The notes beneath the pieces were generated by a model. The model did not search any database, was not told the origin of the DNA, and worked only from the letters and a program-made list of their open reading frames with translations. 64,000 nt of DNA, from NCBI GenBank assembly GCA_030837965.1, contig JAUTXP010000056.1, forward strand, positions 1 through 64,000, read 5' to 3'. The stretch is from Acidimicrobiaceae bacterium (GTDB lineage Bacteria > Actinomycetota > Acidimicrobiia > Acidimicrobiales > JAUTXP01). A program made the translations under genes and the position numbers. This document shows, one piece after another, positions 1-64,000 of this stretch. Every line of letters begins with the position of its first letter. Position 1 is the stretch's first letter.

Positions 1-85
1 GCAGCGCCTTCAGCGCATCGATGGTGGCGCCCGGCCCGACCGGCATGCCCGCGGCGCGCAGCGCACGCGCAAAGCCGATGATGTG
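1..85 (-). other. Fragment resembling the N-terminus of a VWA/CoxE-like protein, out of frame
   Basis: One frame over from the DUF4032 reading frame, the minus strand encodes GFARALRAAGMPVGPGATID followed by ALKAL. This resembles the start of VWA-domain CoxE-family proteins. No ATG or GTG lies just upstream in this frame. Either the DUF4032 gene lost its 3' end and was joined to a downstream gene, or an indel or assembly join falls near position 90-105. Confidence 0.35.
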
Positions 86-1067
86 GCACGGCGACCCCGG
101 TGCCCGATTCCCACTTGGCCTTGAACCGGGCGAGGTCGCCGAGCAGCGCGCGCGCCTGGTTCTCCTGCACGCGCAAGCCGGTGAGTTCGAACAGCCGCCG
201 CTGGTGATGGCCGGCCTCGACGACTTGGGTGTCGAGATGCAGCCGCAGCCCGTCCGGTTCGGCCTTGATCGTCAGTTCCGAGACGTCGAAGCCCAGCTCG
301 TTCAGCCGCCGGAGCTGAGCATTGATCCGGTAGTTCTCGCCGGGCGGCACCAGCACGTCGTGAGTCAGCTCGGTCCAGAGGCTCTCGTAGCGTGGCCGCA
401 GCGACTCGACGGCGGCCACGACATCGAAGGACTCGTCGAGCAGCCGGCCGGCTTGCAGATCCAGCATCTCCCCGGCGATGTTCTCGGTCGCGATGTCGAG
501 GTCGTAGGAGCGCTGGCCGTCCGACAGCCGCGGATGCATCTCGCCGGTCTCGGCGTCGACCAGGTAGGCCGCCAGCGCGCCGGCGTCGCGGCGGAACAGC
601 GTGTTCGACAGCGAGCAGTCACCCCAGTAGAAACCGGCCAGATGCAGCCGGACGAACAGCCCGGCCAGCGCGTCGAGCAGCCGGGTCCGCAACCCGGGCA
701 GGCTGCGGCCGGTGAACAGCGACCGATAGGGCTGCGAGAACTGCAGATGGCGCGTGATCAGCAGGCCGCCCAATTCCTCCCCGTCGTCGGCGCGGCGCTC
801 GACGACGGTTGCGTAGGCCTCGACGACGGGCACCGAGTGGTCGGCGAGGGCATGCAGCAACGCGTGTTCGCGCAACACAAAGCGGTCAGTGGCCTCCTTG
901 ACCGCGAAGACCTCGCCGCCGACATCAACGAACCGGACGAGGTGACGGGAGATGCCGCGGGGGACCTGGACGATGAGGTCGTCCGGCCAGTCAATGAGCG
1001 GGGTGTCCAAAGGCAGCCCGATGAGCTCGGTGTTCGCTCCGACGGCCGTGAAGGCGTAGCTGCCCAC
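1..1067 (-). CDS. DUF4032 kinase-like protein, partial at left edge
   Basis: This reads as an actinobacterial DUF4032 protein, a family that resembles lipopolysaccharide kinases and has no firmly assigned substrate. From a GTG start at 1067 it shows the family opening DTPLIDWPDDLIV (residues 21-33), a lysine in FAVKEAT (K57), the catalytic-loop-like WGDCSLSNT (148-156) and the metal-site-like DAETGE (171-176). It is divergent from the ECF sigma gene, with about 70 bp between the two starts. The family resemblance stops near residue 325 (around position 90-100). Beyond that the frame stays open but reads as low-complexity sequence, so the C-terminus is missing or frameshifted. The start codon is inferred. 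Confidence 0.7.
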   Translation of the reverse strand, partial: MGSYAFTAVGANTELIGLPLDTPLIDWPDDLIVQVPRGISRHLVRFVDVGGEVFAVKEATDRFVLREHALLHALADHSVPVVEAYATVVERRADDGEELGGLLITRHLQFSQPYRSLFTGRSLPGLRTRLLDALAGLFVRLHLAGFYWGDCSLSNTLFRRDAGALAAYLVDAETGEMHPRLSDGQRSYDLDIATENIAGEMLDLQAGRLLDESFDVVAAVESLRPRYESLWTELTHDVLVPPGENYRINAQLRRLNELGFDVSELTIKAEPDGLRLHLDTQVVEAGHHQRRLFELTGLRVQENQARALLGDLARFKAKWESGTGVAVPHHRLCACAARRGHAGRAGRHHRCAEGA

Positions 1068-1140
1068 CGGGCTAACCGTAGCGGCAAGAAATATCGCTCA
1101 GTCGCGTCGGAAAAGCGCCGCGCGCAACGACGATAGGGGC

Positions 1141-1677
1141 ATGAGCCCGGCGGCGAGTGGGACAGCGGACGATCCGCGCACCGCCCTGCTGCAGCTCTAC
1201 GACACGGCGCTGCCGCAGGTGTACGGCTACCTGCTGCGGCGGTGCGGACGACGGGAGGTCGCCGAGGAGCTCACATCGGAAACGTTCCTCGCGGCCGCCG
1301 CAGCAGTCGGCCAGGCCCGCCCGCCACGGGTGGATATGCCCTGGCTGGTCGGAGTGGCACGGCACAAGCTCGTCGATCACTGGCGCCGGCGCGAACGGGA
1401 AGATCGCAATCTGCGCGCTGTTGCCACCGATCCGGGCGCCGAGGATCCGTGGGACGCCCGACTCGATGCGTTGCGCGCCGAACAGACGCTCGGCGCCCTG
1501 GCGCCGCAACACCGCCTGGTCCTCACCTTGCGCTACGTCGACGACCTGCCCGTCACCGAGGTAGCCCGCCTCGTCGACCGGTCGGTGCACGCGACCGAGG
1601 GCCTGCTCGTTCGTGCCCGGCGGGCGTTCCGACTGCAGTACGAAGCCACGAACGGAGAGGGGGACGGTTATGCATGA
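1141..1677 (+). CDS. ECF-type RNA polymerase sigma factor
   Basis: This 178-residue protein has the two-domain layout of extracytoplasmic-function sigma factors. Region 2 includes LLRRCGRREVAEELTSETFL (about 33-52) and MPWLVGVARHKLVDHWRRR. Region 4 includes LAPQHRLVLTLRYVDDLPVTE, a helix-turn-helix around EVARLVDRSVHATEGLLVRAR. It would direct core RNA polymerase to alternative promoters. Its stop (1675-1677) overlaps the ATG of the next gene (1670), so the two are probably translationally coupled. No classical anti-sigma gene is present; the N-terminus of the downstream protein may play that part. Confidence 0.88.
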   Translation: MSPAASGTADDPRTALLQLYDTALPQVYGYLLRRCGRREVAEELTSETFLAAAAAVGQARPPRVDMPWLVGVARHKLVDHWRRREREDRNLRAVATDPGAEDPWDARLDALRAEQTLGALAPQHRLVLTLRYVDDLPVTEVARLVDRSVHATEGLLVRARRAFRLQYEATNGEGDGYA

Positions 1678-2914
1678 CCCGTTCGGCGACCTGCTCGACA
1701 GCGGCGCCGCCCACACCCCCGATCCGGCTTTCGCCGCCGGCCTGCGCGCCCGCCTGGAGCGAGCACTGGCCCTGCCGAGAGGAGTCGTCCCGATGACGAC
1801 AACGTCCGAGACGCGACCGGCCGCCACCGAACGCGCCGCCGCCGCGATCGTGCCCTACCTCGCCGTCGCCGACGCGCGCGCCGCGATCGACTGGTACGTC
1901 GACATCTTCGGGGCCGAGCTGGTCGATGAGCCCATTGTCATGCCGGATGGGCGGATCGGCCACGCCGAACTCTCGGTGTTCGGGGCGACGGTCTATCTGG
2001 CCGACGAACATCCGGAGATCGGCGTCGTCGCGCCCCGGCCGGCCGAAGCGGCGGTGAGCCTCATGCTGGGGGTCGACGATGCGGACGCGGTCCGGGGGCG
2101 GGCGGTGGCGGCCGGGGCCAATGGCGATCGGAAGCCGTACGACGGTTACGGCACCCGCAACGCCTGGATCGTGGACCCGTTCGGCCACCGTTGGGGACTG
2201 AACTCTCCGTTGCGGCCGGCCCGGCGCCGTTACCGGCACGGCGATGTCGGCTATGTGTCGCTCCAGGTGCCCGAGCCGGACCGGGCCGCCAACTTCTACT
2301 CGGCCGTGCTCGATTGGACGATCCGCGACGGGCGGGTCGAGGGCGCCACGACAGCCACCGGAATCATCGGCCCGTCCGACGACCGGACCCTGTTCTGCTG
2401 CTACGCCGTCGACGACGTCCACCTGGCTGCGCAACGTGTTCGCGACGCCGGCGGCGAGGCCGGTGCACCGTTCGAGCGGCCGTACGGACTCGTATCCGAT
2501 TGCGTCGACGACCAGGGCACCGCCTTTGCGCTGTACCAGCAGCCGCCCGGCGCCGACGGGCTCCGGCCACACCCCAATGGCGAGCGCGACGGCGACCTGT
2601 CCTACCTGACGCTGCTTGTGCGGGATTCGGCGCGGGCCCGGGCGTTCTACGGCGCGGTGCTCGGCTGGACGTTTACGCCCGGTCGGATCGCGGACGGCTG
2701 GCAGGTCGGGGACACCACGCCGATGATCGGGCTGAGCGGCGGCGCCGAGCGCGGCGGCGCTGTCCCGATGTGGCGGGTTCCGGACGTGGCCCGCGCCGTC
2801 GCCGCCGTGCGCGCGCAAGGTGGCACGGCGACCGACCCGGAGCCGCAGCCGTACGGACTGACGAGCGAGTGCACGGACGACCAGGGCCTGCGCTTCTACC
2901 TTGGCGAGGTCTAG
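1670..2914 (+). CDS. Three-domain VOC (glyoxalase/bleomycin resistance-like) protein with a short N-terminal extension
   Basis: The ATG at 1670 overlaps the sigma-factor stop, giving 414 residues. After a roughly 40-residue N-terminal segment (HDPFGDLLDSGAAHTPDPAF) come three vicinal-oxygen-chelate modules at about 60-185, 190-315 and 325-414. Typical VOC turns are visible: DPFGHRWGL, DDQGTAFALYQ and DDQGLRFYLGEV. The first module is of the PhnB-like type (AIDWYVDIFGAE). Substrate is unknown; isomerase, extradiol-cleavage or drug-binding roles are all known in the superfamily. The N-terminal extension sits where an anti-sigma factor would be expected, which suggests a sensor role, but that is inference. 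The gene is convergent with mtr, the stop codons overlapping by 4 bp. Confidence 0.8.
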   Translation: MHDPFGDLLDSGAAHTPDPAFAAGLRARLERALALPRGVVPMTTTSETRPAATERAAAAIVPYLAVADARAAIDWYVDIFGAELVDEPIVMPDGRIGHAELSVFGATVYLADEHPEIGVVAPRPAEAAVSLMLGVDDADAVRGRAVAAGANGDRKPYDGYGTRNAWIVDPFGHRWGLNSPLRPARRRYRHGDVGYVSLQVPEPDRAANFYSAVLDWTIRDGRVEGATTATGIIGPSDDRTLFCCYAVDDVHLAAQRVRDAGGEAGAPFERPYGLVSDCVDDQGTAFALYQQPPGADGLRPHPNGERDGDLSYLTLLVRDSARARAFYGAVLGWTFTPGRIADGWQVGDTTPMIGLSGGAERGGAVPMWRVPDVARAVAAVRAQGGTATDPEPQPYGLTSECTDDQGLRFYLGEV

Positions 2915-4272
2915 TCCAACTCGAGGGCGAGCAAGGCGTTCTCGACGACCTCGGTGAGAGCCGGGTGAATCCAGTACTGGCCGCGGGCCATCTCGCGAAC
3001 GCCGAGCCCGAAGCTCATCGCCTGCAGTATCGGCTGGATCAGGGTTGACGCCTGCTCGCCCATCAGGTGGGCGCCCAGCAACTGCCCGGTGGCCGGATCG
3101 GCGATGAGCTTGCACAGGCTGGTCGCGTCCTCCATCGCCCAGCCGTACGCGGTGCTGCCGTAGTGCTGTACAGCAGTCGTGTACGGCCGTCCGGACGCCT
3201 CGGCCGCCTGCTCGGTGATCCCGACCGACGCCAGCTGCGGATGGGTGAAGACTGCCGCCGGGACGAACCGGTGGTCGGAGGTGATGAGGCCATCCGGATG
3301 CGCCAGGTTGTGCGCGACGATCCGCTCCTCGTGATTGGCGACGTGTTTGAGTTGATAGTCCGACGACGCATCCCCGAGCGCCCACACGCCCGGCGCCGAC
3401 GTGCGCTGACAGGTGTCGACGATGATCCGACCATCCGGATGCGCGTCGACGCCGCCGGCAGCCAGATTGAGTCGATCGCCGTTGGGCACCCGCCCGGTTG
3501 CCACCAGCAGGACATCGCCGCTGACCGATTCGCCGTCGCTCAACTCGAGGGTGATTTCGCCGTCGCTCTCCTTCGCCGCGGTCACGTGCACGTTCGTTCG
3601 CAAGTGCCACCGCTCCCGCACCAGGTCGGTGAACCGCGCGGTGATCTCGCGGTCGAGGTCGCGCAGCAGCCCGCTGCGCGCCAGCACGGTCGTGTGCACC
3701 CCGAAGGCGGAGAAGACATGTGCGAACTCGGCGGCGATGTAGCCGCCGCCGAGAATCACGAGGCGTTCGGGCAGCTCGTCCAAGCGCATGATCGTGTCCG
3801 ACGTGTGGAACGGCACGCCGCTGGCGGTGATCTCGGTCGGCACGGTGGCCCGCCCACCGGCGGCCAGGACCACGTCGTCGGCCGTGAGGGTCTCGCCAGT
3901 GGACAGGTGCAGCGTGCGCGGGCCGGTGAATTCGGCGTGGGCCTCGTAGAGCGTGACGTTCGGAGTGCCTGTAGCGCGGTATTCGCGTCCGCCGACCGCG
4001 ATCGGATCGATCCGGCCGAAGATGCGGTCGCGCATCGCCGGCCAGTCGACGCGCGGCGGCGCTCCGTGCAGGTCGATCCGATCCCACTCGCGGGCGTTGA
4101 ACGCGAGATCGGCCGGATAGACGAACATCTTGGTCGGCACGCAGCCCACGTTGATGCAGGTGCCGCCGAAGAGGCCGTGTTCGACGATCGCGATCCGCCG
4201 ACCGGCCAGCTCGGGCGTGACGATCGAGTTGCCCGACCCGGTGCCGACGATGATCAGGTCGTAGTGGGCCAC
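2911..4272 (-). CDS. mtr: Mycothione reductase (NAD(P)H, FAD disulfide reductase)
   Basis: This 453-residue flavoprotein would reduce mycothiol disulfide with NADPH, maintaining the thiol pool that replaces glutathione in Actinomycetota. The sequence has an N-terminal FAD-binding GTGSGN (10-15), the redox pair C39/C44 in GGTCINVGCVPTK, a second nucleotide-binding GGGYIAAEFA, the FAD-binding ALGDASS segment and the C-terminal HPALTE (about 436-441) with the active-site His-Glu. Length and motifs fit mycothione reductase better than dihydrolipoamide dehydrogenase or mercuric reductase. Mycothiol is restricted to Actinomycetota, so this gene also helps place the organism. Confidence 0.9.
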   Translation of the reverse strand: MAHYDLIIVGTGSGNSIVTPELAGRRIAIVEHGLFGGTCINVGCVPTKMFVYPADLAFNAREWDRIDLHGAPPRVDWPAMRDRIFGRIDPIAVGGREYRATGTPNVTLYEAHAEFTGPRTLHLSTGETLTADDVVLAAGGRATVPTEITASGVPFHTSDTIMRLDELPERLVILGGGYIAAEFAHVFSAFGVHTTVLARSGLLRDLDREITARFTDLVRERWHLRTNVHVTAAKESDGEITLELSDGESVSGDVLLVATGRVPNGDRLNLAAGGVDAHPDGRIIVDTCQRTSAPGVWALGDASSDYQLKHVANHEERIVAHNLAHPDGLITSDHRFVPAAVFTHPQLASVGITEQAAEASGRPYTTAVQHYGSTAYGWAMEDATSLCKLIADPATGQLLGAHLMGEQASTLIQPILQAMSFGLGVREMARGQYWIHPALTEVVENALLALELD

Positions 4273-4288
4273 GTCCGAACGATACGGG

Positions 4289-5095
4289 TCACCAGCGCGC
4301 CACCGCCTCGGCCATCAAGTCCCCGAAGAGATGCTCGAACTCGTCGGTCTGCAGGCCGCGGGCGGCGAACCAGGTGCAGATGTTCGTGCAGTCACGCTCG
4401 AGGAAGCTCGCACCCTGCGGGTTGGCGAAGATGTCCACGATCTGCGGCACATCAATGACCATGAGCCGGCCGTGGTGGACGAGCAGGTTGTACGCCGACA
4501 GGTCACCGTGCGCGTAGCCGGCGCGGGCCAGCAAGCGCATGGCGTCGGTGCACTGAGTGAACAGGTCGATCAGCTCGACCGGCGACGGACGGCGCTGGGC
4601 CAGGCGCGGCGCGGCAGCGCCGTCCGCGTCGCCGATGAACTCGAGCATCAACTCGGTCCCGCTGACCTGCACGGGGTACGGCACCGGCGCCCCCGCCTGC
4701 CACAGGCGCGAGAGGGCGTCGAACTCCGCGTAGGCCCACTGGCCGGCGGCGAGGTCGCGGCCGTACGCGGTGCGTTTGGCCATCGCCCTGGTGTCGCGCG
4801 ACTTACGGGTGCGGCGTCCCTCCTGGTAGCCGGCGTCGCGGTGGAACAGCCGGTTCTCGGCGCCCCGGTAGCGCTTGGCCGCGAGCAGGCACTCGGGCCC
4901 GTTGGGTACGGCCCGCGAGACGAGGTGGACGTCGGCTTCCTTGCCGGTCTTGAGGACGCCCAGTTCGGTGTCGAGGGCGTTGAGGTCGGTGATGACCCAA
5001 TCCGGTCGTGGATCGGGGCCGTGCTGGGCGATGTCCCAGCTGGAGTACGCGGGCTCGTCGAAGGGTTGGTCGTCGGTCAGGTCGAACTGGTGCAC
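4289..5095 (-). CDS. RIO-family atypical serine/threonine kinase
   Basis: A 268-residue RIO-like kinase. It carries GKEADV (51-56) in place of a glycine-rich loop, the ATP-binding lysine in AAKRYR (K74), the catalytic loop HGDLSAYN (196-203) and the metal-binding IDVPQ (214-218), all RIO1 hallmarks. The GTG at 5095 is preferred because GAGGAG lies 8 nt upstream; an in-frame ATG at 5209 would add 38 residues of unconserved sequence. RIO proteins act on ribosome assembly in archaea and eukaryotes; the role of bacterial copies is not established. The gene is divergent from proS. Confidence 0.85.
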   Translation of the reverse strand: MHQFDLTDDQPFDEPAYSSWDIAQHGPDPRPDWVITDLNALDTELGVLKTGKEADVHLVSRAVPNGPECLLAAKRYRGAENRLFHRDAGYQEGRRTRKSRDTRAMAKRTAYGRDLAAGQWAYAEFDALSRLWQAGAPVPYPVQVSGTELMLEFIGDADGAAAPRLAQRRPSPVELIDLFTQCTDAMRLLARAGYAHGDLSAYNLLVHHGRLMVIDVPQIVDIFANPQGASFLERDCTNICTWFAARGLQTDEFEHLFGDLMAEAVARW

Positions 5096-5305
5096 TTGAG
5101 GATCTCCTCGGCGGGGCGCGACCGCCGAAGTCGGGGTCAGCGCGAGAGCGGATGGGCGAGCTGAGGGCAGGCCCGGGCAACGGGAGTGGACATCCGGGCA
5201 CCTCCTCATCGCGGTCCGCCGGTCAATCCGGCGCGCATCGGGGCCAGCCTGTCCCCTGCCGCCAGGGGGCGCAACCGATTTCCCCGGCGCCGATAGCCTT
5301 CGGGG

Positions 5306-7048
5306 GTGCTCCGACTCTCGACGCTCTTCCTGCGAACCCTGCGCGACGACCCCGCCGATGCCGAGGTGCCGAGCCACAAACTGCTCGTCCGGGCCGGTTA
5401 CGTCCGGCGCGTCGCGCCAGGGATTTACTCGTGGCTGCCGCTCGGCGTGATCGTGCAGGAGAACGTGGCGACCGTCGTCCGCGAAGAAATGAACCGGATC
5501 GGCTCGCAGGAAGTTCATTTCCCGGCCCTCATCCCGCGCGAGATCTTCGAGGAAAGCGGCCGGTGGGCCGCCTACGGCGACACCCTGTTCCGGCTGAAGG
5601 ACCGCAAGGACGTGGACTACCTGCTCGCGCCGACTCACGAGGAGCTCTTCACCCTGCTCGTCAAGGGCGAGTACTCGTCCTACAAGGACTACCCGCTCGC
5701 GCTGTATCAGATCCAGACGAAGTACCGCGATGAAGCCCGGCCGCGGGCCGGCATCCTGCGCGGGCGGGAGTTCGTCATGAAGGATTCGTACTCCTTCGAC
5801 ATCTCGCACGAGGGGCTCGAGAAGTCCTACCGCGCACACCGCGACGCGTACGAGCGCATCTTCAGCCGCCTCGGTTTCGACTACCGGATCGTCTTCGCCG
5901 TCTCCGGTGCAATGGGCGGGTCGGCGTCCGAGGAATTCCTGGCGCCGGCACCGTCCGGCGAGGACACCTTCGTCCAATGCACGAACTGCGACTACGCGGC
6001 GAATACCGAAGCCGTCGAGATTGCCGCGCCCCAGCGGCACGACCCGCAAGATCATCCGCCTCAGCAGGTGCTCGATACGCCCGACACACCCACCATCGAC
6101 ACGCTGGTCGAGCGCATGCGCGACCTGGGCCACGACACCACGGCCGCGGCGACGCTGAAGAACGTCGTGCTGCGCACCCGTGCTCCCGGCGCCGACGCCT
6201 GGGAGCTGTTGGTCGTGGGCGTGCCCGGAGACCGCGAGGTTGATCTCAAGCGCCTCGCCGGCCAGCTGGAGCCGGTTGTCGTCGAGCAGGCCGGCCCCGA
6301 GGATCTGGCCACCCAGCCAGGGCTCGTGAAGGGCTACATCGGACCACAGGCGCTCGCGGACCTGAAAGTGCGCTATCTCGTCGATCCGCTGGTGGTCGAG
6401 GGCAGCGCGTGGGTGACCGGCGCCAACGCCGAGGGCAAGCACGCCGCCGATGTCGTCCGCGGCCGCGACTTCACACCCGACGGCGAGATCGGCGCGGTCG
6501 AGATCCGCGACGGTGATCGCTGCGCCCGCTGCGGCTCGCCGCTGGAGATCGCGCGCGGCATCGAGCTCGGTCACGTGTTCCAGCTCGGCGAGACGTACGC
6601 GAAGACCTTCGGGCTCACCGCGCTCGACCAGAACGGGAAGCCCGTCACCATCACGATGGGCTCCTACGGCGTCGGCGTCACGCGGGCCGTCGCGGCGCTG
6701 GCCGAGCAAACCTTCGACGAGAAGGGGCTCTGCTGGCCGCGGATCATTTCCCCGGCCGACGTCCACCTGGTAGCGACCGGCAAGGACGACACGGTCTTTG
6801 CCGCGGCCGAGACATTGGCCGCGGAACTGGAAGCGGCCGGCGTGCGGGTGCTGTTCGACGACCGGCGCGGGGTCTCGCCCGGCGTGAAGTTCAAAGACGC
6901 TGAACTCATCGGTGTGCCGACCATTGCCATCGTCGGCAAGGGGTTGGCCGACGGCACGATCGAGGTGCGGGACCGCAAGAGTGACGAGTGCCGCGACGTG
7001 CCTGTCGCCGATGCGGCCCAAGCGATCGTCACCGCCGTCCGGGACTGA
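5306..7048 (+). CDS. proS: Prolyl-tRNA synthetase, bacterial type
   Basis: Charges tRNA-Pro with proline in the cytoplasm. The 580-residue length and architecture are those of the bacterial form. The class II core has motif 2 around [21 protein letters not shown] (near 140-165). An editing insertion follows (about 225-395, flanked by CTNCDY and CARCG). Motif 3 is in [13 protein letters not shown], and the C-terminal anticodon-binding domain includes [24 protein letters not shown] start gives the usual N-terminus [19 protein letters not shown]. ung follows only 2 nt after the stop, so the pair is likely cotranscribed. Confidence 0.96.
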
Positions 7049-7050
7049 CC

Positions 7051-7728
7051 GTGCCGGCGCGTCCCTTGGCCGAGGTGGTCGAGCCGGGCTGGGCCCGGGC
7101 GCTGGCGCCGGTGGCCGACCAGATCGCGGCAATGGGAAAGTTCCTGCGCGCGGAACTGGCCGCCGGGCGCACGTACCTGCCGGCCGGGCCGAACATCCTG
7201 CGGGCCTTCACCCAGCCGTTCGACGACGTGCAGGTGTTGATCGTGGGCCAGGACCCGTACCCGACCCCGGGTCACCCGATCGGCCTGTCTTTCGCGGTCG
7301 AGCGGCACGTGCGGCCGATCCCGCGCAGCCTGGCCAACATCTACCGCGAGCTGCGCAACGATCTCGGCATCGAGCCACCCGACCATGGCGACCTCACCTC
7401 GTGGACGCGGCACGGTGTGCTACTGCTCAACCGCTGCCTCACCGTGGCGCCCGGATCGTCCGCAGCGCACCGGGGCAAGGGCTGGGAGGCGGTCACCGAC
7501 CAGGCGATCCGGGCGCTTGTCGCTCGAGCCACCCCGCTCGTCGCGATCCTGTGGGGACGGGACGCGCAGACGCTGCGGCCGATGCTCGGCCCGGTGCCCG
7601 TGATCGAGTCGGCGCATCCGAGCCCGATGTCGGCCGACCGCGGGTTCTTCGGTTCGCGACCCTTCAGCCGGGCCAACGCGCTGCTCGTCGAGCAGGGTGC
7701 CGAGCCGGTCGACTGGACCCTCGCCTGA
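7051..7728 (+). CDS. ung: Family 1 uracil-DNA glycosylase
   Basis: Excises uracil from DNA to start base-excision repair. The 225-residue protein has the catalytic motif [16 protein letters not shown] (Asp in the water-activating loop), LLLNRCLTV, and the DNA-intercalating HPSPMS loop. The PTPG spacing in place of the usual HGPG is typical of actinobacterial UNG. The GTG start at 7051 lies two bases after the proS stop, giving [14 protein letters not shown]. Length agrees with the family. Confidence 0.95.
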
Positions 7729-7776
7729 GGTTGCCGAGATCGCGCCCGTCCTGGCGCAATGGGTCGAACCGCGGCG

Positions 7777-8238
7777 TTAGGCCAGTTCAGGCGGGAAGCC
7801 GCCGGTGGCAACGGGGCCCCAGCGGGTCGGCGTGATGCGTATCAAACACTTGCCCTGGTCGCGCATCGCCTGCCGGTACTCGTCCCAATCGGGGTGTTCG
7901 CCGCTGATGCACCGGAAGTACTCGACCAGCGGTTCCAGGGCGTCCGGCAGGTCGAGCACCTCGGCGGCGCCGTCGACCTGGACCCACGCGCCGCCGAAGT
8001 CGTCGGACAGCACGAGCACCGAGCAGTCGGGCGTGCGGCGCAGGTTGGCGACCTTGGCCCGCTGCGGGTAGGTGGCGACGACGATCCGCCCCTCGGCGTC
8101 GAGTCCGGCGGTCACGGGGGACAGCTGGGCTGACCCGTCCCGCCGCCGGGTGAGCAGGATCATGGAATGGCGGGGACGAACGAAGTCCAGCAATTCGTTG
8201 CGTCCTACGGACGTGGTGGTGGCGATCGTGCGCGGCAT
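7777..8238 (-). CDS. PPOX-class (pyridoxamine 5'-phosphate oxidase fold) flavin/F420-dependent oxidoreductase
   Basis: A small split-barrel protein of 153 residues from the ATG at 8238 ([16 protein letters not shown]). The pattern [26 protein letters not shown], then [22 protein letters not shown] and [14 protein letters not shown], matches the actinobacterial PPOX family that binds FMN or F420. The substrate cannot be read from sequence. An upstream extension to 8322 lacks family similarity. The gene is convergent with ung and divergent from uvrA. Confidence 0.82.
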
Positions 8239-8354
8239 CCGTCCATCCTTCCCGGCCGTGCCGCCGTTGTCCGACCCGGTCATTAGGCTGGTATCCGGAC
8301 CGGGAGCAGTTCGCCCACCCACCCCGTTGTCGGCTTTCCAGCGAAAGACCCTGT

Positions 8355-11276
<2,922 letters not shown>

Positions 11277-11365
11277 AGCCCCTTTGGATGACTAGCCCGC
11301 CTCGGCGCCGGAAATAGGCCGATCGGGTCATAGACCAAGGCGGGGCAAAGGCGCAGGATTCGGAC

Positions 11366-11530
11366 ATGACGATCGCACTGGGGATGATCTTCGGAGTCCT
11401 GCTTCTGATGGCGGTGTGGATGGCCGCCAACGAGCCTGCCGAGATTGTGCTGGCAACGCATCAGGTCGAACCGGACCAGACGGATGACACTTCCGGCTGG
11501 GACCTGATGGGCTGGCACAGCTTCGGATGA
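11366..11530 (+). CDS. Possible 54-residue single-span membrane protein
   Basis: In the roughly 425-bp gap between uvrA and nadA, an ATG-started frame encodes MTIALGMIFGVLLLMAVWMA followed by an acidic tail ending GWDLMGWHSFG. One hydrophobic segment (about 2-20) suggests a membrane microprotein. No relative is recognised and no strong ribosome-binding site is visible, so it may not be expressed. Confidence 0.4.
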   Translation: MTIALGMIFGVLLLMAVWMAANEPAEIVLATHQVEPDQTDDTSGWDLMGWHSFG

Positions 11531-11663
11531 GGTGAGGTGCGGGAGTCAGCCACCTCCTCCCGGCTGGCTCTCCCACTTCCCTCGAACCCCCGGCAGCGGC
11601 GGGATCGGTCCTCCTCCCATTTGGGCCGATCCCCCCGCCGCCGGCAAGACCCCAGCAGCGAAC

Positions 11664-11694
11664 GAGCCGGTCCCACTCCTCCCGGGACCGGCTC
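11664..11694. terminator. 11-bp hairpin between the small ORF and nadA
   Basis: GAGCCGGTCCC (11664-11674) and GGGACCGGCTC (11684-11694) form a perfect stem with a 9-nt loop, 7 bp beyond the nadA stop. It can terminate nadA transcripts, and the rightward unit as well. No U-tract follows on either strand. Confidence 0.6.
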
Positions 11695-11701
11695 CTTCGC
11701 G

Positions 11702-12796
11702 TCAGGTGATGGCGAGCATGCGCTCCAAGGCCACCTTGGCCCAGCCCGCCGTGTCCGCCTCGACGGTGATGCGGTTCACGACCGTGCCCTCGACCAGGTT
11801 CTCGAGCACCCAGGCCAGATGGGGGGCATCGATGCGGAACATGGTCGAGCACGGGCAGACCAGCGGGTCGAGCGACACGACCGTCTTGCCCGGCGACTCG
11901 TTGTCCAGCCGTTGGACGAGATGGATCTCGGTGCCCACGCCGATGATCGAGCCCTCTGGGGCCGCAGCCACGGCCTTGATGATGGCGTCGGTCGACCCCA
12001 CCTGGTCGGCCACCTCCACCACGTCGTGCGAGCACTCGGGATGCACGACGACGATGCCGTCGGGGTACTGGGCCCGGAAGGCGCTCACGTGCTCGGGCCG
12101 GAAGCGCTGGTGCACTGAGCAATGGCCCTTCCAAAGGAGCAGCGTCGCCTCTTTGACGTCTCGCTCGGCCAGCCCACCCAGATCGAGGCGCGGGTTCCAC
12201 ACCCGCATGTCCTGGGCGCCGAACCCGAGTTGGTAGCCGGTGTTGCGGCCCAAGTGCTGGTCGGGGAAGAAGAGCACCTTGTTGCCCTGGCCCAAGGCCC
12301 ACGTGAGCACGGCCTTGGCGTTGGACGACGTGCACACCGACCCGCCCTGTCTGCCCACGAACGCCTTCAGCGCGGCCGACGAGTTCATGTAGGTGACGGG
12401 CACGACTTGCTCGATGTCCGTCACCGCGGCGATGGCCTCCCACGCCTCCTCGACCTCGTCGATGTCGGCCATGTCGGCCATCGAGCAGCCTGCGTTGAGG
12501 TCGGGGAGGATCACCTGCTGGTGGTCGGCGGTGAGGATGTCGGCCGACTCGGCCATGAAGTGCACGCCGCAGAACACCACGAACTCGGCTTGGTGGCTGT
12601 CGGCCGCCAGGCGGGACAGTCCGAACGAGTCGCCTCGGTGGTCGGCCCAGCGCATGACCTCGTCGCGCTGGTAGTGGTGGCCGAGGATGAGGAGGCGGTC
12701 GCCGAGTGCCGCCCGGGCGGCGGCGATCCACTCGGCCAGGTCCTCAGGCGCGGCCTTGCTGTAGCGATCGGGTAACGGACTCTGGAGCCGAAGCAT
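11702..12796 (-). CDS. nadA: Quinolinate synthase A
   Basis: Condenses iminoaspartate with dihydroxyacetone phosphate to quinolinate in de novo NAD synthesis, using a 4Fe-4S cluster. The 364-residue protein has LILGHHYQRDEV, the cluster cysteines in NAGCSMAD, HPECSHDVVE and CPCSTM, and the conserved HYQ, SNAK and PDQHLG motifs. nadB and nadC, its usual partners, are not adjacent. It is divergent from uvrC with about 157 bp between the starts. Confidence 0.96.
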   Translation of the reverse strand: MLRLQSPLPDRYSKAAPEDLAEWIAAARAALGDRLLILGHHYQRDEVMRWADHRGDSFGLSRLAADSHQAEFVVFCGVHFMAESADILTADHQQVILPDLNAGCSMADMADIDEVEEAWEAIAAVTDIEQVVPVTYMNSSAALKAFVGRQGGSVCTSSNAKAVLTWALGQGNKVLFFPDQHLGRNTGYQLGFGAQDMRVWNPRLDLGGLAERDVKEATLLLWKGHCSVHQRFRPEHVSAFRAQYPDGIVVVHPECSHDVVEVADQVGSTDAIIKAVAAAPEGSIIGVGTEIHLVQRLDNESPGKTVVSLDPLVCPCSTMFRIDAPHLAWVLENLVEGTVVNRITVEADTAGWAKVALERMLAIT

Positions 12797-12953
12797 CGTT
12801 TGTAGCCCCCCTGCGGGAGTGGCTCCGATTGCGGCCGGCGGGGACAGCCTGGTCGCCCATCCGCGGGGTTGTCGGCCTCGGAGCTGAATATGTCGCCGGA
12901 GACCAGGCCGGCGTTGCGTCCAAGTGTATTCGTGACGCTGCTATTCCTGTGGT

Positions 12954-14903
12954 GTGACCCTTGCCCGACCGCCGGCCGGCACCATCCCGGACTCGCCCGG
13001 CTCCTATCAGTTCAAGGACGGCGACGGCCGGGTCATCTACGTGGGCAAGGCCAAGTCGCTGCGGTCGCGGCTGTCGAACTACTTCTCCGACCCGCGGACG
13101 CTGCCGCCTCGAACGGCCCAGATGGTGGCGTGCGCCGAGTCGGTCGAGTGGATCGAGGTGCGCAACGAGGTCGAGGCGCTGATGTTGGAGTACAGCCTCA
13201 TCAAGCAGCACCGGCCCCGCGTCAACATCCGGCTGCGCGACGACAAGTCGTATCCCTTCCTCGCCATCACCCTCGACGACGAGTGGCCCCGGGCCATGGT
13301 CATGCGGGGGCACAAGCGCAAGGGGGTGCGCTATTTCGGGCCGTACGGGCACGCCTACGCCATCCGAGAGACGCTCGACCTGCTGTTGCGCACGTTCCCC
13401 ATCCGCACGTGCTCCGACAACAAGTTCCAGCGCCACGAGCGCCAAGGCCGGCCGTGCCTGCTCTTCCACATCGAGAAGTGCTCGGGGCCGTGCGTGCGCG
13501 AGATCGAGGACGTGGACTACGCCGAGCTGGTCGGCGAGTTGATCCGCTTCCTCGAAGGCGACACCGCGCCGGTGCTGCGCAGGCTCGAGTCGCAGATGAA
13601 GGAGGCCGCGTCCCGCCAGGAGTACGAACTGGCCGCCCGGTCGCGCGACCGACTGGGCTCGGTGCGCAAGGCCATCGAGAAGCAGGCCATGGTCACCGAG
13701 AAGGCCGAGGACCTCGACGTCATCGGGCTGGCCGAGGACGAGTTGGAGGCCGCGGTCCAGATCTTCTATGTGCGCAGGGGCCGGGTCGTGGGGCGCAAGG
13801 GGTTCGTCGTCGACAAGGTCGAGGACCTGTCCCGACCCCAGCTCATCGGCCGTATCTTCGAACAGCTCTATGCCGAGTCGGCGCTCGACCTGCCCCGCGA
13901 GGTCATCGTCCCCGACCTGCCCGACGACCCGCCCTTCTACGAGGAGTGGCTCGAACTCCTCCGGGGCGCCCGCGTCTCCGTGCGAGTGCCGCAGCGAGGC
14001 GACAAGCGCGCCCTTCAGGAGATGGTCACCCGCAACGCGTCCGAGGAGTTCCTGCGCCATCGACTGCGCCGCTCGGCCGACCACAACGCCCGAGCCCGCG
14101 CCCTCACTGCGTTGCAGGACGAGCTCGGCCTGCCCGAGGCGCCGTTGCGGATCGAGTGCTTCGACATGAGCCACATCCAGGGCACCGATTACGTGGGCTC
14201 CATGGTGGTCATGGAGGACGGGCTGCCTAAGAAGTCCGAGTACCGCAGGTTCAAGGTGAAGACGGTCGGCGGCAACGACGACTACGCGGCCATGGAGGAG
14301 GTTCTCACCCGCCGGTTCACCGCCCTGCTCGCCGAGCGCGACCGGGGCCTGGTGCCCGAGGAAGGCTCTCGGCCGCGGAAGTTCCAGTACCCGCCGCAGC
14401 TTCTGTTGGTCGACGGTGGCAAGGGCCAGCTCGCGGTGGCCACCCGCGTGTTGGAGGACTTGGGCTTGGAGGACGAGGTGCCCGCGGCCTCGCTGGCCAA
14501 GCAGTTCGAGGAGGTCTACCTCCCTGGGCGGGCCGATCCCGTGCGCATCCCCCGACAGTCCGAGGCCCTCTATCTCCTACAGCGCATCCGCGACGAGGCC
14601 CACCGGTTCGCCATCACCTATCACCGGCAGTTGCGGGGCAAGCGCATGACCCAGTCGGTGCTCGACGAGATTCCCGGCCTGGGCCCGACCCGCAAGAAGC
14701 GACTGGTCAAGGAGTTGGGGGGTGTCGCCGCGGTGAAGGCGGCGTCGCTGGAGACGCTGACCGCGTTCACCTGGCTGCCCGACCCGGTGGCCCGGGCCGT
14801 CTACGAGACGATCCACCGGGTTCTCCCTGACGAGGCTGGCGCCGGGGCCGCGGTTCGGCAAGACCCCCCGAATGGGGGGATTGACACGGAAGGGCATGAA
14901 TAG
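12954..14903 (+). CDS. uvrC: UvrABC excinuclease subunit C
   Basis: Dual-incision nuclease of nucleotide excision repair. The 649-residue protein shows an N-terminal GIY-YIG domain (SYQFKDGDGRVIYVGKAKSL, 3' incision), a UVR motif that binds UvrB (RQEYELAARSRDRL, near 215-235), an RNase H-like domain for the 5' incision (RIECFDMSHIQGTDYVGSMV, with Asp and His), and C-terminal helix-hairpin-helix motifs (IPGLGPTRKKRLVKELGG). The start is GTG. Its position ahead of rapZ-yvcK and the glycolytic genes is a conserved actinobacterial arrangement, here interrupted by four unrelated genes. Confidence 0.97.
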   Translation: MTLARPPAGTIPDSPGSYQFKDGDGRVIYVGKAKSLRSRLSNYFSDPRTLPPRTAQMVACAESVEWIEVRNEVEALMLEYSLIKQHRPRVNIRLRDDKSYPFLAITLDDEWPRAMVMRGHKRKGVRYFGPYGHAYAIRETLDLLLRTFPIRTCSDNKFQRHERQGRPCLLFHIEKCSGPCVREIEDVDYAELVGELIRFLEGDTAPVLRRLESQMKEAASRQEYELAARSRDRLGSVRKAIEKQAMVTEKAEDLDVIGLAEDELEAAVQIFYVRRGRVVGRKGFVVDKVEDLSRPQLIGRIFEQLYAESALDLPREVIVPDLPDDPPFYEEWLELLRGARVSVRVPQRGDKRALQEMVTRNASEEFLRHRLRRSADHNARARALTALQDELGLPEAPLRIECFDMSHIQGTDYVGSMVVMEDGLPKKSEYRRFKVKTVGGNDDYAAMEEVLTRRFTALLAERDRGLVPEEGSRPRKFQYPPQLLLVDGGKGQLAVATRVLEDLGLEDEVPAASLAKQFEEVYLPGRADPVRIPRQSEALYLLQRIRDEAHRFAITYHRQLRGKRMTQSVLDEIPGLGPTRKKRLVKELGGVAAVKAASLETLTAFTWLPDPVARAVYETIHRVLPDEAGAGAAVRQDPPNGGIDTEGHE

Positions 14904-14917
14904 TTGCATGCCGACCC

Positions 14918-15532
14918 GTGCTGCGAGTTGTGCTCATCGTCTCTCTTTTGTCGCTCGTGCTCGGGGGCGCAGGCTGTGATCGACGGGGCGGGGGCGATGG
15001 CCGTGATCGGGACACCCTGCCGCCGCCGCCCAAGACCACGTCGACCACCGCGCCCTCGTTCGACGTCCCCGCGGTCATCGACGCGGCCTACGTCGGCCGG
15101 GTCATGCAGGCGCTCGATCACGTGTACGGGGATGGCGTCCGGCACCTGGCGGTCAGTCGGAGCGTGGACGAGGAGTTCCTGAAGCACCTCCTCGCCATCC
15201 ACAACCCCCGCATCTTTCAGTTGGCCCAAGACCTCTGGGTCAAGATCCAGGCCCGCGGTTTCGAAGGCCTGGCCGCCACTCCCGCGGACCCGGTGACTCG
15301 GGTCGACAAGCTGCTCCGGGCCGACCGTGACTGCATCCTGATCGAAGGCGACCGCAACCTTTCGCCGTTACACGCACAGGACGACCCCACCAATCACGAC
15401 CGCTATGTGGCCCTCAGCCCATTACGGCCGGACCGAAACCCGGTGGCCCTCAACCAGACCCCGTGGGCCATCAACTTTTCGGGACAGCGTACGGACGGCT
15501 CTGTACCGGAGGACGCGTGCGTCGCGCAGTAG
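14918..15532 (+). CDS. Putative lipoprotein of unknown function
   Basis: A 204-residue exported protein not recognised as any family. The N-terminus LRVVLIVSLLSLVLGGAGC ends in a lipobox-like GAGC with C20 as lipid anchor, followed by a Gly/Arg/Asp linker and a Pro/Thr stretch typical of surface proteins. The mature part (about 45-204) is probably globular and mostly helical. The GTG start is 14 nt after the uvrC stop. The 3' end overlaps the next exported protein by 16 bp, so the two may work together at the cell surface. Confidence 0.65.
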   Translation: MLRVVLIVSLLSLVLGGAGCDRRGGGDGRDRDTLPPPPKTTSTTAPSFDVPAVIDAAYVGRVMQALDHVYGDGVRHLAVSRSVDEEFLKHLLAIHNPRIFQLAQDLWVKIQARGFEGLAATPADPVTRVDKLLRADRDCILIEGDRNLSPLHAQDDPTNHDRYVALSPLRPDRNPVALNQTPWAINFSGQRTDGSVPEDACVAQ

Positions 15533-16308
15533 TGCTGTTGGCCGTTGCCCTCTGGCTGACCCCAGCGCGGGTCGCCGCTGTCGAGGCCTGGCAGTTTGAC
15601 GAAGGTGCGCTCGCGGTTCACGACCACCAACCTGGTGACGCGGGGGCGCCGGGCGGTGGCGGGGATGGCGTGTCGGCGGGGGGCGGGGTGGGGCGGTCAT
15701 GGTTCGCGTACTGGACCATCGGGTGGACGGGGGACCGGTTCTGTCGGCAACGGCGGGTCACCACCGACCCGGCCTTGGCCGACGCCTACAACTTCGCCTT
15801 CCACCGCCAGTTCGCGGGCGGCAACGCCGCGGGCAACGCCGACCTGTGCCCGGCCAACGTGGCCGTCACCCCTGTCCTCGTCCCCACGCCCGACCAGGTG
15901 GCCCGCGACTTCTGGGACGTGCGCCTGCTGCCCGCCCCAACCCTGCGAGTCGTCCCCGACTATGCCATCACCGGCAAGCCCGTCTATCTCGAAATCGAGG
16001 GCGACCTGAGCCGGCACTTCGACGTGCCCGACCCCTTGGGCCCGCCCATCGCCATCGATGCCACCAGCCACTACGTCGTCGATTGGGGCGACGGCACCGT
16101 CCAGCGCACCACCTCGCACGGCGGGCCCTGGCCGGACGGCGACCTCACCCACGTCTACACCACGTCCCACCCCGGTCGGGTTTTGCGGGTGACCCAAGAG
16201 TGGTCGGCCGCGTGGCGGGCGGGCGACCAACAGGGGACGCTCGACATGCTTCAGACGCAGGGCGGGCTCACTCTCCCTGTCACCCAGGTCCAAGCTGTTC
16301 GAAGCTGA
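15517..16308 (+). CDS. Secreted protein of unknown function with a PKD-like segment
   Basis: The GTG at 15517, preceded by GGAGG with short spacing, gives 263 residues beginning RRAVVLLAVALWLTPARVAA, a clear signal peptide. After a Gly-rich linker, the body contains conserved-looking WFAYWTIGWTGDRFC and a C-terminal VDWGDGTVQRTT ... HVYTTSHPGRVLRVT, the signature turn of PKD/Ig-like extracellular domains. It overlaps the preceding lipoprotein gene. No catalytic motif is visible; an extracellular binding or structural role is the best guess. Confidence 0.65.
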   Translation: MRRAVVLLAVALWLTPARVAAVEAWQFDEGALAVHDHQPGDAGAPGGGGDGVSAGGGVGRSWFAYWTIGWTGDRFCRQRRVTTDPALADAYNFAFHRQFAGGNAAGNADLCPANVAVTPVLVPTPDQVARDFWDVRLLPAPTLRVVPDYAITGKPVYLEIEGDLSRHFDVPDPLGPPIAIDATSHYVVDWGDGTVQRTTSHGGPWPDGDLTHVYTTSHPGRVLRVTQEWSAAWRAGDQQGTLDMLQTQGGLTLPVTQVQAVRS

Positions 16309-16338
16309 CCACAACAGGGGACCGACTAGACACACGCC

Positions 16339-17085
16339 GTGCCTGACGCCTGGCCGACCGAGCAGTGGCCCGAGGACGAGTCGATCAACCGCTGGTGGCA
16401 GGACGGCTTCACCGATGGTGCCGACCCCGAGTACGAGGAGCAGATCCTCCCACTTGCCCGCCACCACCTTCAGGGCGCGCGAAACGTCCTCGACGTCGGC
16501 ACCGGCGAAGGCCAGCTCGCCCGGATGGCCGTGGGAGTCGAAGGCGTCGAGTGCGTGGTCGGCGTGGACCCGACTGCGGCTCAGCTCTCGGCCGCGCGCC
16601 TCCGGGCGGGCGGCCCGGCGTATGTGCGCGGTGGGGCCGCCCGCCTACCCTTCCCGGACGCGGGGTTCGATGCCGTTGTGGCCTGCCTCGTGTTCGAGCA
16701 CATCGACGACGTCGACTCGGCCATCGCCGAAGTCGGGCGTGTGCTCGCGCCAGGCGGGCGTTTTCTGTTCTTCCTCAACCACCCGCTGTTACAGGCGCCC
16801 GGCAGCGGCTGGGTGGACGACCACATCCTCGAAGAGCAGTACTGGCGCATCGGCCCGTACCTGATCGAGGACAAGTCGCTCGAAGAGGTGGACCATGGCG
16901 TGGTCCTCCCCTTCATCCACCGTCCGCTGTCGCGCTACGTGAACGCGCTGGCCGACGTGGGCCTGCTCGTCACCCGCCTGGAGGAGCCGGCCCCACCACC
17001 GGGGTTCCTCGAGCGGGCGGACGAGTACGCCCACGCGGCCGCGTTCCCGCGCCTGTTGTTCATGCGGGCAGAGAAGCTCGCCTGA
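16339..17085 (+). CDS. Class I SAM-dependent methyltransferase
   Basis: This 248-residue protein has the SAM-binding motif I VLDVGTGEGQLARMA (about 50-64), the acidic end of strand 2 in VVGVDPTAAQLSAARLRAGG, and motif IV/post-motif VVACLVFEHIDDVDSAIAEVGRVLAPGG, as in UbiE/Methyltransf_11 proteins. The substrate is unknown. It starts with GTG 30 nt after the secreted-protein gene. Its 3' end overlaps the convergent AbiEi/DUF559-like gene by 26 bp. Confidence 0.85.
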   Translation: MPDAWPTEQWPEDESINRWWQDGFTDGADPEYEEQILPLARHHLQGARNVLDVGTGEGQLARMAVGVEGVECVVGVDPTAAQLSAARLRAGGPAYVRGGAARLPFPDAGFDAVVACLVFEHIDDVDSAIAEVGRVLAPGGRFLFFLNHPLLQAPGSGWVDDHILEEQYWRIGPYLIEDKSLEEVDHGVVLPFIHRPLSRYVNALADVGLLVTRLEEPAPPPGFLERADEYAHAAAFPRLLFMRAEKLA

Positions 17086-18136
17086 TCACCTCCCTTCGGA
17101 TCTCGGCCACGACCGCGGCGGGTCGCTGCCAGACGTCTTCCGGGGTGAAGACGAGGATCGTCCACCCGAGTGCGGCCAGTCGCCGGCGGCGGGCGTGGTC
17201 GCGGGCTGCCTGCCTCGGCCCACCGTGGAACTCGAAGCCGTCCACTTCCAGGCCCACGTACAGGTCGGGATAGGCGAGGTCGATGCGGTAGCTGCCGCCC
17301 AAGACCTCGTGCTCGGCCACGGGGTCGGGCAGCCCGGCTCGATGTATGAGCCGGGCCAGGGCGTTCTGCACCACGCTGGGCGAGCGCATCGAGATCGGGC
17401 CGCAGCCGTCGAGCATCAGCTCCAGGGCCGGCCCACCGGGCTTGCCGTGTTCGCGGACCCGGGCCAGCTCGGCGCGGACGGCCGTGGGCGTGAACAGCCG
17501 GCTGGCCACGCCTCGGTCGAAGGCAAGGGCCAACGAGTCGTCGTCTGGCGGCGCGTTGCGCAGGACGCCGGCCAAGTCGAACATCGTGCGGAGCGGATTG
17601 GTGACCGGGATGCCGTGGCGCACCGACGGCGCCCCCGGCTCGCGGATGCGGTGGAGAACGACGCCGGCCGCCCCGGCCACAGCCGACCCGGCGCGCTCGT
17701 GGTCGATGCTGACCTCCACGCACGGCTTGTCGACCAGGCCCCAGAGCCAGGCCGCGGCCCGGTGTGAGGCCAAGGCGCTGGGCCCGCACGCCAGCACCGC
17801 GGCCAGGAGCCGAGCGAGGTCGGTGAACGGCGCTGCCGTCAGCCGGTACACCCCCCGGTGCACGAGGCGGTAGCGGCCAGAAGCCAGACGACGCTCGATC
17901 ATCCGGCCGGTTAAACCCGCGCCGAGGAGCTGAGCGCGGGAGGCGACGCCGTGCTGACCGAGCAGGATGACGTCGGCCCGGTGGTCCCGGGCATCTGGGT
18001 GCAGTTGGCCACCGCGGCGGTGGTCAAGTACGCCCAAATGCAGAGGGCCACCACCGTCCGGCGCGGGAGGGGCGGGCGTCGTCGCGGCCGGGCGAGGGCA
18101 GGGCCGGGGTTGGCGCGAAACCGTTGAGGAACGCAT
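17060..18136 (-). CDS. AbiEi-like N-terminal domain fused to a DUF559 (Vsr-like) domain
   Basis: A minus-strand protein with an AbiEi-type winged-helix start (LGQHGVASRAQLLGAGLTGRMI ... RYRLVHRGVYRL). Its C-terminal DUF559 domain (YRIDLAYPDLYVGLEVDGFEFHG ... LAALGWTILVFTPEDVW) is of the PD-(D/E)XK/Vsr fold. Such fusions are common and scattered in Actinomycetota. They are usually labelled type IV toxin-antitoxin AbiEi family or endonuclease-like, with no proven activity. The ATG at 18136 gives about 358 residues, but the first 50-60 look unconserved; the true start could be a rare codon near 17990-18000. It is divergent from rapZ. Confidence 0.7.
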   Translation of the reverse strand: MRSSTVSRQPRPCPRPAATTPAPPAPDGGGPLHLGVLDHRRGGQLHPDARDHRADVILLGQHGVASRAQLLGAGLTGRMIERRLASGRYRLVHRGVYRLTAAPFTDLARLLAAVLACGPSALASHRAAAWLWGLVDKPCVEVSIDHERAGSAVAGAAGVVLHRIREPGAPSVRHGIPVTNPLRTMFDLAGVLRNAPPDDDSLALAFDRGVASRLFTPTAVRAELARVREHGKPGGPALELMLDGCGPISMRSPSVVQNALARLIHRAGLPDPVAEHEVLGGSYRIDLAYPDLYVGLEVDGFEFHGGPRQAARDHARRRRLAALGWTILVFTPEDVWQRPAAVVAEIRREVIRRASLPA

Positions 18137-18167
18137 AGGTCCGGCATCATGGCGACGGGGTGTGACA

Positions 18168-19031
18168 ATGACCCCGGTGAGCGAGTTCCTGATCATCACC
18201 GGCATGTCCGGGGCGGGCCGCAGTACGGCGGCCGACACGTTCGAGGACGGCGGCTGGTTCGTCATCGACAACATGCCCCCGGCCCTGATCGGCAAGGTGG
18301 CCGACCTGGTGACCAGGCCCGCCAGCGACATGGAGCGCGTCGCCCTGGTGGCGGGCCGGGGCGGGCCCGACTACGTCGACGACCTCACCACTGAGATCGC
18401 GGCCCTGCGGGTGGCGGGCCACGACGTGCGCATCCTGTTCCTCGACGCGCCCGACGACGTCCTCGTCCGCCGCTTCGAAGGCACGCGGCGGCGGCACCCC
18501 CTGGTGGCCGAGTCGGTGGCCCAGGGGATCAAGCGCGAGCGCGAGCTGTTGGAGCCGATCAAAAGCCAGGCCGACGTCGTGGTCGACACCGGCGACCTGA
18601 ACGTGCACCAGCTCCGAGGCAGGCTCATCGACCTGTTCGAGCGCAACGACCCCAACGTCGGCATGCAGACGACAGTCGTCAGCTTCGGCTACAAGTACGG
18701 CATCCCGCTCGACGTCGACCTCGTCTTCGACTGTCGCTTCCTGCCCAACCCGCACTGGATCGACGAGCTGCGCCCGCTGACCGGCCTGGACGAGCCCGTG
18801 CGCGAGTACGTCTTGGCCCAGCCCGACACGCAGGAGTTCCTGGCCAAGCTCGACGACCTCCTCGGCCTGCTGCTGCCGGCCTACCTCAAGGAGGGCAAGG
18901 CCTATCTCACGGTCGCGGTGGGCTGCACGGGCGGTCGGCACCGCAGTGTGGTGCTGGCCGAGGAAGTGGCCCACGTCGTCACGGGTCACGGCTTCAAGCC
19001 CACGCTCCTGCACAGGGACGTCCAGCGATGA
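18168..19031 (+). CDS. rapZ: RNase adapter/nucleotide-binding protein RapZ
   Basis: A 287-residue P-loop protein with Walker A GMSGAGRST, DLTTEIAALRVAGHDVRILFLDA, and the conserved C-terminal FGYKYGIPLDVDLVFDCRFLPNPHW and VAVGCTGGRHRSVVLAE. In Enterobacteria RapZ controls GlmZ decay and thus GlmS; in Actinobacteria it is conserved beside yvcK and linked to cell-wall precursor control. The ATG at 18168 is the start of family similarity. Its stop overlaps the yvcK start (ATGA). It is divergent from the AbiEi-like gene with about 30 bp between starts. Confidence 0.95.
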   Translation: MTPVSEFLIITGMSGAGRSTAADTFEDGGWFVIDNMPPALIGKVADLVTRPASDMERVALVAGRGGPDYVDDLTTEIAALRVAGHDVRILFLDAPDDVLVRRFEGTRRRHPLVAESVAQGIKRERELLEPIKSQADVVVDTGDLNVHQLRGRLIDLFERNDPNVGMQTTVVSFGYKYGIPLDVDLVFDCRFLPNPHWIDELRPLTGLDEPVREYVLAQPDTQEFLAKLDDLLGLLLPAYLKEGKAYLTVAVGCTGGRHRSVVLAEEVAHVVTGHGFKPTLLHRDVQR

Positions 19032-19984
19032 ACCCGCCGCCCCCGCCGCCGCCCCCGCGGCCCACGAAGCCCCCGCCCACGACCCCCACCCAAAAGAAGC
19101 CCAACGTGGTCGCCATCGGTGGCGGCCACGGCCTGGCCGCGACCCTCCAGGCGGCCAAGCGCTATGCAGGCCATGTCACCGCCATCGTGAGCGTGGCCGA
19201 CGACGGCGGGTCGAGCGGCAGGCTGCGAGAGGCCCTCGGCATCCCCGCGCCAGGCGACCTGCGCAAGTGCCTGGTGGCGTTGGCCCCGCCCGACCACACC
19301 ATGGCCCGCGCCTTCGAGCACCGCTTCGACGCGGGCGAGCTGGACGGCCACGCGCTCGGCAACCTGGTCATCGCCGCGCTGACCGCGGTGACCAAGGACT
19401 TCGTCGCCGCCCTGGACGAGGCGGGCAGGCTGATCGGCGTGGGCGGCCAAGGCCGGGTCCTGCCCGCTACCACCATGCCGGTCGTGCTCAAGGCCGAGGC
19501 CGCCAGCGGCTCGGTGGAGGGCCAGGTCAACGTCAGCACCACCGGCCGCATCTCCCACGTCTGCCTGGTCCCGCCCGACCCACCCGCGCCCCGGGATGCC
19601 ATTGAGGCCATCCGGGACGCTGATCAGGTCGTGATCGGGCCGGGCTCGCTCTTCACCAGCCTGCTCGCGGCCGTGGTGGTGCCCGGCATCAGGGACGCGC
19701 TTGCGGAGACCGACGCAATCAAGGTGTACGTGGCCAACCTGCGGCCCCAGGTACCGGAGACGGCAGGCTACGACGTGGCCGCCCACGTCGACGCCCTCAT
19801 CGCCCACGGCGTGGACGTCGACCTTGTGCTGTGCGACGAACGGGGCGCCGATCTCGGGGCAGAACGGGGTATGCCTCTTGGCGAGGTGGCGGCCCGAACG
19901 GTGGTCGCCACGCTCGCCAACGAGGATCGAACAGCCCACGACCCGGCGCAATTGGCAACCGCCTTGGCCGATCTGGTCGGATAG
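19028..19984 (+). CDS. yvcK: Gluconeogenesis factor YvcK/CofD-like protein
   Basis: A 318-residue member of the CofD/YvcK (UPF0052) family. In Bacillus and Mycobacterium it supports peptidoglycan synthesis and growth on gluconeogenic carbon, and binds UDP-GlcNAc. Visible motifs are VVAIGGGHGLAATLQAAK, SVADDGGSSGRLREALGIP, PGDLRKCL, HALGNLVIAAL and VIGPGSLFTSLLA. A run of prolines at residues 3-10 precedes the domain. It overlaps rapZ by 4 bp. The whiA gene that normally follows yvcK is absent; gap starts 28 nt later. Confidence 0.93.
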   Translation: MNPPPPPPPPRPTKPPPTTPTQKKPNVVAIGGGHGLAATLQAAKRYAGHVTAIVSVADDGGSSGRLREALGIPAPGDLRKCLVALAPPDHTMARAFEHRFDAGELDGHALGNLVIAALTAVTKDFVAALDEAGRLIGVGGQGRVLPATTMPVVLKAEAASGSVEGQVNVSTTGRISHVCLVPPDPPAPRDAIEAIRDADQVVIGPGSLFTSLLAAVVVPGIRDALAETDAIKVYVANLRPQVPETAGYDVAAHVDALIAHGVDVDLVLCDERGADLGAERGMPLGEVAARTVVATLANEDRTAHDPAQLATALADLVG

Positions 19985-20011
19985 GGGCACGACGGCAAGG
20001 AGGAGCACGGA

Positions 20012-21018
<1,007 letters not shown>

Positions 21019-21022
<4 letters not shown>

Positions 21023-22137
21023 TCCCGCACCTGGAGGACTTGCCGGACCCGTCCGGCAAGCGGGTGCTGCTGCGCGCCGACTTCAATGTCCCCATCACCC
21101 GCGGCGAGGACGCCGACGGCCAGGGCACGATCGACGACGACCTGCGCATCCGCGCCGCCCTCCCCACCATCCAGTGGCTGCTCGACCGCGGCGCCCACGT
21201 CACCGCTTGCAGCCACTTGGGCAGGCCGAAAGGCAAGCCCGATCCGAGGTACTCGATGGCCCCGGTGCGCGAGCGACTCGGCCAGTTGGCGCCGGGCGTC
21301 GAGCTGTTGGAGAACCTGCGATTCGACCCCGGCGAGGAGGCCAACGACCCCGCCTTCGTCCAACGGCTCATCGAGGGTCAGGACCTGTATGTGGACGACG
21401 CCTTCGGTGCCGCCCATCGGGCCCACGCCTCCATCGTCGGTCCGCCGCAGTTCCTTCCCAGCGCTGCAGGGCACCTGTTGGCCAAGGAGGTCGAGGTGCT
21501 GGGCGGCCTGCTCCACCAGCCGGGTCGGCCGTTCGTTTGCGTGCTCGGCGGGTCCAAGGTGAGCGACAAGCTCGGTGTCATCCAGGCCTTGTTGGACAAG
21601 GCTGATCGGCTCTTGATCGGCGGCGGCATGTGCTTCACCTTCCTCAAGGCCATGGGCCAACAGGTGGGGGAGTCCCTGCTCGAACCCGACCAGGTCGAGG
21701 TGTGCCAAAAGCTTCTGGCCGACGCGGGCGACCGCATCCTGCTGCCCTCGGACATCACCGGCCTCGGCCCCGACGACGCCGTGCGCCAGTTCGGACGTTC
21801 GCTGCCTGCGGGATGGAAGGGGCTCGACATCGGCCCCGGCAGCGCGGCCGAGTTCAGCGACGTCATCGCCGAGGCCCGCACCGTGTTCTGGAACGGCCCG
21901 ATGGGCGTGTTCGAGGACGAGCGCTTCGCGGCGGGCACCAGCACCGTGGCCCACGCGGTGGCCGGGTGTCGTGGCTTCACCGTCGTGGGCGGCGGCGACA
22001 GCGCCAGCGCGCTGGCCAAGTTCGGACTGGCCGACGACGTCGACCACGTGTCGACCGGCGGCGGCGCGTCCCTCGAGTTCATCGAGCAGGGCGACCTCCC
22101 CGGGTTGCAGGCCCTGCGGGAGGCACCCAATGCCTGA
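21019..22137 (+). CDS. pgk: Phosphoglycerate kinase
   Basis: Transfers phosphate from 1,3-bisphosphoglycerate to ADP. The only start giving the family N-terminus (IPHLEDLPDPSGKRVLLRADFNVP) is TTG at 21019, overlapping the gap stop. This yields 372 residues, somewhat shorter than the usual 390-400. Substrate and nucleotide motifs are present: SHLGRPKG, ENLRF, DDAFGAAHRAHAS, VLGGSKVSDK, NGPMGVFE and GGGDSASAL. Use of TTG with a 4-bp overlap implies that translation depends on gap translation. Confidence 0.95.
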
Positions 22138-22954
22138 GTCCGGCCAGTCGAGCCAGTCGAGCCAGTCGAGCCAGTCACAACGAAGGCCGTTGATCAGCGG
22201 CAACTGGAAGATGCACCACAACCACTTCGAAGCCATCCAAGTGGTGCAGAAACTGTCCTTTCGCCTTCGCACGGAGGACTACGACGACGTGGACGTCTCC
22301 GTGCACCCGCCCTTCACCGACATCAGGTCGGTGCAGACGGTGCTCGAGTCGGACCGCATCCCGATCGCGCTGGGCGCCCAGAACTGCCATTGGGAGGACA
22401 AGGGCGCGTTCACCGGCGAGGTCAGCGCGCCGATGCTGGCCAAGCTCAACGTGACCTATGTGATCGTGGGCCACTCGGAGCGGCGCGAGCTGTTCGGCGA
22501 GACGGACGAGACGGTGAACAAGAAGCTCCGCGCCGTCCTCGGCGCGGGCATGACTCCGATCCTCTGCGTGGGGGAGACGCTGGCCGAGCGGGAGGCGGGG
22601 GAGACCGACGCCAAGGTGAGCGGCCAGGTGCGCGCCGGCCTGGCGGGAGTCAAGCCCGAGCAGGTGGCGGCCATGGTCGTGGCTTATGAGCCCATCTGGG
22701 CCATCGGCACCGGGCGCAACGCCACGGCCGAGGACGCCCAGGGAACCATCAGGGCCATTCGGGACGTTGTAGGCGACGCAGCCGGCGCCGACCCGGCCGC
22801 CGCCATCCGCATCCAGTACGGCGGCTCAGTGAAGCCGACCAACATCGCCGAGCTGATGGCGCAGCCGGACATTGACGGCGCCCTGGTCGGCGGGGCCAGT
22901 CTCGATCCGGACGACTTCGCCCGGATCGTCCAGTACCGAGAGCACCGGGACTGA
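22130..22954 (+). CDS. tpiA: Triosephosphate isomerase
   Basis: Interconverts dihydroxyacetone phosphate and glyceraldehyde 3-phosphate. Of 274 residues, the catalytic core is complete: NWKMH (Lys), VGHSERRELFGE (His), AYEPIWAIGTG (Glu and start of loop 6) and IQYGGSVKP. The N-terminus has an extra Ser/Gln repeat (residues 3-16, QSSQSSQSSQSQ-like) encoded by a 9-bp tandem repeat that is not part of the enzyme fold. The ATG at 22130 overlaps the pgk stop. Confidence 0.96.
   Translation: MPESGQSSQSSQSSQSQRRPLISGNWKMHHNHFEAIQVVQKLSFRLRTEDYDDVDVSVHPPFTDIRSVQTVLESDRIPIALGAQNCHWEDKGAFTGEVSAPMLAKLNVTYVIVGHSERRELFGETDETVNKKLRAVLGAGMTPILCVGETLAEREAGETDAKVSGQVRAGLAGVKPEQVAAMVVAYEPIWAIGTGRNATAEDAQGTIRAIRDVVGDAAGADPAAAIRIQYGGSVKPTNIAELMAQPDIDGALVGGASLDPDDFARIVQYREHRD
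22144..22176 (+). repeat. 9-bp tandem repeat in the tpiA 5' end
   Basis: The unit CCAGTCGAG occurs three times in a row plus a partial fourth (CCAGTC). Because the unit is a multiple of three, copy-number changes alter the length of the SSQ tail without breaking frame. Confidence 0.9.
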
Positions 22955-23006
22955 GTCCTGGGGGCGCGCGCTCACGCGCGAAAGTCGCTGCTACGCTGCC
23001 CGCCCG

Positions 23007-23255
23007 GTGCTGCTTGCTGCTCTTCTCACACTGACGAACGTCGTCATGGGCATCCACATCATCGTGTCCGTCGCCCTCGTCGTCCTCGTACTGCTTCACA
23101 GCGGTCGGGGCGGTGGCCTGTCGGACATGTTTGGTGGCGTGCAGAGCGCAGCCGCAGGCTCCACCGTGGTCGAACGCAACCTCGACCGCATCACCGTTGC
23201 CGCCGCCGTGATCTTCGCCTTTACGACGATCATGCTGGCAATTCGACTGCAGTAA
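23007..23255 (+). CDS. secG: Preprotein translocase subunit SecG
   Basis: An 82-residue SecYEG accessory subunit with two membrane spans (IHIIVSVALVVLVLLHSGRGGG and ITVAAAVIFAFTTIMLAIRL) and the conserved cytoplasmic loop GGLSDMFGG. The GTG at 23007 gives a short hydrophobic lead; the ATG at 23046 (MGIHIIVS) is an alternative start. Its place after tpiA matches the common actinobacterial order. Confidence 0.93.
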   Translation: MLLAALLTLTNVVMGIHIIVSVALVVLVLLHSGRGGGLSDMFGGVQSAAAGSTVVERNLDRITVAAAVIFAFTTIMLAIRLQ

Positions 23256-23302
23256 CTCCATCGGCGAACACGGACTCGATCCGGACAAGGAGGTCTCGAC
23301 TC

Positions 23303-24985
23303 GTGAGACGCAGGCGGTCAGCAGCATTGCTGACTCTTTTGGCTGCCCTCTCGCTGGTGGCCGCGGCATGCGGCAACAACGGCGGCGGCGACGGCAAGGC
23401 GACTACCACCACTGAAGGCGCAAAGGCGGTCAAGGGCGGCACGCTCGTCCTCGGCGCCGAGCAGGAGCCTGACTGCGCGGACTGGATCTCCAGTTGCGCA
23501 GGCGCATCGTGGGGCACGTACACCATGGGTGCGCAAACCATGCCCCGGGCCTTCGACTTGACGCCGGATGCCAAGACGGTCCCCAGCAGCCTGCTGGCCG
23601 GCGAGCCCAAGCTCGAATCCGGTCCGCCCCAGAAGATCACGTACAAGATCAATCCCAAGGCGGTGTGGTCGGACGGACAGCCCATCACGTCCTCTGACTT
23701 CAAGTACACGTGGGACCAGATCAAGAACGGCAGCGACATCTACGACAAGACGGGCTACAAGGACATCGCGTCCGTCGACGACTCCGACCCCAAGACCGTC
23801 GTGGTCACGTTCACCACGCCCTATGCGGGCTGGCACGACCTGTTCGGCGGCTTCTATGGCGTGTACCCCAAGCACCTCCTCGAGGGCAAGGACCGCAATG
23901 CCGAGATGAAGGACGGCTACAAGTGGTCGGGCGGTCCGTGGATGATCGATCACTGGACCAAGGGCCAGGAAGTGGCGCTCATCCCGAACCCGAACTACTG
24001 GGGTTCGAAGCCCAACCTGGACAAGGCCGTGTTCAAGTTCATCACCGACACCGCGGCTGAGTCGCAGGCCTACAAGACCGGGCAGATCGCCATGTTCTAC
24101 CCGCAGGCCCAGCTCGAGCTGACCCAGCTCTTCACGCTGCCGAACACCAAGCACGACGTCAACACGTCGCTGTCCTACGAGGCCCTGTGGTTCAACACCG
24201 CCAAGGACCCCTTGACCGACGCCAACGTGCGCCAGGCGCTGGCCTATGCCACCGACCGCGACGCCATCGTGAACTCGCTGTTCGGACCGGTGCAGCCGGG
24301 CATCAAGGCCATCAACGGCTTCATGACGCCGGGCAACAAGCAGTGGTACACGTCGGAGCCCTTCAAGAAGTACAAGAAGGACCTGACCAAGGTCGACGAG
24401 CTGATGAAGGCGGCCGGCTATACCAAGGGCGCCGACGGCATGTGGGCCAAGGGCGGCAAGCCCGCCACGCTCGCCATCAGCACCACGGCAGGCAACAAGC
24501 GCCGTGAGCTGACCGAGCAGCTCCTCCAGAGCCAGTGGAAGGAGGCCGGGTTCAACCTGACCACCAACAACACCAAGGCGGGAACGCTGTTCGGCGAGTG
24601 GGGCCCGCAGGGCGTGTTCCAGATCGCCCTGTACGCCCAGGTGCCGCCGTCGACCGACCCCGGCATCTGCTCGACCTTCTGCTCGGAGAACATCCCGACC
24701 ACGGCCAACCCCAGCGGTCAGAACTGGACCCGACTGGCCAGCCCGGCCATCGACACGCCGTGGAAGCAGGTCGACAAGGAACTGGACGAGACCAAGCGCA
24801 AGGACCTCGTCGAGCAGGGGCAGAAGTCCCTCGCCGACGCGCTCCCCGGCCTGCCCATCGACCCGTTCCCGGACGTGCTGATCTACAACTCGGCCAAGTT
24901 GAACGGCCCCATCGGCCACAACTTCGCCTTCGGCCCGTTCGTCAACATGAACCTGTGGTGGTGCACCGGCGGCAACTGCGGCTAA
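23303..24985 (+). CDS. Peptide ABC transporter substrate-binding lipoprotein (SBP family 5)
   Basis: A 560-residue extracytoplasmic solute receptor, probably for oligopeptides. The N-terminus has four arginines, a hydrophobic stretch and the lipobox LVAAAC (C23), then a Thr/Gly linker. Family 5 features include WSDGQPITSSDFKYTWDQIKN, GGPWMIDHWTKGQEVALIPNPNYW and VRQALAYATDRDAIVNSLFG. The GTG start has AAGGAGG about 8 nt upstream. It heads a transporter operon but is separated from the permease genes by a strong hairpin. Confidence 0.93.
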   Translation: MRRRRSAALLTLLAALSLVAAACGNNGGGDGKATTTTEGAKAVKGGTLVLGAEQEPDCADWISSCAGASWGTYTMGAQTMPRAFDLTPDAKTVPSSLLAGEPKLESGPPQKITYKINPKAVWSDGQPITSSDFKYTWDQIKNGSDIYDKTGYKDIASVDDSDPKTVVVTFTTPYAGWHDLFGGFYGVYPKHLLEGKDRNAEMKDGYKWSGGPWMIDHWTKGQEVALIPNPNYWGSKPNLDKAVFKFITDTAAESQAYKTGQIAMFYPQAQLELTQLFTLPNTKHDVNTSLSYEALWFNTAKDPLTDANVRQALAYATDRDAIVNSLFGPVQPGIKAINGFMTPGNKQWYTSEPFKKYKKDLTKVDELMKAAGYTKGADGMWAKGGKPATLAISTTAGNKRRELTEQLLQSQWKEAGFNLTTNNTKAGTLFGEWGPQGVFQIALYAQVPPSTDPGICSTFCSENIPTTANPSGQNWTRLASPAIDTPWKQVDKELDETKRKDLVEQGQKSLADALPGLPIDPFPDVLIYNSAKLNGPIGHNFAFGPFVNMNLWWCTGGNCG

Positions 24986-25015
24986 CCGCTTCACAGCAGT
25001 AGCAAACGGACACGT

Positions 25016-25050
25016 CGCATCGACCCGGCCCTCCCGGCCGGGTCGATGCG
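25016..25050 (+). terminator. 15-bp perfect hairpin between the binding-protein and permease genes
   Basis: CGCATCGACCCGGCC (25016-25030), loop CTCCC, and GGCCGGGTCGATGCG (25036-25050) form an uninterrupted stem. No U-tract follows. It probably acts as a partial terminator or mRNA stabiliser, so that the binding protein outnumbers the permeases. Confidence 0.75.
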
Positions 25051-25121
25051 CGTCCGGCCTCGTCTCATTGCATGGAGGGCGCACGTTCGGTACAAGAACC
25101 GAGGGGTATGCTTCACGTTCA

Positions 25122-26090
<969 letters not shown>

Positions 26091-26103
26091 GACGAGGCTG
26101 CCA

Positions 26104-27120
26104 ATGGCCATCCGCAACACCGAAGAGTTGAGCGGCAGGTCGGCAGCGGCCGTCGCCAGTGGGGCCATCGCCGACCTCGGCGACCACCACGACCCCACCA
26201 CCGACTTCCAACTTCCCCCCGGCTCTGAGCCCGAGGCCCGCAGCCAGTGGCAGCTCTTCTGGCGCCGGTTCTTCCGGCATAAGGTCGCGGTGGCGGCCGG
26301 GCTGGTCCTCATCGCCCTGTACCTGGCCGTGATCTTCGCCCCCCAGATCGCGCCCTATGAGCTCAACCCGCGGCTCGACGCGGCGACGCTGTTGCAAGCC
26401 AGACACGGCCCGTCGGGCAAGCACTGGATGGGCACGGACGAACTGGGCCGCGACCAGATGACGCGCATCTTGTTCGCTGGGCGCATCTCGCTCATGATCG
26501 GATTGATCGTGGCCTTGGTGTCGACCGCGCTCGGCACCGCGGTGGGCGCGCTGGCCGGGTTCTACGGCAAGTGGGTCGACCAGATGCTGATGCGGGTCAC
26601 CGACCTGTTCTTGGTGGTGCCCGGCCTGGCGGTGCTGATGATGGCTCAGAAGGGCTTGGCCGGAAAGCAGATCCTCGGCCACCGCTTTAGTTCCCAGGGC
26701 CTGATCATCTTGATCCTGTCCTTCCTCTACTGGCAGTACATCGCCCGCGTGGTGCGAGGCGTGTTCCTGTCGTTGAAGGAGCGCGAGTTCGTGGAGGCGG
26801 CGCGTGCGTCGGGCGCGTCGAGCTTCCGCATCATCACCCGGCACATGCTGCCCAACACCATTGGCCCTATCGCGGTGAACACCACGCTGGTGGTCGGGCT
26901 GGCCATCCTCACCGAGTCGACGCTGTCCTTCCTCGGCTTCGGCGTGCAGCCGCCCACCGTTTCATGGGGAAACATGCTGGCCCAGTCCGAGGGCGCGGTC
27001 GGCACGCCCCAGGCCTATCTCGTGTACTTCCCTGGCCTGGCCATCCTGTTGACCGTGCTCGCCGTGAACTTCCTCGGCGACGGCATGCGGGATGCCTTCG
27101 ACCCGCAGTCCCACCACTGA
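26104..27120 (+). CDS. Peptide ABC transporter permease (DppC/OppC type)
   Basis: A 338-residue permease with a longer cytoplasmic N-terminus (about 60 residues), the OppC_N span RHKVAVAAGLVLIALYLAVIF, the DELGRDQMTRILFAGRISLMIG segment, and the coupling loop REFVEAARASGASSFRIITRHMLPN. It forms the membrane channel with the preceding permease. The ATG at 26104 follows closely on the DppB-like stop. Confidence 0.93.
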   Translation: MAIRNTEELSGRSAAAVASGAIADLGDHHDPTTDFQLPPGSEPEARSQWQLFWRRFFRHKVAVAAGLVLIALYLAVIFAPQIAPYELNPRLDAATLLQARHGPSGKHWMGTDELGRDQMTRILFAGRISLMIGLIVALVSTALGTAVGALAGFYGKWVDQMLMRVTDLFLVVPGLAVLMMAQKGLAGKQILGHRFSSQGLIILILSFLYWQYIARVVRGVFLSLKEREFVEAARASGASSFRIITRHMLPNTIGPIAVNTTLVVGLAILTESTLSFLGFGVQPPTVSWGNMLAQSEGAVGTPQAYLVYFPGLAILLTVLAVNFLGDGMRDAFDPQSHH

Positions 27121-27130
27121 GGCGGACCAC

Positions 27131-28273
27131 ATGACCGACACACCGATGGGCGACGCGCGGGTCCTGCCGGACGACCGGCCCAGCCCCACCACGCCGGTGG
27201 GCGACGCCGTGCTGTCGGTCCGCGACCTCCACGTCTCGTTCCCAACCGACGACGGCATGGTGAAGGCGGTCGACGGCGTCAGCTACGACGTCTTCGAGAA
27301 CGAGGTGCTCGGCATCGTCGGCGAGTCGGGCTCCGGCAAGAGCGTGTCGTCCATGGCCGTGCTCGGCCTCCTGCCGCCGTCGGCACAGATCACCGGACAG
27401 ATCCTGTACCGGGGCACCGATCTTTTGGCCTTGCGGGAGAAGGACAAGCTCAAGCTCCGCGGCTCGAAGCTGGCCATGGTCTTTCAGGACGCGTTGGCCG
27501 CGCTGAACCCGGTCTTCACCGTGGGCGGGCAGATCGCCGAGGCCATCCGCATCCACAACCCGGACTGGCACAGGGCCCAGGTCCGCGAGCGGACCATCGC
27601 CCTGCTCGACCTGGTCGGCATCCCGAACCCCGCGGCCCGCGTGGACCAGTACCCGCACGAGTATTCGGGCGGCATGCGCCAGCGGGCCATGATCGCCATG
27701 GCCATCTCCAACGACCCCGACGTGCTCATTGCCGATGAGCCCACGACTGCGTTGGACGTGACCATCCAGGCCCAAGTCCTCGAGGTGATCGAGCGGGTGC
27801 AGGACCGGACCAACTCGGCCATCATCCTCATCACCCACGATCTCGGCGTGGTGGCCGGGGTGGCCGACCGGGTGATGGTGATGTATGCGGGCAGGCCCGC
27901 CGAGATCGGCACGGTAGACGAGATCTTCTACGAGACTCGCCACCCCTACACCCTCGGCCTCATGGCCTCCTTGCCCAGGCTGGACGAGAACTCCGACGGG
28001 GCCAGGCTGCACCGCATCAAGGGCCAGCCTCCGTCCCTCATCTTCGTGCCGACCGGCTGCCCCTTCCATCCCCGCTGCGAGTTCGCCCGGCTGCCCGAGC
28101 CGTGCAGCACCGAGATCCCGCCGTTGCGTCAGATCGACACCGTGGGCCATCGGTCTGCATGTCATTTCGCCGAGGACCTGCGCGAGGTCGGACGCAAGGA
28201 CCTGCTCATGTCGGCCGAGGAGTCCATGGCCGCCACGGTGGCCGAGGACCCGGCGCACGGCGTGGCCGAATGA
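27131..28273 (+). CDS. Peptide ABC transporter ATP-binding protein (DppD/OppD type)
   Basis: A 380-residue ATPase energising the permeases. Walker A is [11 protein letters not shown], signature [13 protein letters not shown], Walker [14 protein letters not shown] and the switch His in ITHDLGVV. The C-terminal oligo_HPY extension has [16 protein letters not shown], whose cysteines match the Fe-S/zinc site seen in Dpp ATPases. The ATG at 27131 is preceded by GAGG. It overlaps the partner ATPase by 4 bp. Confidence 0.95.
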
Positions 28274-29328
28274 CGGCGGTGCAGCCCGCGGTCGACTCGG
28301 CCGCCAACCCGCAGGCGGGGGGCGTCCTCAGCAGGCCGAAGGCCGAGCCCATCCTCGAAGTGCGCGACCTGGTCAAGCACTTCCCGATCAAGGCCGGGCT
28401 CTTGCGCCGCCTCGTCAACGAGGTCCACGCCGTGTGCGGCCTGTCGTTCGACGTGGGCACGGGCGAGACCCTTGGCCTGGTGGGCGAGTCCGGGTGCGGC
28501 AAGTCCACCACTGGCCGTTTGTTGCTGCGTCTCATCGAGGCGTCCTCAGGCTCGGTGCGCTTCCGCGGCCGCGAGGTGCTGACGACCCACGGCGCCGAGA
28601 TGCGCGAGCTGCGCCAGGACATCCAGATCGTCTTCCAAGACCCCTACGCGTCGCTCAACCCGCGGATGACGGTGAGCGCCATCATCTCCGAGCCGCTCAA
28701 GGTCCACGGCCTGTGGCACAAGAAGTCGGGTCGGGACAAGGTCAAGGACCTCATGCAGGTCGTCGGGCTCAAGCCTGAGCACGTGAACCGGTTCCCACAC
28801 GAGTTCTCCGGCGGTCAGCGTCAGCGCATCGGCGTGGCCCGGGCCATTGCCTTGGACCCTGACCTGCTCGTGCTGGACGAGCCCGTGTCCGCCTTGGACG
28901 TGTCCATCCAGGCGGGCGTCATCAACCTGCTCGAAGACCTGCAGGACCGACTCGGCCTGTCGTATCTGTTCATCGCCCACGACCTGTCCGTCGTGCGCCA
29001 CATCTCCGATCGTGTCGCCGTCATGTACTTGGGCAAGATCATGGAGATCGGCACGCGCGACGAGATCTACGACCGGCCCGCCCATCCCTATACGCAGGCC
29101 CTGTTGTCGGCCGTGCCCGTGCCCGACCCGCGCCGAGAGCGACAGCGCGAGCGCATCGTCCTCACCGGCGACGTGCCCAGCCCAGCCGACCCGCCCTCGG
29201 GCTGTCGATTCCGCACTCGCTGTTGGAAGGCGCAGGAGATCTGCGCCCAGGAGGAGCCCGCCCTGATCGACAGGGGACAGGGCCATCCGGTGGCGTGCCA
29301 CTTCGCCGAAGTGCAACAGGTCGTCTGA
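28270..29328 (+). CDS. Peptide ABC transporter ATP-binding protein (DppF/OppF type)
   Basis: A 352-residue second ATPase, expected to pair with the DppD-like subunit. Walker A is [11 protein letters not shown], signature [13 protein letters not shown], Walker [14 protein letters not shown] and switch FIAHDLSVV, with the C-terminal [14 protein letters not shown] extension. The ATGA overlap at 28270 sets the start. Typical length for the family. Confidence 0.95.
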
Positions 29329-29336
29329 CCGCTTCC

Positions 29337-30944
29337 ATGCGCAGGTGGCCAACCGTGCCGGGCGCGCTGTCGCTCGTGGTCGCCCTTGCTCTGCTCGCGG
29401 GCTTGGCGGGCTGTGACAAGAAGTCGGACGCGGGGACGGCGGCCAAAGAGGCCAAGCCCCGACCGGGCGGCGTGCTGCGCGTGGGCGTGACCCGCGTCGG
29501 GTCGCTCGACCCCGCCCAGGCCCGCACCGTCGAGCAACTGCTTGTCGCCGACCAGTTGTTCGACTCGCTGACTACTCCGCACCCGGTCACCCTCGAGCCG
29601 AAGCCCGCGCTGGCGTCGCGTTGGGAGGCCTCGGTCGATCAGCGGCAGTGGGACTTCTTCTTGCGACCCGGTGCCGTCTTCGCCAACGGGCGGCCGGTCA
29701 CGTCGGCCGACGTGAAGTACACCTTGGAGCGCATCGTGCGCCCGCAGACCGCGTCGCCCGCGGCCGACCTGCTCCAGCCGGTGACGGGCTACGCCGCGTT
29801 GCAGAACGGGTCCGCCCCTGAACTGGCGGGCGTCACCACTCCTTCGCCCGAGCAGGTGCACGTGGCCTTGGACATGCCGTTATCGGTGCTGGCCGAGATC
29901 CTCTCCAGCCCGGTCTTCGGCGTGGTGCCAAAAGAGGCGGTGGAGGCGGTGCCGCCCGCGCCCGCTTTCGGCGAACAGCCCGTGGGCAGCGGGCCGTTCC
30001 AGTTCGCGTCCACCAAGGGCGACGTGGTCTCGCTCACGCCCGTGAAGGGCCGCACCGCGTACGTGCAGCGTTTGGACTTTCGGCAGTTCGACGACGTGGC
30101 CGCTTCGTACCGCGCGTTCGCTGCGGGCGACGTGGACTGGTCGCGCGTACCGCCCGACGAGGTCGCCGCTGCTGGCGCACGCTACGGGGACAAGGCCTTC
30201 CGGCCATATCTGGCCGAGCTGTTCTACGGCTTCAACTTGAAGAGCCCGAAGTTCGCCGACCCGCGCTTTCGCGAGGCCATCGTCCACGCCATCGACCGCG
30301 ATGCCATCGCCAAGGCGGTCTACGGCAGCACGGTGCTGGCCATGAACGGACTCGTGGTAACCGGGGTTCCCGGCCACGTGGACCGGGCTTGCGCGGCGAC
30401 GTGCGCGCACGATGTCGCTCGAGCCCGCGCGTTGGTGGCCGAGGTCTTCGCCGGGCAGCCGCCGCCCGAGGTCTTCCTCGACTACGACGAGGACGAGACC
30501 CAGACCGCGGTGGCCAAGGCCATCCAGGCCGGGCTCAAGGACGCGGGCGTCAGTGCCACCCTGCGGGCCAAGCCGCTGAAGGACTATCAGGCCTTCGCCG
30601 TGAGCGGACAGCAGGAGCTGTTCCGACTCGGCTGGATCGGCGCCTATCCGTCGGCCGATGCCTTCTTGCCGCCGGTGTTCGCCACTGGCTCGCCCAGCAA
30701 CCTCACCGGCTTCTCCGTGCCTGCGGTGGACCAGGCCTTTGCCGCGGCCAGGGCCGAGCCGGACGCGGGCAAGCGACTCGGGCTGTACCAGGACGCCGAG
30801 CGCCAGATCCTGGCCCTGACGCCTGTCATCCCCATCGCGCAGTTCCAGCTCCACTCGGTGGTGGCCGATGGAGTGCACCGGCTGACGCCCACCGCGGCGG
30901 GCACCTTCGACGCGTCGGTCGTGTGGCTTTCACGACGCGGGTAG
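29337..30944 (+). CDS. Second peptide-binding lipoprotein (SBP family 5)
   Basis: A 535-residue receptor with signal sequence RRWPTVPGALSLVVALALLA and lipobox LAGLAGC (C26). Family 5 blocks are clear: RPGGVLRVGVTRVGSLDPAQA, ANGRPVTSADVKYTLERIV, FGFNLKSP-type strand FYGFNLKSPKF, and FREAIVHAIDRDAIAKAVYG. It lies 8 nt after the DppF-like gene, so it is part of the same operon, and it is clearly divergent from the first binding protein. Two receptors per transporter may widen the ligand range. Confidence 0.9.
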   Translation: MRRWPTVPGALSLVVALALLAGLAGCDKKSDAGTAAKEAKPRPGGVLRVGVTRVGSLDPAQARTVEQLLVADQLFDSLTTPHPVTLEPKPALASRWEASVDQRQWDFFLRPGAVFANGRPVTSADVKYTLERIVRPQTASPAADLLQPVTGYAALQNGSAPELAGVTTPSPEQVHVALDMPLSVLAEILSSPVFGVVPKEAVEAVPPAPAFGEQPVGSGPFQFASTKGDVVSLTPVKGRTAYVQRLDFRQFDDVAASYRAFAAGDVDWSRVPPDEVAAAGARYGDKAFRPYLAELFYGFNLKSPKFADPRFREAIVHAIDRDAIAKAVYGSTVLAMNGLVVTGVPGHVDRACAATCAHDVARARALVAEVFAGQPPPEVFLDYDEDETQTAVAKAIQAGLKDAGVSATLRAKPLKDYQAFAVSGQQELFRLGWIGAYPSADAFLPPVFATGSPSNLTGFSVPAVDQAFAAARAEPDAGKRLGLYQDAERQILALTPVIPIAQFQLHSVVADGVHRLTPTAAGTFDASVVWLSRRG

Positions 30945-30961
30945 GGCTTTGGCGCACGGCG

Positions 30962-32314
30962 GTGCCGGCGGCGCCGGCGGGTCGCGCTTCGGGTCGCGTG
31001 GGCGTCTGCTTGGTTGTTTGTCGGGCCGTTTGCTTGGGCGTTTGCCTGATGCTGACCGCGGCGTGCACTGGGCATCGGGGCTCGCCGTCGGCCCGGGGTG
31101 ATGCGTCACATCGCACCACGAGCACGACCACGGCCGTGGTGCATCCGAGAGGCGGCTCGGCGCGGGTAGGCGTGTGGGGCATGCCCGATCCCTCGGCGCC
31201 GACCTTGGCGGGCGCGGCCGTGCGGGCCTTGGTTCTGCCGCAGTTGTTCACGGTGGCGGCGGACGGTCAACGTCTGCCTTCGTTGGTCGTGCCGGGCTCA
31301 GACCGCGACGGTGAAGGAGGGCTCTCGGCCTCGTTCGTGCTGCGGCCTGGTGCGACGTGGTCGAACGGTGCGCCGATCACGGTCGAGGACCTTCGACGCA
31401 CCGCCGATGCCCGATGGGTCGCCGGACTCGAAGGGCCCGAACCGTCCGGGCGCATCACCGTGCGATTCACCCAGCCCATGCCGGGATGGCGGCGGCTGTG
31501 GTCCGACACCGCACCCATCGCCGCGCCCGCGCCTGATGTGTGGGGCGGCCCGTTCGTCGTGGCTGCGCTCACTCCCGGGTTGGAGGCGGTGCTGCATCGG
31601 AATGAGAAGTGGTGGGGAGGTCCGGCACCGTGGCTCGACGAGGTGCGGCTCGTCCTCGTCCCCGACGCCACGACTATGCGTCAGTTGTTCGAACGGGACG
31701 AGTTGGACGTCATCGCCCCGCCCGCGTCGACGAACCGCACGGCCTTGCTGGGGCAGGCCGCGCATCGAGGTGCCGGGCTCGTCGGGCGTGGTGCCTGGGA
31801 CGTGCGTCTGGTCTTGAACCCGAAGCGGTTGGACGACGGGTCGCGGCGGGCTATTGCCGGGCTGGTGGACTGGGATGCCTTCGCAGGGACCCTGCTGCGG
31901 GGCGAGGCGTCGGCTGCCGGCGGGCCGGGCTTGGGCGATGCGGCCGCGTTGGCCGTCTTGAAGGGCAAGACCGTGCAGGTGAGCGGCGAGATCGAGGAGC
32001 CCATGACGGGCACGTTGGAGCGGGCCATGCAGAAGCGGGCTGCCGCCGCCGGTTGTGCGTTGGAGCTGCGCAACGCCGAGTCCGACCGGGTGGAGGGTTG
32101 GCTGGCCGCGAGCGACTACGACGCGGCCGTCGTCATGGCCTACGAACCGCCCGAGGGCTGCCTGTCGTGTCGCGATGCGGGTGAGGTCGTGTCCTTGTGG
32201 CGGCCCGCTCCCGTGGTGGCCTGGCGGGGGGTGGAGGGCGTCGAGGTCAACGGATGGGCCCTGTCGCCCGCTTGGGACGCGGCCTCGTGGTGGCGAGCCG
32301 CCGGTACGTCGTGA
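30962..32314 (+). CDS. Third, shortened binding-protein-like lipoprotein
   Basis: About 450 residues from the GTG at 30962; other in-frame GTGs at 30919 and 30998 are possible. A Cys-rich hydrophobic leader ends in the lipobox LTAAC (C35 from this start). The body keeps SBP family 5 traits (WSNGAPITVEDLRRTADARWV, VLHRNEKWWGGPAPWLDEVRLV) but is 80-100 residues shorter than its neighbours. The usual strand that reads REAI-ALDRD is reduced to RRAIAGLVDWDAFAGTLL. It may be a degenerate paralogue or an accessory surface protein of the transporter. Confidence 0.75.
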   Translation: MPAAPAGRASGRVGVCLVVCRAVCLGVCLMLTAACTGHRGSPSARGDASHRTTSTTTAVVHPRGGSARVGVWGMPDPSAPTLAGAAVRALVLPQLFTVAADGQRLPSLVVPGSDRDGEGGLSASFVLRPGATWSNGAPITVEDLRRTADARWVAGLEGPEPSGRITVRFTQPMPGWRRLWSDTAPIAAPAPDVWGGPFVVAALTPGLEAVLHRNEKWWGGPAPWLDEVRLVLVPDATTMRQLFERDELDVIAPPASTNRTALLGQAAHRGAGLVGRGAWDVRLVLNPKRLDDGSRRAIAGLVDWDAFAGTLLRGEASAAGGPGLGDAAALAVLKGKTVQVSGEIEEPMTGTLERAMQKRAAAAGCALELRNAESDRVEGWLAASDYDAAVVMAYEPPEGCLSCRDAGEVVSLWRPAPVVAWRGVEGVEVNGWALSPAWDAASWWRAAGTS

Positions 32315-32390
32315 GGAGCACGAAGGCGCGGATGGCGATCAGCAAACGACCGTCAACCCGGCCCCCGCAGGTCGGGCTGGTGGTGCAGGC

Positions 32391-32894
32391 TCAGTCGTCG
32401 TCCCCCGAGCTGCCACTCCCACTGTTCGAGCTGCCGCTCCCACTGTTGGAGCTACCGCTCCCACTATTGGAGTGACCGCTCTCATGGTCGTTGCTCGCAC
32501 GGTCGTCATCCCGGCCATGGTGGTCGTCGAGCACGGGGGCAACCGGGGCCGCTGCGTTGTGGGAGGCGGAGGGCCGGGATTGGGGCGGGGCAAGAGCGGG
32601 GATCGAACTGTCATCGGCGCGCGACCCGGCAGGCGGGGGCGGGGGAGTGGCATCGCCCGGCAGGGGCTCCTCGGTCGGGACAGCAGGTGCAGAAGCCGGG
32701 AACGGCTCCGGCGGCGGCGGCGCGTCGTCCTGCACGGTGTTGACGGCGGCGTTGGCGGCCACGAAGTTGCCGATGTTCGCGTCGGCTCGGGCCGCGAGTC
32801 CGAAAAGACCGAAGTTGGCACCGATGGCCAAGGCGGCGGTGAGGCCGGAGGCCGACACTGCGGCGGCGATGGCGAGTGCCTTGCGTCGTCCCAT
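32391..32894 (-). CDS. Small exported Pro- and Ser/Gly-rich protein
   Basis: From the ATG at 32894, 167 residues begin GRRKALAIAAAVSASGLTAALA, a signal peptide or N-terminal anchor. ANFGLFGLAARADANIGNFV, a proline-rich middle (PPPPEPFP ... PPPPPAGS) and a Ser/Gly/Asn repeat tail ending in GDDD follow. No enzyme motif is seen. It lies between the transporter operon and the divergent two-component genes, whose target it might be. Low complexity makes the call uncertain. Confidence 0.55.
   Translation of the reverse strand: MGRRKALAIAAAVSASGLTAALAIGANFGLFGLAARADANIGNFVAANAAVNTVQDDAPPPPEPFPASAPAVPTEEPLPGDATPPPPPAGSRADDSSIPALAPPQSRPSASHNAAAPVAPVLDDHHGRDDDRASNDHESGHSNSGSGSSNSGSGSSNSGSGSSGDDD
32410..32472 (-). 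repeat. Three 21-bp tandem repeats in the small exported gene
   Basis: Units start at 32410, 32431 and 32452, each close to CTGCCGCTCCCACTGTTGGAG with 1-3 differences. They encode a 7-residue Ser/Asn/Gly repeat in the C-terminal tail. Confidence 0.85.
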
Positions 32895-32988
32895 GTCATC
32901 GATGGTCGCCACCACGCCGCCGATTGCCCACCCAAGGTTTGGCAAAGTTGGCAAAGACTCCGCGTGCGGGTGGCCTACCCTCATCGGC

Positions 32989-33708
32989 GTGGACGTGCTC
33001 CTCGTTGAAGACGACGAGGCCATCGCGCGGCCGCTGTCGAGGGGCCTCGAGCGTGAGGGCTTCAAGGTCACGTGGGTGGCCACCGGCTTGGCCGCGGTGG
33101 ACGCGGCCGACGTCGATGTCGTCCTGCTCGACCTGGGCCTGCCGGACATCGACGGGTACGAGGTCTGTCGGCGCATCCGAGCTCGTTCCGACGTGCCCAT
33201 CGTGTTCCTCACGGCCCGGTCCGATGAGGTCGACCGGGTCGTGGGGTTGGAGCTGGGTGCGGACGACTACGTGGTGAAGCCGTTCGGCTTCCGGGAGCTG
33301 GTGGCCCGCATCCGAGCGGTGACCAGGCGTCGGTCGCCGGCGACCGCGGCCGACGCAGGCGGGCCATTGCACGTCGGCGCGTTGGAGTTGGACCGGCGCA
33401 CGCGCCGGGTCACGTTGGGCGGCGCAATGGTCGACCTGACGCCGAAGGAGTTCGACGTGGTGTCGCTGTTGGCGCAGGACCCCGGTGCCGTCTTCGCCCG
33501 TCAGCAGATCATGGAGCGGGTGTGGGGCCATCCGTGGTACGGGCCGACCAAGACGCTCGATGTGCACGTGGCGTCCATCCGCAAGAAGCTCGGCGATCCA
33601 GGGTGGATCGAGACGGTGCGGGGCGTGGGGTTCCGCATCCAGTCGGCGGGGAGCGCGGCCGTGGACGTGGCTGACGGCGACGCGGGTGACGCCGGCGCGT
33701 CCAGTTGA
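32989..33708 (+). CDS. OmpR-family response regulator
   Basis: A 239-residue regulator with a receiver domain (acidic pocket E7-D8-D9, phospho-acceptor D48, T75, K97 in VVKPF) and a C-terminal winged helix (VDLTPKEFDVVSLLAQDPGAVFARQQIMERVWG, then TLDVHVASIRKKLG). It is phosphorylated by the downstream kinase and binds DNA. The GTG start has no strong ribosome-binding site. Two TTGGCAAAG direct repeats about 45-55 bp upstream may be its own operator. Confidence 0.95.
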   Translation: MDVLLVEDDEAIARPLSRGLEREGFKVTWVATGLAAVDAADVDVVLLDLGLPDIDGYEVCRRIRARSDVPIVFLTARSDEVDRVVGLELGADDYVVKPFGFRELVARIRAVTRRRSPATAADAGGPLHVGALELDRRTRRVTLGGAMVDLTPKEFDVVSLLAQDPGAVFARQQIMERVWGHPWYGPTKTLDVHVASIRKKLGDPGWIETVRGVGFRIQSAGSAAVDVADGDAGDAGASS

Positions 33709-35333
33709 CCCGTCGGCTCCTTCTCGGGTACGTCTCGCTGACGCTGTTCGTGCTCGTGGTGTTGGAGATCCCGCTGGGGATCACCTTCGCCCGGTTCGAG
33801 CGGACGTCGCTGCGCGCCGGGGTGCGGCGCGACGCGGCCGCGTTGGCGCTGGCCGCGGAGGAGCCGTTGCAGACGGGCCAAGGCCGGCCGCTGGTCGCGC
33901 TCGTCGCGCAGTACCACCAGCGCACGGCGGGACGGGCCGTCATCGTGGATGTGCAGGGCAACGTGCGAGCCGACTCGGACCCGTTGCGGGACGGGCCGCG
34001 CAACTTCTCGTCGCGTCCCGAGATCGACGCCGCCTTGGCCAACCGCGAGGTGGTGGGGCATCGGCACTCGGACAGCCTGAGGACCAACCTGTTGTATGTC
34101 GCCGTGCCGGTTGCGTCGGGCGGCGTGGTGCGGGGCGCGGTGCGGGTGACGTATCCGGAGTCGTTCGTGGAGGCGCGGGTGCGGCGAGGCTGGCTGGTCC
34201 TTGCCGGGGTGGGGCTCAGCGTGTTGGGCTTCGTGTACTTGTTGAGCATCCAGTTGGCTCGGTCGGTGACGCGTCCGTTGCGAGAGTTGGAGTTGGCCGC
34301 GGGACGGATGGGGGAGGGCGAGTTGGATGCGCGGGTGGCGGTGCTCCAAGGGCCGCCGGAGTTGCGAGTGCTGGCCCATTCGTTCAATGAGACGGCGGAC
34401 AAACTGGAACGGATGGTCGACCAGCAGCGCCGGTTCGCGGCGGACGCCTCGCATCAACTACGAACGCCACTGGCCGCGTTGAGGCTGCGGTTGGAGAACG
34501 TGGAAGCCGAAGTCGACGCGGCCGTGAGTCGCGGCCGAGGTGCGGCGACGGCGACGGCGTTGGCGTCGGGGGCCGCGACGGCCGCAGCGGCGGCGTCGAC
34601 CGAGCTGTCAGACGACATCCAAGGTGCCATCGCCGAGGTTCACCGCTTGTCCCGGTTGGTCGATGGCCTGCTCGCCCTGGCCAGGGCCGAGCGCAGCGAT
34701 GCCGGAGTTGGCGCCGGCCGCGTGCCCGTCGATGTGGCCGCCATCGTGGCCGAGGCGGGGGTACGGTGGCAGCCGCTGGTGGAGGAGCATGGCGTGACAC
34801 TGTCGACCTGGGCCGATCCGCCATTGTGGGCACTGGCCACGCCGGGGCACTTGGAGCAGGTGATCGACAACCTTGTGGCCAATGCCGTCGACGTGGCCCC
34901 CGCGGGTTCAACGGTCGACCTCCGGGCCGCCGTTGCTGGGTCAGACGGTGGCGGCGACAATGGCTCGGTTGAGGTACACGTGGTCGACTCCGGCCCCGGC
35001 ATGACAGCCGAGCAGCGCGACCATGCCTTCGACCGCTTCTGGCGCTCGAGTGAGGCCCGTTCCAAACTGGGCGGCTCCGGGCTCGGGCTGTCCATCGTTC
35101 GCCAGCTCGTGATGAACGACGGTGGTTCGGTGGTGTTATTGGAGGCGGCTGGCGGCGGCTTGGACGCGTGCGTTCGCTTGCAGCGTTGTCCGCCGCCGGA
35201 GGCCGGGCCGGGCGAGTTGTCGGTGCCGTTTTTGGAGGGTTCTGCCGGCGGCGAAGGGGGCACGTCTTCGCCCGCGGTTGTCACCCGCCGCTGCGCCGCC
35301 CGCCCCCGCCGCCGGCCGACGCCTCCTGGCTGA
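33705..35333 (+). CDS. Sensor histidine kinase
   Basis: A 542-residue membrane kinase starting with TTG inside the regulator's stop. It has an N-terminal span (LGYVSLTLFVLVVLEIPLGI), an extracytoplasmic sensor (about 30-160), a second span (LVLAGVGLSVLGFVYLLSI), HAMP (SVTRPLRELELAAGRMGEGEL), the phospho-accepting H250 in ASHQLRTPLAALR, the N box NLVANAVD, G1 DSGPGM and G2 GGSGLGLSIV. An Ala/Thr-rich insertion (about 280-305) interrupts the dimerisation region. The signal is unknown. Confidence 0.94.
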   Translation: MTRRLLLGYVSLTLFVLVVLEIPLGITFARFERTSLRAGVRRDAAALALAAEEPLQTGQGRPLVALVAQYHQRTAGRAVIVDVQGNVRADSDPLRDGPRNFSSRPEIDAALANREVVGHRHSDSLRTNLLYVAVPVASGGVVRGAVRVTYPESFVEARVRRGWLVLAGVGLSVLGFVYLLSIQLARSVTRPLRELELAAGRMGEGELDARVAVLQGPPELRVLAHSFNETADKLERMVDQQRRFAADASHQLRTPLAALRLRLENVEAEVDAAVSRGRGAATATALASGAATAAAAASTELSDDIQGAIAEVHRLSRLVDGLLALARAERSDAGVGAGRVPVDVAAIVAEAGVRWQPLVEEHGVTLSTWADPPLWALATPGHLEQVIDNLVANAVDVAPAGSTVDLRAAVAGSDGGGDNGSVEVHVVDSGPGMTAEQRDHAFDRFWRSSEARSKLGGSGLGLSIVRQLVMNDGGSVVLLEAAGGGLDACVRLQRCPPPEAGPGELSVPFLEGSAGGEGGTSSPAVVTRRCAARPRRRPTPPG

Positions 35334-35379
35334 GCAGGGCGCTACAGTTTCCGTCCGCGCCGGCTTCCGGCGTCGGTTC

Positions 35380-35463
35380 GTCGGAGTGGCGGAATAGGCA
35401 GACGCGCCAGCTTGAGGGGCTGGTGTCCGCAAGGACGTGGGGGTTCAAGTCCCCCCTCCGACA
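35380..35463 (+). tRNA. tRNA-Leu (anticodon GAG)
   Basis: An 84-nt class II tRNA. The acceptor stem GTCGGAG pairs with CTCCGAC, with discriminator A. The anticodon stem CCAGC/GCTGG has loop TTGAGGG, giving anticodon GAG. A long variable arm (TGTCCGCAAGGACG) and the T arm GGGGG-TTCAAGT-CCCCC complete it. CCA is not encoded. The 3' third is duplicated at 63267-63292. Confidence 0.97.
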
Positions 35464-35465
35464 CG
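35440..35465 (+). repeat. attL: left direct repeat at the tRNA-Leu 3' end
   Basis: Positions 35440-35465 match 63267-63292 with one mismatch. The perfect core is CAAGTCCCCCCTCCGACACG (35446-35465). It covers the T arm and acceptor strand, so integration restores a full tRNA. Confidence 0.93.
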
Positions 35466-37127
35466 CTCCTGGCTATACGCGGGACGGGCTTCGACTTCGA
35501 TAAGCCCGCTCTCGTGATACGTCAGGGAGAGGCCGACTTCGTCATAGATGTCGGTCCGCTCCTCCGGGGTGAGGTAACCGTTCAGGGCTCGCACGATGTC
35601 CTTGAGCGCGGCGACCATCGCCCGGATCTCCTTCTTGGTCAGCACCCGCTCAGGAGCCGCGTTGCCAAGGACCCTCTCGGCCACAGCCCGCTCGGCCAGC
35701 ACGTCGGCGATCCACTTGCCGATCGTCGCCTCGTCGACGCCGGCGTCGAGCGCCTTGCGGTACTTGTCGAGGCGGTCGTCGCACGACTTGATCGTCTCGC
35801 GGGCGGCGGCGATGCGGGCATGGTCCTGGTTCTCGAGGTTCACGGACTGCGCCATGAGCTCGACCGTGTCCTCGATGTGCCGGTCGCTGAAGCTCTCCGC
35901 CAGCCACTTGTCGAGCTCGGGCACGATGAGCTTCTCCCTCACGTTGACCGACTTCGGATGCCGCTGCTTCGCCGCGCCGTACTCCTTCGGCGTCACGCAC
36001 CGGTAGTACGGCTCGTCGTGCAGCCAGGCTCCCTGCATCCGCCGGGCGCAGCAGGCGCAGAACAGGCGACTGCTCAAGCAGTAGACGTTCTTGCGGCGTG
36101 GGCGCACGACGGCGAACCGCTTGCCCGCTGCGGCCCGAAGTTGAGCGGCCTGGTCGAACAGCTCGTCCGACACGAGCGCCTCATGGGTCTTCTCGGCTGA
36201 CCAGACCCAGTCGCCCTTGTCGTTCCAGCGCATCTTGGTCTCGTAGCCCATGGCCACGTCCTCGATGTCCATGAGGACCTCGTCGCGGCGCTGCTTGTTC
36301 CAGACCTGCCTTCCGGTGTACCGGGGGTTGTCGAGGATCGCCCGCACCGCGGTCTTCGCCCATGCGCCGCCGTTGCCCTGGCGGTGCTTGTTGCGCTCGG
36401 GGTCGTGGGCCGAGGGAGACGGGATGCCGTCAGCCGTCAGCCCCTCGGCGATGGCGAGGACACCCTTGCCCGCCACGTACTCGGAGAAGATGCGGCCGAC
36501 GACGGGCGCGGCCACGGGGTCCGGCACCAGCCTGTGCAGCCTGGCCCCGTCAGCCGCCTTGGACGGGTTGGGGTGCGGCCCGGCGTCGCCCAGCATGTAG
36601 CCGTACGGGGGCCTGCCGCCCAGGAACCGCCCCTCAGTCGCCGCCTGTGCGGCCATGGCGGCGCGCACGCGGATCTTGATGCGGTTGCGCTCGCCCTTGC
36701 TCATGCCGCCGTACAGGCTCATCACCATGTCGTGGGCGTCGGAGCCGGGATCGACCGCGCCGCCCACCTCGGGCACCCAGAGCTCAACGCCGAAGTGGAC
36801 GAACAGGGGGAAGATCAGCCCGAACTGGTTGCCGTAGAACATGCGGTGCGGCTCGCCGATCACCACGGCGTCGAAGCCCCGCTCGGGGTCGCGCATCGCC
36901 ACGAGCAGGTCGGCCGAGCGCGGCCGGCGCTTCCAGGGCAGCGAGCGCGACTGGCCCTTGTCGAAGAACTCGGCGACGACCTCGCCGCCGTGCGGCTTGA
37001 TGAGCGCCTCGGCGCGCGCCAGTTGCCAGGCGCGCGAGGACTCGGGGTCTTGGTTGTCCTCGGTCGAGCAGCGGCCCGCGAAAGCGAACCGCTTGCCCGC
37101 CTGTTGGTTGTCGGGTCGGACGGTCAT
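35445..37127 (-). CDS. Large serine recombinase (integrase of the element)
   Basis: A 560-residue site-specific recombinase. The N-terminal resolvase domain has catalytic serine S21 in RCSTEDNQ and arginines in MSKGERNRIKIRVRAAM. The Recombinase domain (about 165-300, GGRPPYGYM ... NPRYTGRQVWNK) is followed by a zinc ribbon (FCACCARRM near 355, YYRCV near 374) and a coiled-coil region (about 420-500). Its TGA stop (35445-35447) lies at the attL core, so its last 6-7 codons are att sequence. Its ATG overlaps the stop of the 57-residue upstream gene. Use of a tRNA target by a serine rather than tyrosine recombinase is unusual. Confidence 0.95.
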   Translation of the reverse strand: MTVRPDNQQAGKRFAFAGRCSTEDNQDPESSRAWQLARAEALIKPHGGEVVAEFFDKGQSRSLPWKRRPRSADLLVAMRDPERGFDAVVIGEPHRMFYGNQFGLIFPLFVHFGVELWVPEVGGAVDPGSDAHDMVMSLYGGMSKGERNRIKIRVRAAMAAQAATEGRFLGGRPPYGYMLGDAGPHPNPSKAADGARLHRLVPDPVAAPVVGRIFSEYVAGKGVLAIAEGLTADGIPSPSAHDPERNKHRQGNGGAWAKTAVRAILDNPRYTGRQVWNKQRRDEVLMDIEDVAMGYETKMRWNDKGDWVWSAEKTHEALVSDELFDQAAQLRAAAGKRFAVVRPRRKNVYCLSSRLFCACCARRMQGAWLHDEPYYRCVTPKEYGAAKQRHPKSVNVREKLIVPELDKWLAESFSDRHIEDTVELMAQSVNLENQDHARIAAARETIKSCDDRLDKYRKALDAGVDEATIGKWIADVLAERAVAERVLGNAAPERVLTKKEIRAMVAALKDIVRALNGYLTPEERTDIYDEVGLSLTYHESGLIEVEARPAYSQERVGGGT

Positions 37128-37297
37128 GTGGACAGTTGTACGTCGACTTCATGGTCGTGCGCAGGGATATCCGCCGCCGCCCGCTGCAGCACCCGGAGCA
37201 GCACCGCCGCGGCTCGTGGAGTGAGCCGCGGCGGGTCCTCGGGCACCACCACCCGGATGGGCGGCGGGGGTTGTGCCTTTGGTCTTCGCTCGGTCAC
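37124..37297 (-). CDS. 57-residue protein coupled to the recombinase
   Basis: A GTG start at 37297 overlaps the stop of the upstream gene, and its own TGA overlaps the recombinase ATG. The protein is Pro/Arg-rich at the N-terminus (TERRPKAQPPPPIRVVVPED) with a helix LTPRAAAVLLRVLQRAAADI. No family is recognised. Its tight coupling makes a recombination directionality factor or recombinase partner plausible, but this is a guess from position. Confidence 0.6.
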   Translation of the reverse strand: MTERRPKAQPPPPIRVVVPEDPPRLTPRAAAVLLRVLQRAAADIPAHDHEVDVQLST

Positions 37298-37542
37298 GGG
37301 ACCTGCGCCCCTTCGAGGCGTGCGACTCGCTCGCGCAGGTCGGTGACGACGCCCTCTACGCGCTCGACCGCCTGGCCCACCCGGTCGACCGAGGAGTGAA
37401 GGGTGTCGAGGGACTGGTCGACTACGGCTGCCCGCTGCTGGCCGACGCGCCGGTCCGACGAGCGTGCCGCGGCGAACGTGAGCAACGCCGCGAGGGTGGG
37501 CGGGAGTGCGGCCACGACGGCCACCACGACGGCGACGGTCAT
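37294..37542 (-). CDS. 82-residue membrane-anchored coiled-coil protein
   Basis: One N-terminal membrane span (TVAVVVAVVAALPPTLAALL, then TFAAA) is followed by a heptad-patterned helix (QSLDTLHSSVDRVGQAVERV ... LRERVARLEG). It resembles small phage- and plasmid-borne anchor proteins but is not assigned. It overlaps both neighbours by 4 bp, in the leftward operon that ends with the recombinase. Confidence 0.6.
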   Translation of the reverse strand: MTVAVVVAVVAALPPTLAALLTFAAARSSDRRVGQQRAAVVDQSLDTLHSSVDRVGQAVERVEGVVTDLRERVARLEGAQVP

Positions 37543-38366
37543 GGGCGCCTCCCGAAGACGAGCACGTCCTCATGCGCCACCACGCGGAAGGGGTGCCCGC
37601 GCTCCCGAGCGCGACGGACCTCGGACAGTTGGAAGAACGACGCCCTGGGGACAAGGCGGTCGCCCCGGACCGCGGCCAGGAGGGCGACGTCGCGCTCGAT
37701 GAGCCGGAAGCCCGCCCTTGCCGCGGTGTCGACCAGGCGGCCGGGCAGGTCGACCAGCACGCCGTCGCGACGCCACGGCCGCGCCGTCAGCGCGACCACG
37801 CCGTCAGCCGCGAGCACGAACGACGCCTCGCGGAACATCGCCTCCATGGCCGCGAGGATCGTGTCGAGCCCTTGATGGGCCAGGTTGGCGGGGTCGGCCG
37901 AGTAGCGGTGGTCCCACTTCCGAACGCCGGCCCTGCTGGTGCGCACCCGGCCGTGCGTGGTCGCGCCGTACGGCGGCGAGGTCAGGATCAGCGCCACCTG
38001 GCCGGCCGCGTCCGAGGGGACGTACGACCGGAGGTGGCGGCAGTCGCCGAGGACGACCTCCGCTTCGCCGCTCGCGCCGTTGGCCCGGGCGTGGGCGACG
38101 TTCATCCTGGCGGCCGCCGACCACCGCGCCTCGTACTCGATGCCGATGGCGTCGCGTCCAAGGTGGATCGCCTCCACCAGGGTGGTGCCGATCCCGCACA
38201 TCGGGTCGAACACGAGATCGCCGGGCTTGGTGAAGGTGCTGATGGCGTGGGCGGCAAGCTCGGGGAGCATCTTGGCCGGGTGCGGCATCGAGTCGGGCAG
38301 ATACCGACCGCGCCGCTGCACCTGGCTCGGCCGGTTGGCGACGTGCCATACCGAGGTACTGGTCAC
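37539..38366 (-). CDS. Site-specific DNA methyltransferase (TSPPY type)
   Basis: A 275-residue DNA methyltransferase from the GTG at 38366. SAM motif I is DPMCGIGTT (54-62) and the catalytic motif IV is TSPPY (129-133), as in N4-cytosine and some N6-adenine enzymes of the beta class, with motif IV after motif I. The acidic motif II is in GIEYEARW. No restriction nuclease is adjacent, so it may protect the element from host restriction or mark its DNA. It overlaps the upstream paralogue by 4 bp. Confidence 0.85.
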   Translation of the reverse strand: MTSTSVWHVANRPSQVQRRGRYLPDSMPHPAKMLPELAAHAISTFTKPGDLVFDPMCGIGTTLVEAIHLGRDAIGIEYEARWSAAARMNVAHARANGASGEAEVVLGDCRHLRSYVPSDAAGQVALILTSPPYGATTHGRVRTSRAGVRKWDHRYSADPANLAHQGLDTILAAMEAMFREASFVLAADGVVALTARPWRRDGVLVDLPGRLVDTAARAGFRLIERDVALLAAVRGDRLVPRASFFQLSEVRRARERGHPFRVVAHEDVLVFGRRP

Positions 38367-38938
38367 GGGCGGCCACCCCCGAAGACAAGGACGTCGGCGT
38401 GGCGGACCGGCCCGCGCTCGCCGCCGTCGGCCAGCAGGGCGACCACGTGCTGGACGTAGTGGAGCCCGCCCGCGGCGGCGAGGTCGACGGCGGTGCCGAG
38501 CGCCTCCCCGCGGCCCAGGAAGCCGACGACAAGATGCCCGCCGGGCCGGAGCAGTGCAGCCGCCTGCTTCACGGTGGCCACGAAGGCGTCCCTCGGCGGG
38601 GCGAACGCACGTCCCGTCCGGAAGCACGGCTCCGGCGGCAGCACGACACCAAGGGCCACGTGGCCGTCGAACCCCTCGAGGCCCGCCTCGGGCCAGGCGC
38701 CGCCGAGGCCCGGCGTCGTGACGACGACGACTGGGGTGCGGCGCGCACGCACGGCGGCGAGGGCAACGTCGCTGCCGGTCGGCGCCAGGTCGAGCACCAC
38801 GTCGCCTGGAGCGGAGTAGGAGTCGACGATGTGCTGGGCGAGCCCCGAGCGGCCGCAGGCCTGGTCCTCTGTTGCGCCCTCGGGCGCGAGCTGCCAGAGG
38901 GCGAGGGGGACGTCGGGAAACGAGTTCTGGTCTGACAT
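38363..38938 (-). CDS. Degenerate paralogue of the adjacent DNA methyltransferase
   Basis: A 191-residue methyltransferase-fold protein, first in the leftward operon. It aligns with its neighbour: HIVDSYSAPGDVVLDLAPTG (36-55) against HAISTFTKPGDLVFDPMCGI, and both end in a DVLVFG-RP tail. Motif I is altered (LAPTGSDVAL), and where TSPPY should be there is VVLPPEP (98-104), so it should be catalytically inactive. Such pairs often form heterodimers in which one subunit catalyses and the other binds DNA. A function as specificity or regulatory subunit is inference. Confidence 0.7.
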   Translation of the reverse strand: MSDQNSFPDVPLALWQLAPEGATEDQACGRSGLAQHIVDSYSAPGDVVLDLAPTGSDVALAAVRARRTPVVVVTTPGLGGAWPEAGLEGFDGHVALGVVLPPEPCFRTGRAFAPPRDAFVATVKQAAALLRPGGHLVVGFLGRGEALGTAVDLAAAGGLHYVQHVVALLADGGERGPVRHADVLVFGGGRP

Positions 38939-38983
38939 GGGCTTGACACCGTCCGGCCCACGCCACGCGCCTGGTCATAAGAG

Positions 38984-38997
38984 AAACCGGGTTTTCG
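38984..38997. promoter_or_regulatory. AAACCGGGTTT operator, left copy
   Basis: AAACCGGGTTTTCG sits 46 bp upstream of the leftward operon's ATG, just above a possible minus-strand -10 (TTATGAC). Its exact reverse complement is at 40026-40039 ahead of the transfer operon. The inner AAACC-GGTTT is palindromic, as expected for a dimeric regulator. Confidence 0.65.
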
Positions 38998-39005
38998 GCC
39001 CCGAA

Positions 39006-39208
39006 TGTCACTCGGTTCGCTCGGAAACGGCCGCAAAAATCACGGCTGGAGTGACAGCCGAGTGACACGGCCGGTAGAGCCCTCGACGCCGACGGGCGCG
39101 CCGCGAAAAATTCTTCTCGGCCTCGATCCGCACGCCGCTTGGGGTCGGCCCAGCGCGAAAGCCCTGCTCAGCGGACCGGGCTGCGCAGTGTGACAGCGCG
39201 TTTGTCAC
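39006..39208. promoter_or_regulatory. Cluster of five GTGACA/TGTCAC sites between the divergent operons
   Basis: The 366-nt gap 38939-39304 has no gene. TGTCAC occurs at 39006 and 39203, and GTGACA at 39051, 39062 and 39190. TGTCACTCGG (39006-39015) and CCGAGTGACA (39058-39067) are perfect inverted repeats. GTGACA-N7-TGTCAC (39190-39208) is a compact palindrome. Likely a control region for excision versus transfer genes. Confidence 0.6.
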
Positions 39209-39304
39209 TCCCGTGTCCCTGAACTGTCCCGCCCTTGTCCCAAATCTGTACCAGGCCTCTGGCCTCCTTCGACCGTCGATCCATCCCGTTCGAGGAGGCC
39301 AGCC

Positions 39305-40015
39305 ATGTCCCTTCACCAGTCGCCGTTCGATGCGCTTGAGTCGTCGTTCCGGCTCCTGTGCGAGCCGCCCACCAACATCGCCATCAACGGCGCAGAGGTG
39401 GGCTGGCCGCTCCCCCCTCGGCTCGTGCCGCTCGACGAGCTGCGCGGCCGCCTCCTCCACCCGGCCACCCCGTTCGAGGTCCGCGACCGGGTCATGCTCG
39501 TTCTGGCCCGGAAGGCGAAGTCCTCGGGCGGCTGCTGGACGGTGGCGCTGGCAGGGCTGCTGCTCCCTGGGCTCCGGGCGTCGATCGGGCCGCTGACCAG
39601 GCTCCACCCGAGGGAGGCCGCCGACATCGAGGCCGAGACCCTCGCCGAGCTCATGCGGGTGTTGGCGGCCTTCGACCACGACGACCGCGTCGCGGCCCGG
39701 CTGGTCTGGCGGGCAGCACGTCACACCCGCGAGCGCACGGCACGCGAGCTGACCCAGGCGGCCAAGCGCGAGCCGACGCCGCTGCCCGCCGCGCCACACC
39801 GCCCTTGGGGCCATCCCGACTTCGTCTTGGCGGAGGCGGTCGCAGCCGGAGTCATCACCGCAGCGGAGGCTGAGCTGATCGGCGACACCCGCATCGACGG
39901 CCGGAGCCTGTGTGCCTGGGCCAAGGCGAACGGCATCCCGGACGGTGCGGCGCGGATGCGACGAATGCGGGCCGAGCGACGCCTGGTCGAGTGGATCGTC
40001 AAAAAAAGTGCGTGA
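39305..40015 (+). CDS. Sigma-factor-like regulatory protein of actinobacterial mobile elements
   Basis: A 236-residue protein with a good ribosome-binding site (GAGGAGG). The segment PLPPRLVPLDELRGRLLHPATPFEVRDRVM, followed by helices IEAETLAELMRVLAAF and RVAARLVWRAARHTR, recalls proteins found at the head of transfer operons in actinobacterial elements. The C-terminus (ITAAEAELIGDTRIDGRSLCAWAKANGI) looks like a sigma region 4 or helix-turn-helix. It lies between two copies of the AAACC-GGTTT palindrome, so it is the best candidate for the switch regulator. The family name is uncertain. Confidence 0.55.
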   Translation: MSLHQSPFDALESSFRLLCEPPTNIAINGAEVGWPLPPRLVPLDELRGRLLHPATPFEVRDRVMLVLARKAKSSGGCWTVALAGLLLPGLRASIGPLTRLHPREAADIEAETLAELMRVLAAFDHDDRVAARLVWRAARHTRERTARELTQAAKREPTPLPAAPHRPWGHPDFVLAEAVAAGVITAAEAELIGDTRIDGRSLCAWAKANGIPDGAARMRRMRAERRLVEWIVKKSA

Positions 40016-40025
40016 CGTTTCGCCT

Positions 40026-40039
40026 CGAAAACCCGGTTT
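40026..40039. promoter_or_regulatory. AAACCCGGTTT operator, right copy
   Basis: CGAAAACCCGGTTT is the exact reverse complement of 38984-38997. It lies 10 bp after the regulator stop and about 160 bp upstream of the pilin gene, in the 183-nt leader of the transfer operon. Confidence 0.6.
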
Positions 40040-40198
40040 AGAGAGTGCGGGTCGCCTCTCCGAACGCGACGACGCCGGGCCAGGCACACGCCACGCGCCA
40101 AGGCACGAGCCCAGGAGGGAGGTGAGCACCGCCCACCGCCCGGCCCGTCGCCGGAGGGCGACCCGACCACGACGACGCCACTCGACCCAGGAGGCCTC

Positions 40199-40525
40199 AT
40201 GCACCGATCCCACCGTCGCATCGCCAGCGTGGCGACCGCGGCCTGCGTCTCGCTGGTGTTCGCCGCGAGCCCGGCGTGGGCCGAGGGCGAGCCGCCGTCC
40301 CTCGGCAAGGTCGTCGACAACGCCCGCCTCTGGGTGATGGGGATGCTGGCCGGGCTGGCGACCCTGTACTTCGTCATCGGCGCGGCGCGCTACGTGATGG
40401 CGGGCGGCGACCCCGGCCAGGTGGAGAGGGCCAAGCAGACGCTGAAGTCGGCAATGGCGGGCTACGCCCTCGCACTGCTGGCGCCGGTCGTGCTCGCCGT
40501 GCTGCGCGGGATCGTGGGCGCGTGA
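40199..40525 (+). CDS. VirB2/TrbC-like pilin subunit
   Basis: A 108-residue type IV secretion pilin candidate. A signal peptide ends near AWA-EG (residue 28), and two hydrophobic helices (WVMGMLAGLATLYFVIGAAR and AMAGYALALLAPVVLAVLRG) flank a short polar loop with GGDPGQVERAK, the classic VirB2 pattern. AGGAGG precedes the ATG. It overlaps the VirB6-like gene by 1 bp and opens the transfer operon. Confidence 0.82.
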   Translation: MHRSHRRIASVATAACVSLVFAASPAWAEGEPPSLGKVVDNARLWVMGMLAGLATLYFVIGAARYVMAGGDPGQVERAKQTLKSAMAGYALALLAPVVLAVLRGIVGA

Positions 40526-41622
40526 TGGCGGTCGACCGGCTGCTCCTCGCCGCCGTGGTCGCCGCAGTGCTCGTGTTCGGCGCGACCAAGGCGTGGGCCG
40601 AGCCGGCGCCGCCGCCGGTCCAGGCCGCGAGCACCACCACCACGACGACCATCGACCCGAGCGCGCCGCCCACCACTGCCCCTCCCGACTCGGCGTCCGC
40701 GCCGTCAGGGGACGGCGGCGGCAACACGGGCCACGGCGTCTTCGACATCGCCGGGCGGGTGCGAGACGCCATCGACGGCTGGTTCAGCCACCTGGCCGTC
40801 GACGCGCTGAACCCCGCGCTCGACCTGCTGGGGCGGACGGTGTTCTCGACGCCGAACTTCACCGGCGACGGCCGGGTGCGCGACCTGTGGCGCATCTCGT
40901 GGGGCGTCGCCAACTCCGTCTTCCTGCTGTTCGTCCTCGGCGCGGGCGTGCTCGGCATGTCGTTCGAGACCCTCCAGACCCGCTACGCGCTCAAGGAGCT
41001 CCTGCCGCGGCTGGCCGTCGCCTTCGTGGCCGCCAACGCCAGCCTCTTCTTCGCAGGGTTCGCCATCAACGTCGCCAACGGGCTCTCGGAGGCGTTCGCC
41101 TCGCAGGGCGTCGGCACCGCGCGGGGCGCGGCGGGCGTCGTGCTCGTGCTGGTCGAGGGGGCCATCGACGGGGGCGGGATCTTCCTGCGCATCCTCGGGC
41201 TCGCCATCGCCGTGCTCGTGGTCGGCGTGCTCGGGACCTACGTCGCCCGCCTGGCCACGATGGTCGTCCTCGTCGGGGCCGCGCCGCTGTTCCTCATCTG
41301 CCACGCGCTGCCCGGCTCCGAGGGGGCGGCGCGGCTGTGGTGGCGGGCGCTCACCGGCTGCCTCGCCGTGCAGGTCGGCCAGGCCTTCGTGATGGTCACC
41401 GCCGTGCGCGTCATGTTCGACGCAGACGGCAGGCGCACGACCGGGATGCCCGGCGGGCCGCTCATGGACCTGCTGGTCGTGGGGTGCCTGTTCTGGATGA
41501 TGCTGCGCATCCCCAGCTACGCCCGGCGGCTCGTCTTCAACCCCCGCACCAACGCCATGGGCCAGGTGGCCCGGCACGCGGTCGTCGGCAAGGCCGTGGG
41601 CGCGCTGAAGGCGGCCGTGTGA
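40525..41622 (+). CDS. VirB6/TrbL-like polytopic membrane protein
   Basis: A 365-residue protein with a signal-like N-terminus, a Thr/Pro-rich extracytoplasmic linker (30-70) and about six membrane spans (including SVFLLFVLGAGVLGMS, LAVAFVAANASLFFAGFAI and ATMVVLVGAAPLFLICHAL). The PLFLICHALPGSEGAARLWW stretch is typical of TrbL-like channel components in Gram-positive conjugation. The ATG overlaps the pilin stop and its stop overlaps the next ATG. Confidence 0.85.
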   Translation: MAVDRLLLAAVVAAVLVFGATKAWAEPAPPPVQAASTTTTTTIDPSAPPTTAPPDSASAPSGDGGGNTGHGVFDIAGRVRDAIDGWFSHLAVDALNPALDLLGRTVFSTPNFTGDGRVRDLWRISWGVANSVFLLFVLGAGVLGMSFETLQTRYALKELLPRLAVAFVAANASLFFAGFAINVANGLSEAFASQGVGTARGAAGVVLVLVEGAIDGGGIFLRILGLAIAVLVVGVLGTYVARLATMVVLVGAAPLFLICHALPGSEGAARLWWRALTGCLAVQVGQAFVMVTAVRVMFDADGRRTTGMPGGPLMDLLVVGCLFWMMLRIPSYARRLVFNPRTNAMGQVARHAVVGKAVGALKAAV

Positions 41623-42518
41623 TGGCGAGCGTCCGCATCCCCGCCGACGTCGACCGCGAGGACGTGCTGCTGGCGGGCATGACCGCGCGCCAGCTCGGGC
41701 TCGCCTCCGCCGGCGCGCTGATCCTCGCCGGGCTGTGGGCCGCGTCGAAGACGGTGGTCCCTGCTCCCCTGTTCCTCGCGCTCGCCTCGCCGGTGGCCGC
41801 GGTGTTCGCCGTGGTCGCGCTCGGGCGGCGCGACGGCGTCAGCGCCGACCGGCTGCTGTTCGCCTGGCTGCGCCACGCGCTCGGGAGCCGCCGCCTCGTG
41901 CCCGCGCCGGAGGGCGTCCCGGCCCTGCCGGCTGGCGTCGACGGCCCGCCTCCCCCGGCCGCCCTCCGGCTGCCGGTCGAGGCCGTGCACGACGGGGTGC
42001 TGGACCTCGGCGGCGACGGCCTTGCCGCGGTCTGCCGGGTGGCGTCGCTCAACTTCGGGCTGCGGACCGAGGCCGAGCAGGAGGCCATCGTCGCCTCGTT
42101 CGCCCGCTGGCTGAACTCGCTGTCCGGCCCCGTGCAGGTCGTGGTGCGGGCCGAGCGCGTCGACGTCGCCGCGCTGGTGGAGTCGCTGGCGTCGGCAGAG
42201 GGGCTGCCCCACGCCGCGCTGGCCGAGGCGGCGCGGGACCACGCCGCCTTCCTGTCCGACCTCGCGTCCCGACGCGACGTGCTCCGGCGGGTGGTGCTGC
42301 TCGTGCTGCGAGAGCCAGCCGGGCCGGGCGCGGCCGACCTGCTGCGCCGCCGGGTGGACGACGCCGTGTCCGCCCTGTCCGGCGCGGGCGTGTCCGTGTC
42401 ACCGCTGTCGGATGAGGACGCGGTCGCCGCGCTGGCGTCGGCCGCCGACCCCGACGCGCGCCGCTGCCCGCCCGGCCTGGCACTGCCCGGCCAGACGATC
42501 ACGAGGAGGGCCGAGTGA
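41622..42518 (+). CDS. PrgI/VirB3-like conjugation protein
   Basis: A 298-residue protein beginning SVRIPADVDREDVLLAGMTA, a signature of PrgI-family/SCO6880-type proteins next to VirB4. Two membrane spans follow (about 25-70). A cytoplasmic part (about 110-298) contains VEAVHDGVLDLGGDGLAAVC and GLRTEAEQEAIVASFARWL, as in the N-terminal region of TraC-like ATPases. It would recruit the VirB4 ATPase encoded next; coding regions overlap by 4 bp. Confidence 0.85.
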   Translation: MASVRIPADVDREDVLLAGMTARQLGLASAGALILAGLWAASKTVVPAPLFLALASPVAAVFAVVALGRRDGVSADRLLFAWLRHALGSRRLVPAPEGVPALPAGVDGPPPPAALRLPVEAVHDGVLDLGGDGLAAVCRVASLNFGLRTEAEQEAIVASFARWLNSLSGPVQVVVRAERVDVAALVESLASAEGLPHAALAEAARDHAAFLSDLASRRDVLRRVVLLVLREPAGPGAADLLRRRVDDAVSALSGAGVSVSPLSDEDAVAALASAADPDARRCPPGLALPGQTITRRAE

Positions 42519-44254
42519 AGGCCGTCGCGTTCCCGAGGAAGCAGAAGGGGACCGCTCCGGCCCTGGCGGGCCTGCCGCTGCCCGACTCCGTCGAGGTCGA
42601 GCCCAAGCGCCTGCGCGTGGGCGAGGGGTGGCGCTCGACGGTCGCCGTCAACGGCTACCCCCGCGAGGCGCGGCTCGGCTGGCTGGAGCCGCTGGTGGCC
42701 CACCCCGGCGCAGTCGACGTGTCAATGCACGTCGAGCCCATCCCCGCCCCGGTGGCCGCCGACCGGCTGCGCCGCCAGCTCGCGAGGCTCGAGTCGAGCC
42801 GCCGGCTGGACGCGTCCAAGGGCAGGCTGCCCGACCCTTCCCTCGACGCGTCGGCCGAGGACGCGCGCGACCTGGCAGGCCGCCTGGCGCGGGGCCAGGG
42901 CCGCCTCTTCTCGCTCGGCCTCTACGCCACCGCCCGCGGCTCCGACGAGGAGGAGCTGGCGCGGGAGTCCACGCGGCTGCGGGCGCTGTGCGACTCGCTG
43001 CTCCTCGACACCGTGCCCTCGACCTTCCGCTCCCTCCAGGGCTGGATGACCACGCTGCCCCTCGGCCTCGACCTGCTGCGGATGCGCCGCACGGTCGACA
43101 CCGACGCCCTGGCCGCGTCGTTCCCCTTCGCATCGGCGGAGCTGTCGGACCCGTCGGGCGTCCTCTACGGCCTCAACGCCCGCACCAGCGGGCTGGTGTT
43201 CTGGGACCGCTTCGCCCAGGCCAACTACAACTCGGTCGTCCTGGCCCGCAGCGGTGCGGGCAAGAGCTACCTGGCCAAGCTGGAGCTCCTCCGCTCGCTC
43301 TACACCGGCGTCGAGGCCGCGGTCGTGGACCCCGAGGACGAGTACTCGCGGCTGGCCGGGGCGGTGGGCGGGGCCGTGCTGCGGCTGGGCGCGCCCGGCG
43401 TGCGGCTCAACCCCCTCGACCTCGACGGCCAGCCGGACGCCCTCGTGCGCCGGGCCATGTTCGTCCACACCCTGGTCGCCGTGCTCCTGGGCGAGGAGCC
43501 TCGGCCCGCGGGACGTGCCGCCCTCGACAGGGCGATCCTCGCTGCGTATGCGGCCAAGGGGATCACCGCTGACACCGCCACACACCGGAGGCCTGCACCG
43601 CTGCTGAGGGACGTCGCCTCGGGGCTCGAATCCGACCGGGATGACGAGGGGAGGCTGCTGGCCGGGCGCTTGGCCCCCTTCACGTCGGGCACCCACCGGA
43701 TGCTCTTCGACGGCCCCACCACGACCCGGCCCGAGGGGCACCTCGTGGTGTTCTCCCTGCGCGACCTGCCCGACGAGCTCAAGGCGGCGGGCACGCTGCT
43801 GACGCTCGACTCCATCTGGCGCCGCGTCGCCGACCCGGCCCAGCGGAGGCGGCGGCTGGTGCTGGTGGACGAGGCCTGGCTCCTCATGCGCGACCGGGCC
43901 GGGGCGGTGTTCCTCAACCGCCTGGCCAAGTCGGCCCGCAAGCACTGGTGCGGGCTGACCGTCGTCACCCAGGACGCGGCCGACCTGCTGGGGAGCGACC
44001 TCGGCCAGGCCGTGGTGTCCAACGCGGCCACGCAGGTCCTGATGCGCCAGGCCCCGCAGGCGATCGACGCGGTGGCCGAGGCGTTCCGGCTCTCCCAGGG
44101 CGAGCGCCAGTTCCTGCTCGGGGCCGAGCGCGGCCAGGCCGTGCTGCTCGGGGGCGGCGAGCGCGTGGCCTTCCGGTCGTGCGCCAGCCAGGAAGAGGAC
44201 CGGCTCGCCACGACCGACCCCGCCCAGCTCGCAGACGAGGAGGACGTCCTGTGA
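42515..44254 (+). CDS. VirB4/TraC-like type IV secretion ATPase
   Basis: A 579-residue ATPase powering the conjugation channel. Walker A is ARSGAGKSYLAK (around 243-250) and Walker B LVLVDEAWLLM (around 447), with DPEDEYSRLAGAVGG and a conserved TQDAADLLGSDLGQAVVSNAATQVLMRQ motif. The GTG start overlaps the PrgI-like stop. It is shorter than many VirB4 proteins because the N-terminal part is carried by the preceding gene. Confidence 0.94.
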   Translation: MKAVAFPRKQKGTAPALAGLPLPDSVEVEPKRLRVGEGWRSTVAVNGYPREARLGWLEPLVAHPGAVDVSMHVEPIPAPVAADRLRRQLARLESSRRLDASKGRLPDPSLDASAEDARDLAGRLARGQGRLFSLGLYATARGSDEEELARESTRLRALCDSLLLDTVPSTFRSLQGWMTTLPLGLDLLRMRRTVDTDALAASFPFASAELSDPSGVLYGLNARTSGLVFWDRFAQANYNSVVLARSGAGKSYLAKLELLRSLYTGVEAAVVDPEDEYSRLAGAVGGAVLRLGAPGVRLNPLDLDGQPDALVRRAMFVHTLVAVLLGEEPRPAGRAALDRAILAAYAAKGITADTATHRRPAPLLRDVASGLESDRDDEGRLLAGRLAPFTSGTHRMLFDGPTTTRPEGHLVVFSLRDLPDELKAAGTLLTLDSIWRRVADPAQRRRRLVLVDEAWLLMRDRAGAVFLNRLAKSARKHWCGLTVVTQDAADLLGSDLGQAVVSNAATQVLMRQAPQAIDAVAEAFRLSQGERQFLLGAERGQAVLLGGGERVAFRSCASQEEDRLATTDPAQLADEEDVL

Positions 44255-45171
44255 AGAAGATCGCCATCGCCGCCGCGGCGGCCGTCGTCGTGCTGCCCGT
44301 CGTGCTGATCGGGGCCGTCAGCTTCGCGGTGCAGGTCTCGTGCCTGGACGCATGCACGACGCCCGGCAAGGCCCACACGATCACCAGCGACATCCCCATC
44401 GAGATGGGAGGCCTGTACCGGCGAGCGGCCGAGCGCTTCGGCATCCCGTGGGAGGTGCTCGCCGGCGTCGGGCGCGTCGAGTGCGAGCACGGCCTCGATC
44501 CGCGGTGCTCGCGCCCCAACGAGGCGGGGGCCGAGGGGCCGATGCAGTTCCTGCCCGCCACGTTCGCCCGCTGGTCCTGGGCGTCCGGGAGCCCGGACCC
44601 GTCGCCCTACGACGCCGAGGACGCCGTCTACGCGGCCGCGGCCAAGCTGGCGGCGGACGGGGCAGCGACCGACCCCTCCGCCGCGCTGTTCTCCTACAAC
44701 CACTCAGCCGCCTACGTGGCCGAGGTCGAGTCATGGGCCCTCCGCTACGGCTGGCAGCCGCCGGATCTCTCAGTCCTGGCGACTGCCGTCCTCGACCACC
44801 CGCGCATCGCGCTGCGCCCGCAGGCGGACTCCGACGTGCGCAGCGGCGTAGTCGATGCCCGCGTGCTGCGCCTGCTGCTCGTGGCCGCCACCAGCCACCG
44901 GCTCTCCTACGTCGGCCCGCTGGTCTCAGGCCACGACTACTTCGTAAATGGGACCGACCGCCCGTCCAACCACGCCTTCGGCCGGGCCGTCGACATCCCG
45001 GTGGTGGACGGCAAGGCGGTGTCGAAGGGCAACGACGCAGCCCTCGACGTGATCTCGATGGTCGGCCATGACGCCGACGAGGTCGGCTCGCCGTGGCCGC
45101 ACCCGCTCGACGGGCCGAGGACGTTCGACGAGGGCCACTCCGACCACCTCCACTTCGGGTGGGACGCGTGA
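44251..45171 (+). CDS. Cell-wall hydrolase: lytic transglycosylase plus M15-like peptidase (VirB1-like)
   Basis: A 306-residue protein with a signal anchor (VKKIAIAAAAAVVVLPVVLI). The SLT-like domain has catalytic glutamate E77 in GVGRVECEHGLDPRCS, with GAEGPMQFLPATF. The C-terminal domain has SNHAFGRAVDIP (near 240) and DHLHFGW (near 300), the zinc-binding pattern of VanY/M15 peptidases. It should open peptidoglycan for the transfer channel by cutting both glycan and peptide. GTG start, overlapping virB4-like and coupling-ATPase genes. Confidence 0.88.
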   Translation: MKKIAIAAAAAVVVLPVVLIGAVSFAVQVSCLDACTTPGKAHTITSDIPIEMGGLYRRAAERFGIPWEVLAGVGRVECEHGLDPRCSRPNEAGAEGPMQFLPATFARWSWASGSPDPSPYDAEDAVYAAAAKLAADGAATDPSAALFSYNHSAAYVAEVESWALRYGWQPPDLSVLATAVLDHPRIALRPQADSDVRSGVVDARVLRLLLVAATSHRLSYVGPLVSGHDYFVNGTDRPSNHAFGRAVDIPVVDGKAVSKGNDAALDVISMVGHDADEVGSPWPHPLDGPRTFDEGHSDHLHFGWDA

Positions 45172-47546
45172 GGCGGGCGGCGCTGCTGCTGGCGGCCGAG
45201 GCGCCGACTGGCACCCCGGCCGGCCCGCTCGTACGAGTGCTGCTCGACCCCGATGGCGCGATGCGGAGGGCACTGGCCGGTCTGCGGGCCACGCTCGAGG
45301 CAGCCGGACCACGGCTGCTCCTGCTCGCAGGCGCCGTCGCCATCGCGGCAGTCGCGGTCCTCGCACTGCGGCGGTCTCGACGGGCCCGGATGCAGTTGGG
45401 CGCTCACGTCGTGACCGTCCTCGCACCGCCCGACGTCGATGCCTCCGGCGGCGAGGCGCTGTGGCGGAACCTTCACGACGTCCTCCGGCCGAGGTGGCGG
45501 GGGCTCGTGGCCGCCAGACCGCATGTGTCGTTCGAGTATGCGTGGACTCCCGACGGCTTGAGCGTCTCGCTCTGGGTCCCCGGGTGCGTCCCCGTCGAGC
45601 TGGTCGAGCGCGCCGCGGCGGCGGCATGGCCCGGCGCGACCACCAAGACCGCAGAGTTCCAGCCCACCGAGGCGGGCCGCCGTCGTCGGCCGCGGCTCAC
45701 CGGCGAGTTTCGGCTCGCCATGCCCGGTTGGCTGCCGCTGCGCACCGACTTCGACGCCGACCCGCTGCGGGCGATGATCGGAGCCGCGCACGGGACGGGC
45801 GCGGGAGAGTCAACGGCGGTGCTCGTCCTCGCCCGGCCTGCCCACGGCAGGGCGGTGACGCGGTGCCGCCGGGCGGCAAGGGACCTGCGCACGGGGCGGC
45901 CGCCCACCCCAGCGCTGCGACTGCTCGACCTCTTCACCCCCGGCCCCGCGGCGCAGCGGTCGCCCATCGACCCCTCCACGGCACCCGAGATCAGGGCGAT
46001 CGTGACGAAGTCCGAGTCGCCGCTGTGGGCCGTGCGAGTTCGCTATGCGGTCGCGTCAGGCCCTGCCGGCGACGGCCCCGCGGGCCTTCCGCTCAAGACG
46101 CGGGCGCACGCGGTCACCGCCGCCTTCGGCCTCTACACCGGGCGCAACCGCCTCGTGCGCCGACCACTGCGCGGGCGCCACGGCGTCTTCGACGGCCGCG
46201 TGCTCAGCCGAGGCGACCTGCTGTCCACCCCCGAGCTGGCGGCGCTCGCCCACCTGCCCACCGACCGCATCGTGCCCGCGCTGTCGCGCGCCAGCGCTCG
46301 GCCGGTCGCGCCGCCTCCGGGGATCGAGTCGATCGAGGCCGAGGGCAAGGTGCTGGGCGACTCCGACGCGGGCGGCGACAGGCCCGTGGTGCTCCGCCCT
46401 GCGGACGCCCGCTACCACGTCCACGTCATGGGAGCGACGGGCAGCGGCAAGTCGACCCTGCTGACGAACATGATCCTGGAGGACGTCGAGCACGGGCGTG
46501 GCGTCGTCGTCATCGACCCGAAGGGCGACCTGGTCGCCGACGTCCGCGACCGCCTCAAGCAGGCACCTGAAGGCGGACTGGTCGTTCTCGACCCGACGAG
46601 CGCGGAGGGGCGGCCGACGCTGAACGTCCTTGAGGTGCCCGAGGGTGTCAGCCCCGACCTCGTCGTCGACCACGTGGTGGGGGTGTTCAGCCGGATCTTC
46701 GAGCACCACTGGGGACCCCGGCTGGAGGACGTGCTCCGCTCCGCCTGCCTCACGCTGCTCCTCGGGCGGCACGACGCCGACAGACCCGCTGCCACGCTCT
46801 CGTCCATCCCCGAGCTGCTGTCCGACCTCGAGGCCCACAAGTGCCTGCTGGGGCCGCGCACGCCGGGCGAGCTCACCGGCTTCTGGCAGTGGTACAGCGC
46901 GCTCAACGAGGGCCAGCGTGCCCAGGTCGTCGGGCCTCTGCTCTACAAGCTTCGGGCCTTCCTCCTGCGCCCGTACATCCGCCAGATCGTCGAGGGGGAC
47001 GAGTCGAGCTTCGACATCGGCAGGGTGCTCGACGGCGGCCTGCTGCTGGTGCGGGTGCCCAAGGGCGAGCTGGGCGAGGACACCGCCAGGCTCCTCGGCA
47101 GCTTCGTCGTGGCCAAGACCTGGCAGGCGGCCACGGCCCGGGCCCGACGCAGTGCCGCGCATCGAACCGACGCAGCCGTCTACGTGGACGAGTGCCAGAA
47201 CTTCGTGACGACCCTGCCGCGCAGCTTCGACGAGGTGCTGGCCGAGTCCCGCGGGTACGGCGTGTCATGGGTGCTGGCCCACCAGCACCTCGGCCAGCTT
47301 CCGAGGGACCTGCGAGACGCCGTCTCGGCCAACGCCAGGAACAAGGTCCTGTTCAACATGTCGCCGGAGGACGCGTTCGTCCTGTCGCGCCACACCTCGC
47401 CTCGGCTGGCCGAGCACGACCTGGCCAACCTGGCCGCGTACCAAGCCGCCGTCCGGCTCGTCGTGGCGGGCCAGGACAAGCCCGCATTCACCATGAAGAC
47501 CCGGCCGGCGCCCCAAGCCCTGCACCAGGAAGGAGCCGCCGAATGA
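45168..47546 (+). CDS. VirD4/TraD-like coupling ATPase
   Basis: A 792-residue protein with one N-terminal span (PRLLLLAGAVAIAAVAVLAL), a SCO6880-like middle part, and a P-loop ATPase: Walker A GATGSGKSTLL (about 422-432), VVVIDPKGDLVADV, Walker B AAVYVDECQNF (about 670) and the TraG/TraD segment GVSWVLAHQHLGQLP. It would bring the DNA-protein complex to the channel. A GTG start at 45168 overlaps the hydrolase stop. Confidence 0.92.
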   Translation: MRRAALLLAAEAPTGTPAGPLVRVLLDPDGAMRRALAGLRATLEAAGPRLLLLAGAVAIAAVAVLALRRSRRARMQLGAHVVTVLAPPDVDASGGEALWRNLHDVLRPRWRGLVAARPHVSFEYAWTPDGLSVSLWVPGCVPVELVERAAAAAWPGATTKTAEFQPTEAGRRRRPRLTGEFRLAMPGWLPLRTDFDADPLRAMIGAAHGTGAGESTAVLVLARPAHGRAVTRCRRAARDLRTGRPPTPALRLLDLFTPGPAAQRSPIDPSTAPEIRAIVTKSESPLWAVRVRYAVASGPAGDGPAGLPLKTRAHAVTAAFGLYTGRNRLVRRPLRGRHGVFDGRVLSRGDLLSTPELAALAHLPTDRIVPALSRASARPVAPPPGIESIEAEGKVLGDSDAGGDRPVVLRPADARYHVHVMGATGSGKSTLLTNMILEDVEHGRGVVVIDPKGDLVADVRDRLKQAPEGGLVVLDPTSAEGRPTLNVLEVPEGVSPDLVVDHVVGVFSRIFEHHWGPRLEDVLRSACLTLLLGRHDADRPAATLSSIPELLSDLEAHKCLLGPRTPGELTGFWQWYSALNEGQRAQVVGPLLYKLRAFLLRPYIRQIVEGDESSFDIGRVLDGGLLLVRVPKGELGEDTARLLGSFVVAKTWQAATARARRSAAHRTDAAVYVDECQNFVTTLPRSFDEVLAESRGYGVSWVLAHQHLGQLPRDLRDAVSANARNKVLFNMSPEDAFVLSRHTSPRLAEHDLANLAAYQAAVRLVVAGQDKPAFTMKTRPAPQALHQEGAAE

Positions 47547-48634
47547 CCCCCACCCAGCCGGTGGCCCAGCCAGTGGCCCAGCCGCCCGCCCAGCCGGTGG
47601 CCCGGCAAGTTGGCCCTCCAGCACAGCAAAACAGCCGCGTCGCCCCAGGTCAGCCCACCTCCCGACCCGCCCGGCGAGAAAGCGGACTCCTGAAGGGGGC
47701 AAGCCCCCTTCAGTTCGGCCCCCGGCTGTCAGCCGATGAGCTTCGCTACTCGCTTGCTCATCGGCTGACGCCCAGGGACCGCGACCTGCTGCACGCACTG
47801 GCGCGCCTCGGGGTGCTCACCGCGCCGCAGGTCGCGCAGGCGTTCTTCCAGACCGAGTGCCGCGCCCGCAAGAGGCTGGTCGAGCTCGTGCGGCTCGGCG
47901 CTCTCGGCCGGTTCCGCCCCCACCGCGAGTCGTGGGGCTCCCACCCCTACCACTACGTGCTCGGTCCCGCGGGCGCGGCGGTCGTCGCCGCCGACCGGGG
48001 CGACGACCCGGCGCGCACGCGCAAGCGGCTGCTCGCCAGCCGGGTCATCGCGCTGAGCCGGACCCAGCGCCTCCAGCACCTCGTGGGGGTCAACGGCGTG
48101 TGGGCTGCGCTGACAGGGCGGGCGCGCCGGGAGGAGGGCGCTGAGCTGACTCTGTGGGTCGGCGAGGCCCGCTGCGCGGCATGGACCAAGGGCATCGTCC
48201 GCCCCGACGCCTACCTCGAATGGTCGGCCGGCTCGCACGCGGCGGAGTGCTTTGTCGAGTTCGACCGGGGCACAGAGCGGCTCCACCGCCTGACCGCGAA
48301 GCTCGCGGGCTACGAGCGGTTCGAGGCCGAGCGGGGGGCGGCCGCATGGGTCCTGTTCGCCTTCACGTCCGCACGCCGCGAGGCCACCGCCCGCCGGGCG
48401 CTGGCGGGGGCGACAGTGCCGCTCGCCACCGCCGCCCTCTGCGACGGGCAGACCGCCGCGGACGCGGGCTGGGCGCCCATCGATCGAAACGAGCGCATGC
48501 GCCTAGAGGAACTGGCGCGACTCCGGCTGCCCCCTGGCTCACAGAGCCGGGTGGCCGAGGGCCGCGGCCGTGGTTGGCGCTTCGACAGGTCCCGATTCGA
48601 CGACACCGAGGAGGCGCCTATCGACATGTCATGA
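47543..48634 (+). CDS. Replication-relaxation family protein
   Basis: A 363-residue protein with a Pro/Gln-rich N-terminus (about 1-45), then a winged helix (LTPRDRDLLHALARLGVLTAP ... CRARKRLVELVRLGALGRFR) and a nuclease-like C-terminal domain with RPDAYLEW ... CFVEFDRGTERLHRL. This matches the replication-relaxation family found beside coupling ATPases in actinobacterial elements, thought to act on plasmid DNA replication or relaxation. No classical MOB relaxase is present, so this may take that role. The ATG overlaps the coupling gene. Strong hairpins lie inside its 5' part. Confidence 0.83.
   Translation: MTPTQPVAQPVAQPPAQPVARQVGPPAQQNSRVAPGQPTSRPARRESGLLKGASPLQFGPRLSADELRYSLAHRLTPRDRDLLHALARLGVLTAPQVAQAFFQTECRARKRLVELVRLGALGRFRPHRESWGSHPYHYVLGPAGAAVVAADRGDDPARTRKRLLASRVIALSRTQRLQHLVGVNGVWAALTGRARREEGAELTLWVGEARCAAWTKGIVRPDAYLEWSAGSHAAECFVEFDRGTERLHRLTAKLAGYERFEAERGAAAWVLFAFTSARREATARRALAGATVPLATAALCDGQTAADAGWAPIDRNERMRLEELARLRLPPGSQSRVAEGRGRGWRFDRSRFDDTEEAPIDMS
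47690..47769. other. Two nested-repeat hairpins inside the replication-relaxation gene; candidate oriT or replication origin
   Basis: CTGAAGGGGGC-AA-GCCCCCTTCAG (47690-47713) is an 11-bp perfect stem with a 2-nt loop. Fifteen bases later GTCAGCCGATGAGC (47728-47741) and GCTCATCGGCTGAC (47756-47769) form a 14-bp perfect stem with a 14-nt loop. Stems this long are not expected from coding constraint. Nicking or replication origins commonly have this shape. Confidence 0.5.
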
Positions 48635-49054
48635 GTGGCGGGGAGCGACAGCTTCGAGGCGGACGCCGGACTGCGGGACCGCATCCACCGAGCCGACCCA
48701 CCGAGCAGGCCTCCACCGCGCCGGATGGCGCGCAGACGACGACGAGCGAGAGGAGCGAGCATGCGGCACCGACCGACGAACCAGGCAAGCGGCGAGTCGG
48801 CATGCGCCGGAGCGAAGCCCAATCGACGCCGTCGCCATGTGCCGTGTCGGTGCATGAGGGCCCTCGAAGGAAAGCCCGCGGACGCGGCGACTCCAGATGC
48901 GAGGCGCACCGTGGCGGACGGTCGCAAACGCCAGAGCGTGGGCTGCCGGCGGGAGCCGAATCCGAGCAGTCGAGCGGGACGAGGCCTGAACCCCAGGCCC
49001 GACACCGACAGCGCTGTCCGCGACGGACGGCCCGACTCACGGAGGTCACTCCAC
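48635..49054. other. 420-nt stretch without a convincing gene
   Basis: All frames here are open only because of high GC and give Arg/Pro-rich low-complexity proteins with no family resemblance. No tRNA or strong hairpin was recognised. It lies between the replication-relaxation gene and a wHTH gene with its own GGAGG site, so a promoter, small RNA or transfer origin could lie here. Confidence 0.5.
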
Positions 49055-49441
49055 ATGGCAACTCGCGCAGCAACGAAGAAGGCCGGCGTCCCGAAGGCGG
49101 CGGCCCCGAAGAAGCGGACCAACGGCGGCGTGACGGCTCCCACCGAGCCGTCGAACGGCAAGGGAACGGAGGAGGCACGGGCTGCGCTCAACGGCAACGG
49201 GCTGCCCAAGCTCGGCAAAGGAGGCCTCGGCTCGCTCGTGGCCGACTACCTGGTCGCCAACCCGAAGGCCGAGGTGACGCCGACCGAGCTGAGCAACAAG
49301 CTCAAGCGGTCGAGTGGCGCGGTCGCCAACGCCCTGGAGCGACTGGTGAAGGCGGGCAAGGCCGTGCGCACCAGCGACCGGCCCCGCCGGTACCGGCACA
49401 AGGCCGCCAGGACCACCAAGCAGGCGGCCAAGAAGGCATGA
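49055..49441 (+). CDS. Small winged-helix DNA-binding protein with Lys/Ala-rich tails
   Basis: A 128-residue basic protein. The N-terminus (ATRAATKKAGVPKAAAPKKR) and C-terminus (RTTKQAAKKA) resemble histone-like tails. The core GSLVADYLVANPKAEVTPTE, with LSNKLKRSSGAVANALERLV, is a winged helix-turn-helix. GGAGG lies 9 nt upstream of the ATG. It may be a nucleoid-like or copy-control protein of the element. It overlaps the next gene by 4 bp. Confidence 0.75.
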   Translation: MATRAATKKAGVPKAAAPKKRTNGGVTAPTEPSNGKGTEEARAALNGNGLPKLGKGGLGSLVADYLVANPKAEVTPTELSNKLKRSSGAVANALERLVKAGKAVRTSDRPRRYRHKAARTTKQAAKKA

Positions 49442-49851
49442 CCGCCTGCCCGGTCCCCGAGCCGTTCCCGTCCGCACACCACCGGCATGCGCGGCACTGG
49501 CACGCTGGCTACAACCGGCCGGGCTGCCTCCCCGAGGCGGAACCCGGCACACACAGCAGCTTCGAGGACGCCCAGGAGGCCCTCGCCGACGACATGGAGT
49601 TCCATGCCCGGAGCGAGGACGCCTGGGCGGGCGAGCACCCCTGCGAGGGCGAGACGTGCGAGACGCACGGCGAGTCCTGCGGGGGAAGGCGGGCGGAGCA
49701 GATCATGGCCGCGCGGGGCGACCTGCTCAGGTCGCAAGGGCCCGCGTGGTCCGGATCAGCCGCAGGCCTCGCGTACTGGGTCACCCCGTGCCCCGGATGC
49801 GAGCAGGCGGACCGCCCGTTCCGCCACCTCCAAGCAGCGGCGCCCGCGTAG
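49438..49851 (+). CDS. Hypothetical Cys/His-rich acidic protein
   Basis: A 137-residue protein of unknown family. His-rich (HHRHARHWHAG) near residues 14-24 and Cys-rich (HPCEGETCETHGESCGG) near 68-84, with a further CPGC near 117. These could bind zinc. Translationally coupled (ATGA) to the wHTH gene. Possibly a regulatory partner. Confidence 0.6.
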   Translation: MTACPVPEPFPSAHHRHARHWHAGYNRPGCLPEAEPGTHSSFEDAQEALADDMEFHARSEDAWAGEHPCEGETCETHGESCGGRRAEQIMAARGDLLRSQGPAWSGSAAGLAYWVTPCPGCEQADRPFRHLQAAAPA

Positions 49852-49877
49852 AGCGGGCGCGGCATGAGCGGCGGCTC

Positions 49878-49905
49878 GGCCCGGCGGGCCAAGGCCTGCC
49901 GGGCC
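49878..49905. terminator. GC-rich hairpin before the SARP-like gene
   Basis: GGCCCGGC (49878-49885) and GCCGGGCC (49898-49905) form an 8-bp perfect stem in the 116-nt gap following the transfer cluster. A weak U-tract is absent, so it could be a terminator or an mRNA 5' structure. Confidence 0.4.
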
Positions 49906-49967
49906 GTCCGCTCCAAACCCGAGAGGCAAAAGGACCCCTAAAGGTGAATAATGGGACAGAGAGAAAC

Positions 49968-52553
49968 ATGAGGAATCTCCGGCAGGCTGGGGCCGCGCCG
50001 CACCGGGCGCGGGGACTCGGGGCGCTGCTCGCCGCCCTGCTCTGCATCGCCGCATCCGCGCCCGCCGCGTCGGCCGACGTCGACGCCTACGCGCAAGACG
50101 CCAACACCGTCGTGGGCAACGTCGACGCCTTCGACGGCCCGCAGTTCGCGGCCCCCGCCGACGGGCGCGTCCGCGGCTACGGGTTCTCCTTCACGGTGAC
50201 GAAGTCGGGGCCGGTCGACCGGTACAGCCTCGGGTCGAGCTGGCACCACGCGGGCCAGGGCCAGAGGCTCGTGGGGTTCAACCTTCGCATCGACGACCCG
50301 GCCGACTCCGACCACCCCGTGCACGGCGCGGTGGTCGTCGCGGGCGGCGGGCGGATCGCCATCGGCGACGGCGCGTTCGACCTCCAGCGGGGCGAGTGGG
50401 CCTACGTCGCCTCGGTCCCGGCAGGCACCCAGGACGTGGGCCTTGAGCTGTCGGCCGCGGGCTATGCACAGACCTTCTCGCTCACGTCGGGTGCCCGCAC
50501 CGGCCCGCAGCCGGCGGTGCTCTACCGCGACCTGCTGTCGCCCGACGTGGCCAAGGAGGGCGCGGGCGAGCGCACGATGCGGGTGGCCGACGAGGCGACG
50601 GGCGACCGGGGGTCGCTCACCTTCAGCCTCAAGCAGGCCCGCCTGTCGTTCTTCACCCCGCCCGAGCCGGTCGGCCCGGCGGAGGACCCCGCCCAGGCCT
50701 TCCTCGTGGTCGAGGCCGACGTGGAGTCGCCCTACAGCAGCGACGTCCAGTTCACCGCCTACAAGGCGCTCCCGGCCTCCGCCGTCACGGCGACGCTGCC
50801 GGACGGGACTGTCGTGCAGGCGCAGCACGCGGGCCCCGAGGACGACGGCTTCATGTCCGGCTCGTACTACTTCCCGGTCCCCGGCGACGCCGAGGCGGCG
50901 CGGGTGACCATCAAGCCGGGCACCTTCGACGCGTACCGATACGGCGAGGCGGGCGCCGAGCCGACCCCAGTGAAGGCAGAGGGCACGGCGGTGTTCGACA
51001 TCGAGTTCACCCCCGGCGGCGCGTCGAAGCTGCCCAAGCTCCCGAAGGGCTCGACCGCCACGACGGCACGACCGGCGTCGCCCGAGACGGGCTCCGGCGA
51101 CGTGCCCACCAGCAGGCCAAAGCGCACCGGAGGCGGCTCCACAGTTCCGGTCCTCCTTCTGCTCTTGGCGCTCGCCGCGGTCGGCGCGTTCGCAGCCCGC
51201 AACTGGCTGCGGCGCAGGATCACGGCAGTCATCAATGTGGGCCCCAGTAACACGGCGCCGGACGACGTCGGAGACCTCTCCCTCCCGACGCCGTTTGCCA
51301 CGCTGGTCGGGCAGGGAGCCGTCGCCGCGGTGAGGGCAGCCGTCATCCAGGAGCTCGACGCCGGGCACAGCGAAGTCGTCGTCCTGGCAAGCGGCCCGGT
51401 CGAAGGGCTCGGTCGTGAGCTCGAGGCCACCGACGCCCGCGTCGTCCACGATGCGGCCCACCTGACGACGGAGGTGGAGGCAGCCGCGCTGTCGGCCGCA
51501 CGCGCCGCGGCCGAGGCCGCAGAGGACGGCTCCAACGGCCAGGCGTGGAGCGTCATGATCGTCGCCCCCGGTGACGCCGCCGAGCAGGCAGCCGCCGCTG
51601 CCGCCGCATCGACGGGGACCGTTCTGGTCCGAGCACTCGCGCTCGACGGCGACCGCGCGCCGGTCGTCCAGGTGGATGCCAGCGGCGTCGCAACTTTGCC
51701 GGACGGACGACGCGGGGACGTGCCGCTGGCCGAGGCGGTCCCTGCTCCCGAGGGAGCCCCGATCATCGAGGCGGAGCCGCCTGCACCGGCCACGCCGGCC
51801 CATGCGCTTGAAGGCGACACGCCCGCCATCGACGTGGCGCTCCTCGGCGCCTATCGGGTCTCCGTAGCGGGCAAGGAGGGCACCGGCGGCTGGCGCACGA
51901 CGGCCCGCGAGCTGCTCGCGCTCCTGGCCGTTCATCCGGACGGCCTGACGCTTGAAGCGGCCGTCGAGGCGATGTGGCCCTCGGCCGACCCCGACAAGGC
52001 GCGGGTCAACTTCCGCCAGGCGGTCAAGAACCTCAGGAAGATGCTGCGCCCGCCCTCGGGCGTGCGCCCGGACTGGACCCCCGTGGAGCTCGTGTCGGGC
52101 CGCTACCGGCTCGACACCGAGGTCATCTCCATCGACGTCCGCCAATTCGAGGCAGCGGCAGCCGCGGCGGCGTCAGGAGACCTCGCCGCGGCGCAGCGGG
52201 CAGTCGACCTCTACCGCGACGAGCTTGCCGCTGACGAGGACTTCTTGTGGGCCGAGCCACACCGGGAGAGGCTTCGGGGCGTCATGGTCCGCGTGATCGG
52301 CCGCCTGACGGCCAACTGCCGGGCCTCGGGCGACCTCGACCGCGCCGCCCTACTGCTCGAGCGGGCCATCTCCATCCGCCCCGACTCCGAGCCGCTCTAC
52401 CGGGACCTCATGGAGGTGGAGCGAGCACAGGGCAACGAGGACGGCGTGCGCCACACGTACGCCCGCCTCGAAGCCGCCCTGGCGCGGGAGAAACTAAAGC
52501 CCACGGCGAGGACGAAGGCGCTCCTCGCGGCGGACACTTCCCCCGCCGGCTGA
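49968..52553 (+). CDS. Membrane-anchored regulator: extracellular domain plus cytoplasmic SARP (wHTH-BTAD) domain
   Basis: An 861-residue protein. It opens with a signal peptide (LGALLAALLCIAASAPAASA) and has a beta-rich exported region (about 40-350), a low-complexity linker and a membrane span (TVPVLLLLLALAAVGAFAAR, about 392-412). A middle part follows, then from about residue 620 an OmpR/SARP winged helix (WRTTARELLALLAVHPDGLT ... RVNFRQAVKNLRKMLR) and a BTAD helical domain (about 720-860). It looks like a one-component sensor that signals across the membrane to DNA. A GTG at 49944 would add 8 residues. The signal and target genes are unknown. Confidence 0.82.
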   Translation: MRNLRQAGAAPHRARGLGALLAALLCIAASAPAASADVDAYAQDANTVVGNVDAFDGPQFAAPADGRVRGYGFSFTVTKSGPVDRYSLGSSWHHAGQGQRLVGFNLRIDDPADSDHPVHGAVVVAGGGRIAIGDGAFDLQRGEWAYVASVPAGTQDVGLELSAAGYAQTFSLTSGARTGPQPAVLYRDLLSPDVAKEGAGERTMRVADEATGDRGSLTFSLKQARLSFFTPPEPVGPAEDPAQAFLVVEADVESPYSSDVQFTAYKALPASAVTATLPDGTVVQAQHAGPEDDGFMSGSYYFPVPGDAEAARVTIKPGTFDAYRYGEAGAEPTPVKAEGTAVFDIEFTPGGASKLPKLPKGSTATTARPASPETGSGDVPTSRPKRTGGGSTVPVLLLLLALAAVGAFAARNWLRRRITAVINVGPSNTAPDDVGDLSLPTPFATLVGQGAVAAVRAAVIQELDAGHSEVVVLASGPVEGLGRELEATDARVVHDAAHLTTEVEAAALSAARAAAEAAEDGSNGQAWSVMIVAPGDAAEQAAAAAAASTGTVLVRALALDGDRAPVVQVDASGVATLPDGRRGDVPLAEAVPAPEGAPIIEAEPPAPATPAHALEGDTPAIDVALLGAYRVSVAGKEGTGGWRTTARELLALLAVHPDGLTLEAAVEAMWPSADPDKARVNFRQAVKNLRKMLRPPSGVRPDWTPVELVSGRYRLDTEVISIDVRQFEAAAAAAASGDLAAAQRAVDLYRDELAADEDFLWAEPHRERLRGVMVRVIGRLTANCRASGDLDRAALLLERAISIRPDSEPLYRDLMEVERAQGNEDGVRHTYARLEAALAREKLKPTARTKALLAADTSPAG

Positions 52554-52653
52554 TCCGCCGGCGATACGGCTTGACCCCCTCCGCGGAGTCCCTGTATCTG
52601 TCCACCTGACGTTCGCAGCCCCGTCATGCAGCACGCCCCCGGGCCGCCGCTTA

Positions 52654-52701
52654 CCAACCGGAAAACGGTTGGCCGGGGCGCTGCGCGAACAGCCCCCGGC
52701 C
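52654..52701. promoter_or_regulatory. Two consecutive hairpins in the gap after the SARP-like gene
   Basis: CCAACCG-GAAAA-CGGTTGG (52654-52672) is followed by GGCCGGGG (52671-52678) and CCCCGGCC (52694-52701). They share two bases, so the two structures are mutually exclusive, as in an attenuator. The next ATG (52733) has AAAGGAA upstream. Confidence 0.5.
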
Positions 52702-52732
52702 TGGCCGCTTCCTTCTGACAAAGGAAACGACA

Positions 52733-53032
52733 ATGGCAAACGCTACGACACACGACGCTCCGTCTCAGGCTCTGCGCGACTCGATCGCCAACGCCACCGA
52801 GGAGGGGCTGGAGCTCGAACGGCTCCTGATCAACTTCGCGGGCAACGTCCGACAGGCCGGGATCGACTTCGACGCCGAAGTCTCCGACCTCGACGACAGC
52901 GACCCGCGCTACCAACACGCGGCCGTCCGCTCGGGACTTGGCGTCCTGCACGCGATGGTCGAGCAGATGGCCGACATCCTCAGCGAGGCCCTCGGCGACC
53001 CCGAGGAGTACGCCCCGCGGGTGGCGGCATGA
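52733..53032 (+). CDS. Hypothetical 99-residue acidic helical protein
   Basis: An acidic, mostly helical protein (ALRDSIANATEEGLELERLL, then AVRSGLGVLHAMVEQMADIL). No family is recognised. AAAGGAAACGACA precedes the ATG. It overlaps the next small DNA-binding gene by 4 bp (ATGA), so the two may be a regulator and its partner or an antitoxin-like pair. It opens a short accessory operon. Confidence 0.65.
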   Translation: MANATTHDAPSQALRDSIANATEEGLELERLLINFAGNVRQAGIDFDAEVSDLDDSDPRYQHAAVRSGLGVLHAMVEQMADILSEALGDPEEYAPRVAA

Positions 53033-53259
53033 GCCCCCGCGCCCGCCAGCCGCGGGTCTCGCTGGAGCCGCTCGTCCAGCGGTACGGCAACGTCAGCATC
53101 CTGGCCCGCGCCCTCGGCGTCGACCGAGCGCAGGTCGCCCACTGGCGCAGTGACGGCGTGCCCATCGAGTCCGCCGACCGCATCGCCATCGCGGTTGGAC
53201 GCCACCCGGCCGAGGTCTGGCCCGAGTGGTACCGCCTGTCGGGCGATGAGGCGGCATAG
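53029..53259 (+). CDS. Small helix-turn-helix protein
   Basis: A 76-residue protein with a Cro-like helix-turn-helix (LVQRYGNVSILARALGVDRA, QVAHWRSDGVPIESADRIAI) and a C-terminal PAEVWPEWYRL. Size and fold suit a repressor or an excisionase. It overlaps both neighbours. It could be the excision factor, though it lies 16 kb from the recombinase. Confidence 0.7.
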   Translation: MSPRARQPRVSLEPLVQRYGNVSILARALGVDRAQVAHWRSDGVPIESADRIAIAVGRHPAEVWPEWYRLSGDEAA

Positions 53260-53827
53260 CGACGCCGCCCTCCGCGGGATCAAGGGGCTGGCCGGCGCGG
53301 CGGTTGACGCCGCCCGGCGGTCGGCCCCACCGCGGACGTGGCGGTTCGCCGTCGAGCGCCTGGTGGGCGGCTACTACTTCGTGAGCCCGGTCGGCTTCGC
53401 GTGGGATGCGTGCAAGGAGGCGGTCAAAGAGGAGCTGGAGAACCTGCAGGTGGCGGCGGGCGAGCTCGTGCGGACGCACAACGGCCTCATCCCGGCCGGG
53501 GCCGTCCGCTCCTACATGGAGCAGGAGAACTACCTCCCGCCAGGACGCGACCGCACCTGGGAGGGCTTCGTCGTTCTCACCATCGAGGTGGCCCACCCCG
53601 ACCCGTCCGCGCCGTCAGGGCCGTTCGCCGTGGTGCCGGCGGCGATGGGGCGGTTCACTGCCCTCGGGTGGGAGACGTACGACCTGTCGGGCACGCTCTT
53701 GAGCAAAGGCGAGTACCCCGTCCCTCCCGCGGGCCATCCGAACGCGATGCTCAAGCTGATGCTCGGCCAGTGCGCGTTCACGTTCGCCCAGGACGGCCCG
53801 GAGGCGTGGACGGGCCTGTGGGATTGA
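53246..53827 (+). CDS. Hypothetical 193-residue protein
   Basis: The ATG at 53246 overlaps the helix-turn-helix gene by 14 bp. The N-terminal 35 residues are basic. The rest (WRFAVERLVGGYYFVSPVGF ... EELENLQVAAGELVRTHNGL ... WEGFVVLTIEV) looks globular and soluble. No family is recognised. It is convergent with the nuclease-like gene, with about 40 bp between the stops. Confidence 0.6.
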   Translation: MRRHSDAALRGIKGLAGAAVDAARRSAPPRTWRFAVERLVGGYYFVSPVGFAWDACKEAVKEELENLQVAAGELVRTHNGLIPAGAVRSYMEQENYLPPGRDRTWEGFVVLTIEVAHPDPSAPSGPFAVVPAAMGRFTALGWETYDLSGTLLSKGEYPVPPAGHPNAMLKLMLGQCAFTFAQDGPEAWTGLWD

Positions 53828-53866
53828 TGGCAGGCCTGTGGCGTCGGCACCCCGGCCGACAGGCGC

Positions 53867-54754
53867 TTAGCCCCCGTCAGCCGCGCTGGTATCGCCCTCG
53901 AGTTGTTCGACATCGATTGTGCGTGCGGGCGGCATTTCAGGAGGCGGTGGCGCGCTGCCTGGGGGCGCGATCATCCGGATTTCAGTCGCAACACGGTAGA
54001 GGACATCGTCGACCGTCGAGATCCTGTCTGCCGGTGGGACAGGGAGGCCTACGTAGCCGTGGACGCCCTCACGCCACGCCACGATTCCGGCACCCTCCAG
54101 ATAGGTCTTCACAAGCGCTTGAGCTTCAGTGACCATCCGCTCCACGCTGTCCGCAGGGCGCAGTCGAGCCGCCCACAGGAAGTAGGTCTTCGGGAAAACA
54201 GATCCACGCCAAACGTCCCAATGCTCGATCGACGTTAGGTGCTGACGGCGAAACAGCTTCAAGTCCGTCGCCGCGAACTTGAGTTCCTTTCGGCGGTTCG
54301 TCCAGTCGGCCATCGCTCCGCGGGCGGGATCGGTGGGCGTCGCTGGCGCCCCTGTCACCTTTGTCTCCAGACAGACGAGAGGATCCACCTCCCGGTCAGG
54401 CCACGCCACGTCTATTTGATGCGTCTGCGAGAAGCCTTGAACGCGGACTCGGGGTGCAAGGCGGTGGGAGCTTTGGTTCTCCAGCAGAAGCGCGAGCAGA
54501 GTCGCGAACCAATTGCCCTTCCCGCGATAGACCGCGGCGAGGCGCTTGCCTGGCGCCTTGCGCTGGTCGCCCATCCCATCAGGCGGGAGGCCAGCGGCTC
54601 GATACGCGTCCAGGGTCCACATCAGATCCAGCCAGTCCGGCTCAACCTCGCTGAACATACGCACATGGGTGGCCTGGACGCGCTGTATCAGGGCGTCCCA
54701 CTTCTCTCCTGGATGCCCAACCCGCGACCGGAGCGCACTCTCCGTCTCCACCAC
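53867..54754 (-). CDS. PD-(D/E)XK nuclease-like protein, probable restriction endonuclease
   Basis: A 295-residue protein with the nuclease signature QIDVAWPD ... PLVCLETKVTG: D115 on one strand, then E130-x-K132, and a Q/E-rich helix before it. It lies 40 nt downstream of an N6-adenine methyltransferase on the same strand, the standard type II restriction-modification order. That pairing supports restriction of unmethylated DNA. The recognition site is unknown and no named enzyme is recognised with certainty. Confidence 0.68.
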   Translation of the reverse strand: MVETESALRSRVGHPGEKWDALIQRVQATHVRMFSEVEPDWLDLMWTLDAYRAAGLPPDGMGDQRKAPGKRLAAVYRGKGNWFATLLALLLENQSSHRLAPRVRVQGFSQTHQIDVAWPDREVDPLVCLETKVTGAPATPTDPARGAMADWTNRRKELKFAATDLKLFRRQHLTSIEHWDVWRGSVFPKTYFLWAARLRPADSVERMVTEAQALVKTYLEGAGIVAWREGVHGYVGLPVPPADRISTVDDVLYRVATEIRMIAPPGSAPPPPEMPPARTIDVEQLEGDTSAADGG

Positions 54755-54794
54755 GCTTCCTAGCGTCGCACATCGAGACGACCGCGCCGATGGA

Positions 54795-56471
54795 CTACTG
54801 CCCTAGACGGCGCTCTCGAAGAGAGGCCGCCGCGTCGTGAAGCTCCGCGACGTCGGCCAGCGGCAGTCCAATCGTCTCGTGCAGCAGAACTTCATCAACA
54901 CGCTTAGCGACGTTCGTCCATAGTCCATCCTGCAGTTGTCGATCGAGCGCTTGGCGCTCGGCCTTCAGGCGATCCCAGGCAGCGAGTAAAGCTTTGATCG
55001 ATGGGACGGGAAGCGAGAGAGCCTCCCGGGGCTCCATCTTGAGCATCCCGCCCCCGTACGCGCGGCCGTGGATCTCTGCGCCGAGCATGGTGACTGAGTT
55101 GAGCGCGAGCAGTGGCAGAGCGGCGCCGACCGCTCGTGGGGTATCGCGCTTGAGGCGCACACCGTGCATCGAGTTGAGAAGACTGGTTTTCGCCGTGTTA
55201 CGAACGAATCTCGGGTACCTGTGGCTCATGTACGTGAAGAACAAGTCAGGCGGCGCGACCACCGGTGGCCTCCACCACGGCGACCTCACCTGACACTTGT
55301 ACGCCTGGTTCACGCCCTCGCGCTCGCCCCGTTCTACGTAACGTCGAAGGGACGGTGTCTCATCCTCGGGCTCGGGGCACAGTAACCACACACGTTCTCC
55401 GGCAGCCTTCAACCGCTCCCAGTGCGCCTTAGTGAAGGTCGTGCCACGCAGATGGCGGGAGCCCGGAGGACAGATCGGCCGTAACAGTTCTTCCGTGAGG
55501 CCGTACTCGTGCCGGGCAGCCTCGGACAGTGCGAAGTAATGGTTCGCACCTGTGACCGTGCCGAGCTCGACGCTGCCGATCTGGCTGAGATTCAAGAAGT
55601 GCGAAGCGACAACCTCGCGATACCGGCGTCGGCGCGCAAGTGGCAGCAGGAGGTCGGTCCACTTGCCCTCACTCGCGGGAGTCACACTCACGCTGTCTCC
55701 AAAGTGAAGCGAGGCAAGGTCCGAAGCGTCCTCCACGTATACGAGGCTGAAGCTGTCGCAACCGCCACTCCCATGAGCGAGCAGCAGAACCACCTTCTCG
55801 AGCGCGTCGTCGAATTGGAGCCGCTCGAACATGACAAGGGTGACGCCAGCGAAGCGGTGGCGGAGCCATCGCCGAATCGGCTCCGCATAGTGCACGGTAA
55901 GGAGTTCCGCCGGCAGAACCATGGCAAGCCGGCCATCAGGCTTGAGAAAGCCCGACGAGTGAACAACTACTGACGCCCACGAAGAAGCGAGCCCGGACAG
56001 CCTCACACCCTGCTTCAGTGCCGCCGCGATCGATCGTTGCCGCGCCGCGCCACGATGCTCCTGATACCGCACGAACGGAGGGTTGCCCACGACTGCGTCG
56101 ACCAACGGCAGCGCGCTGCCGAATTCGTCAGGCGTTGGGATTGCGAACACGTCGCTCGGGATGAGGTGTGCATCCAGCCCTTCGTCCTCGAGCAGTGCCA
56201 TCGACGCGTCCAGTGAGGGGCGGTGAAGGTCAACACCGAATACTTGATCGTCGAGGCGACTCGGCTCGCAGCCCAGCTCGTGCAGTCGGCGCCCAGCCGC
56301 CAGGAGGAAAACTGCCTCGCCGCAAGTCGGATCAAGGACCGTTGTGGCCGCGTTCCGTACCGCCCAGCCGGCAAGAAAGTCCGCGATAGCCGGAGGCGTG
56401 AAGAACGCGCCGCGCGCCTTACGGTCGCCGTCCTCTGGTCGCAGGGCGCTCAGCGCCGGTGTATCCCGCAC
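54795..56471 (-). CDS. N6-adenine DNA methyltransferase (TaqI-like, gamma class)
   Basis: A 558-residue methyltransferase. Motif X is GAFFTP (21-26), motif I DPTCGEAVF (47-55) and catalytic motif IV NPPFV (130-134), the order of gamma-class N6-adenine enzymes such as M.TaqI. The C-terminal half (about 280-558) would be the target-recognition domain (GTVTGANHYFALS and LLALNSVTMLG are typical). It is expected to protect sites from the adjacent nuclease. A 26-bp palindrome lies about 45-70 bp upstream. Confidence 0.9.
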   Translation of the reverse strand: MRDTPALSALRPEDGDRKARGAFFTPPAIADFLAGWAVRNAATTVLDPTCGEAVFLLAAGRRLHELGCEPSRLDDQVFGVDLHRPSLDASMALLEDEGLDAHLIPSDVFAIPTPDEFGSALPLVDAVVGNPPFVRYQEHRGAARQRSIAAALKQGVRLSGLASSWASVVVHSSGFLKPDGRLAMVLPAELLTVHYAEPIRRWLRHRFAGVTLVMFERLQFDDALEKVVLLLAHGSGGCDSFSLVYVEDASDLASLHFGDSVSVTPASEGKWTDLLLPLARRRRYREVVASHFLNLSQIGSVELGTVTGANHYFALSEAARHEYGLTEELLRPICPPGSRHLRGTTFTKAHWERLKAAGERVWLLCPEPEDETPSLRRYVERGEREGVNQAYKCQVRSPWWRPPVVAPPDLFFTYMSHRYPRFVRNTAKTSLLNSMHGVRLKRDTPRAVGAALPLLALNSVTMLGAEIHGRAYGGGMLKMEPREALSLPVPSIKALLAAWDRLKAERQALDRQLQDGLWTNVAKRVDEVLLHETIGLPLADVAELHDAAASLRERRLGQ

Positions 56472-56516
56472 GGTGGGCCTCCCAACACGAAACTACACGA
56501 ATGTAACTCCGGCCAG

Positions 56517-56542
56517 TGTAATCGAACGTGTGTTCGATTACA
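56517..56542. promoter_or_regulatory. 26-bp palindrome upstream of the methyltransferase
   Basis: TGTAATCGAAC-GTGT-GTTCGATTACA (56517-56542) is a perfect 11-bp inverted repeat in the otherwise gene-free 377-nt stretch 56472-56848. It may be an operator for the methyltransferase-nuclease pair, or terminate the upstream transcript. No other feature was seen in this gap. Confidence 0.7.
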
Positions 56543-56848
56543 AGGTGCAGTTAGCGCCACCTCTGCCCGCATGAAGCATCCGAGGTAGTTGGAGCAGGCT
56601 CCGTGGGACCGGTGCTCCGGACGACGCTCTTCGACGGCGTGCGTCCGTGCATCGCCACCCTCTGTGACCGGGGCGCCACACCCCTCGTGGTACACGATTC
56701 CGTGATGTCGCCTACACCGCAGCGTCTGATCGGTTGGGCGACGTCATGCACGTCATCCACCCTCCATTTGCACCCTGAGGGTTGTATCGACTCGACAGCC
56801 GGTCTATTTCTCGTCGCCGGCGACATCGGTCTGGCTCGAGTTGAGCGG

Positions 56849-57472
56849 CTACAGACACCTCAACTCTCGAGCGTACGGACGCACGCTTGGCACGCTCGTC
56901 ATCACTTGCCGGAGGAAGTCGACGTCGTACAACGCGACCAGCGCTGCGAGCACGAGCGAGACAGGCGAGCCTGCATCGAGGGGGATAGCGGGCTGCCTGG
57001 TGTTGATCGGCTGCGTCACCGGAAGAGACCGCCCTGTGCGTCCGAAGGACGTAATTCGCTGCACGTGGAAGAACATGTGCCTGGGTCCCGCTCGTTCGGG
57101 CGTTTCGAAGCGGTTGCCGTTCGCCTTGAGCTTGTTGCCGTCGAGCACGAACATCGCGATGTAGAGCCGAAGGAAGGGCGCCGCGGAGGAGAAGTCCCAC
57201 CTCAACGCGACGACTGGGATCCAGATCGCTCCAAGGTCCGACGCCGGTCCATACACGAAGTTCGACTGATCGTCGCCGATGGAGACGATTGGGCCTCCTC
57301 GGGGGTGCAACAACCGTCGCAACTCGAAATGGTCGATGGGCGGCCAGTCGCTCGTCACCCGGTTGCGAAGCAATAGCGCCTGCGCGTTGTAGAGCTTGGC
57401 CTCACGAGCTTCAAGTGCAGCGAGCCACACGAGCACATCCGCGAGCGCCCGAGTCGCGCGGGTGTCTGGCAT
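56849..57472 (-). CDS. Unknown protein in the GHKL/receiver operon
   Basis: A 207-residue protein whose ATG at 57472 overlaps the receiver-protein stop by one base. It has a helical N-terminus (ALADVLVWLAALEAREAKLY), a middle part PIVSIGDDQSNFVYGPASDL, and FLRLYIAMFVLDGNKLKANG. No family is recognised and no catalytic motif is evident. Tight coupling implies that it works with the two upstream proteins, perhaps as effector or adaptor. Confidence 0.7.
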   Translation of the reverse strand: MPDTRATRALADVLVWLAALEAREAKLYNAQALLLRNRVTSDWPPIDHFELRRLLHPRGGPIVSIGDDQSNFVYGPASDLGAIWIPVVALRWDFSSAAPFLRLYIAMFVLDGNKLKANGNRFETPERAGPRHMFFHVQRITSFGRTGRSLPVTQPINTRQPAIPLDAGSPVSLVLAALVALYDVDFLRQVMTSVPSVRPYARELRCL

Positions 57473-58764
57473 CAACGCTCAAGGACGTCTGAAGGCTCGT
57501 ACACCACCTCCGACAAGGAGAACGGCCCTTCATACAGTTCCGGCGCGACGCCAAGGGCCTGCGAGAGGGGCTTGGGCCCGGCAACGTGCCGGGTCACCCA
57601 TGGCGAGTGCACATCGGCGCTATAGGTGAGGCAGGCCTCCTGTGGAAGGAACCGCGAGACATCCTCACAGAATCGAACAGGTGGCTCTTCGCCGTCCCAT
57701 GGGTCCTTCACCTCCGCGATGCGGTGGTCCACCGCGAGCCGTTGCCACCACCACGCTGGGCGGGAGAGCCAAAACCCATTCTCGAACAACGCGGCTGCCG
57801 CTGCCGGATGGTCGACCAAGCTCGATTCCGGACGCGGGTAGGCCCCGAGGTCGAATGCCGCCAGATCCTTAACGCCGTCGCCTAGAAGACTGGGGAACCG
57901 TTCAACGAGGTGAGGGCGGTCCACCAGCACCTCACCGCCCGCGAGGACCTCGCGCTCGAGCCACTTAGCGACGCGGCTCGCCGCGATCCGGATGAGGGCC
58001 GCGGGTTCCCAGGGCGCGTCGGTGATGTCGAGACCGCGGGGCGTTCCCGAGACAGCAAACTCGGCGAAGGTCATGGTGGTCGGATCCAAGCCACCGAAGA
58101 ACTCGAGCGCTTCTCGAGGCACCGTAGGGTAGCCGTTCTCGATCAGACCGAGAGTGGGGAGAACTGGTTGCGTCATCCGATCAGCGAGGAACTCAATCCG
58201 TTGCTTCTGCGCCTGGACCACGTCGGCGAGATTCGGCCACGCGGAAGGTCGGAACCCGACAACGGTCTCGCCCCAGAGCCCGGGATTTCCGAGCTGCACC
58301 CCCCCGATGTTGAGGTCAGCGTAGGAGCCCACATGTCCGCGTAGGTCGAGATTGAACGGGTTCTCCCCAAACTGGTTGAGGCCCACAATGTACGCGCACC
58401 GTGAAAAGCAGCGGACGAGGTACGCAAGCTGTTCGCCGGTGACGCGTGGACGAGTGGGCAAGGGATGGCTCTCTGCCTCGCTATCTGCGCCTAACCAAAA
58501 CAGGTCGTAGTCGAGGACGACCATGTCCACATCATCGAACAAGTTGTGTCCGACATCGGACTCGTCGGTTGGGCCGAACTCAAGGCGCTTGTGCTCCCTC
58601 CTCAATCGAGCCACATCGCGCCGCTTCTCCAATGAGATGATCGCTTCGACGACTTCATCATCATCAGGATTGTCCGCCAGCTCCAAGTGGCTTCCAAGGG
58701 GCTCGAGGGCGGAACGCCACCGCGTGGCACGCTTCTCGATGTCATCGCAGATGAGGACCTTCAT
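57472..58764 (-). CDS. Receiver-like domain fused to an unknown C-terminal domain
   Basis: A 430-residue protein. The N-terminus MKVLICDDIEKRATRW has the acidic pair D7-D8 and VVLDYDLFW places D85 as possible phospho-acceptor, the pattern of response-regulator receivers. An insertion of about 30 residues separates them. The C-terminal 300 residues (from GEQLAYLVRCFSRCAYIVGL) match no DNA-binding output I know. It follows the GHKL protein by 3 nt, so phosphotransfer from that protein is likely. Its output may be enzymatic or structural rather than transcriptional. Confidence 0.72.
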   Translation of the reverse strand: MKVLICDDIEKRATRWRSALEPLGSHLELADNPDDDEVVEAIISLEKRRDVARLRREHKRLEFGPTDESDVGHNLFDDVDMVVLDYDLFWLGADSEAESHPLPTRPRVTGEQLAYLVRCFSRCAYIVGLNQFGENPFNLDLRGHVGSYADLNIGGVQLGNPGLWGETVVGFRPSAWPNLADVVQAQKQRIEFLADRMTQPVLPTLGLIENGYPTVPREALEFFGGLDPTTMTFAEFAVSGTPRGLDITDAPWEPAALIRIAASRVAKWLEREVLAGGEVLVDRPHLVERFPSLLGDGVKDLAAFDLGAYPRPESSLVDHPAAAAALFENGFWLSRPAWWWQRLAVDHRIAEVKDPWDGEEPPVRFCEDVSRFLPQEACLTYSADVHSPWVTRHVAGPKPLSQALGVAPELYEGPFSLSEVVYEPSDVLER

Positions 58765-58767
58765 GCG

Positions 58768-60927
58768 CTAACCCCTCTCCTTCCACGCCAGCTCAACGCA
58801 TGTGGAGTAGCCGTCGTCCGGCTCGACGAAGCGCACGCGCACGTTCGCTTGGCGAGCGACCATCCGGACGATAGCCAGGCCAAGGCCGGTACCGCCCATG
58901 CCCAAACGCTGACGCTCGGCGGACACAGTCTGACGACGAACGAACGGTCGAAATAGCTCGTCGGCGGTTTCAAGATCGACTCCTGTGCCAACATCTTCGA
59001 CCCAAATCACCTGCGTGTTGCCAGCGTCGCCGGTGTGTACCCAGATACGAGGCTCGGCAATGTCGAGCATTGCGTTCGCCGCGTTGAGGAACAGGTTCTG
59101 AAAGATCGCGGCCCACTCCGCCATTGCGGCCGGAGGCAGCCGAAGGCTGTCGAGGAGGTCGACGTCCACCACCAACGACGGCACGAGGGCGCGCACCTGC
59201 GCCGCGACCTGCTGGACCACGCGTCGAGCTCGCAGCCGAGCCCGCTCCTCACGTTCCGATGTCGTCACCAAGTGGCCGAACAGGTTGCGCGTGGCGCGGG
59301 CGCGAGCAACCCAGCGCTCCAAGTCGTCGGCAATCTCACGGCGCTGGGCAGCAGTCAGCCGATCCTGCCGTAGGCGGTCTGCGGCGTCTTCCAGCAAGGC
59401 GAGCTGCTTCGACGTCTCATGTTCATAGGCGAGTGTCGCGATCCCCGCGGTCGCAAGTGCACCGAGCAACCCCGCTTGGCGGGCGAGATCGGTCGCCTCG
59501 CTGCGACCTGCCTCGACAATGGACTCCAGTTCCGTGCTCAGCTGCGTGCGAACAGCGGGCGGGATCTGATCCTTGAACTGCTCGAGAACCTCCTCGACTC
59601 GCTCGAGGTGCTCATGCAGGGGCTCAACCGGCGTGAGCATGGCATCGCGGGCGTACGCCCGCGCGGCTTCCTCGTTCGCATAAAGGTCAATTCCGAACCG
59701 AACTGCCTCCACCAGGTTGTGGTAGGCGCGGTTGTCGGCGAGACGGTCTCGCGTCACTTGGATGGCGAGCGCCTCCCGAGCTGCCGACTTGCCCTTCGTC
59801 GCGGCGACTCTGCGCTCGTGGGACGTGTTGACGTTGACGACGCCGAAAAGCCGCTCGTTGGTGGGCAGGTATTGCAGGCCCTCAGTGACAAGTAGTTCCT
59901 CCGGCAGCAACTCCGACCTCGACAGTCGGCGGCCCGCGTCTCGTGCGATGTCGAGCCAGTCGGAGTCTGCGCCGTAATACGGCAGGCGGAACCCCGCGTC
60001 GTAGACGCCGACACCGCCGTAGTCGCGCAGGTACTGCCGTGCCTCAGTGACGCTGATACCAAATGGCTGACGGTGACGCAGGGAGAAGACGCGCACCTCG
60101 TACTCCGCCTCGTCGATGGCGCAGTTCTCGATAACGTGGTCGGTCTTCTTGCTGGTGCCGTCCCGAAAGAGCACTCGGACGCGCAACGTACGATCATCGG
60201 AGCTCTCGGCTCGCGGAAGCAGCTTGCCCACGATCCGCGCTGACCACAGATCCAGAACCGCCTTCATCTGTTGCTCGAACTTGACGACGACTTCCTGGTC
60301 AGGATGGTGGAGCGATACGTGAAACGCTTCTGACGATGCCGCTCCAACCTGGAACGGGGGCTCGAGAGTCCACAGCTCACGTGCCAAGAGCGTGAACGCA
60401 TCGGACAACCAGTCGTGTTGAAGCTCCGAGAGGATCAAGCGCGTCCCGTGGGGTGAGCGCTTCGGGAACTCACTGGTCCGTGGGCCATCGGTCCAGCGTG
60501 CCTTTGCGCGCGTGAGTTCTGGTGCGGACACAGCTTCCGACCAGTTGACGAGCGCGGTGAGCTCCGAGTCGACGTTCTCACGGTCGACCGTGTGCAACTC
60601 GAGGCGATTCGCAAGCAACTGAACGGCGAGCCGGCCGACACCCTTCGACCCGGTGAGCGGACGTCCGAATTCGCGAGAGGTCTGTTGCGCTTCCTTGTGC
60701 GGAGAGCCGATCCGCATCCAGAAGTCGCGAAAGCTGTCGAAGCTCATCCCGTTGCCGTTGTCCGCGATCTCGATCGAGTCGCGTCCGAATCGCAACTCGA
60801 CCTCGGTGGCGTCAGCGTCGTAGCTGTTCTTCACTAGCTCTGCGAGAGCGATGTACGGACGACCTACGAGGCGCTCCCCGAGCTCGCGCAGCAGCGCCGC
60901 GTCGACCGTGAACTCGATCGTCTTCAT
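58768..60927 (-). CDS. Dual-GHKL ATPase, HSP90-like N-terminal domain plus histidine-kinase-like C-terminal domain
   Basis: A 719-residue cytosolic protein starting at the ATG at 60927 (MKTIEFTVDAALLRELGERL). The first GHKL ATPase has ELVKNSYDADA (N34), DNGNGM (56-61) and GSKGVGRL (93-100), as in HSP90/MutL/Morc proteins. A helical region carries LAYEHETSKQL (H503), resembling a kinase H box. A second GHKL domain follows: NAANAMLD, VEDVGTGVD (about 643-651) and GMGGTGLGLAI (about 676-686). No membrane span is seen. It pairs with the receiver-like protein as an internal two-component system, probably sensing an intracellular state such as infection. Confidence 0.85.
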   Translation of the reverse strand: MKTIEFTVDAALLRELGERLVGRPYIALAELVKNSYDADATEVELRFGRDSIEIADNGNGMSFDSFRDFWMRIGSPHKEAQQTSREFGRPLTGSKGVGRLAVQLLANRLELHTVDRENVDSELTALVNWSEAVSAPELTRAKARWTDGPRTSEFPKRSPHGTRLILSELQHDWLSDAFTLLARELWTLEPPFQVGAASSEAFHVSLHHPDQEVVVKFEQQMKAVLDLWSARIVGKLLPRAESSDDRTLRVRVLFRDGTSKKTDHVIENCAIDEAEYEVRVFSLRHRQPFGISVTEARQYLRDYGGVGVYDAGFRLPYYGADSDWLDIARDAGRRLSRSELLPEELLVTEGLQYLPTNERLFGVVNVNTSHERRVAATKGKSAAREALAIQVTRDRLADNRAYHNLVEAVRFGIDLYANEEAARAYARDAMLTPVEPLHEHLERVEEVLEQFKDQIPPAVRTQLSTELESIVEAGRSEATDLARQAGLLGALATAGIATLAYEHETSKQLALLEDAADRLRQDRLTAAQRREIADDLERWVARARATRNLFGHLVTTSEREERARLRARRVVQQVAAQVRALVPSLVVDVDLLDSLRLPPAAMAEWAAIFQNLFLNAANAMLDIAEPRIWVHTGDAGNTQVIWVEDVGTGVDLETADELFRPFVRRQTVSAERQRLGMGGTGLGLAIVRMVARQANVRVRFVEPDDGYSTCVELAWKERG

Positions 60928-61361
60928 CTCACGCTGGGCTCCCGCTTTGGCCGCCGTCGAGGTCCGGCCCGTCGACGCGACGCGGCAACCTTCGGGGCAG
61001 GTGTCAACATTGGTGTCGCTGGCTCGGAGCACGACCGCACTAGTCAAGGGTACCGACGTGACCGAAACCACCGGTGGGATCGCCCTTCCTGAGCGTCCGG
61101 GTACCCGGCAGTGTTCAATGGTCGCCTGACCGCGCGGCGCCGCAACGCCGATTCACTCGTTCACCGCTTGCGCAGGGGTCTCGCTGGACTGAGCGACGCA
61201 GGATCGGAAGCGCCTTCGCATGAACCCTCGGCTCCATACAGCCAAGGAAAAGCTCACGCCGGACGGTGCGATTAGGTACGCAGACGATCGCACACTCCCG
61301 AAGTCGTTGACCGCGTCGCTGGCAACCCGGCATGGTCGAGTCTCACTGCGAACAGGGCAAC

Positions 61362-61390
61362 TAGGCGCCCTCGGCGAACGAGGGCGCCTA
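61362..61390. terminator. 11-bp hairpin downstream of the zinc-ribbon gene
   Basis: TAGGCGCCCTC (61362-61372) and GAGGGCGCCTA (61380-61390) form a perfect stem with a 7-nt loop, overlapping the zinc-ribbon stop. The rest of the 460-nt stretch 60928-61387 shows no gene and should hold the promoter of the defence-like operon. Confidence 0.7.
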
Positions 61391-61639
61391 AGCCCGATCT
61401 GCAGTGGTGCCGCACCGGGGGCAGTTTGGCCACATACCGAGAACCAGACCGCCGTTCCCGTAGTTACGCCACTGGTGGCGACAGTAGGGACAGGAGAAGT
61501 CCCCCCAGTCGCGCGGGTCGCTCCCGTTGGTCCCACATCGGGGGCAGGGCGGGTTTCCGTAGCCGTCGAACAGCCCGTCTGCGTCCGGCTCCATACTCCA
61601 CTTGTTTTCGCAGGAAGGGCAGATGAAGTCGGTGCTCAT
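61388..61639 (-). CDS. Small double zinc-ribbon protein
   Basis: An 83-residue protein from the ATG at 61639 with four CxxC knuckles: CPSC, CPRC, CPYC and CPRC. They suggest two zinc ribbons separated by GTNGSDPRDWGDFS. Such proteins bind nucleic acid or other proteins. It lies upstream of the GHKL operon on the same strand, separated from it by a hairpin and 460 nt. Partner unknown. Confidence 0.7.
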   Translation of the reverse strand: MSTDFICPSCENKWSMEPDADGLFDGYGNPPCPRCGTNGSDPRDWGDFSCPYCRHQWRNYGNGGLVLGMWPNCPRCGTTADRA

Positions 61640-61894
61640 ACGGTGACGGTAGGCCCCCACGTGCTGAGATAGCTCCCGAATCGGCGATCTGCTCGCTGAA
61701 GCACACCGAACGTCGTCATGGGATTCGCTGCGCTCAGCCATACCTCTGCGGCTGTTTCTACCGTTGACGAGTGCGTCTGTCGTCGGCGCGTCCAAACGCA
61801 ATTCCCCCCATTTGGGGGTATCTACACAGGTTACACTTGTGACACACTCCCCAACGAAGCACCAGAATGGTGATCATTGCGTTGGGAGGACTCT

Positions 61895-62296
61895 ATGTTG
61901 CGTCGCGTCTTGCTAATCGCCATGCTCTGCTCGGCGTCTATCTTTCTACCTCAATCCAGCGCGCACGCAAGGCAACTCTGCGTCGAGAACGACACACTCA
62001 CGTTCTCCCCACCGCTCACTCTTGGGAACCAGTCGGGCTTTGTCACCCAGGAGTGGAATAATACGTGCGCCGGTGCTCCTGGGCTGACTCCGTCAACCGG
62101 TAGCGGAGTCTGGGGATATTCATATTTTGGAAATTGTGGTGCGGTGGTTATCACCGAAGGCGAATCGGTGGTAGTTGCTGGTTCCGCCTATGTCGTGCTC
62201 CAGTTCTTTGGGTACGCCCGAGGCCTGGTGATGGTGCCGGACAGTTACTGCCCAATGTCGACTGCGCGCGGGACTGGTGTCGTCGTGGTTGCGTAG
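61895..62296 (+). CDS. Small secreted protein
   Basis: A 133-residue protein with a signal peptide (LRRVLLIAMLCSASIFLPQS, cleavage near AHA-RQ) and four further cysteines (C34, C55, C79, C115 approximately) that may form disulfides. No family is recognised. Base composition is visibly more AT-rich than the transfer genes, suggesting a separate origin. Confidence 0.6.
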   Translation: MLRRVLLIAMLCSASIFLPQSSAHARQLCVENDTLTFSPPLTLGNQSGFVTQEWNNTCAGAPGLTPSTGSGVWGYSYFGNCGAVVITEGESVVVAGSAYVVLQFFGYARGLVMVPDSYCPMSTARGTGVVVVA

Positions 62297-62477
62297 CGGC
62301 GCACGCTGCCCCGGCAGGTGGTTGATCTCCCGGCTCGACCTCGACCCCGGTTGCCGGTCGCCGTCGTGCCAACTTGCAGTTTCGTGTCGGCGGGTCAGCT
62401 CCACTCTGCCTACCTCACAGGGCCTCGCGCTGGCAGCTTCGAATCGGCGGCGTATGAAACCCACCTGAGATTGTCCC

Positions 62478-62499
62478 GTTCCATGTAGGGTTCCATACA
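62478..62499 (+). promoter_or_regulatory. GTTCCATRYA direct repeats at the abiEi start
   Basis: GTTCCATGTA (62478-62487) and GTTCCATACA (62490-62499) run up to the start codon. AbiEi proteins of other species repress their own promoters through repeated sites, so this is a likely autoregulatory operator. The 202-nt gap 62297-62498 otherwise shows nothing. Confidence 0.5.
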
Positions 62500-63095
62500 T
62501 GCCTGGCGCTGCCCTCGAGCGTCTGCGGCGTCTCAGGCCCGTGTTCCGCTCGAAGGACGCCGTCGCTGCCGGCGTGTCGTGGCGGGACCTTTACAGCCTC
62601 CGGGACGGCGGTGAGCTGATCGAGCTGTCGAGGGGCCTGTTCCAGCTCGCCGAATCGGCGAGCGTCGGCAACGTCGACTTCGTGGCCGTCTGCGCCCGAG
62701 CGCCGCACGGGACGGTCTGCCTGGACTCGGCGCTCGCATACTGGGACCTGAGCGACGAGATCCCCTCCGAGGTCCACCTCGCAGTCCCGGAGGGATCGCA
62801 CCGGCCGACCATCCGCTATCCCCCGACGAAGGTCCATGTCTTCCGGGCGGAGACCTTCGCGCTCGGGCGGCTCGAGTTACACGAGGAGGGCGGCGAGCGG
62901 TTCTGGATCACGGACCGCGAGCGCACCGTCGTCGACGCGTTCCGGATGCGTCACGTCGTCGGCGACGACATCGCTAACGGGGCCTGTCGGCGGTACCTTG
63001 CGAGTCGGCCGAAGCCAGCCCGCGTTGCGGACCTCGCCCGGTCTCTGCGCGTCTGGACCGCCCTGTCGGCGGCGATGCGGGTACTTCAGGCGTGA
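62499..63095 (+). CDS. abiEi: AbiEi-type antitoxin/transcriptional repressor
   Basis: A 198-residue protein with the AbiEi winged-helix N-terminus (RPVFRSKDAVAAGVSWRDLY ... IELSRGLFQL) and C-terminal antitoxin domain (LDSALAYWDLSDEIPSEVHL, ERFWITDRERTVVDAFRMRH). In AbiE type IV toxin-antitoxin systems it represses the operon and counters the AbiEii nucleotidyltransferase. The overlapping downstream gene, which should encode AbiEii, is broken, so this antitoxin is now orphaned. It is the last intact gene before the right attachment repeat. Confidence 0.88.
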   Translation: MPGAALERLRRLRPVFRSKDAVAAGVSWRDLYSLRDGGELIELSRGLFQLAESASVGNVDFVAVCARAPHGTVCLDSALAYWDLSDEIPSEVHLAVPEGSHRPTIRYPPTKVHVFRAETFALGRLELHEEGGERFWITDRERTVVDAFRMRHVVGDDIANGACRRYLASRPKPARVADLARSLRVWTALSAAMRVLQA

Positions 63096-63190
63096 GTCGC
63101 CCGAGCCGAAACGACCGGCGGACGCGCCTAGCTCGACCTCCAGGCCCGCGGCCCGCCGCGAGGGCGGCCTCGGGGCGCCTCACGTCGCCA
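63092..63190 (+). pseudogene. Remnant of an AbiEii toxin gene
   Basis: A GTGA overlap with abiEi opens MSRPSRNDRR, an AbiEii-like start. The expected continuation, about YLDLQAR, appears one frame over after a TAG (63129-63131) where a tyrosine codon is expected (read as A-stop-LDLQARG). The conserved nucleotidyltransferase motifs are absent further on. A one-base shift plus a nonsense change and loss of the 3' end would explain this. Confidence 0.55.
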
Positions 63191-63266
63191 TCTTGTGGAG
63201 CGACAGCACCGCGCTCATGTACTCATGACGGTGAAGGAACCCGTAAGAACAGCCGTCCGTATAGTC

Positions 63267-63292
63267 GGGGTACAAGTCCCCCCTCCGACACG
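63267..63292 (+). repeat. attR: right direct repeat
   Basis: Matches 35440-35465 with one mismatch (A at 63272 where the tRNA has T at 35445). The perfect core is CAAGTCCCCCCTCCGACACG (63273-63292). No tRNA 5' part precedes it. It marks the right end of the element. Confidence 0.92.
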
Positions 63293-63390
63293 GCTCGTTG
63301 GGCTCCAGCCTTGAATCCGGTGTCTCAAGCAGCACCGGGCGAGCGGGCCACCCCCGGGCAGGCGGCACTCGCCCCGGCCCGGTGCGGTGA

Positions 63391-63939
<549 letters not shown>

Positions 63940-64000
63940 TGATGGGAGGCCGACCCGGGGGAGGCAGGTCGGCAAGACAGCGAGGTGGGGGTCGGGCAAT

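Follow-up and report, generated by a model that had tools for sequence, protein, structure and literature searches.

An active methyltransferase gene overlapped by that of a conserved degenerate relative in actinobacterial integrative conjugative elements: a putative heterodimer

Pairs consisting of an active methyltransferase and a dead relative are well known in eukaryotes, with METTL3-METTL14, DNMT3A-DNMT3L, and MTA1-MTA9 as examples, and M1/M2 tandem methyltransferases occur in restriction systems with asymmetric sites. In METTL3-METTL14 and MTA1-MTA9, the active enzyme forms a heterodimer with a paralogue that has a degraded active site (PMC10908127, PMC9174199), and in DNMT3A-DNMT3L the active enzyme is regulated by a paralogue without catalytic activity (PMC10908127). 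In bacteria, the split C5 methyltransferases M.AquI and M.EcoHK31I represent DNA methyltransferases that are built from two polypeptides (PMC3404938). The literature that we searched, with partial coverage, yielded no described case of an active/dead pair in bacterial DNA modification. Here we describe overlapping genes for an intact methyltransferase (beta) and a degenerate relative (psi) in a DNA stretch of 64,000 nt, called the window, of an Acidimicrobiaceae bacterium (contig JAUTXP010000056.1, positions 1 to 64,000; the genome consists of 88 contigs).

The pair is part of an integrative conjugative element (ICE) of about 27.8 kb with a type IV secretion system (T4SS), which is inserted at the tRNA-Leu(GAG) gene at 35380-35464. 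An integrase, att repeats, the T4SS, and a relaxase-like gene are all present. The following features were used in the analysis:

35441-35464, plus strand: attL, the 3' end of tRNA-Leu(GAG)
35445-37127, minus strand: large serine recombinase (Resolvase, Recombinase, and zinc ribbon), stop codon within the tRNA gene
37294-37542, minus strand: 82-aa coiled-coil-like ORF, overlapping the end of beta, 73% identity to the copy in the second ICE of the genome
37539-38366, minus strand: beta, 275-aa SAM-dependent methyltransferase with motifs X (HPAKM), I (DPMCGIGTT), and IV (TSPPYG) all present
38363-38366, minus strand: stop-start overlap GTGA of psi and beta, 4 nt, indicative of translational coupling
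38363-38938, minus strand: psi, 191-aa pseudo-methyltransferase with a retained Rossmann core, motif I, motif IV, and two flanking segments being gone
39305-40015, plus strand: divergent gene opposite the pair, 236 aa, kept in relatives, without family
40199-48634, plus strand: conjugation operon (T4SS pilin, VirB6-like, PrgI, VirB4, SLT lytic transglycosylase, T4CP, Replic_Relax)
63268-63291, plus strand: attR, repeat of the tRNA-Leu 3' end with one mismatch, right end of the ICE

Several further observations were made on the element. Serine recombinases that integrate into tRNA genes are described as rare (PMC3218068); the one in the window uses the tRNA-Leu gene as its site and has its own stop codon inside that gene (35380-37127). 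Two small ORFs lie between the recombinase and beta (37124-37542), and the smaller one has PPxLTxxAAxxLLR in common with an ORF at 15981-16184 of a Streptomyces plasmid locus (L101) and might encode an excision factor. The cargo at 53867-61071 contains genes for an Eco57I-like methyltransferase and a putative type II restriction enzyme (PADLOC), followed by those for a protein of 207 aa, a receiver-like protein, and one that contains two HATPase domains; this may be a defence island. An AbiEi-type antitoxin gene (62499-63095) is located just within attR, and a partner toxin was not recognized by eye in the ORF list. Just beyond attR, at 63439-63942, an ORF resembles the core of an IS3-type transposase.

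The pair itself has the recombinase on one side and the divergent conjugation operon on the other. As a first-pass annotation of the window had described, its two genes overlap, and the coordinates given there were confirmed. Both genes are on the minus strand. The start codon of beta is the GTG at 38366 within the overlap; a mechanically predicted 509-aa ORF starting at 39068 was rejected as the beta gene. The reported contrast between catalytic and degenerate motifs was also confirmed, because in aligned columns beta has DPMCGIGTT and TSPPYG where psi has DLAPTGSDV and VLPP.

In beta, the motifs follow the order X-I-IV. The protein matched the Pfam family N6_N4_Mtase (PF01555) with 63.4 bits (cut-off 26.7), and UPF0020 was also matched. 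In alignments of 24 sequences each, SAM motif I and motif IV, (S/N/D)PP(Y/F/W), were intact in all 24 beta proteins and in none of the 24 psi proteins. An AlphaFold2 model of beta, calculated with alignments, had a pTM of 0.82. The nearest folds were the tRNA enzymes Trm11 and Trm14 (Z about 19), and the nearest solved chains by sequence were DNA methyltransferases, mostly over motifs X-I. The predicted fold alone does not settle whether DNA or RNA is the substrate. The pair might modify tRNA or rRNA, comparable to Trm6-Trm61 or Trm11, perhaps as a countermeasure against tRNA-cleaving nucleases of the host or of defence systems; the top fold matches of beta, i.e. Trm11, Trm14, and TrmN, and its UPF0020 matches are in line with such a target. 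However, beta, in which motif I starts at residue 54 of 275, is too short for a THUMP domain, and no match to this domain was found. In addition, motif IV reads TSPPYG, and DNA methyltransferase profiles scored best by sequence, though mostly over motifs X-I. Modification of RNA is thus regarded as distinctly unlikely. Judged from known families, the TSPPY motif and the missing THUMP domain favor a DNA substrate, and beta is an intact methyltransferase with DNA as its probable target.

The psi protein matched no family in Pfam, NCBIfam, PHROGs, or PADLOC, and it represents an undescribed protein family without a Pfam entry. The degenerate motifs differ between carriers: the window protein has DLAPTGSDV and VLPP, and the Micromonospora proteins have DLAxGPQL and TGWPP. 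Most psi proteins also have neither the insert after motif IV nor the RxSFFQLxxVRxAR segment near the end, both of which are found in beta and in alpha, a full-length second methyltransferase of some relatives. According to the first-pass annotation, psi and beta align along their length and share a DVLVFG-RP tail. Direct BLASTP between the two was weak (best E 0.001), and therefore family profiles were needed to examine the alignment. With hhalign, the 24 psi sequences matched the 24 beta sequences over the C-terminal half with a probability of 97.7 and an E of 1.5e-12, and in an alignment of 17 sequences the N-terminal (I/L)xVW strand and helix A of both proteins also matched up. Of the tail, HEDVLVF and HADVLVF do align, but the exact ending in GRP is not kept in relatives. 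The AlphaFold2 model of psi, also calculated with alignments, had the fold of a SAM methyltransferase (pTM 0.79); against SAM methyltransferases Z reached 13.2, and 4qtt was superimposed with an rmsd of 2.9 over 139 residues. Taken together, the profile comparison and the predicted model identify psi as a methyltransferase homologue by sequence and by fold.

A scan of genome contigs with beta revealed 23 loci whose homologues were full-length or nearly so and had 48-54% identity, in Micromonospora, Salinispora, Actinoplanes, Catellatospora, Nocardia, Acidimicrobiales, and others. Twenty-two of these loci and both copies of the source genome made up the set of 24 pairs. In all 24 aligned loci psi is directly upstream of beta, which rules out chance and verifies the pair as the conserved unit for which the earlier annotation had suggested a search. 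The genes overlap by 4, 8, or 11 nt in 20 of the loci, and the other four have gaps or no clear start. In every locus with upstream sequence an open frame ends at or near beta; the 23rd scanned locus (L041), which is cut by a contig end, contains only a weak psi-like fragment. The psi frame is open in all aligned loci (Micromonosporaceae, Nocardia, Acidimicrobiales) and also in Streptomyces. Two more psi-beta pairs were found outside the set, on plasmid p1 of Streptomyces sp. BHT-5-2 (L101) and in genome G581 (L125).

A profile search of 396 genomes of the phylum detected beta in six genomes and no psi lacking beta. A single beta without a partner was found (G649, L126), in a locus without detected T4SS genes, and this case counts against psi being a subunit. 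Searching 395 genomes of the class with the single psi sequence gave real hits only in its own genome, the others being fragments near E 1e-4. Viral contigs and phages yielded generic matches, mostly to motifs X-I, and a phage origin was therefore dropped. The conserved coupling of a dead paralogue to an active enzyme matches what would be predicted for an obligate or supporting partner.

Selection was quantified at 19 loci. The median dN/dS values were about 0.36 for psi and 0.16 for beta (170 pairs, which are not independent; Nei-Gojobori counts). Psi evolves at about twice the rate of beta, which was also counted against the subunit reading. The ratio for psi argues that the gene is kept by purifying selection and that its open frames are not noise.

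The genomic context of the pair was compared between elements. Most relatives with enough sequence contain the same divergent gene and T4SS genes. The source genome has a second, ICE-like locus on contig C54 (L104) with psi, beta, the 82-aa ORF (73%), the divergent gene, and a different serine recombinase. Between the two ICEs, identity is 75% for beta and 41-47% for psi, but 29% for the recombinases. The serine recombinase type of the window is also present in L021 and L101, another serine type occurs in C54 and G434, and a tyrosine integrase is located beside the pair in G547 and G581. Because the recombinase types differ between elements, the pair belongs to the conjugation backbone. The proposal that it forms an anti-restriction device operated with the recombinase is not supported on this point, because recombinases with 29% identity adjoin the same pair family and tyrosine integrases are found elsewhere. 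A conjugation backbone with psi is common to Micromonospora, Salinispora, Actinoplanes, Streptomyces, and Acidimicrobiales.

Three genomes were informative with respect to the origin of psi. In G547, a full-length alpha (DPMCGIGTT, TSPPYA) is encoded upstream of beta with an 8-nt overlap, adjoining the same T4SS genes. In G434, alpha is also intact (DPLCGIGTT, TSPPYG), and alpha and beta are on two contigs with a shared end sequence. In G683 (L122, C126), the catalytic Tyr codon of alpha is replaced by TAG and a frame change follows later, and the beta next to this alpha is intact. This locus also contains an extra, N-terminally truncated beta 6 kb away, and it might be affected by an assembly error. 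No alpha beyond these was found in the orders or the class of the carriers.

The motif YxQH is present in 23 of 24 psi proteins and in alpha, but in no beta. YLQH has also been named in an interface loop of MTA1 (PMC9174199), which we took as a chance likeness. For 11 of 15 psi proteins alpha was the best BLASTP match, though only two alpha compared with 19 beta sequences were available. In an unrooted tree, psi, alpha, and beta each formed one group, showing that psi did not arise by recent duplication of its neighbor; three groups do not tell whether psi belongs with alpha. A tree rooted with four distant outgroups joined psi with beta (82/41), yet psi with alpha was not rejected (AU p 0.25), so that an origin from alpha is likely but not proven. 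Gene position, YxQH, and the best BLAST hits indicate that psi is most likely a degenerate alpha. By these comparisons, psi is a separate, old lineage and not a decayed copy of the adjoining beta. Of the "retained dead copy" of the first-pass annotation, the dead paralogue, its retention, its coupling, and its conservation were corroborated; it is not a copy of the neighboring gene, but an older lineage whose place is taken by a full-length alpha in relatives.

The lost motifs and segments of psi and the broken alpha of G683 could also mark psi as a decaying pseudogene in the process of being lost. However, this is highly improbable in view of the open frame in all aligned loci, the retention in 24 of 24, and the purifying selection at the 19 loci tested.

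For an active enzyme that overlaps and is dose-matched with a conserved dead relative, a complex is the best explanation. Our best reading, which we consider reasonably probable, is therefore a modification methyltransferase, probably of DNA, that is a heterodimer with a second subunit that has become a pseudoenzyme. Two active enzymes in tandem, alpha and beta, were probably the ancestral state, which is still present in some relatives, and alpha would have lost its active site and been retained as a structural partner. Beta would bind SAM and carry out the methyl transfer, for which N4 of cytosine or N6 of adenine in DNA is the most likely acceptor. Psi, translated just before beta from the same message, would have lost SAM binding and catalysis; most likely it binds beta via the retained Rossmann core and thereby completes the fold, the DNA-binding surface, or the specificity. 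The more specific proposal of a mobile-element DNA methyltransferase that is an obligate active/dead heterodimer, and that arose via alpha-beta, a broken alpha, and a fixed psi at one ICE position, is plausible but tentative.

Psi might instead be a separate effector with a Rossmann fold, e.g. one that inhibits beta or that binds DNA and regulates the divergent conjugation operon, in which case co-translation would set only the dose. Its position between beta and the divergent T4SS operon in relatives, its faster evolution, and the loss of TRD-like segments would agree with such a role. However, a helix-turn-helix or another family was not found in psi, and its co-conservation and overlap with beta suit a subunit better; a separate effector is thus unlikely.

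The putative heterodimer would likely be used to mark the DNA of the ICE and the host, which would aid establishment in restricting recipients or control transfer. With Pfam and NCBIfam, no endonuclease family was found among the genes beside the window pair, the two small ORFs being without family, and the separate restriction enzyme and methyltransferase cargo of the element is 16 kb from the pair. Because no recognized restriction gene adjoins the pair, self-protection of the transferred DNA or transfer control would be likelier than restriction-modification. Heterodimerization, the substrate, and an anti-restriction role of the pair are inferred.

Compared with known systems, the alpha-beta loci look like M1/M2 tandems, because two methyltransferases are adjacent. 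In psi-beta, in contrast, one enzyme is dead and no restriction gene was identified beside the pair. A tandem of two active enzymes, as in type IIS M1/M2 systems, is absent from the window, where psi lacks the motifs, and is found in sequence only in G547 and G434. Separately, a Helicobacter plasmid (L144, 2953-4891) was seen to carry two adjoining methyltransferase genes and, behind these, a large ORF; they may constitute a restriction system. By analogy with M1/M2 tandems, both subunits of the complex may originally have been active, as the alpha-beta relatives suggest. Because two intact enzymes still exist in living relatives, the path from a pair of active subunits to one active and one supporting subunit can be tested. 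M.AquI and M.EcoHK31I divide the motifs of one enzyme, whereas in psi-beta both chains have the fold and one has all the motifs. Trm11 and Trm14 have the closest predicted fold to beta (Z about 19, as above), but beta lacks a THUMP domain and has a different motif IV. METTL3-METTL14 and MTA1-MTA9 are eukaryotic MT-A70 proteins of the DPPW family, with extra subunits in MTA1c, whereas psi-beta is a bacterial, putative dimer of the TSPPYG family encoded by overlapping genes. DNMT3A-DNMT3L are mammalian C5-cytosine enzymes, and their likeness to psi-beta lies in the inactive paralogue. By analogy, METTL14, MTA9, and DNMT3L can serve as models for psi as a partner of beta.
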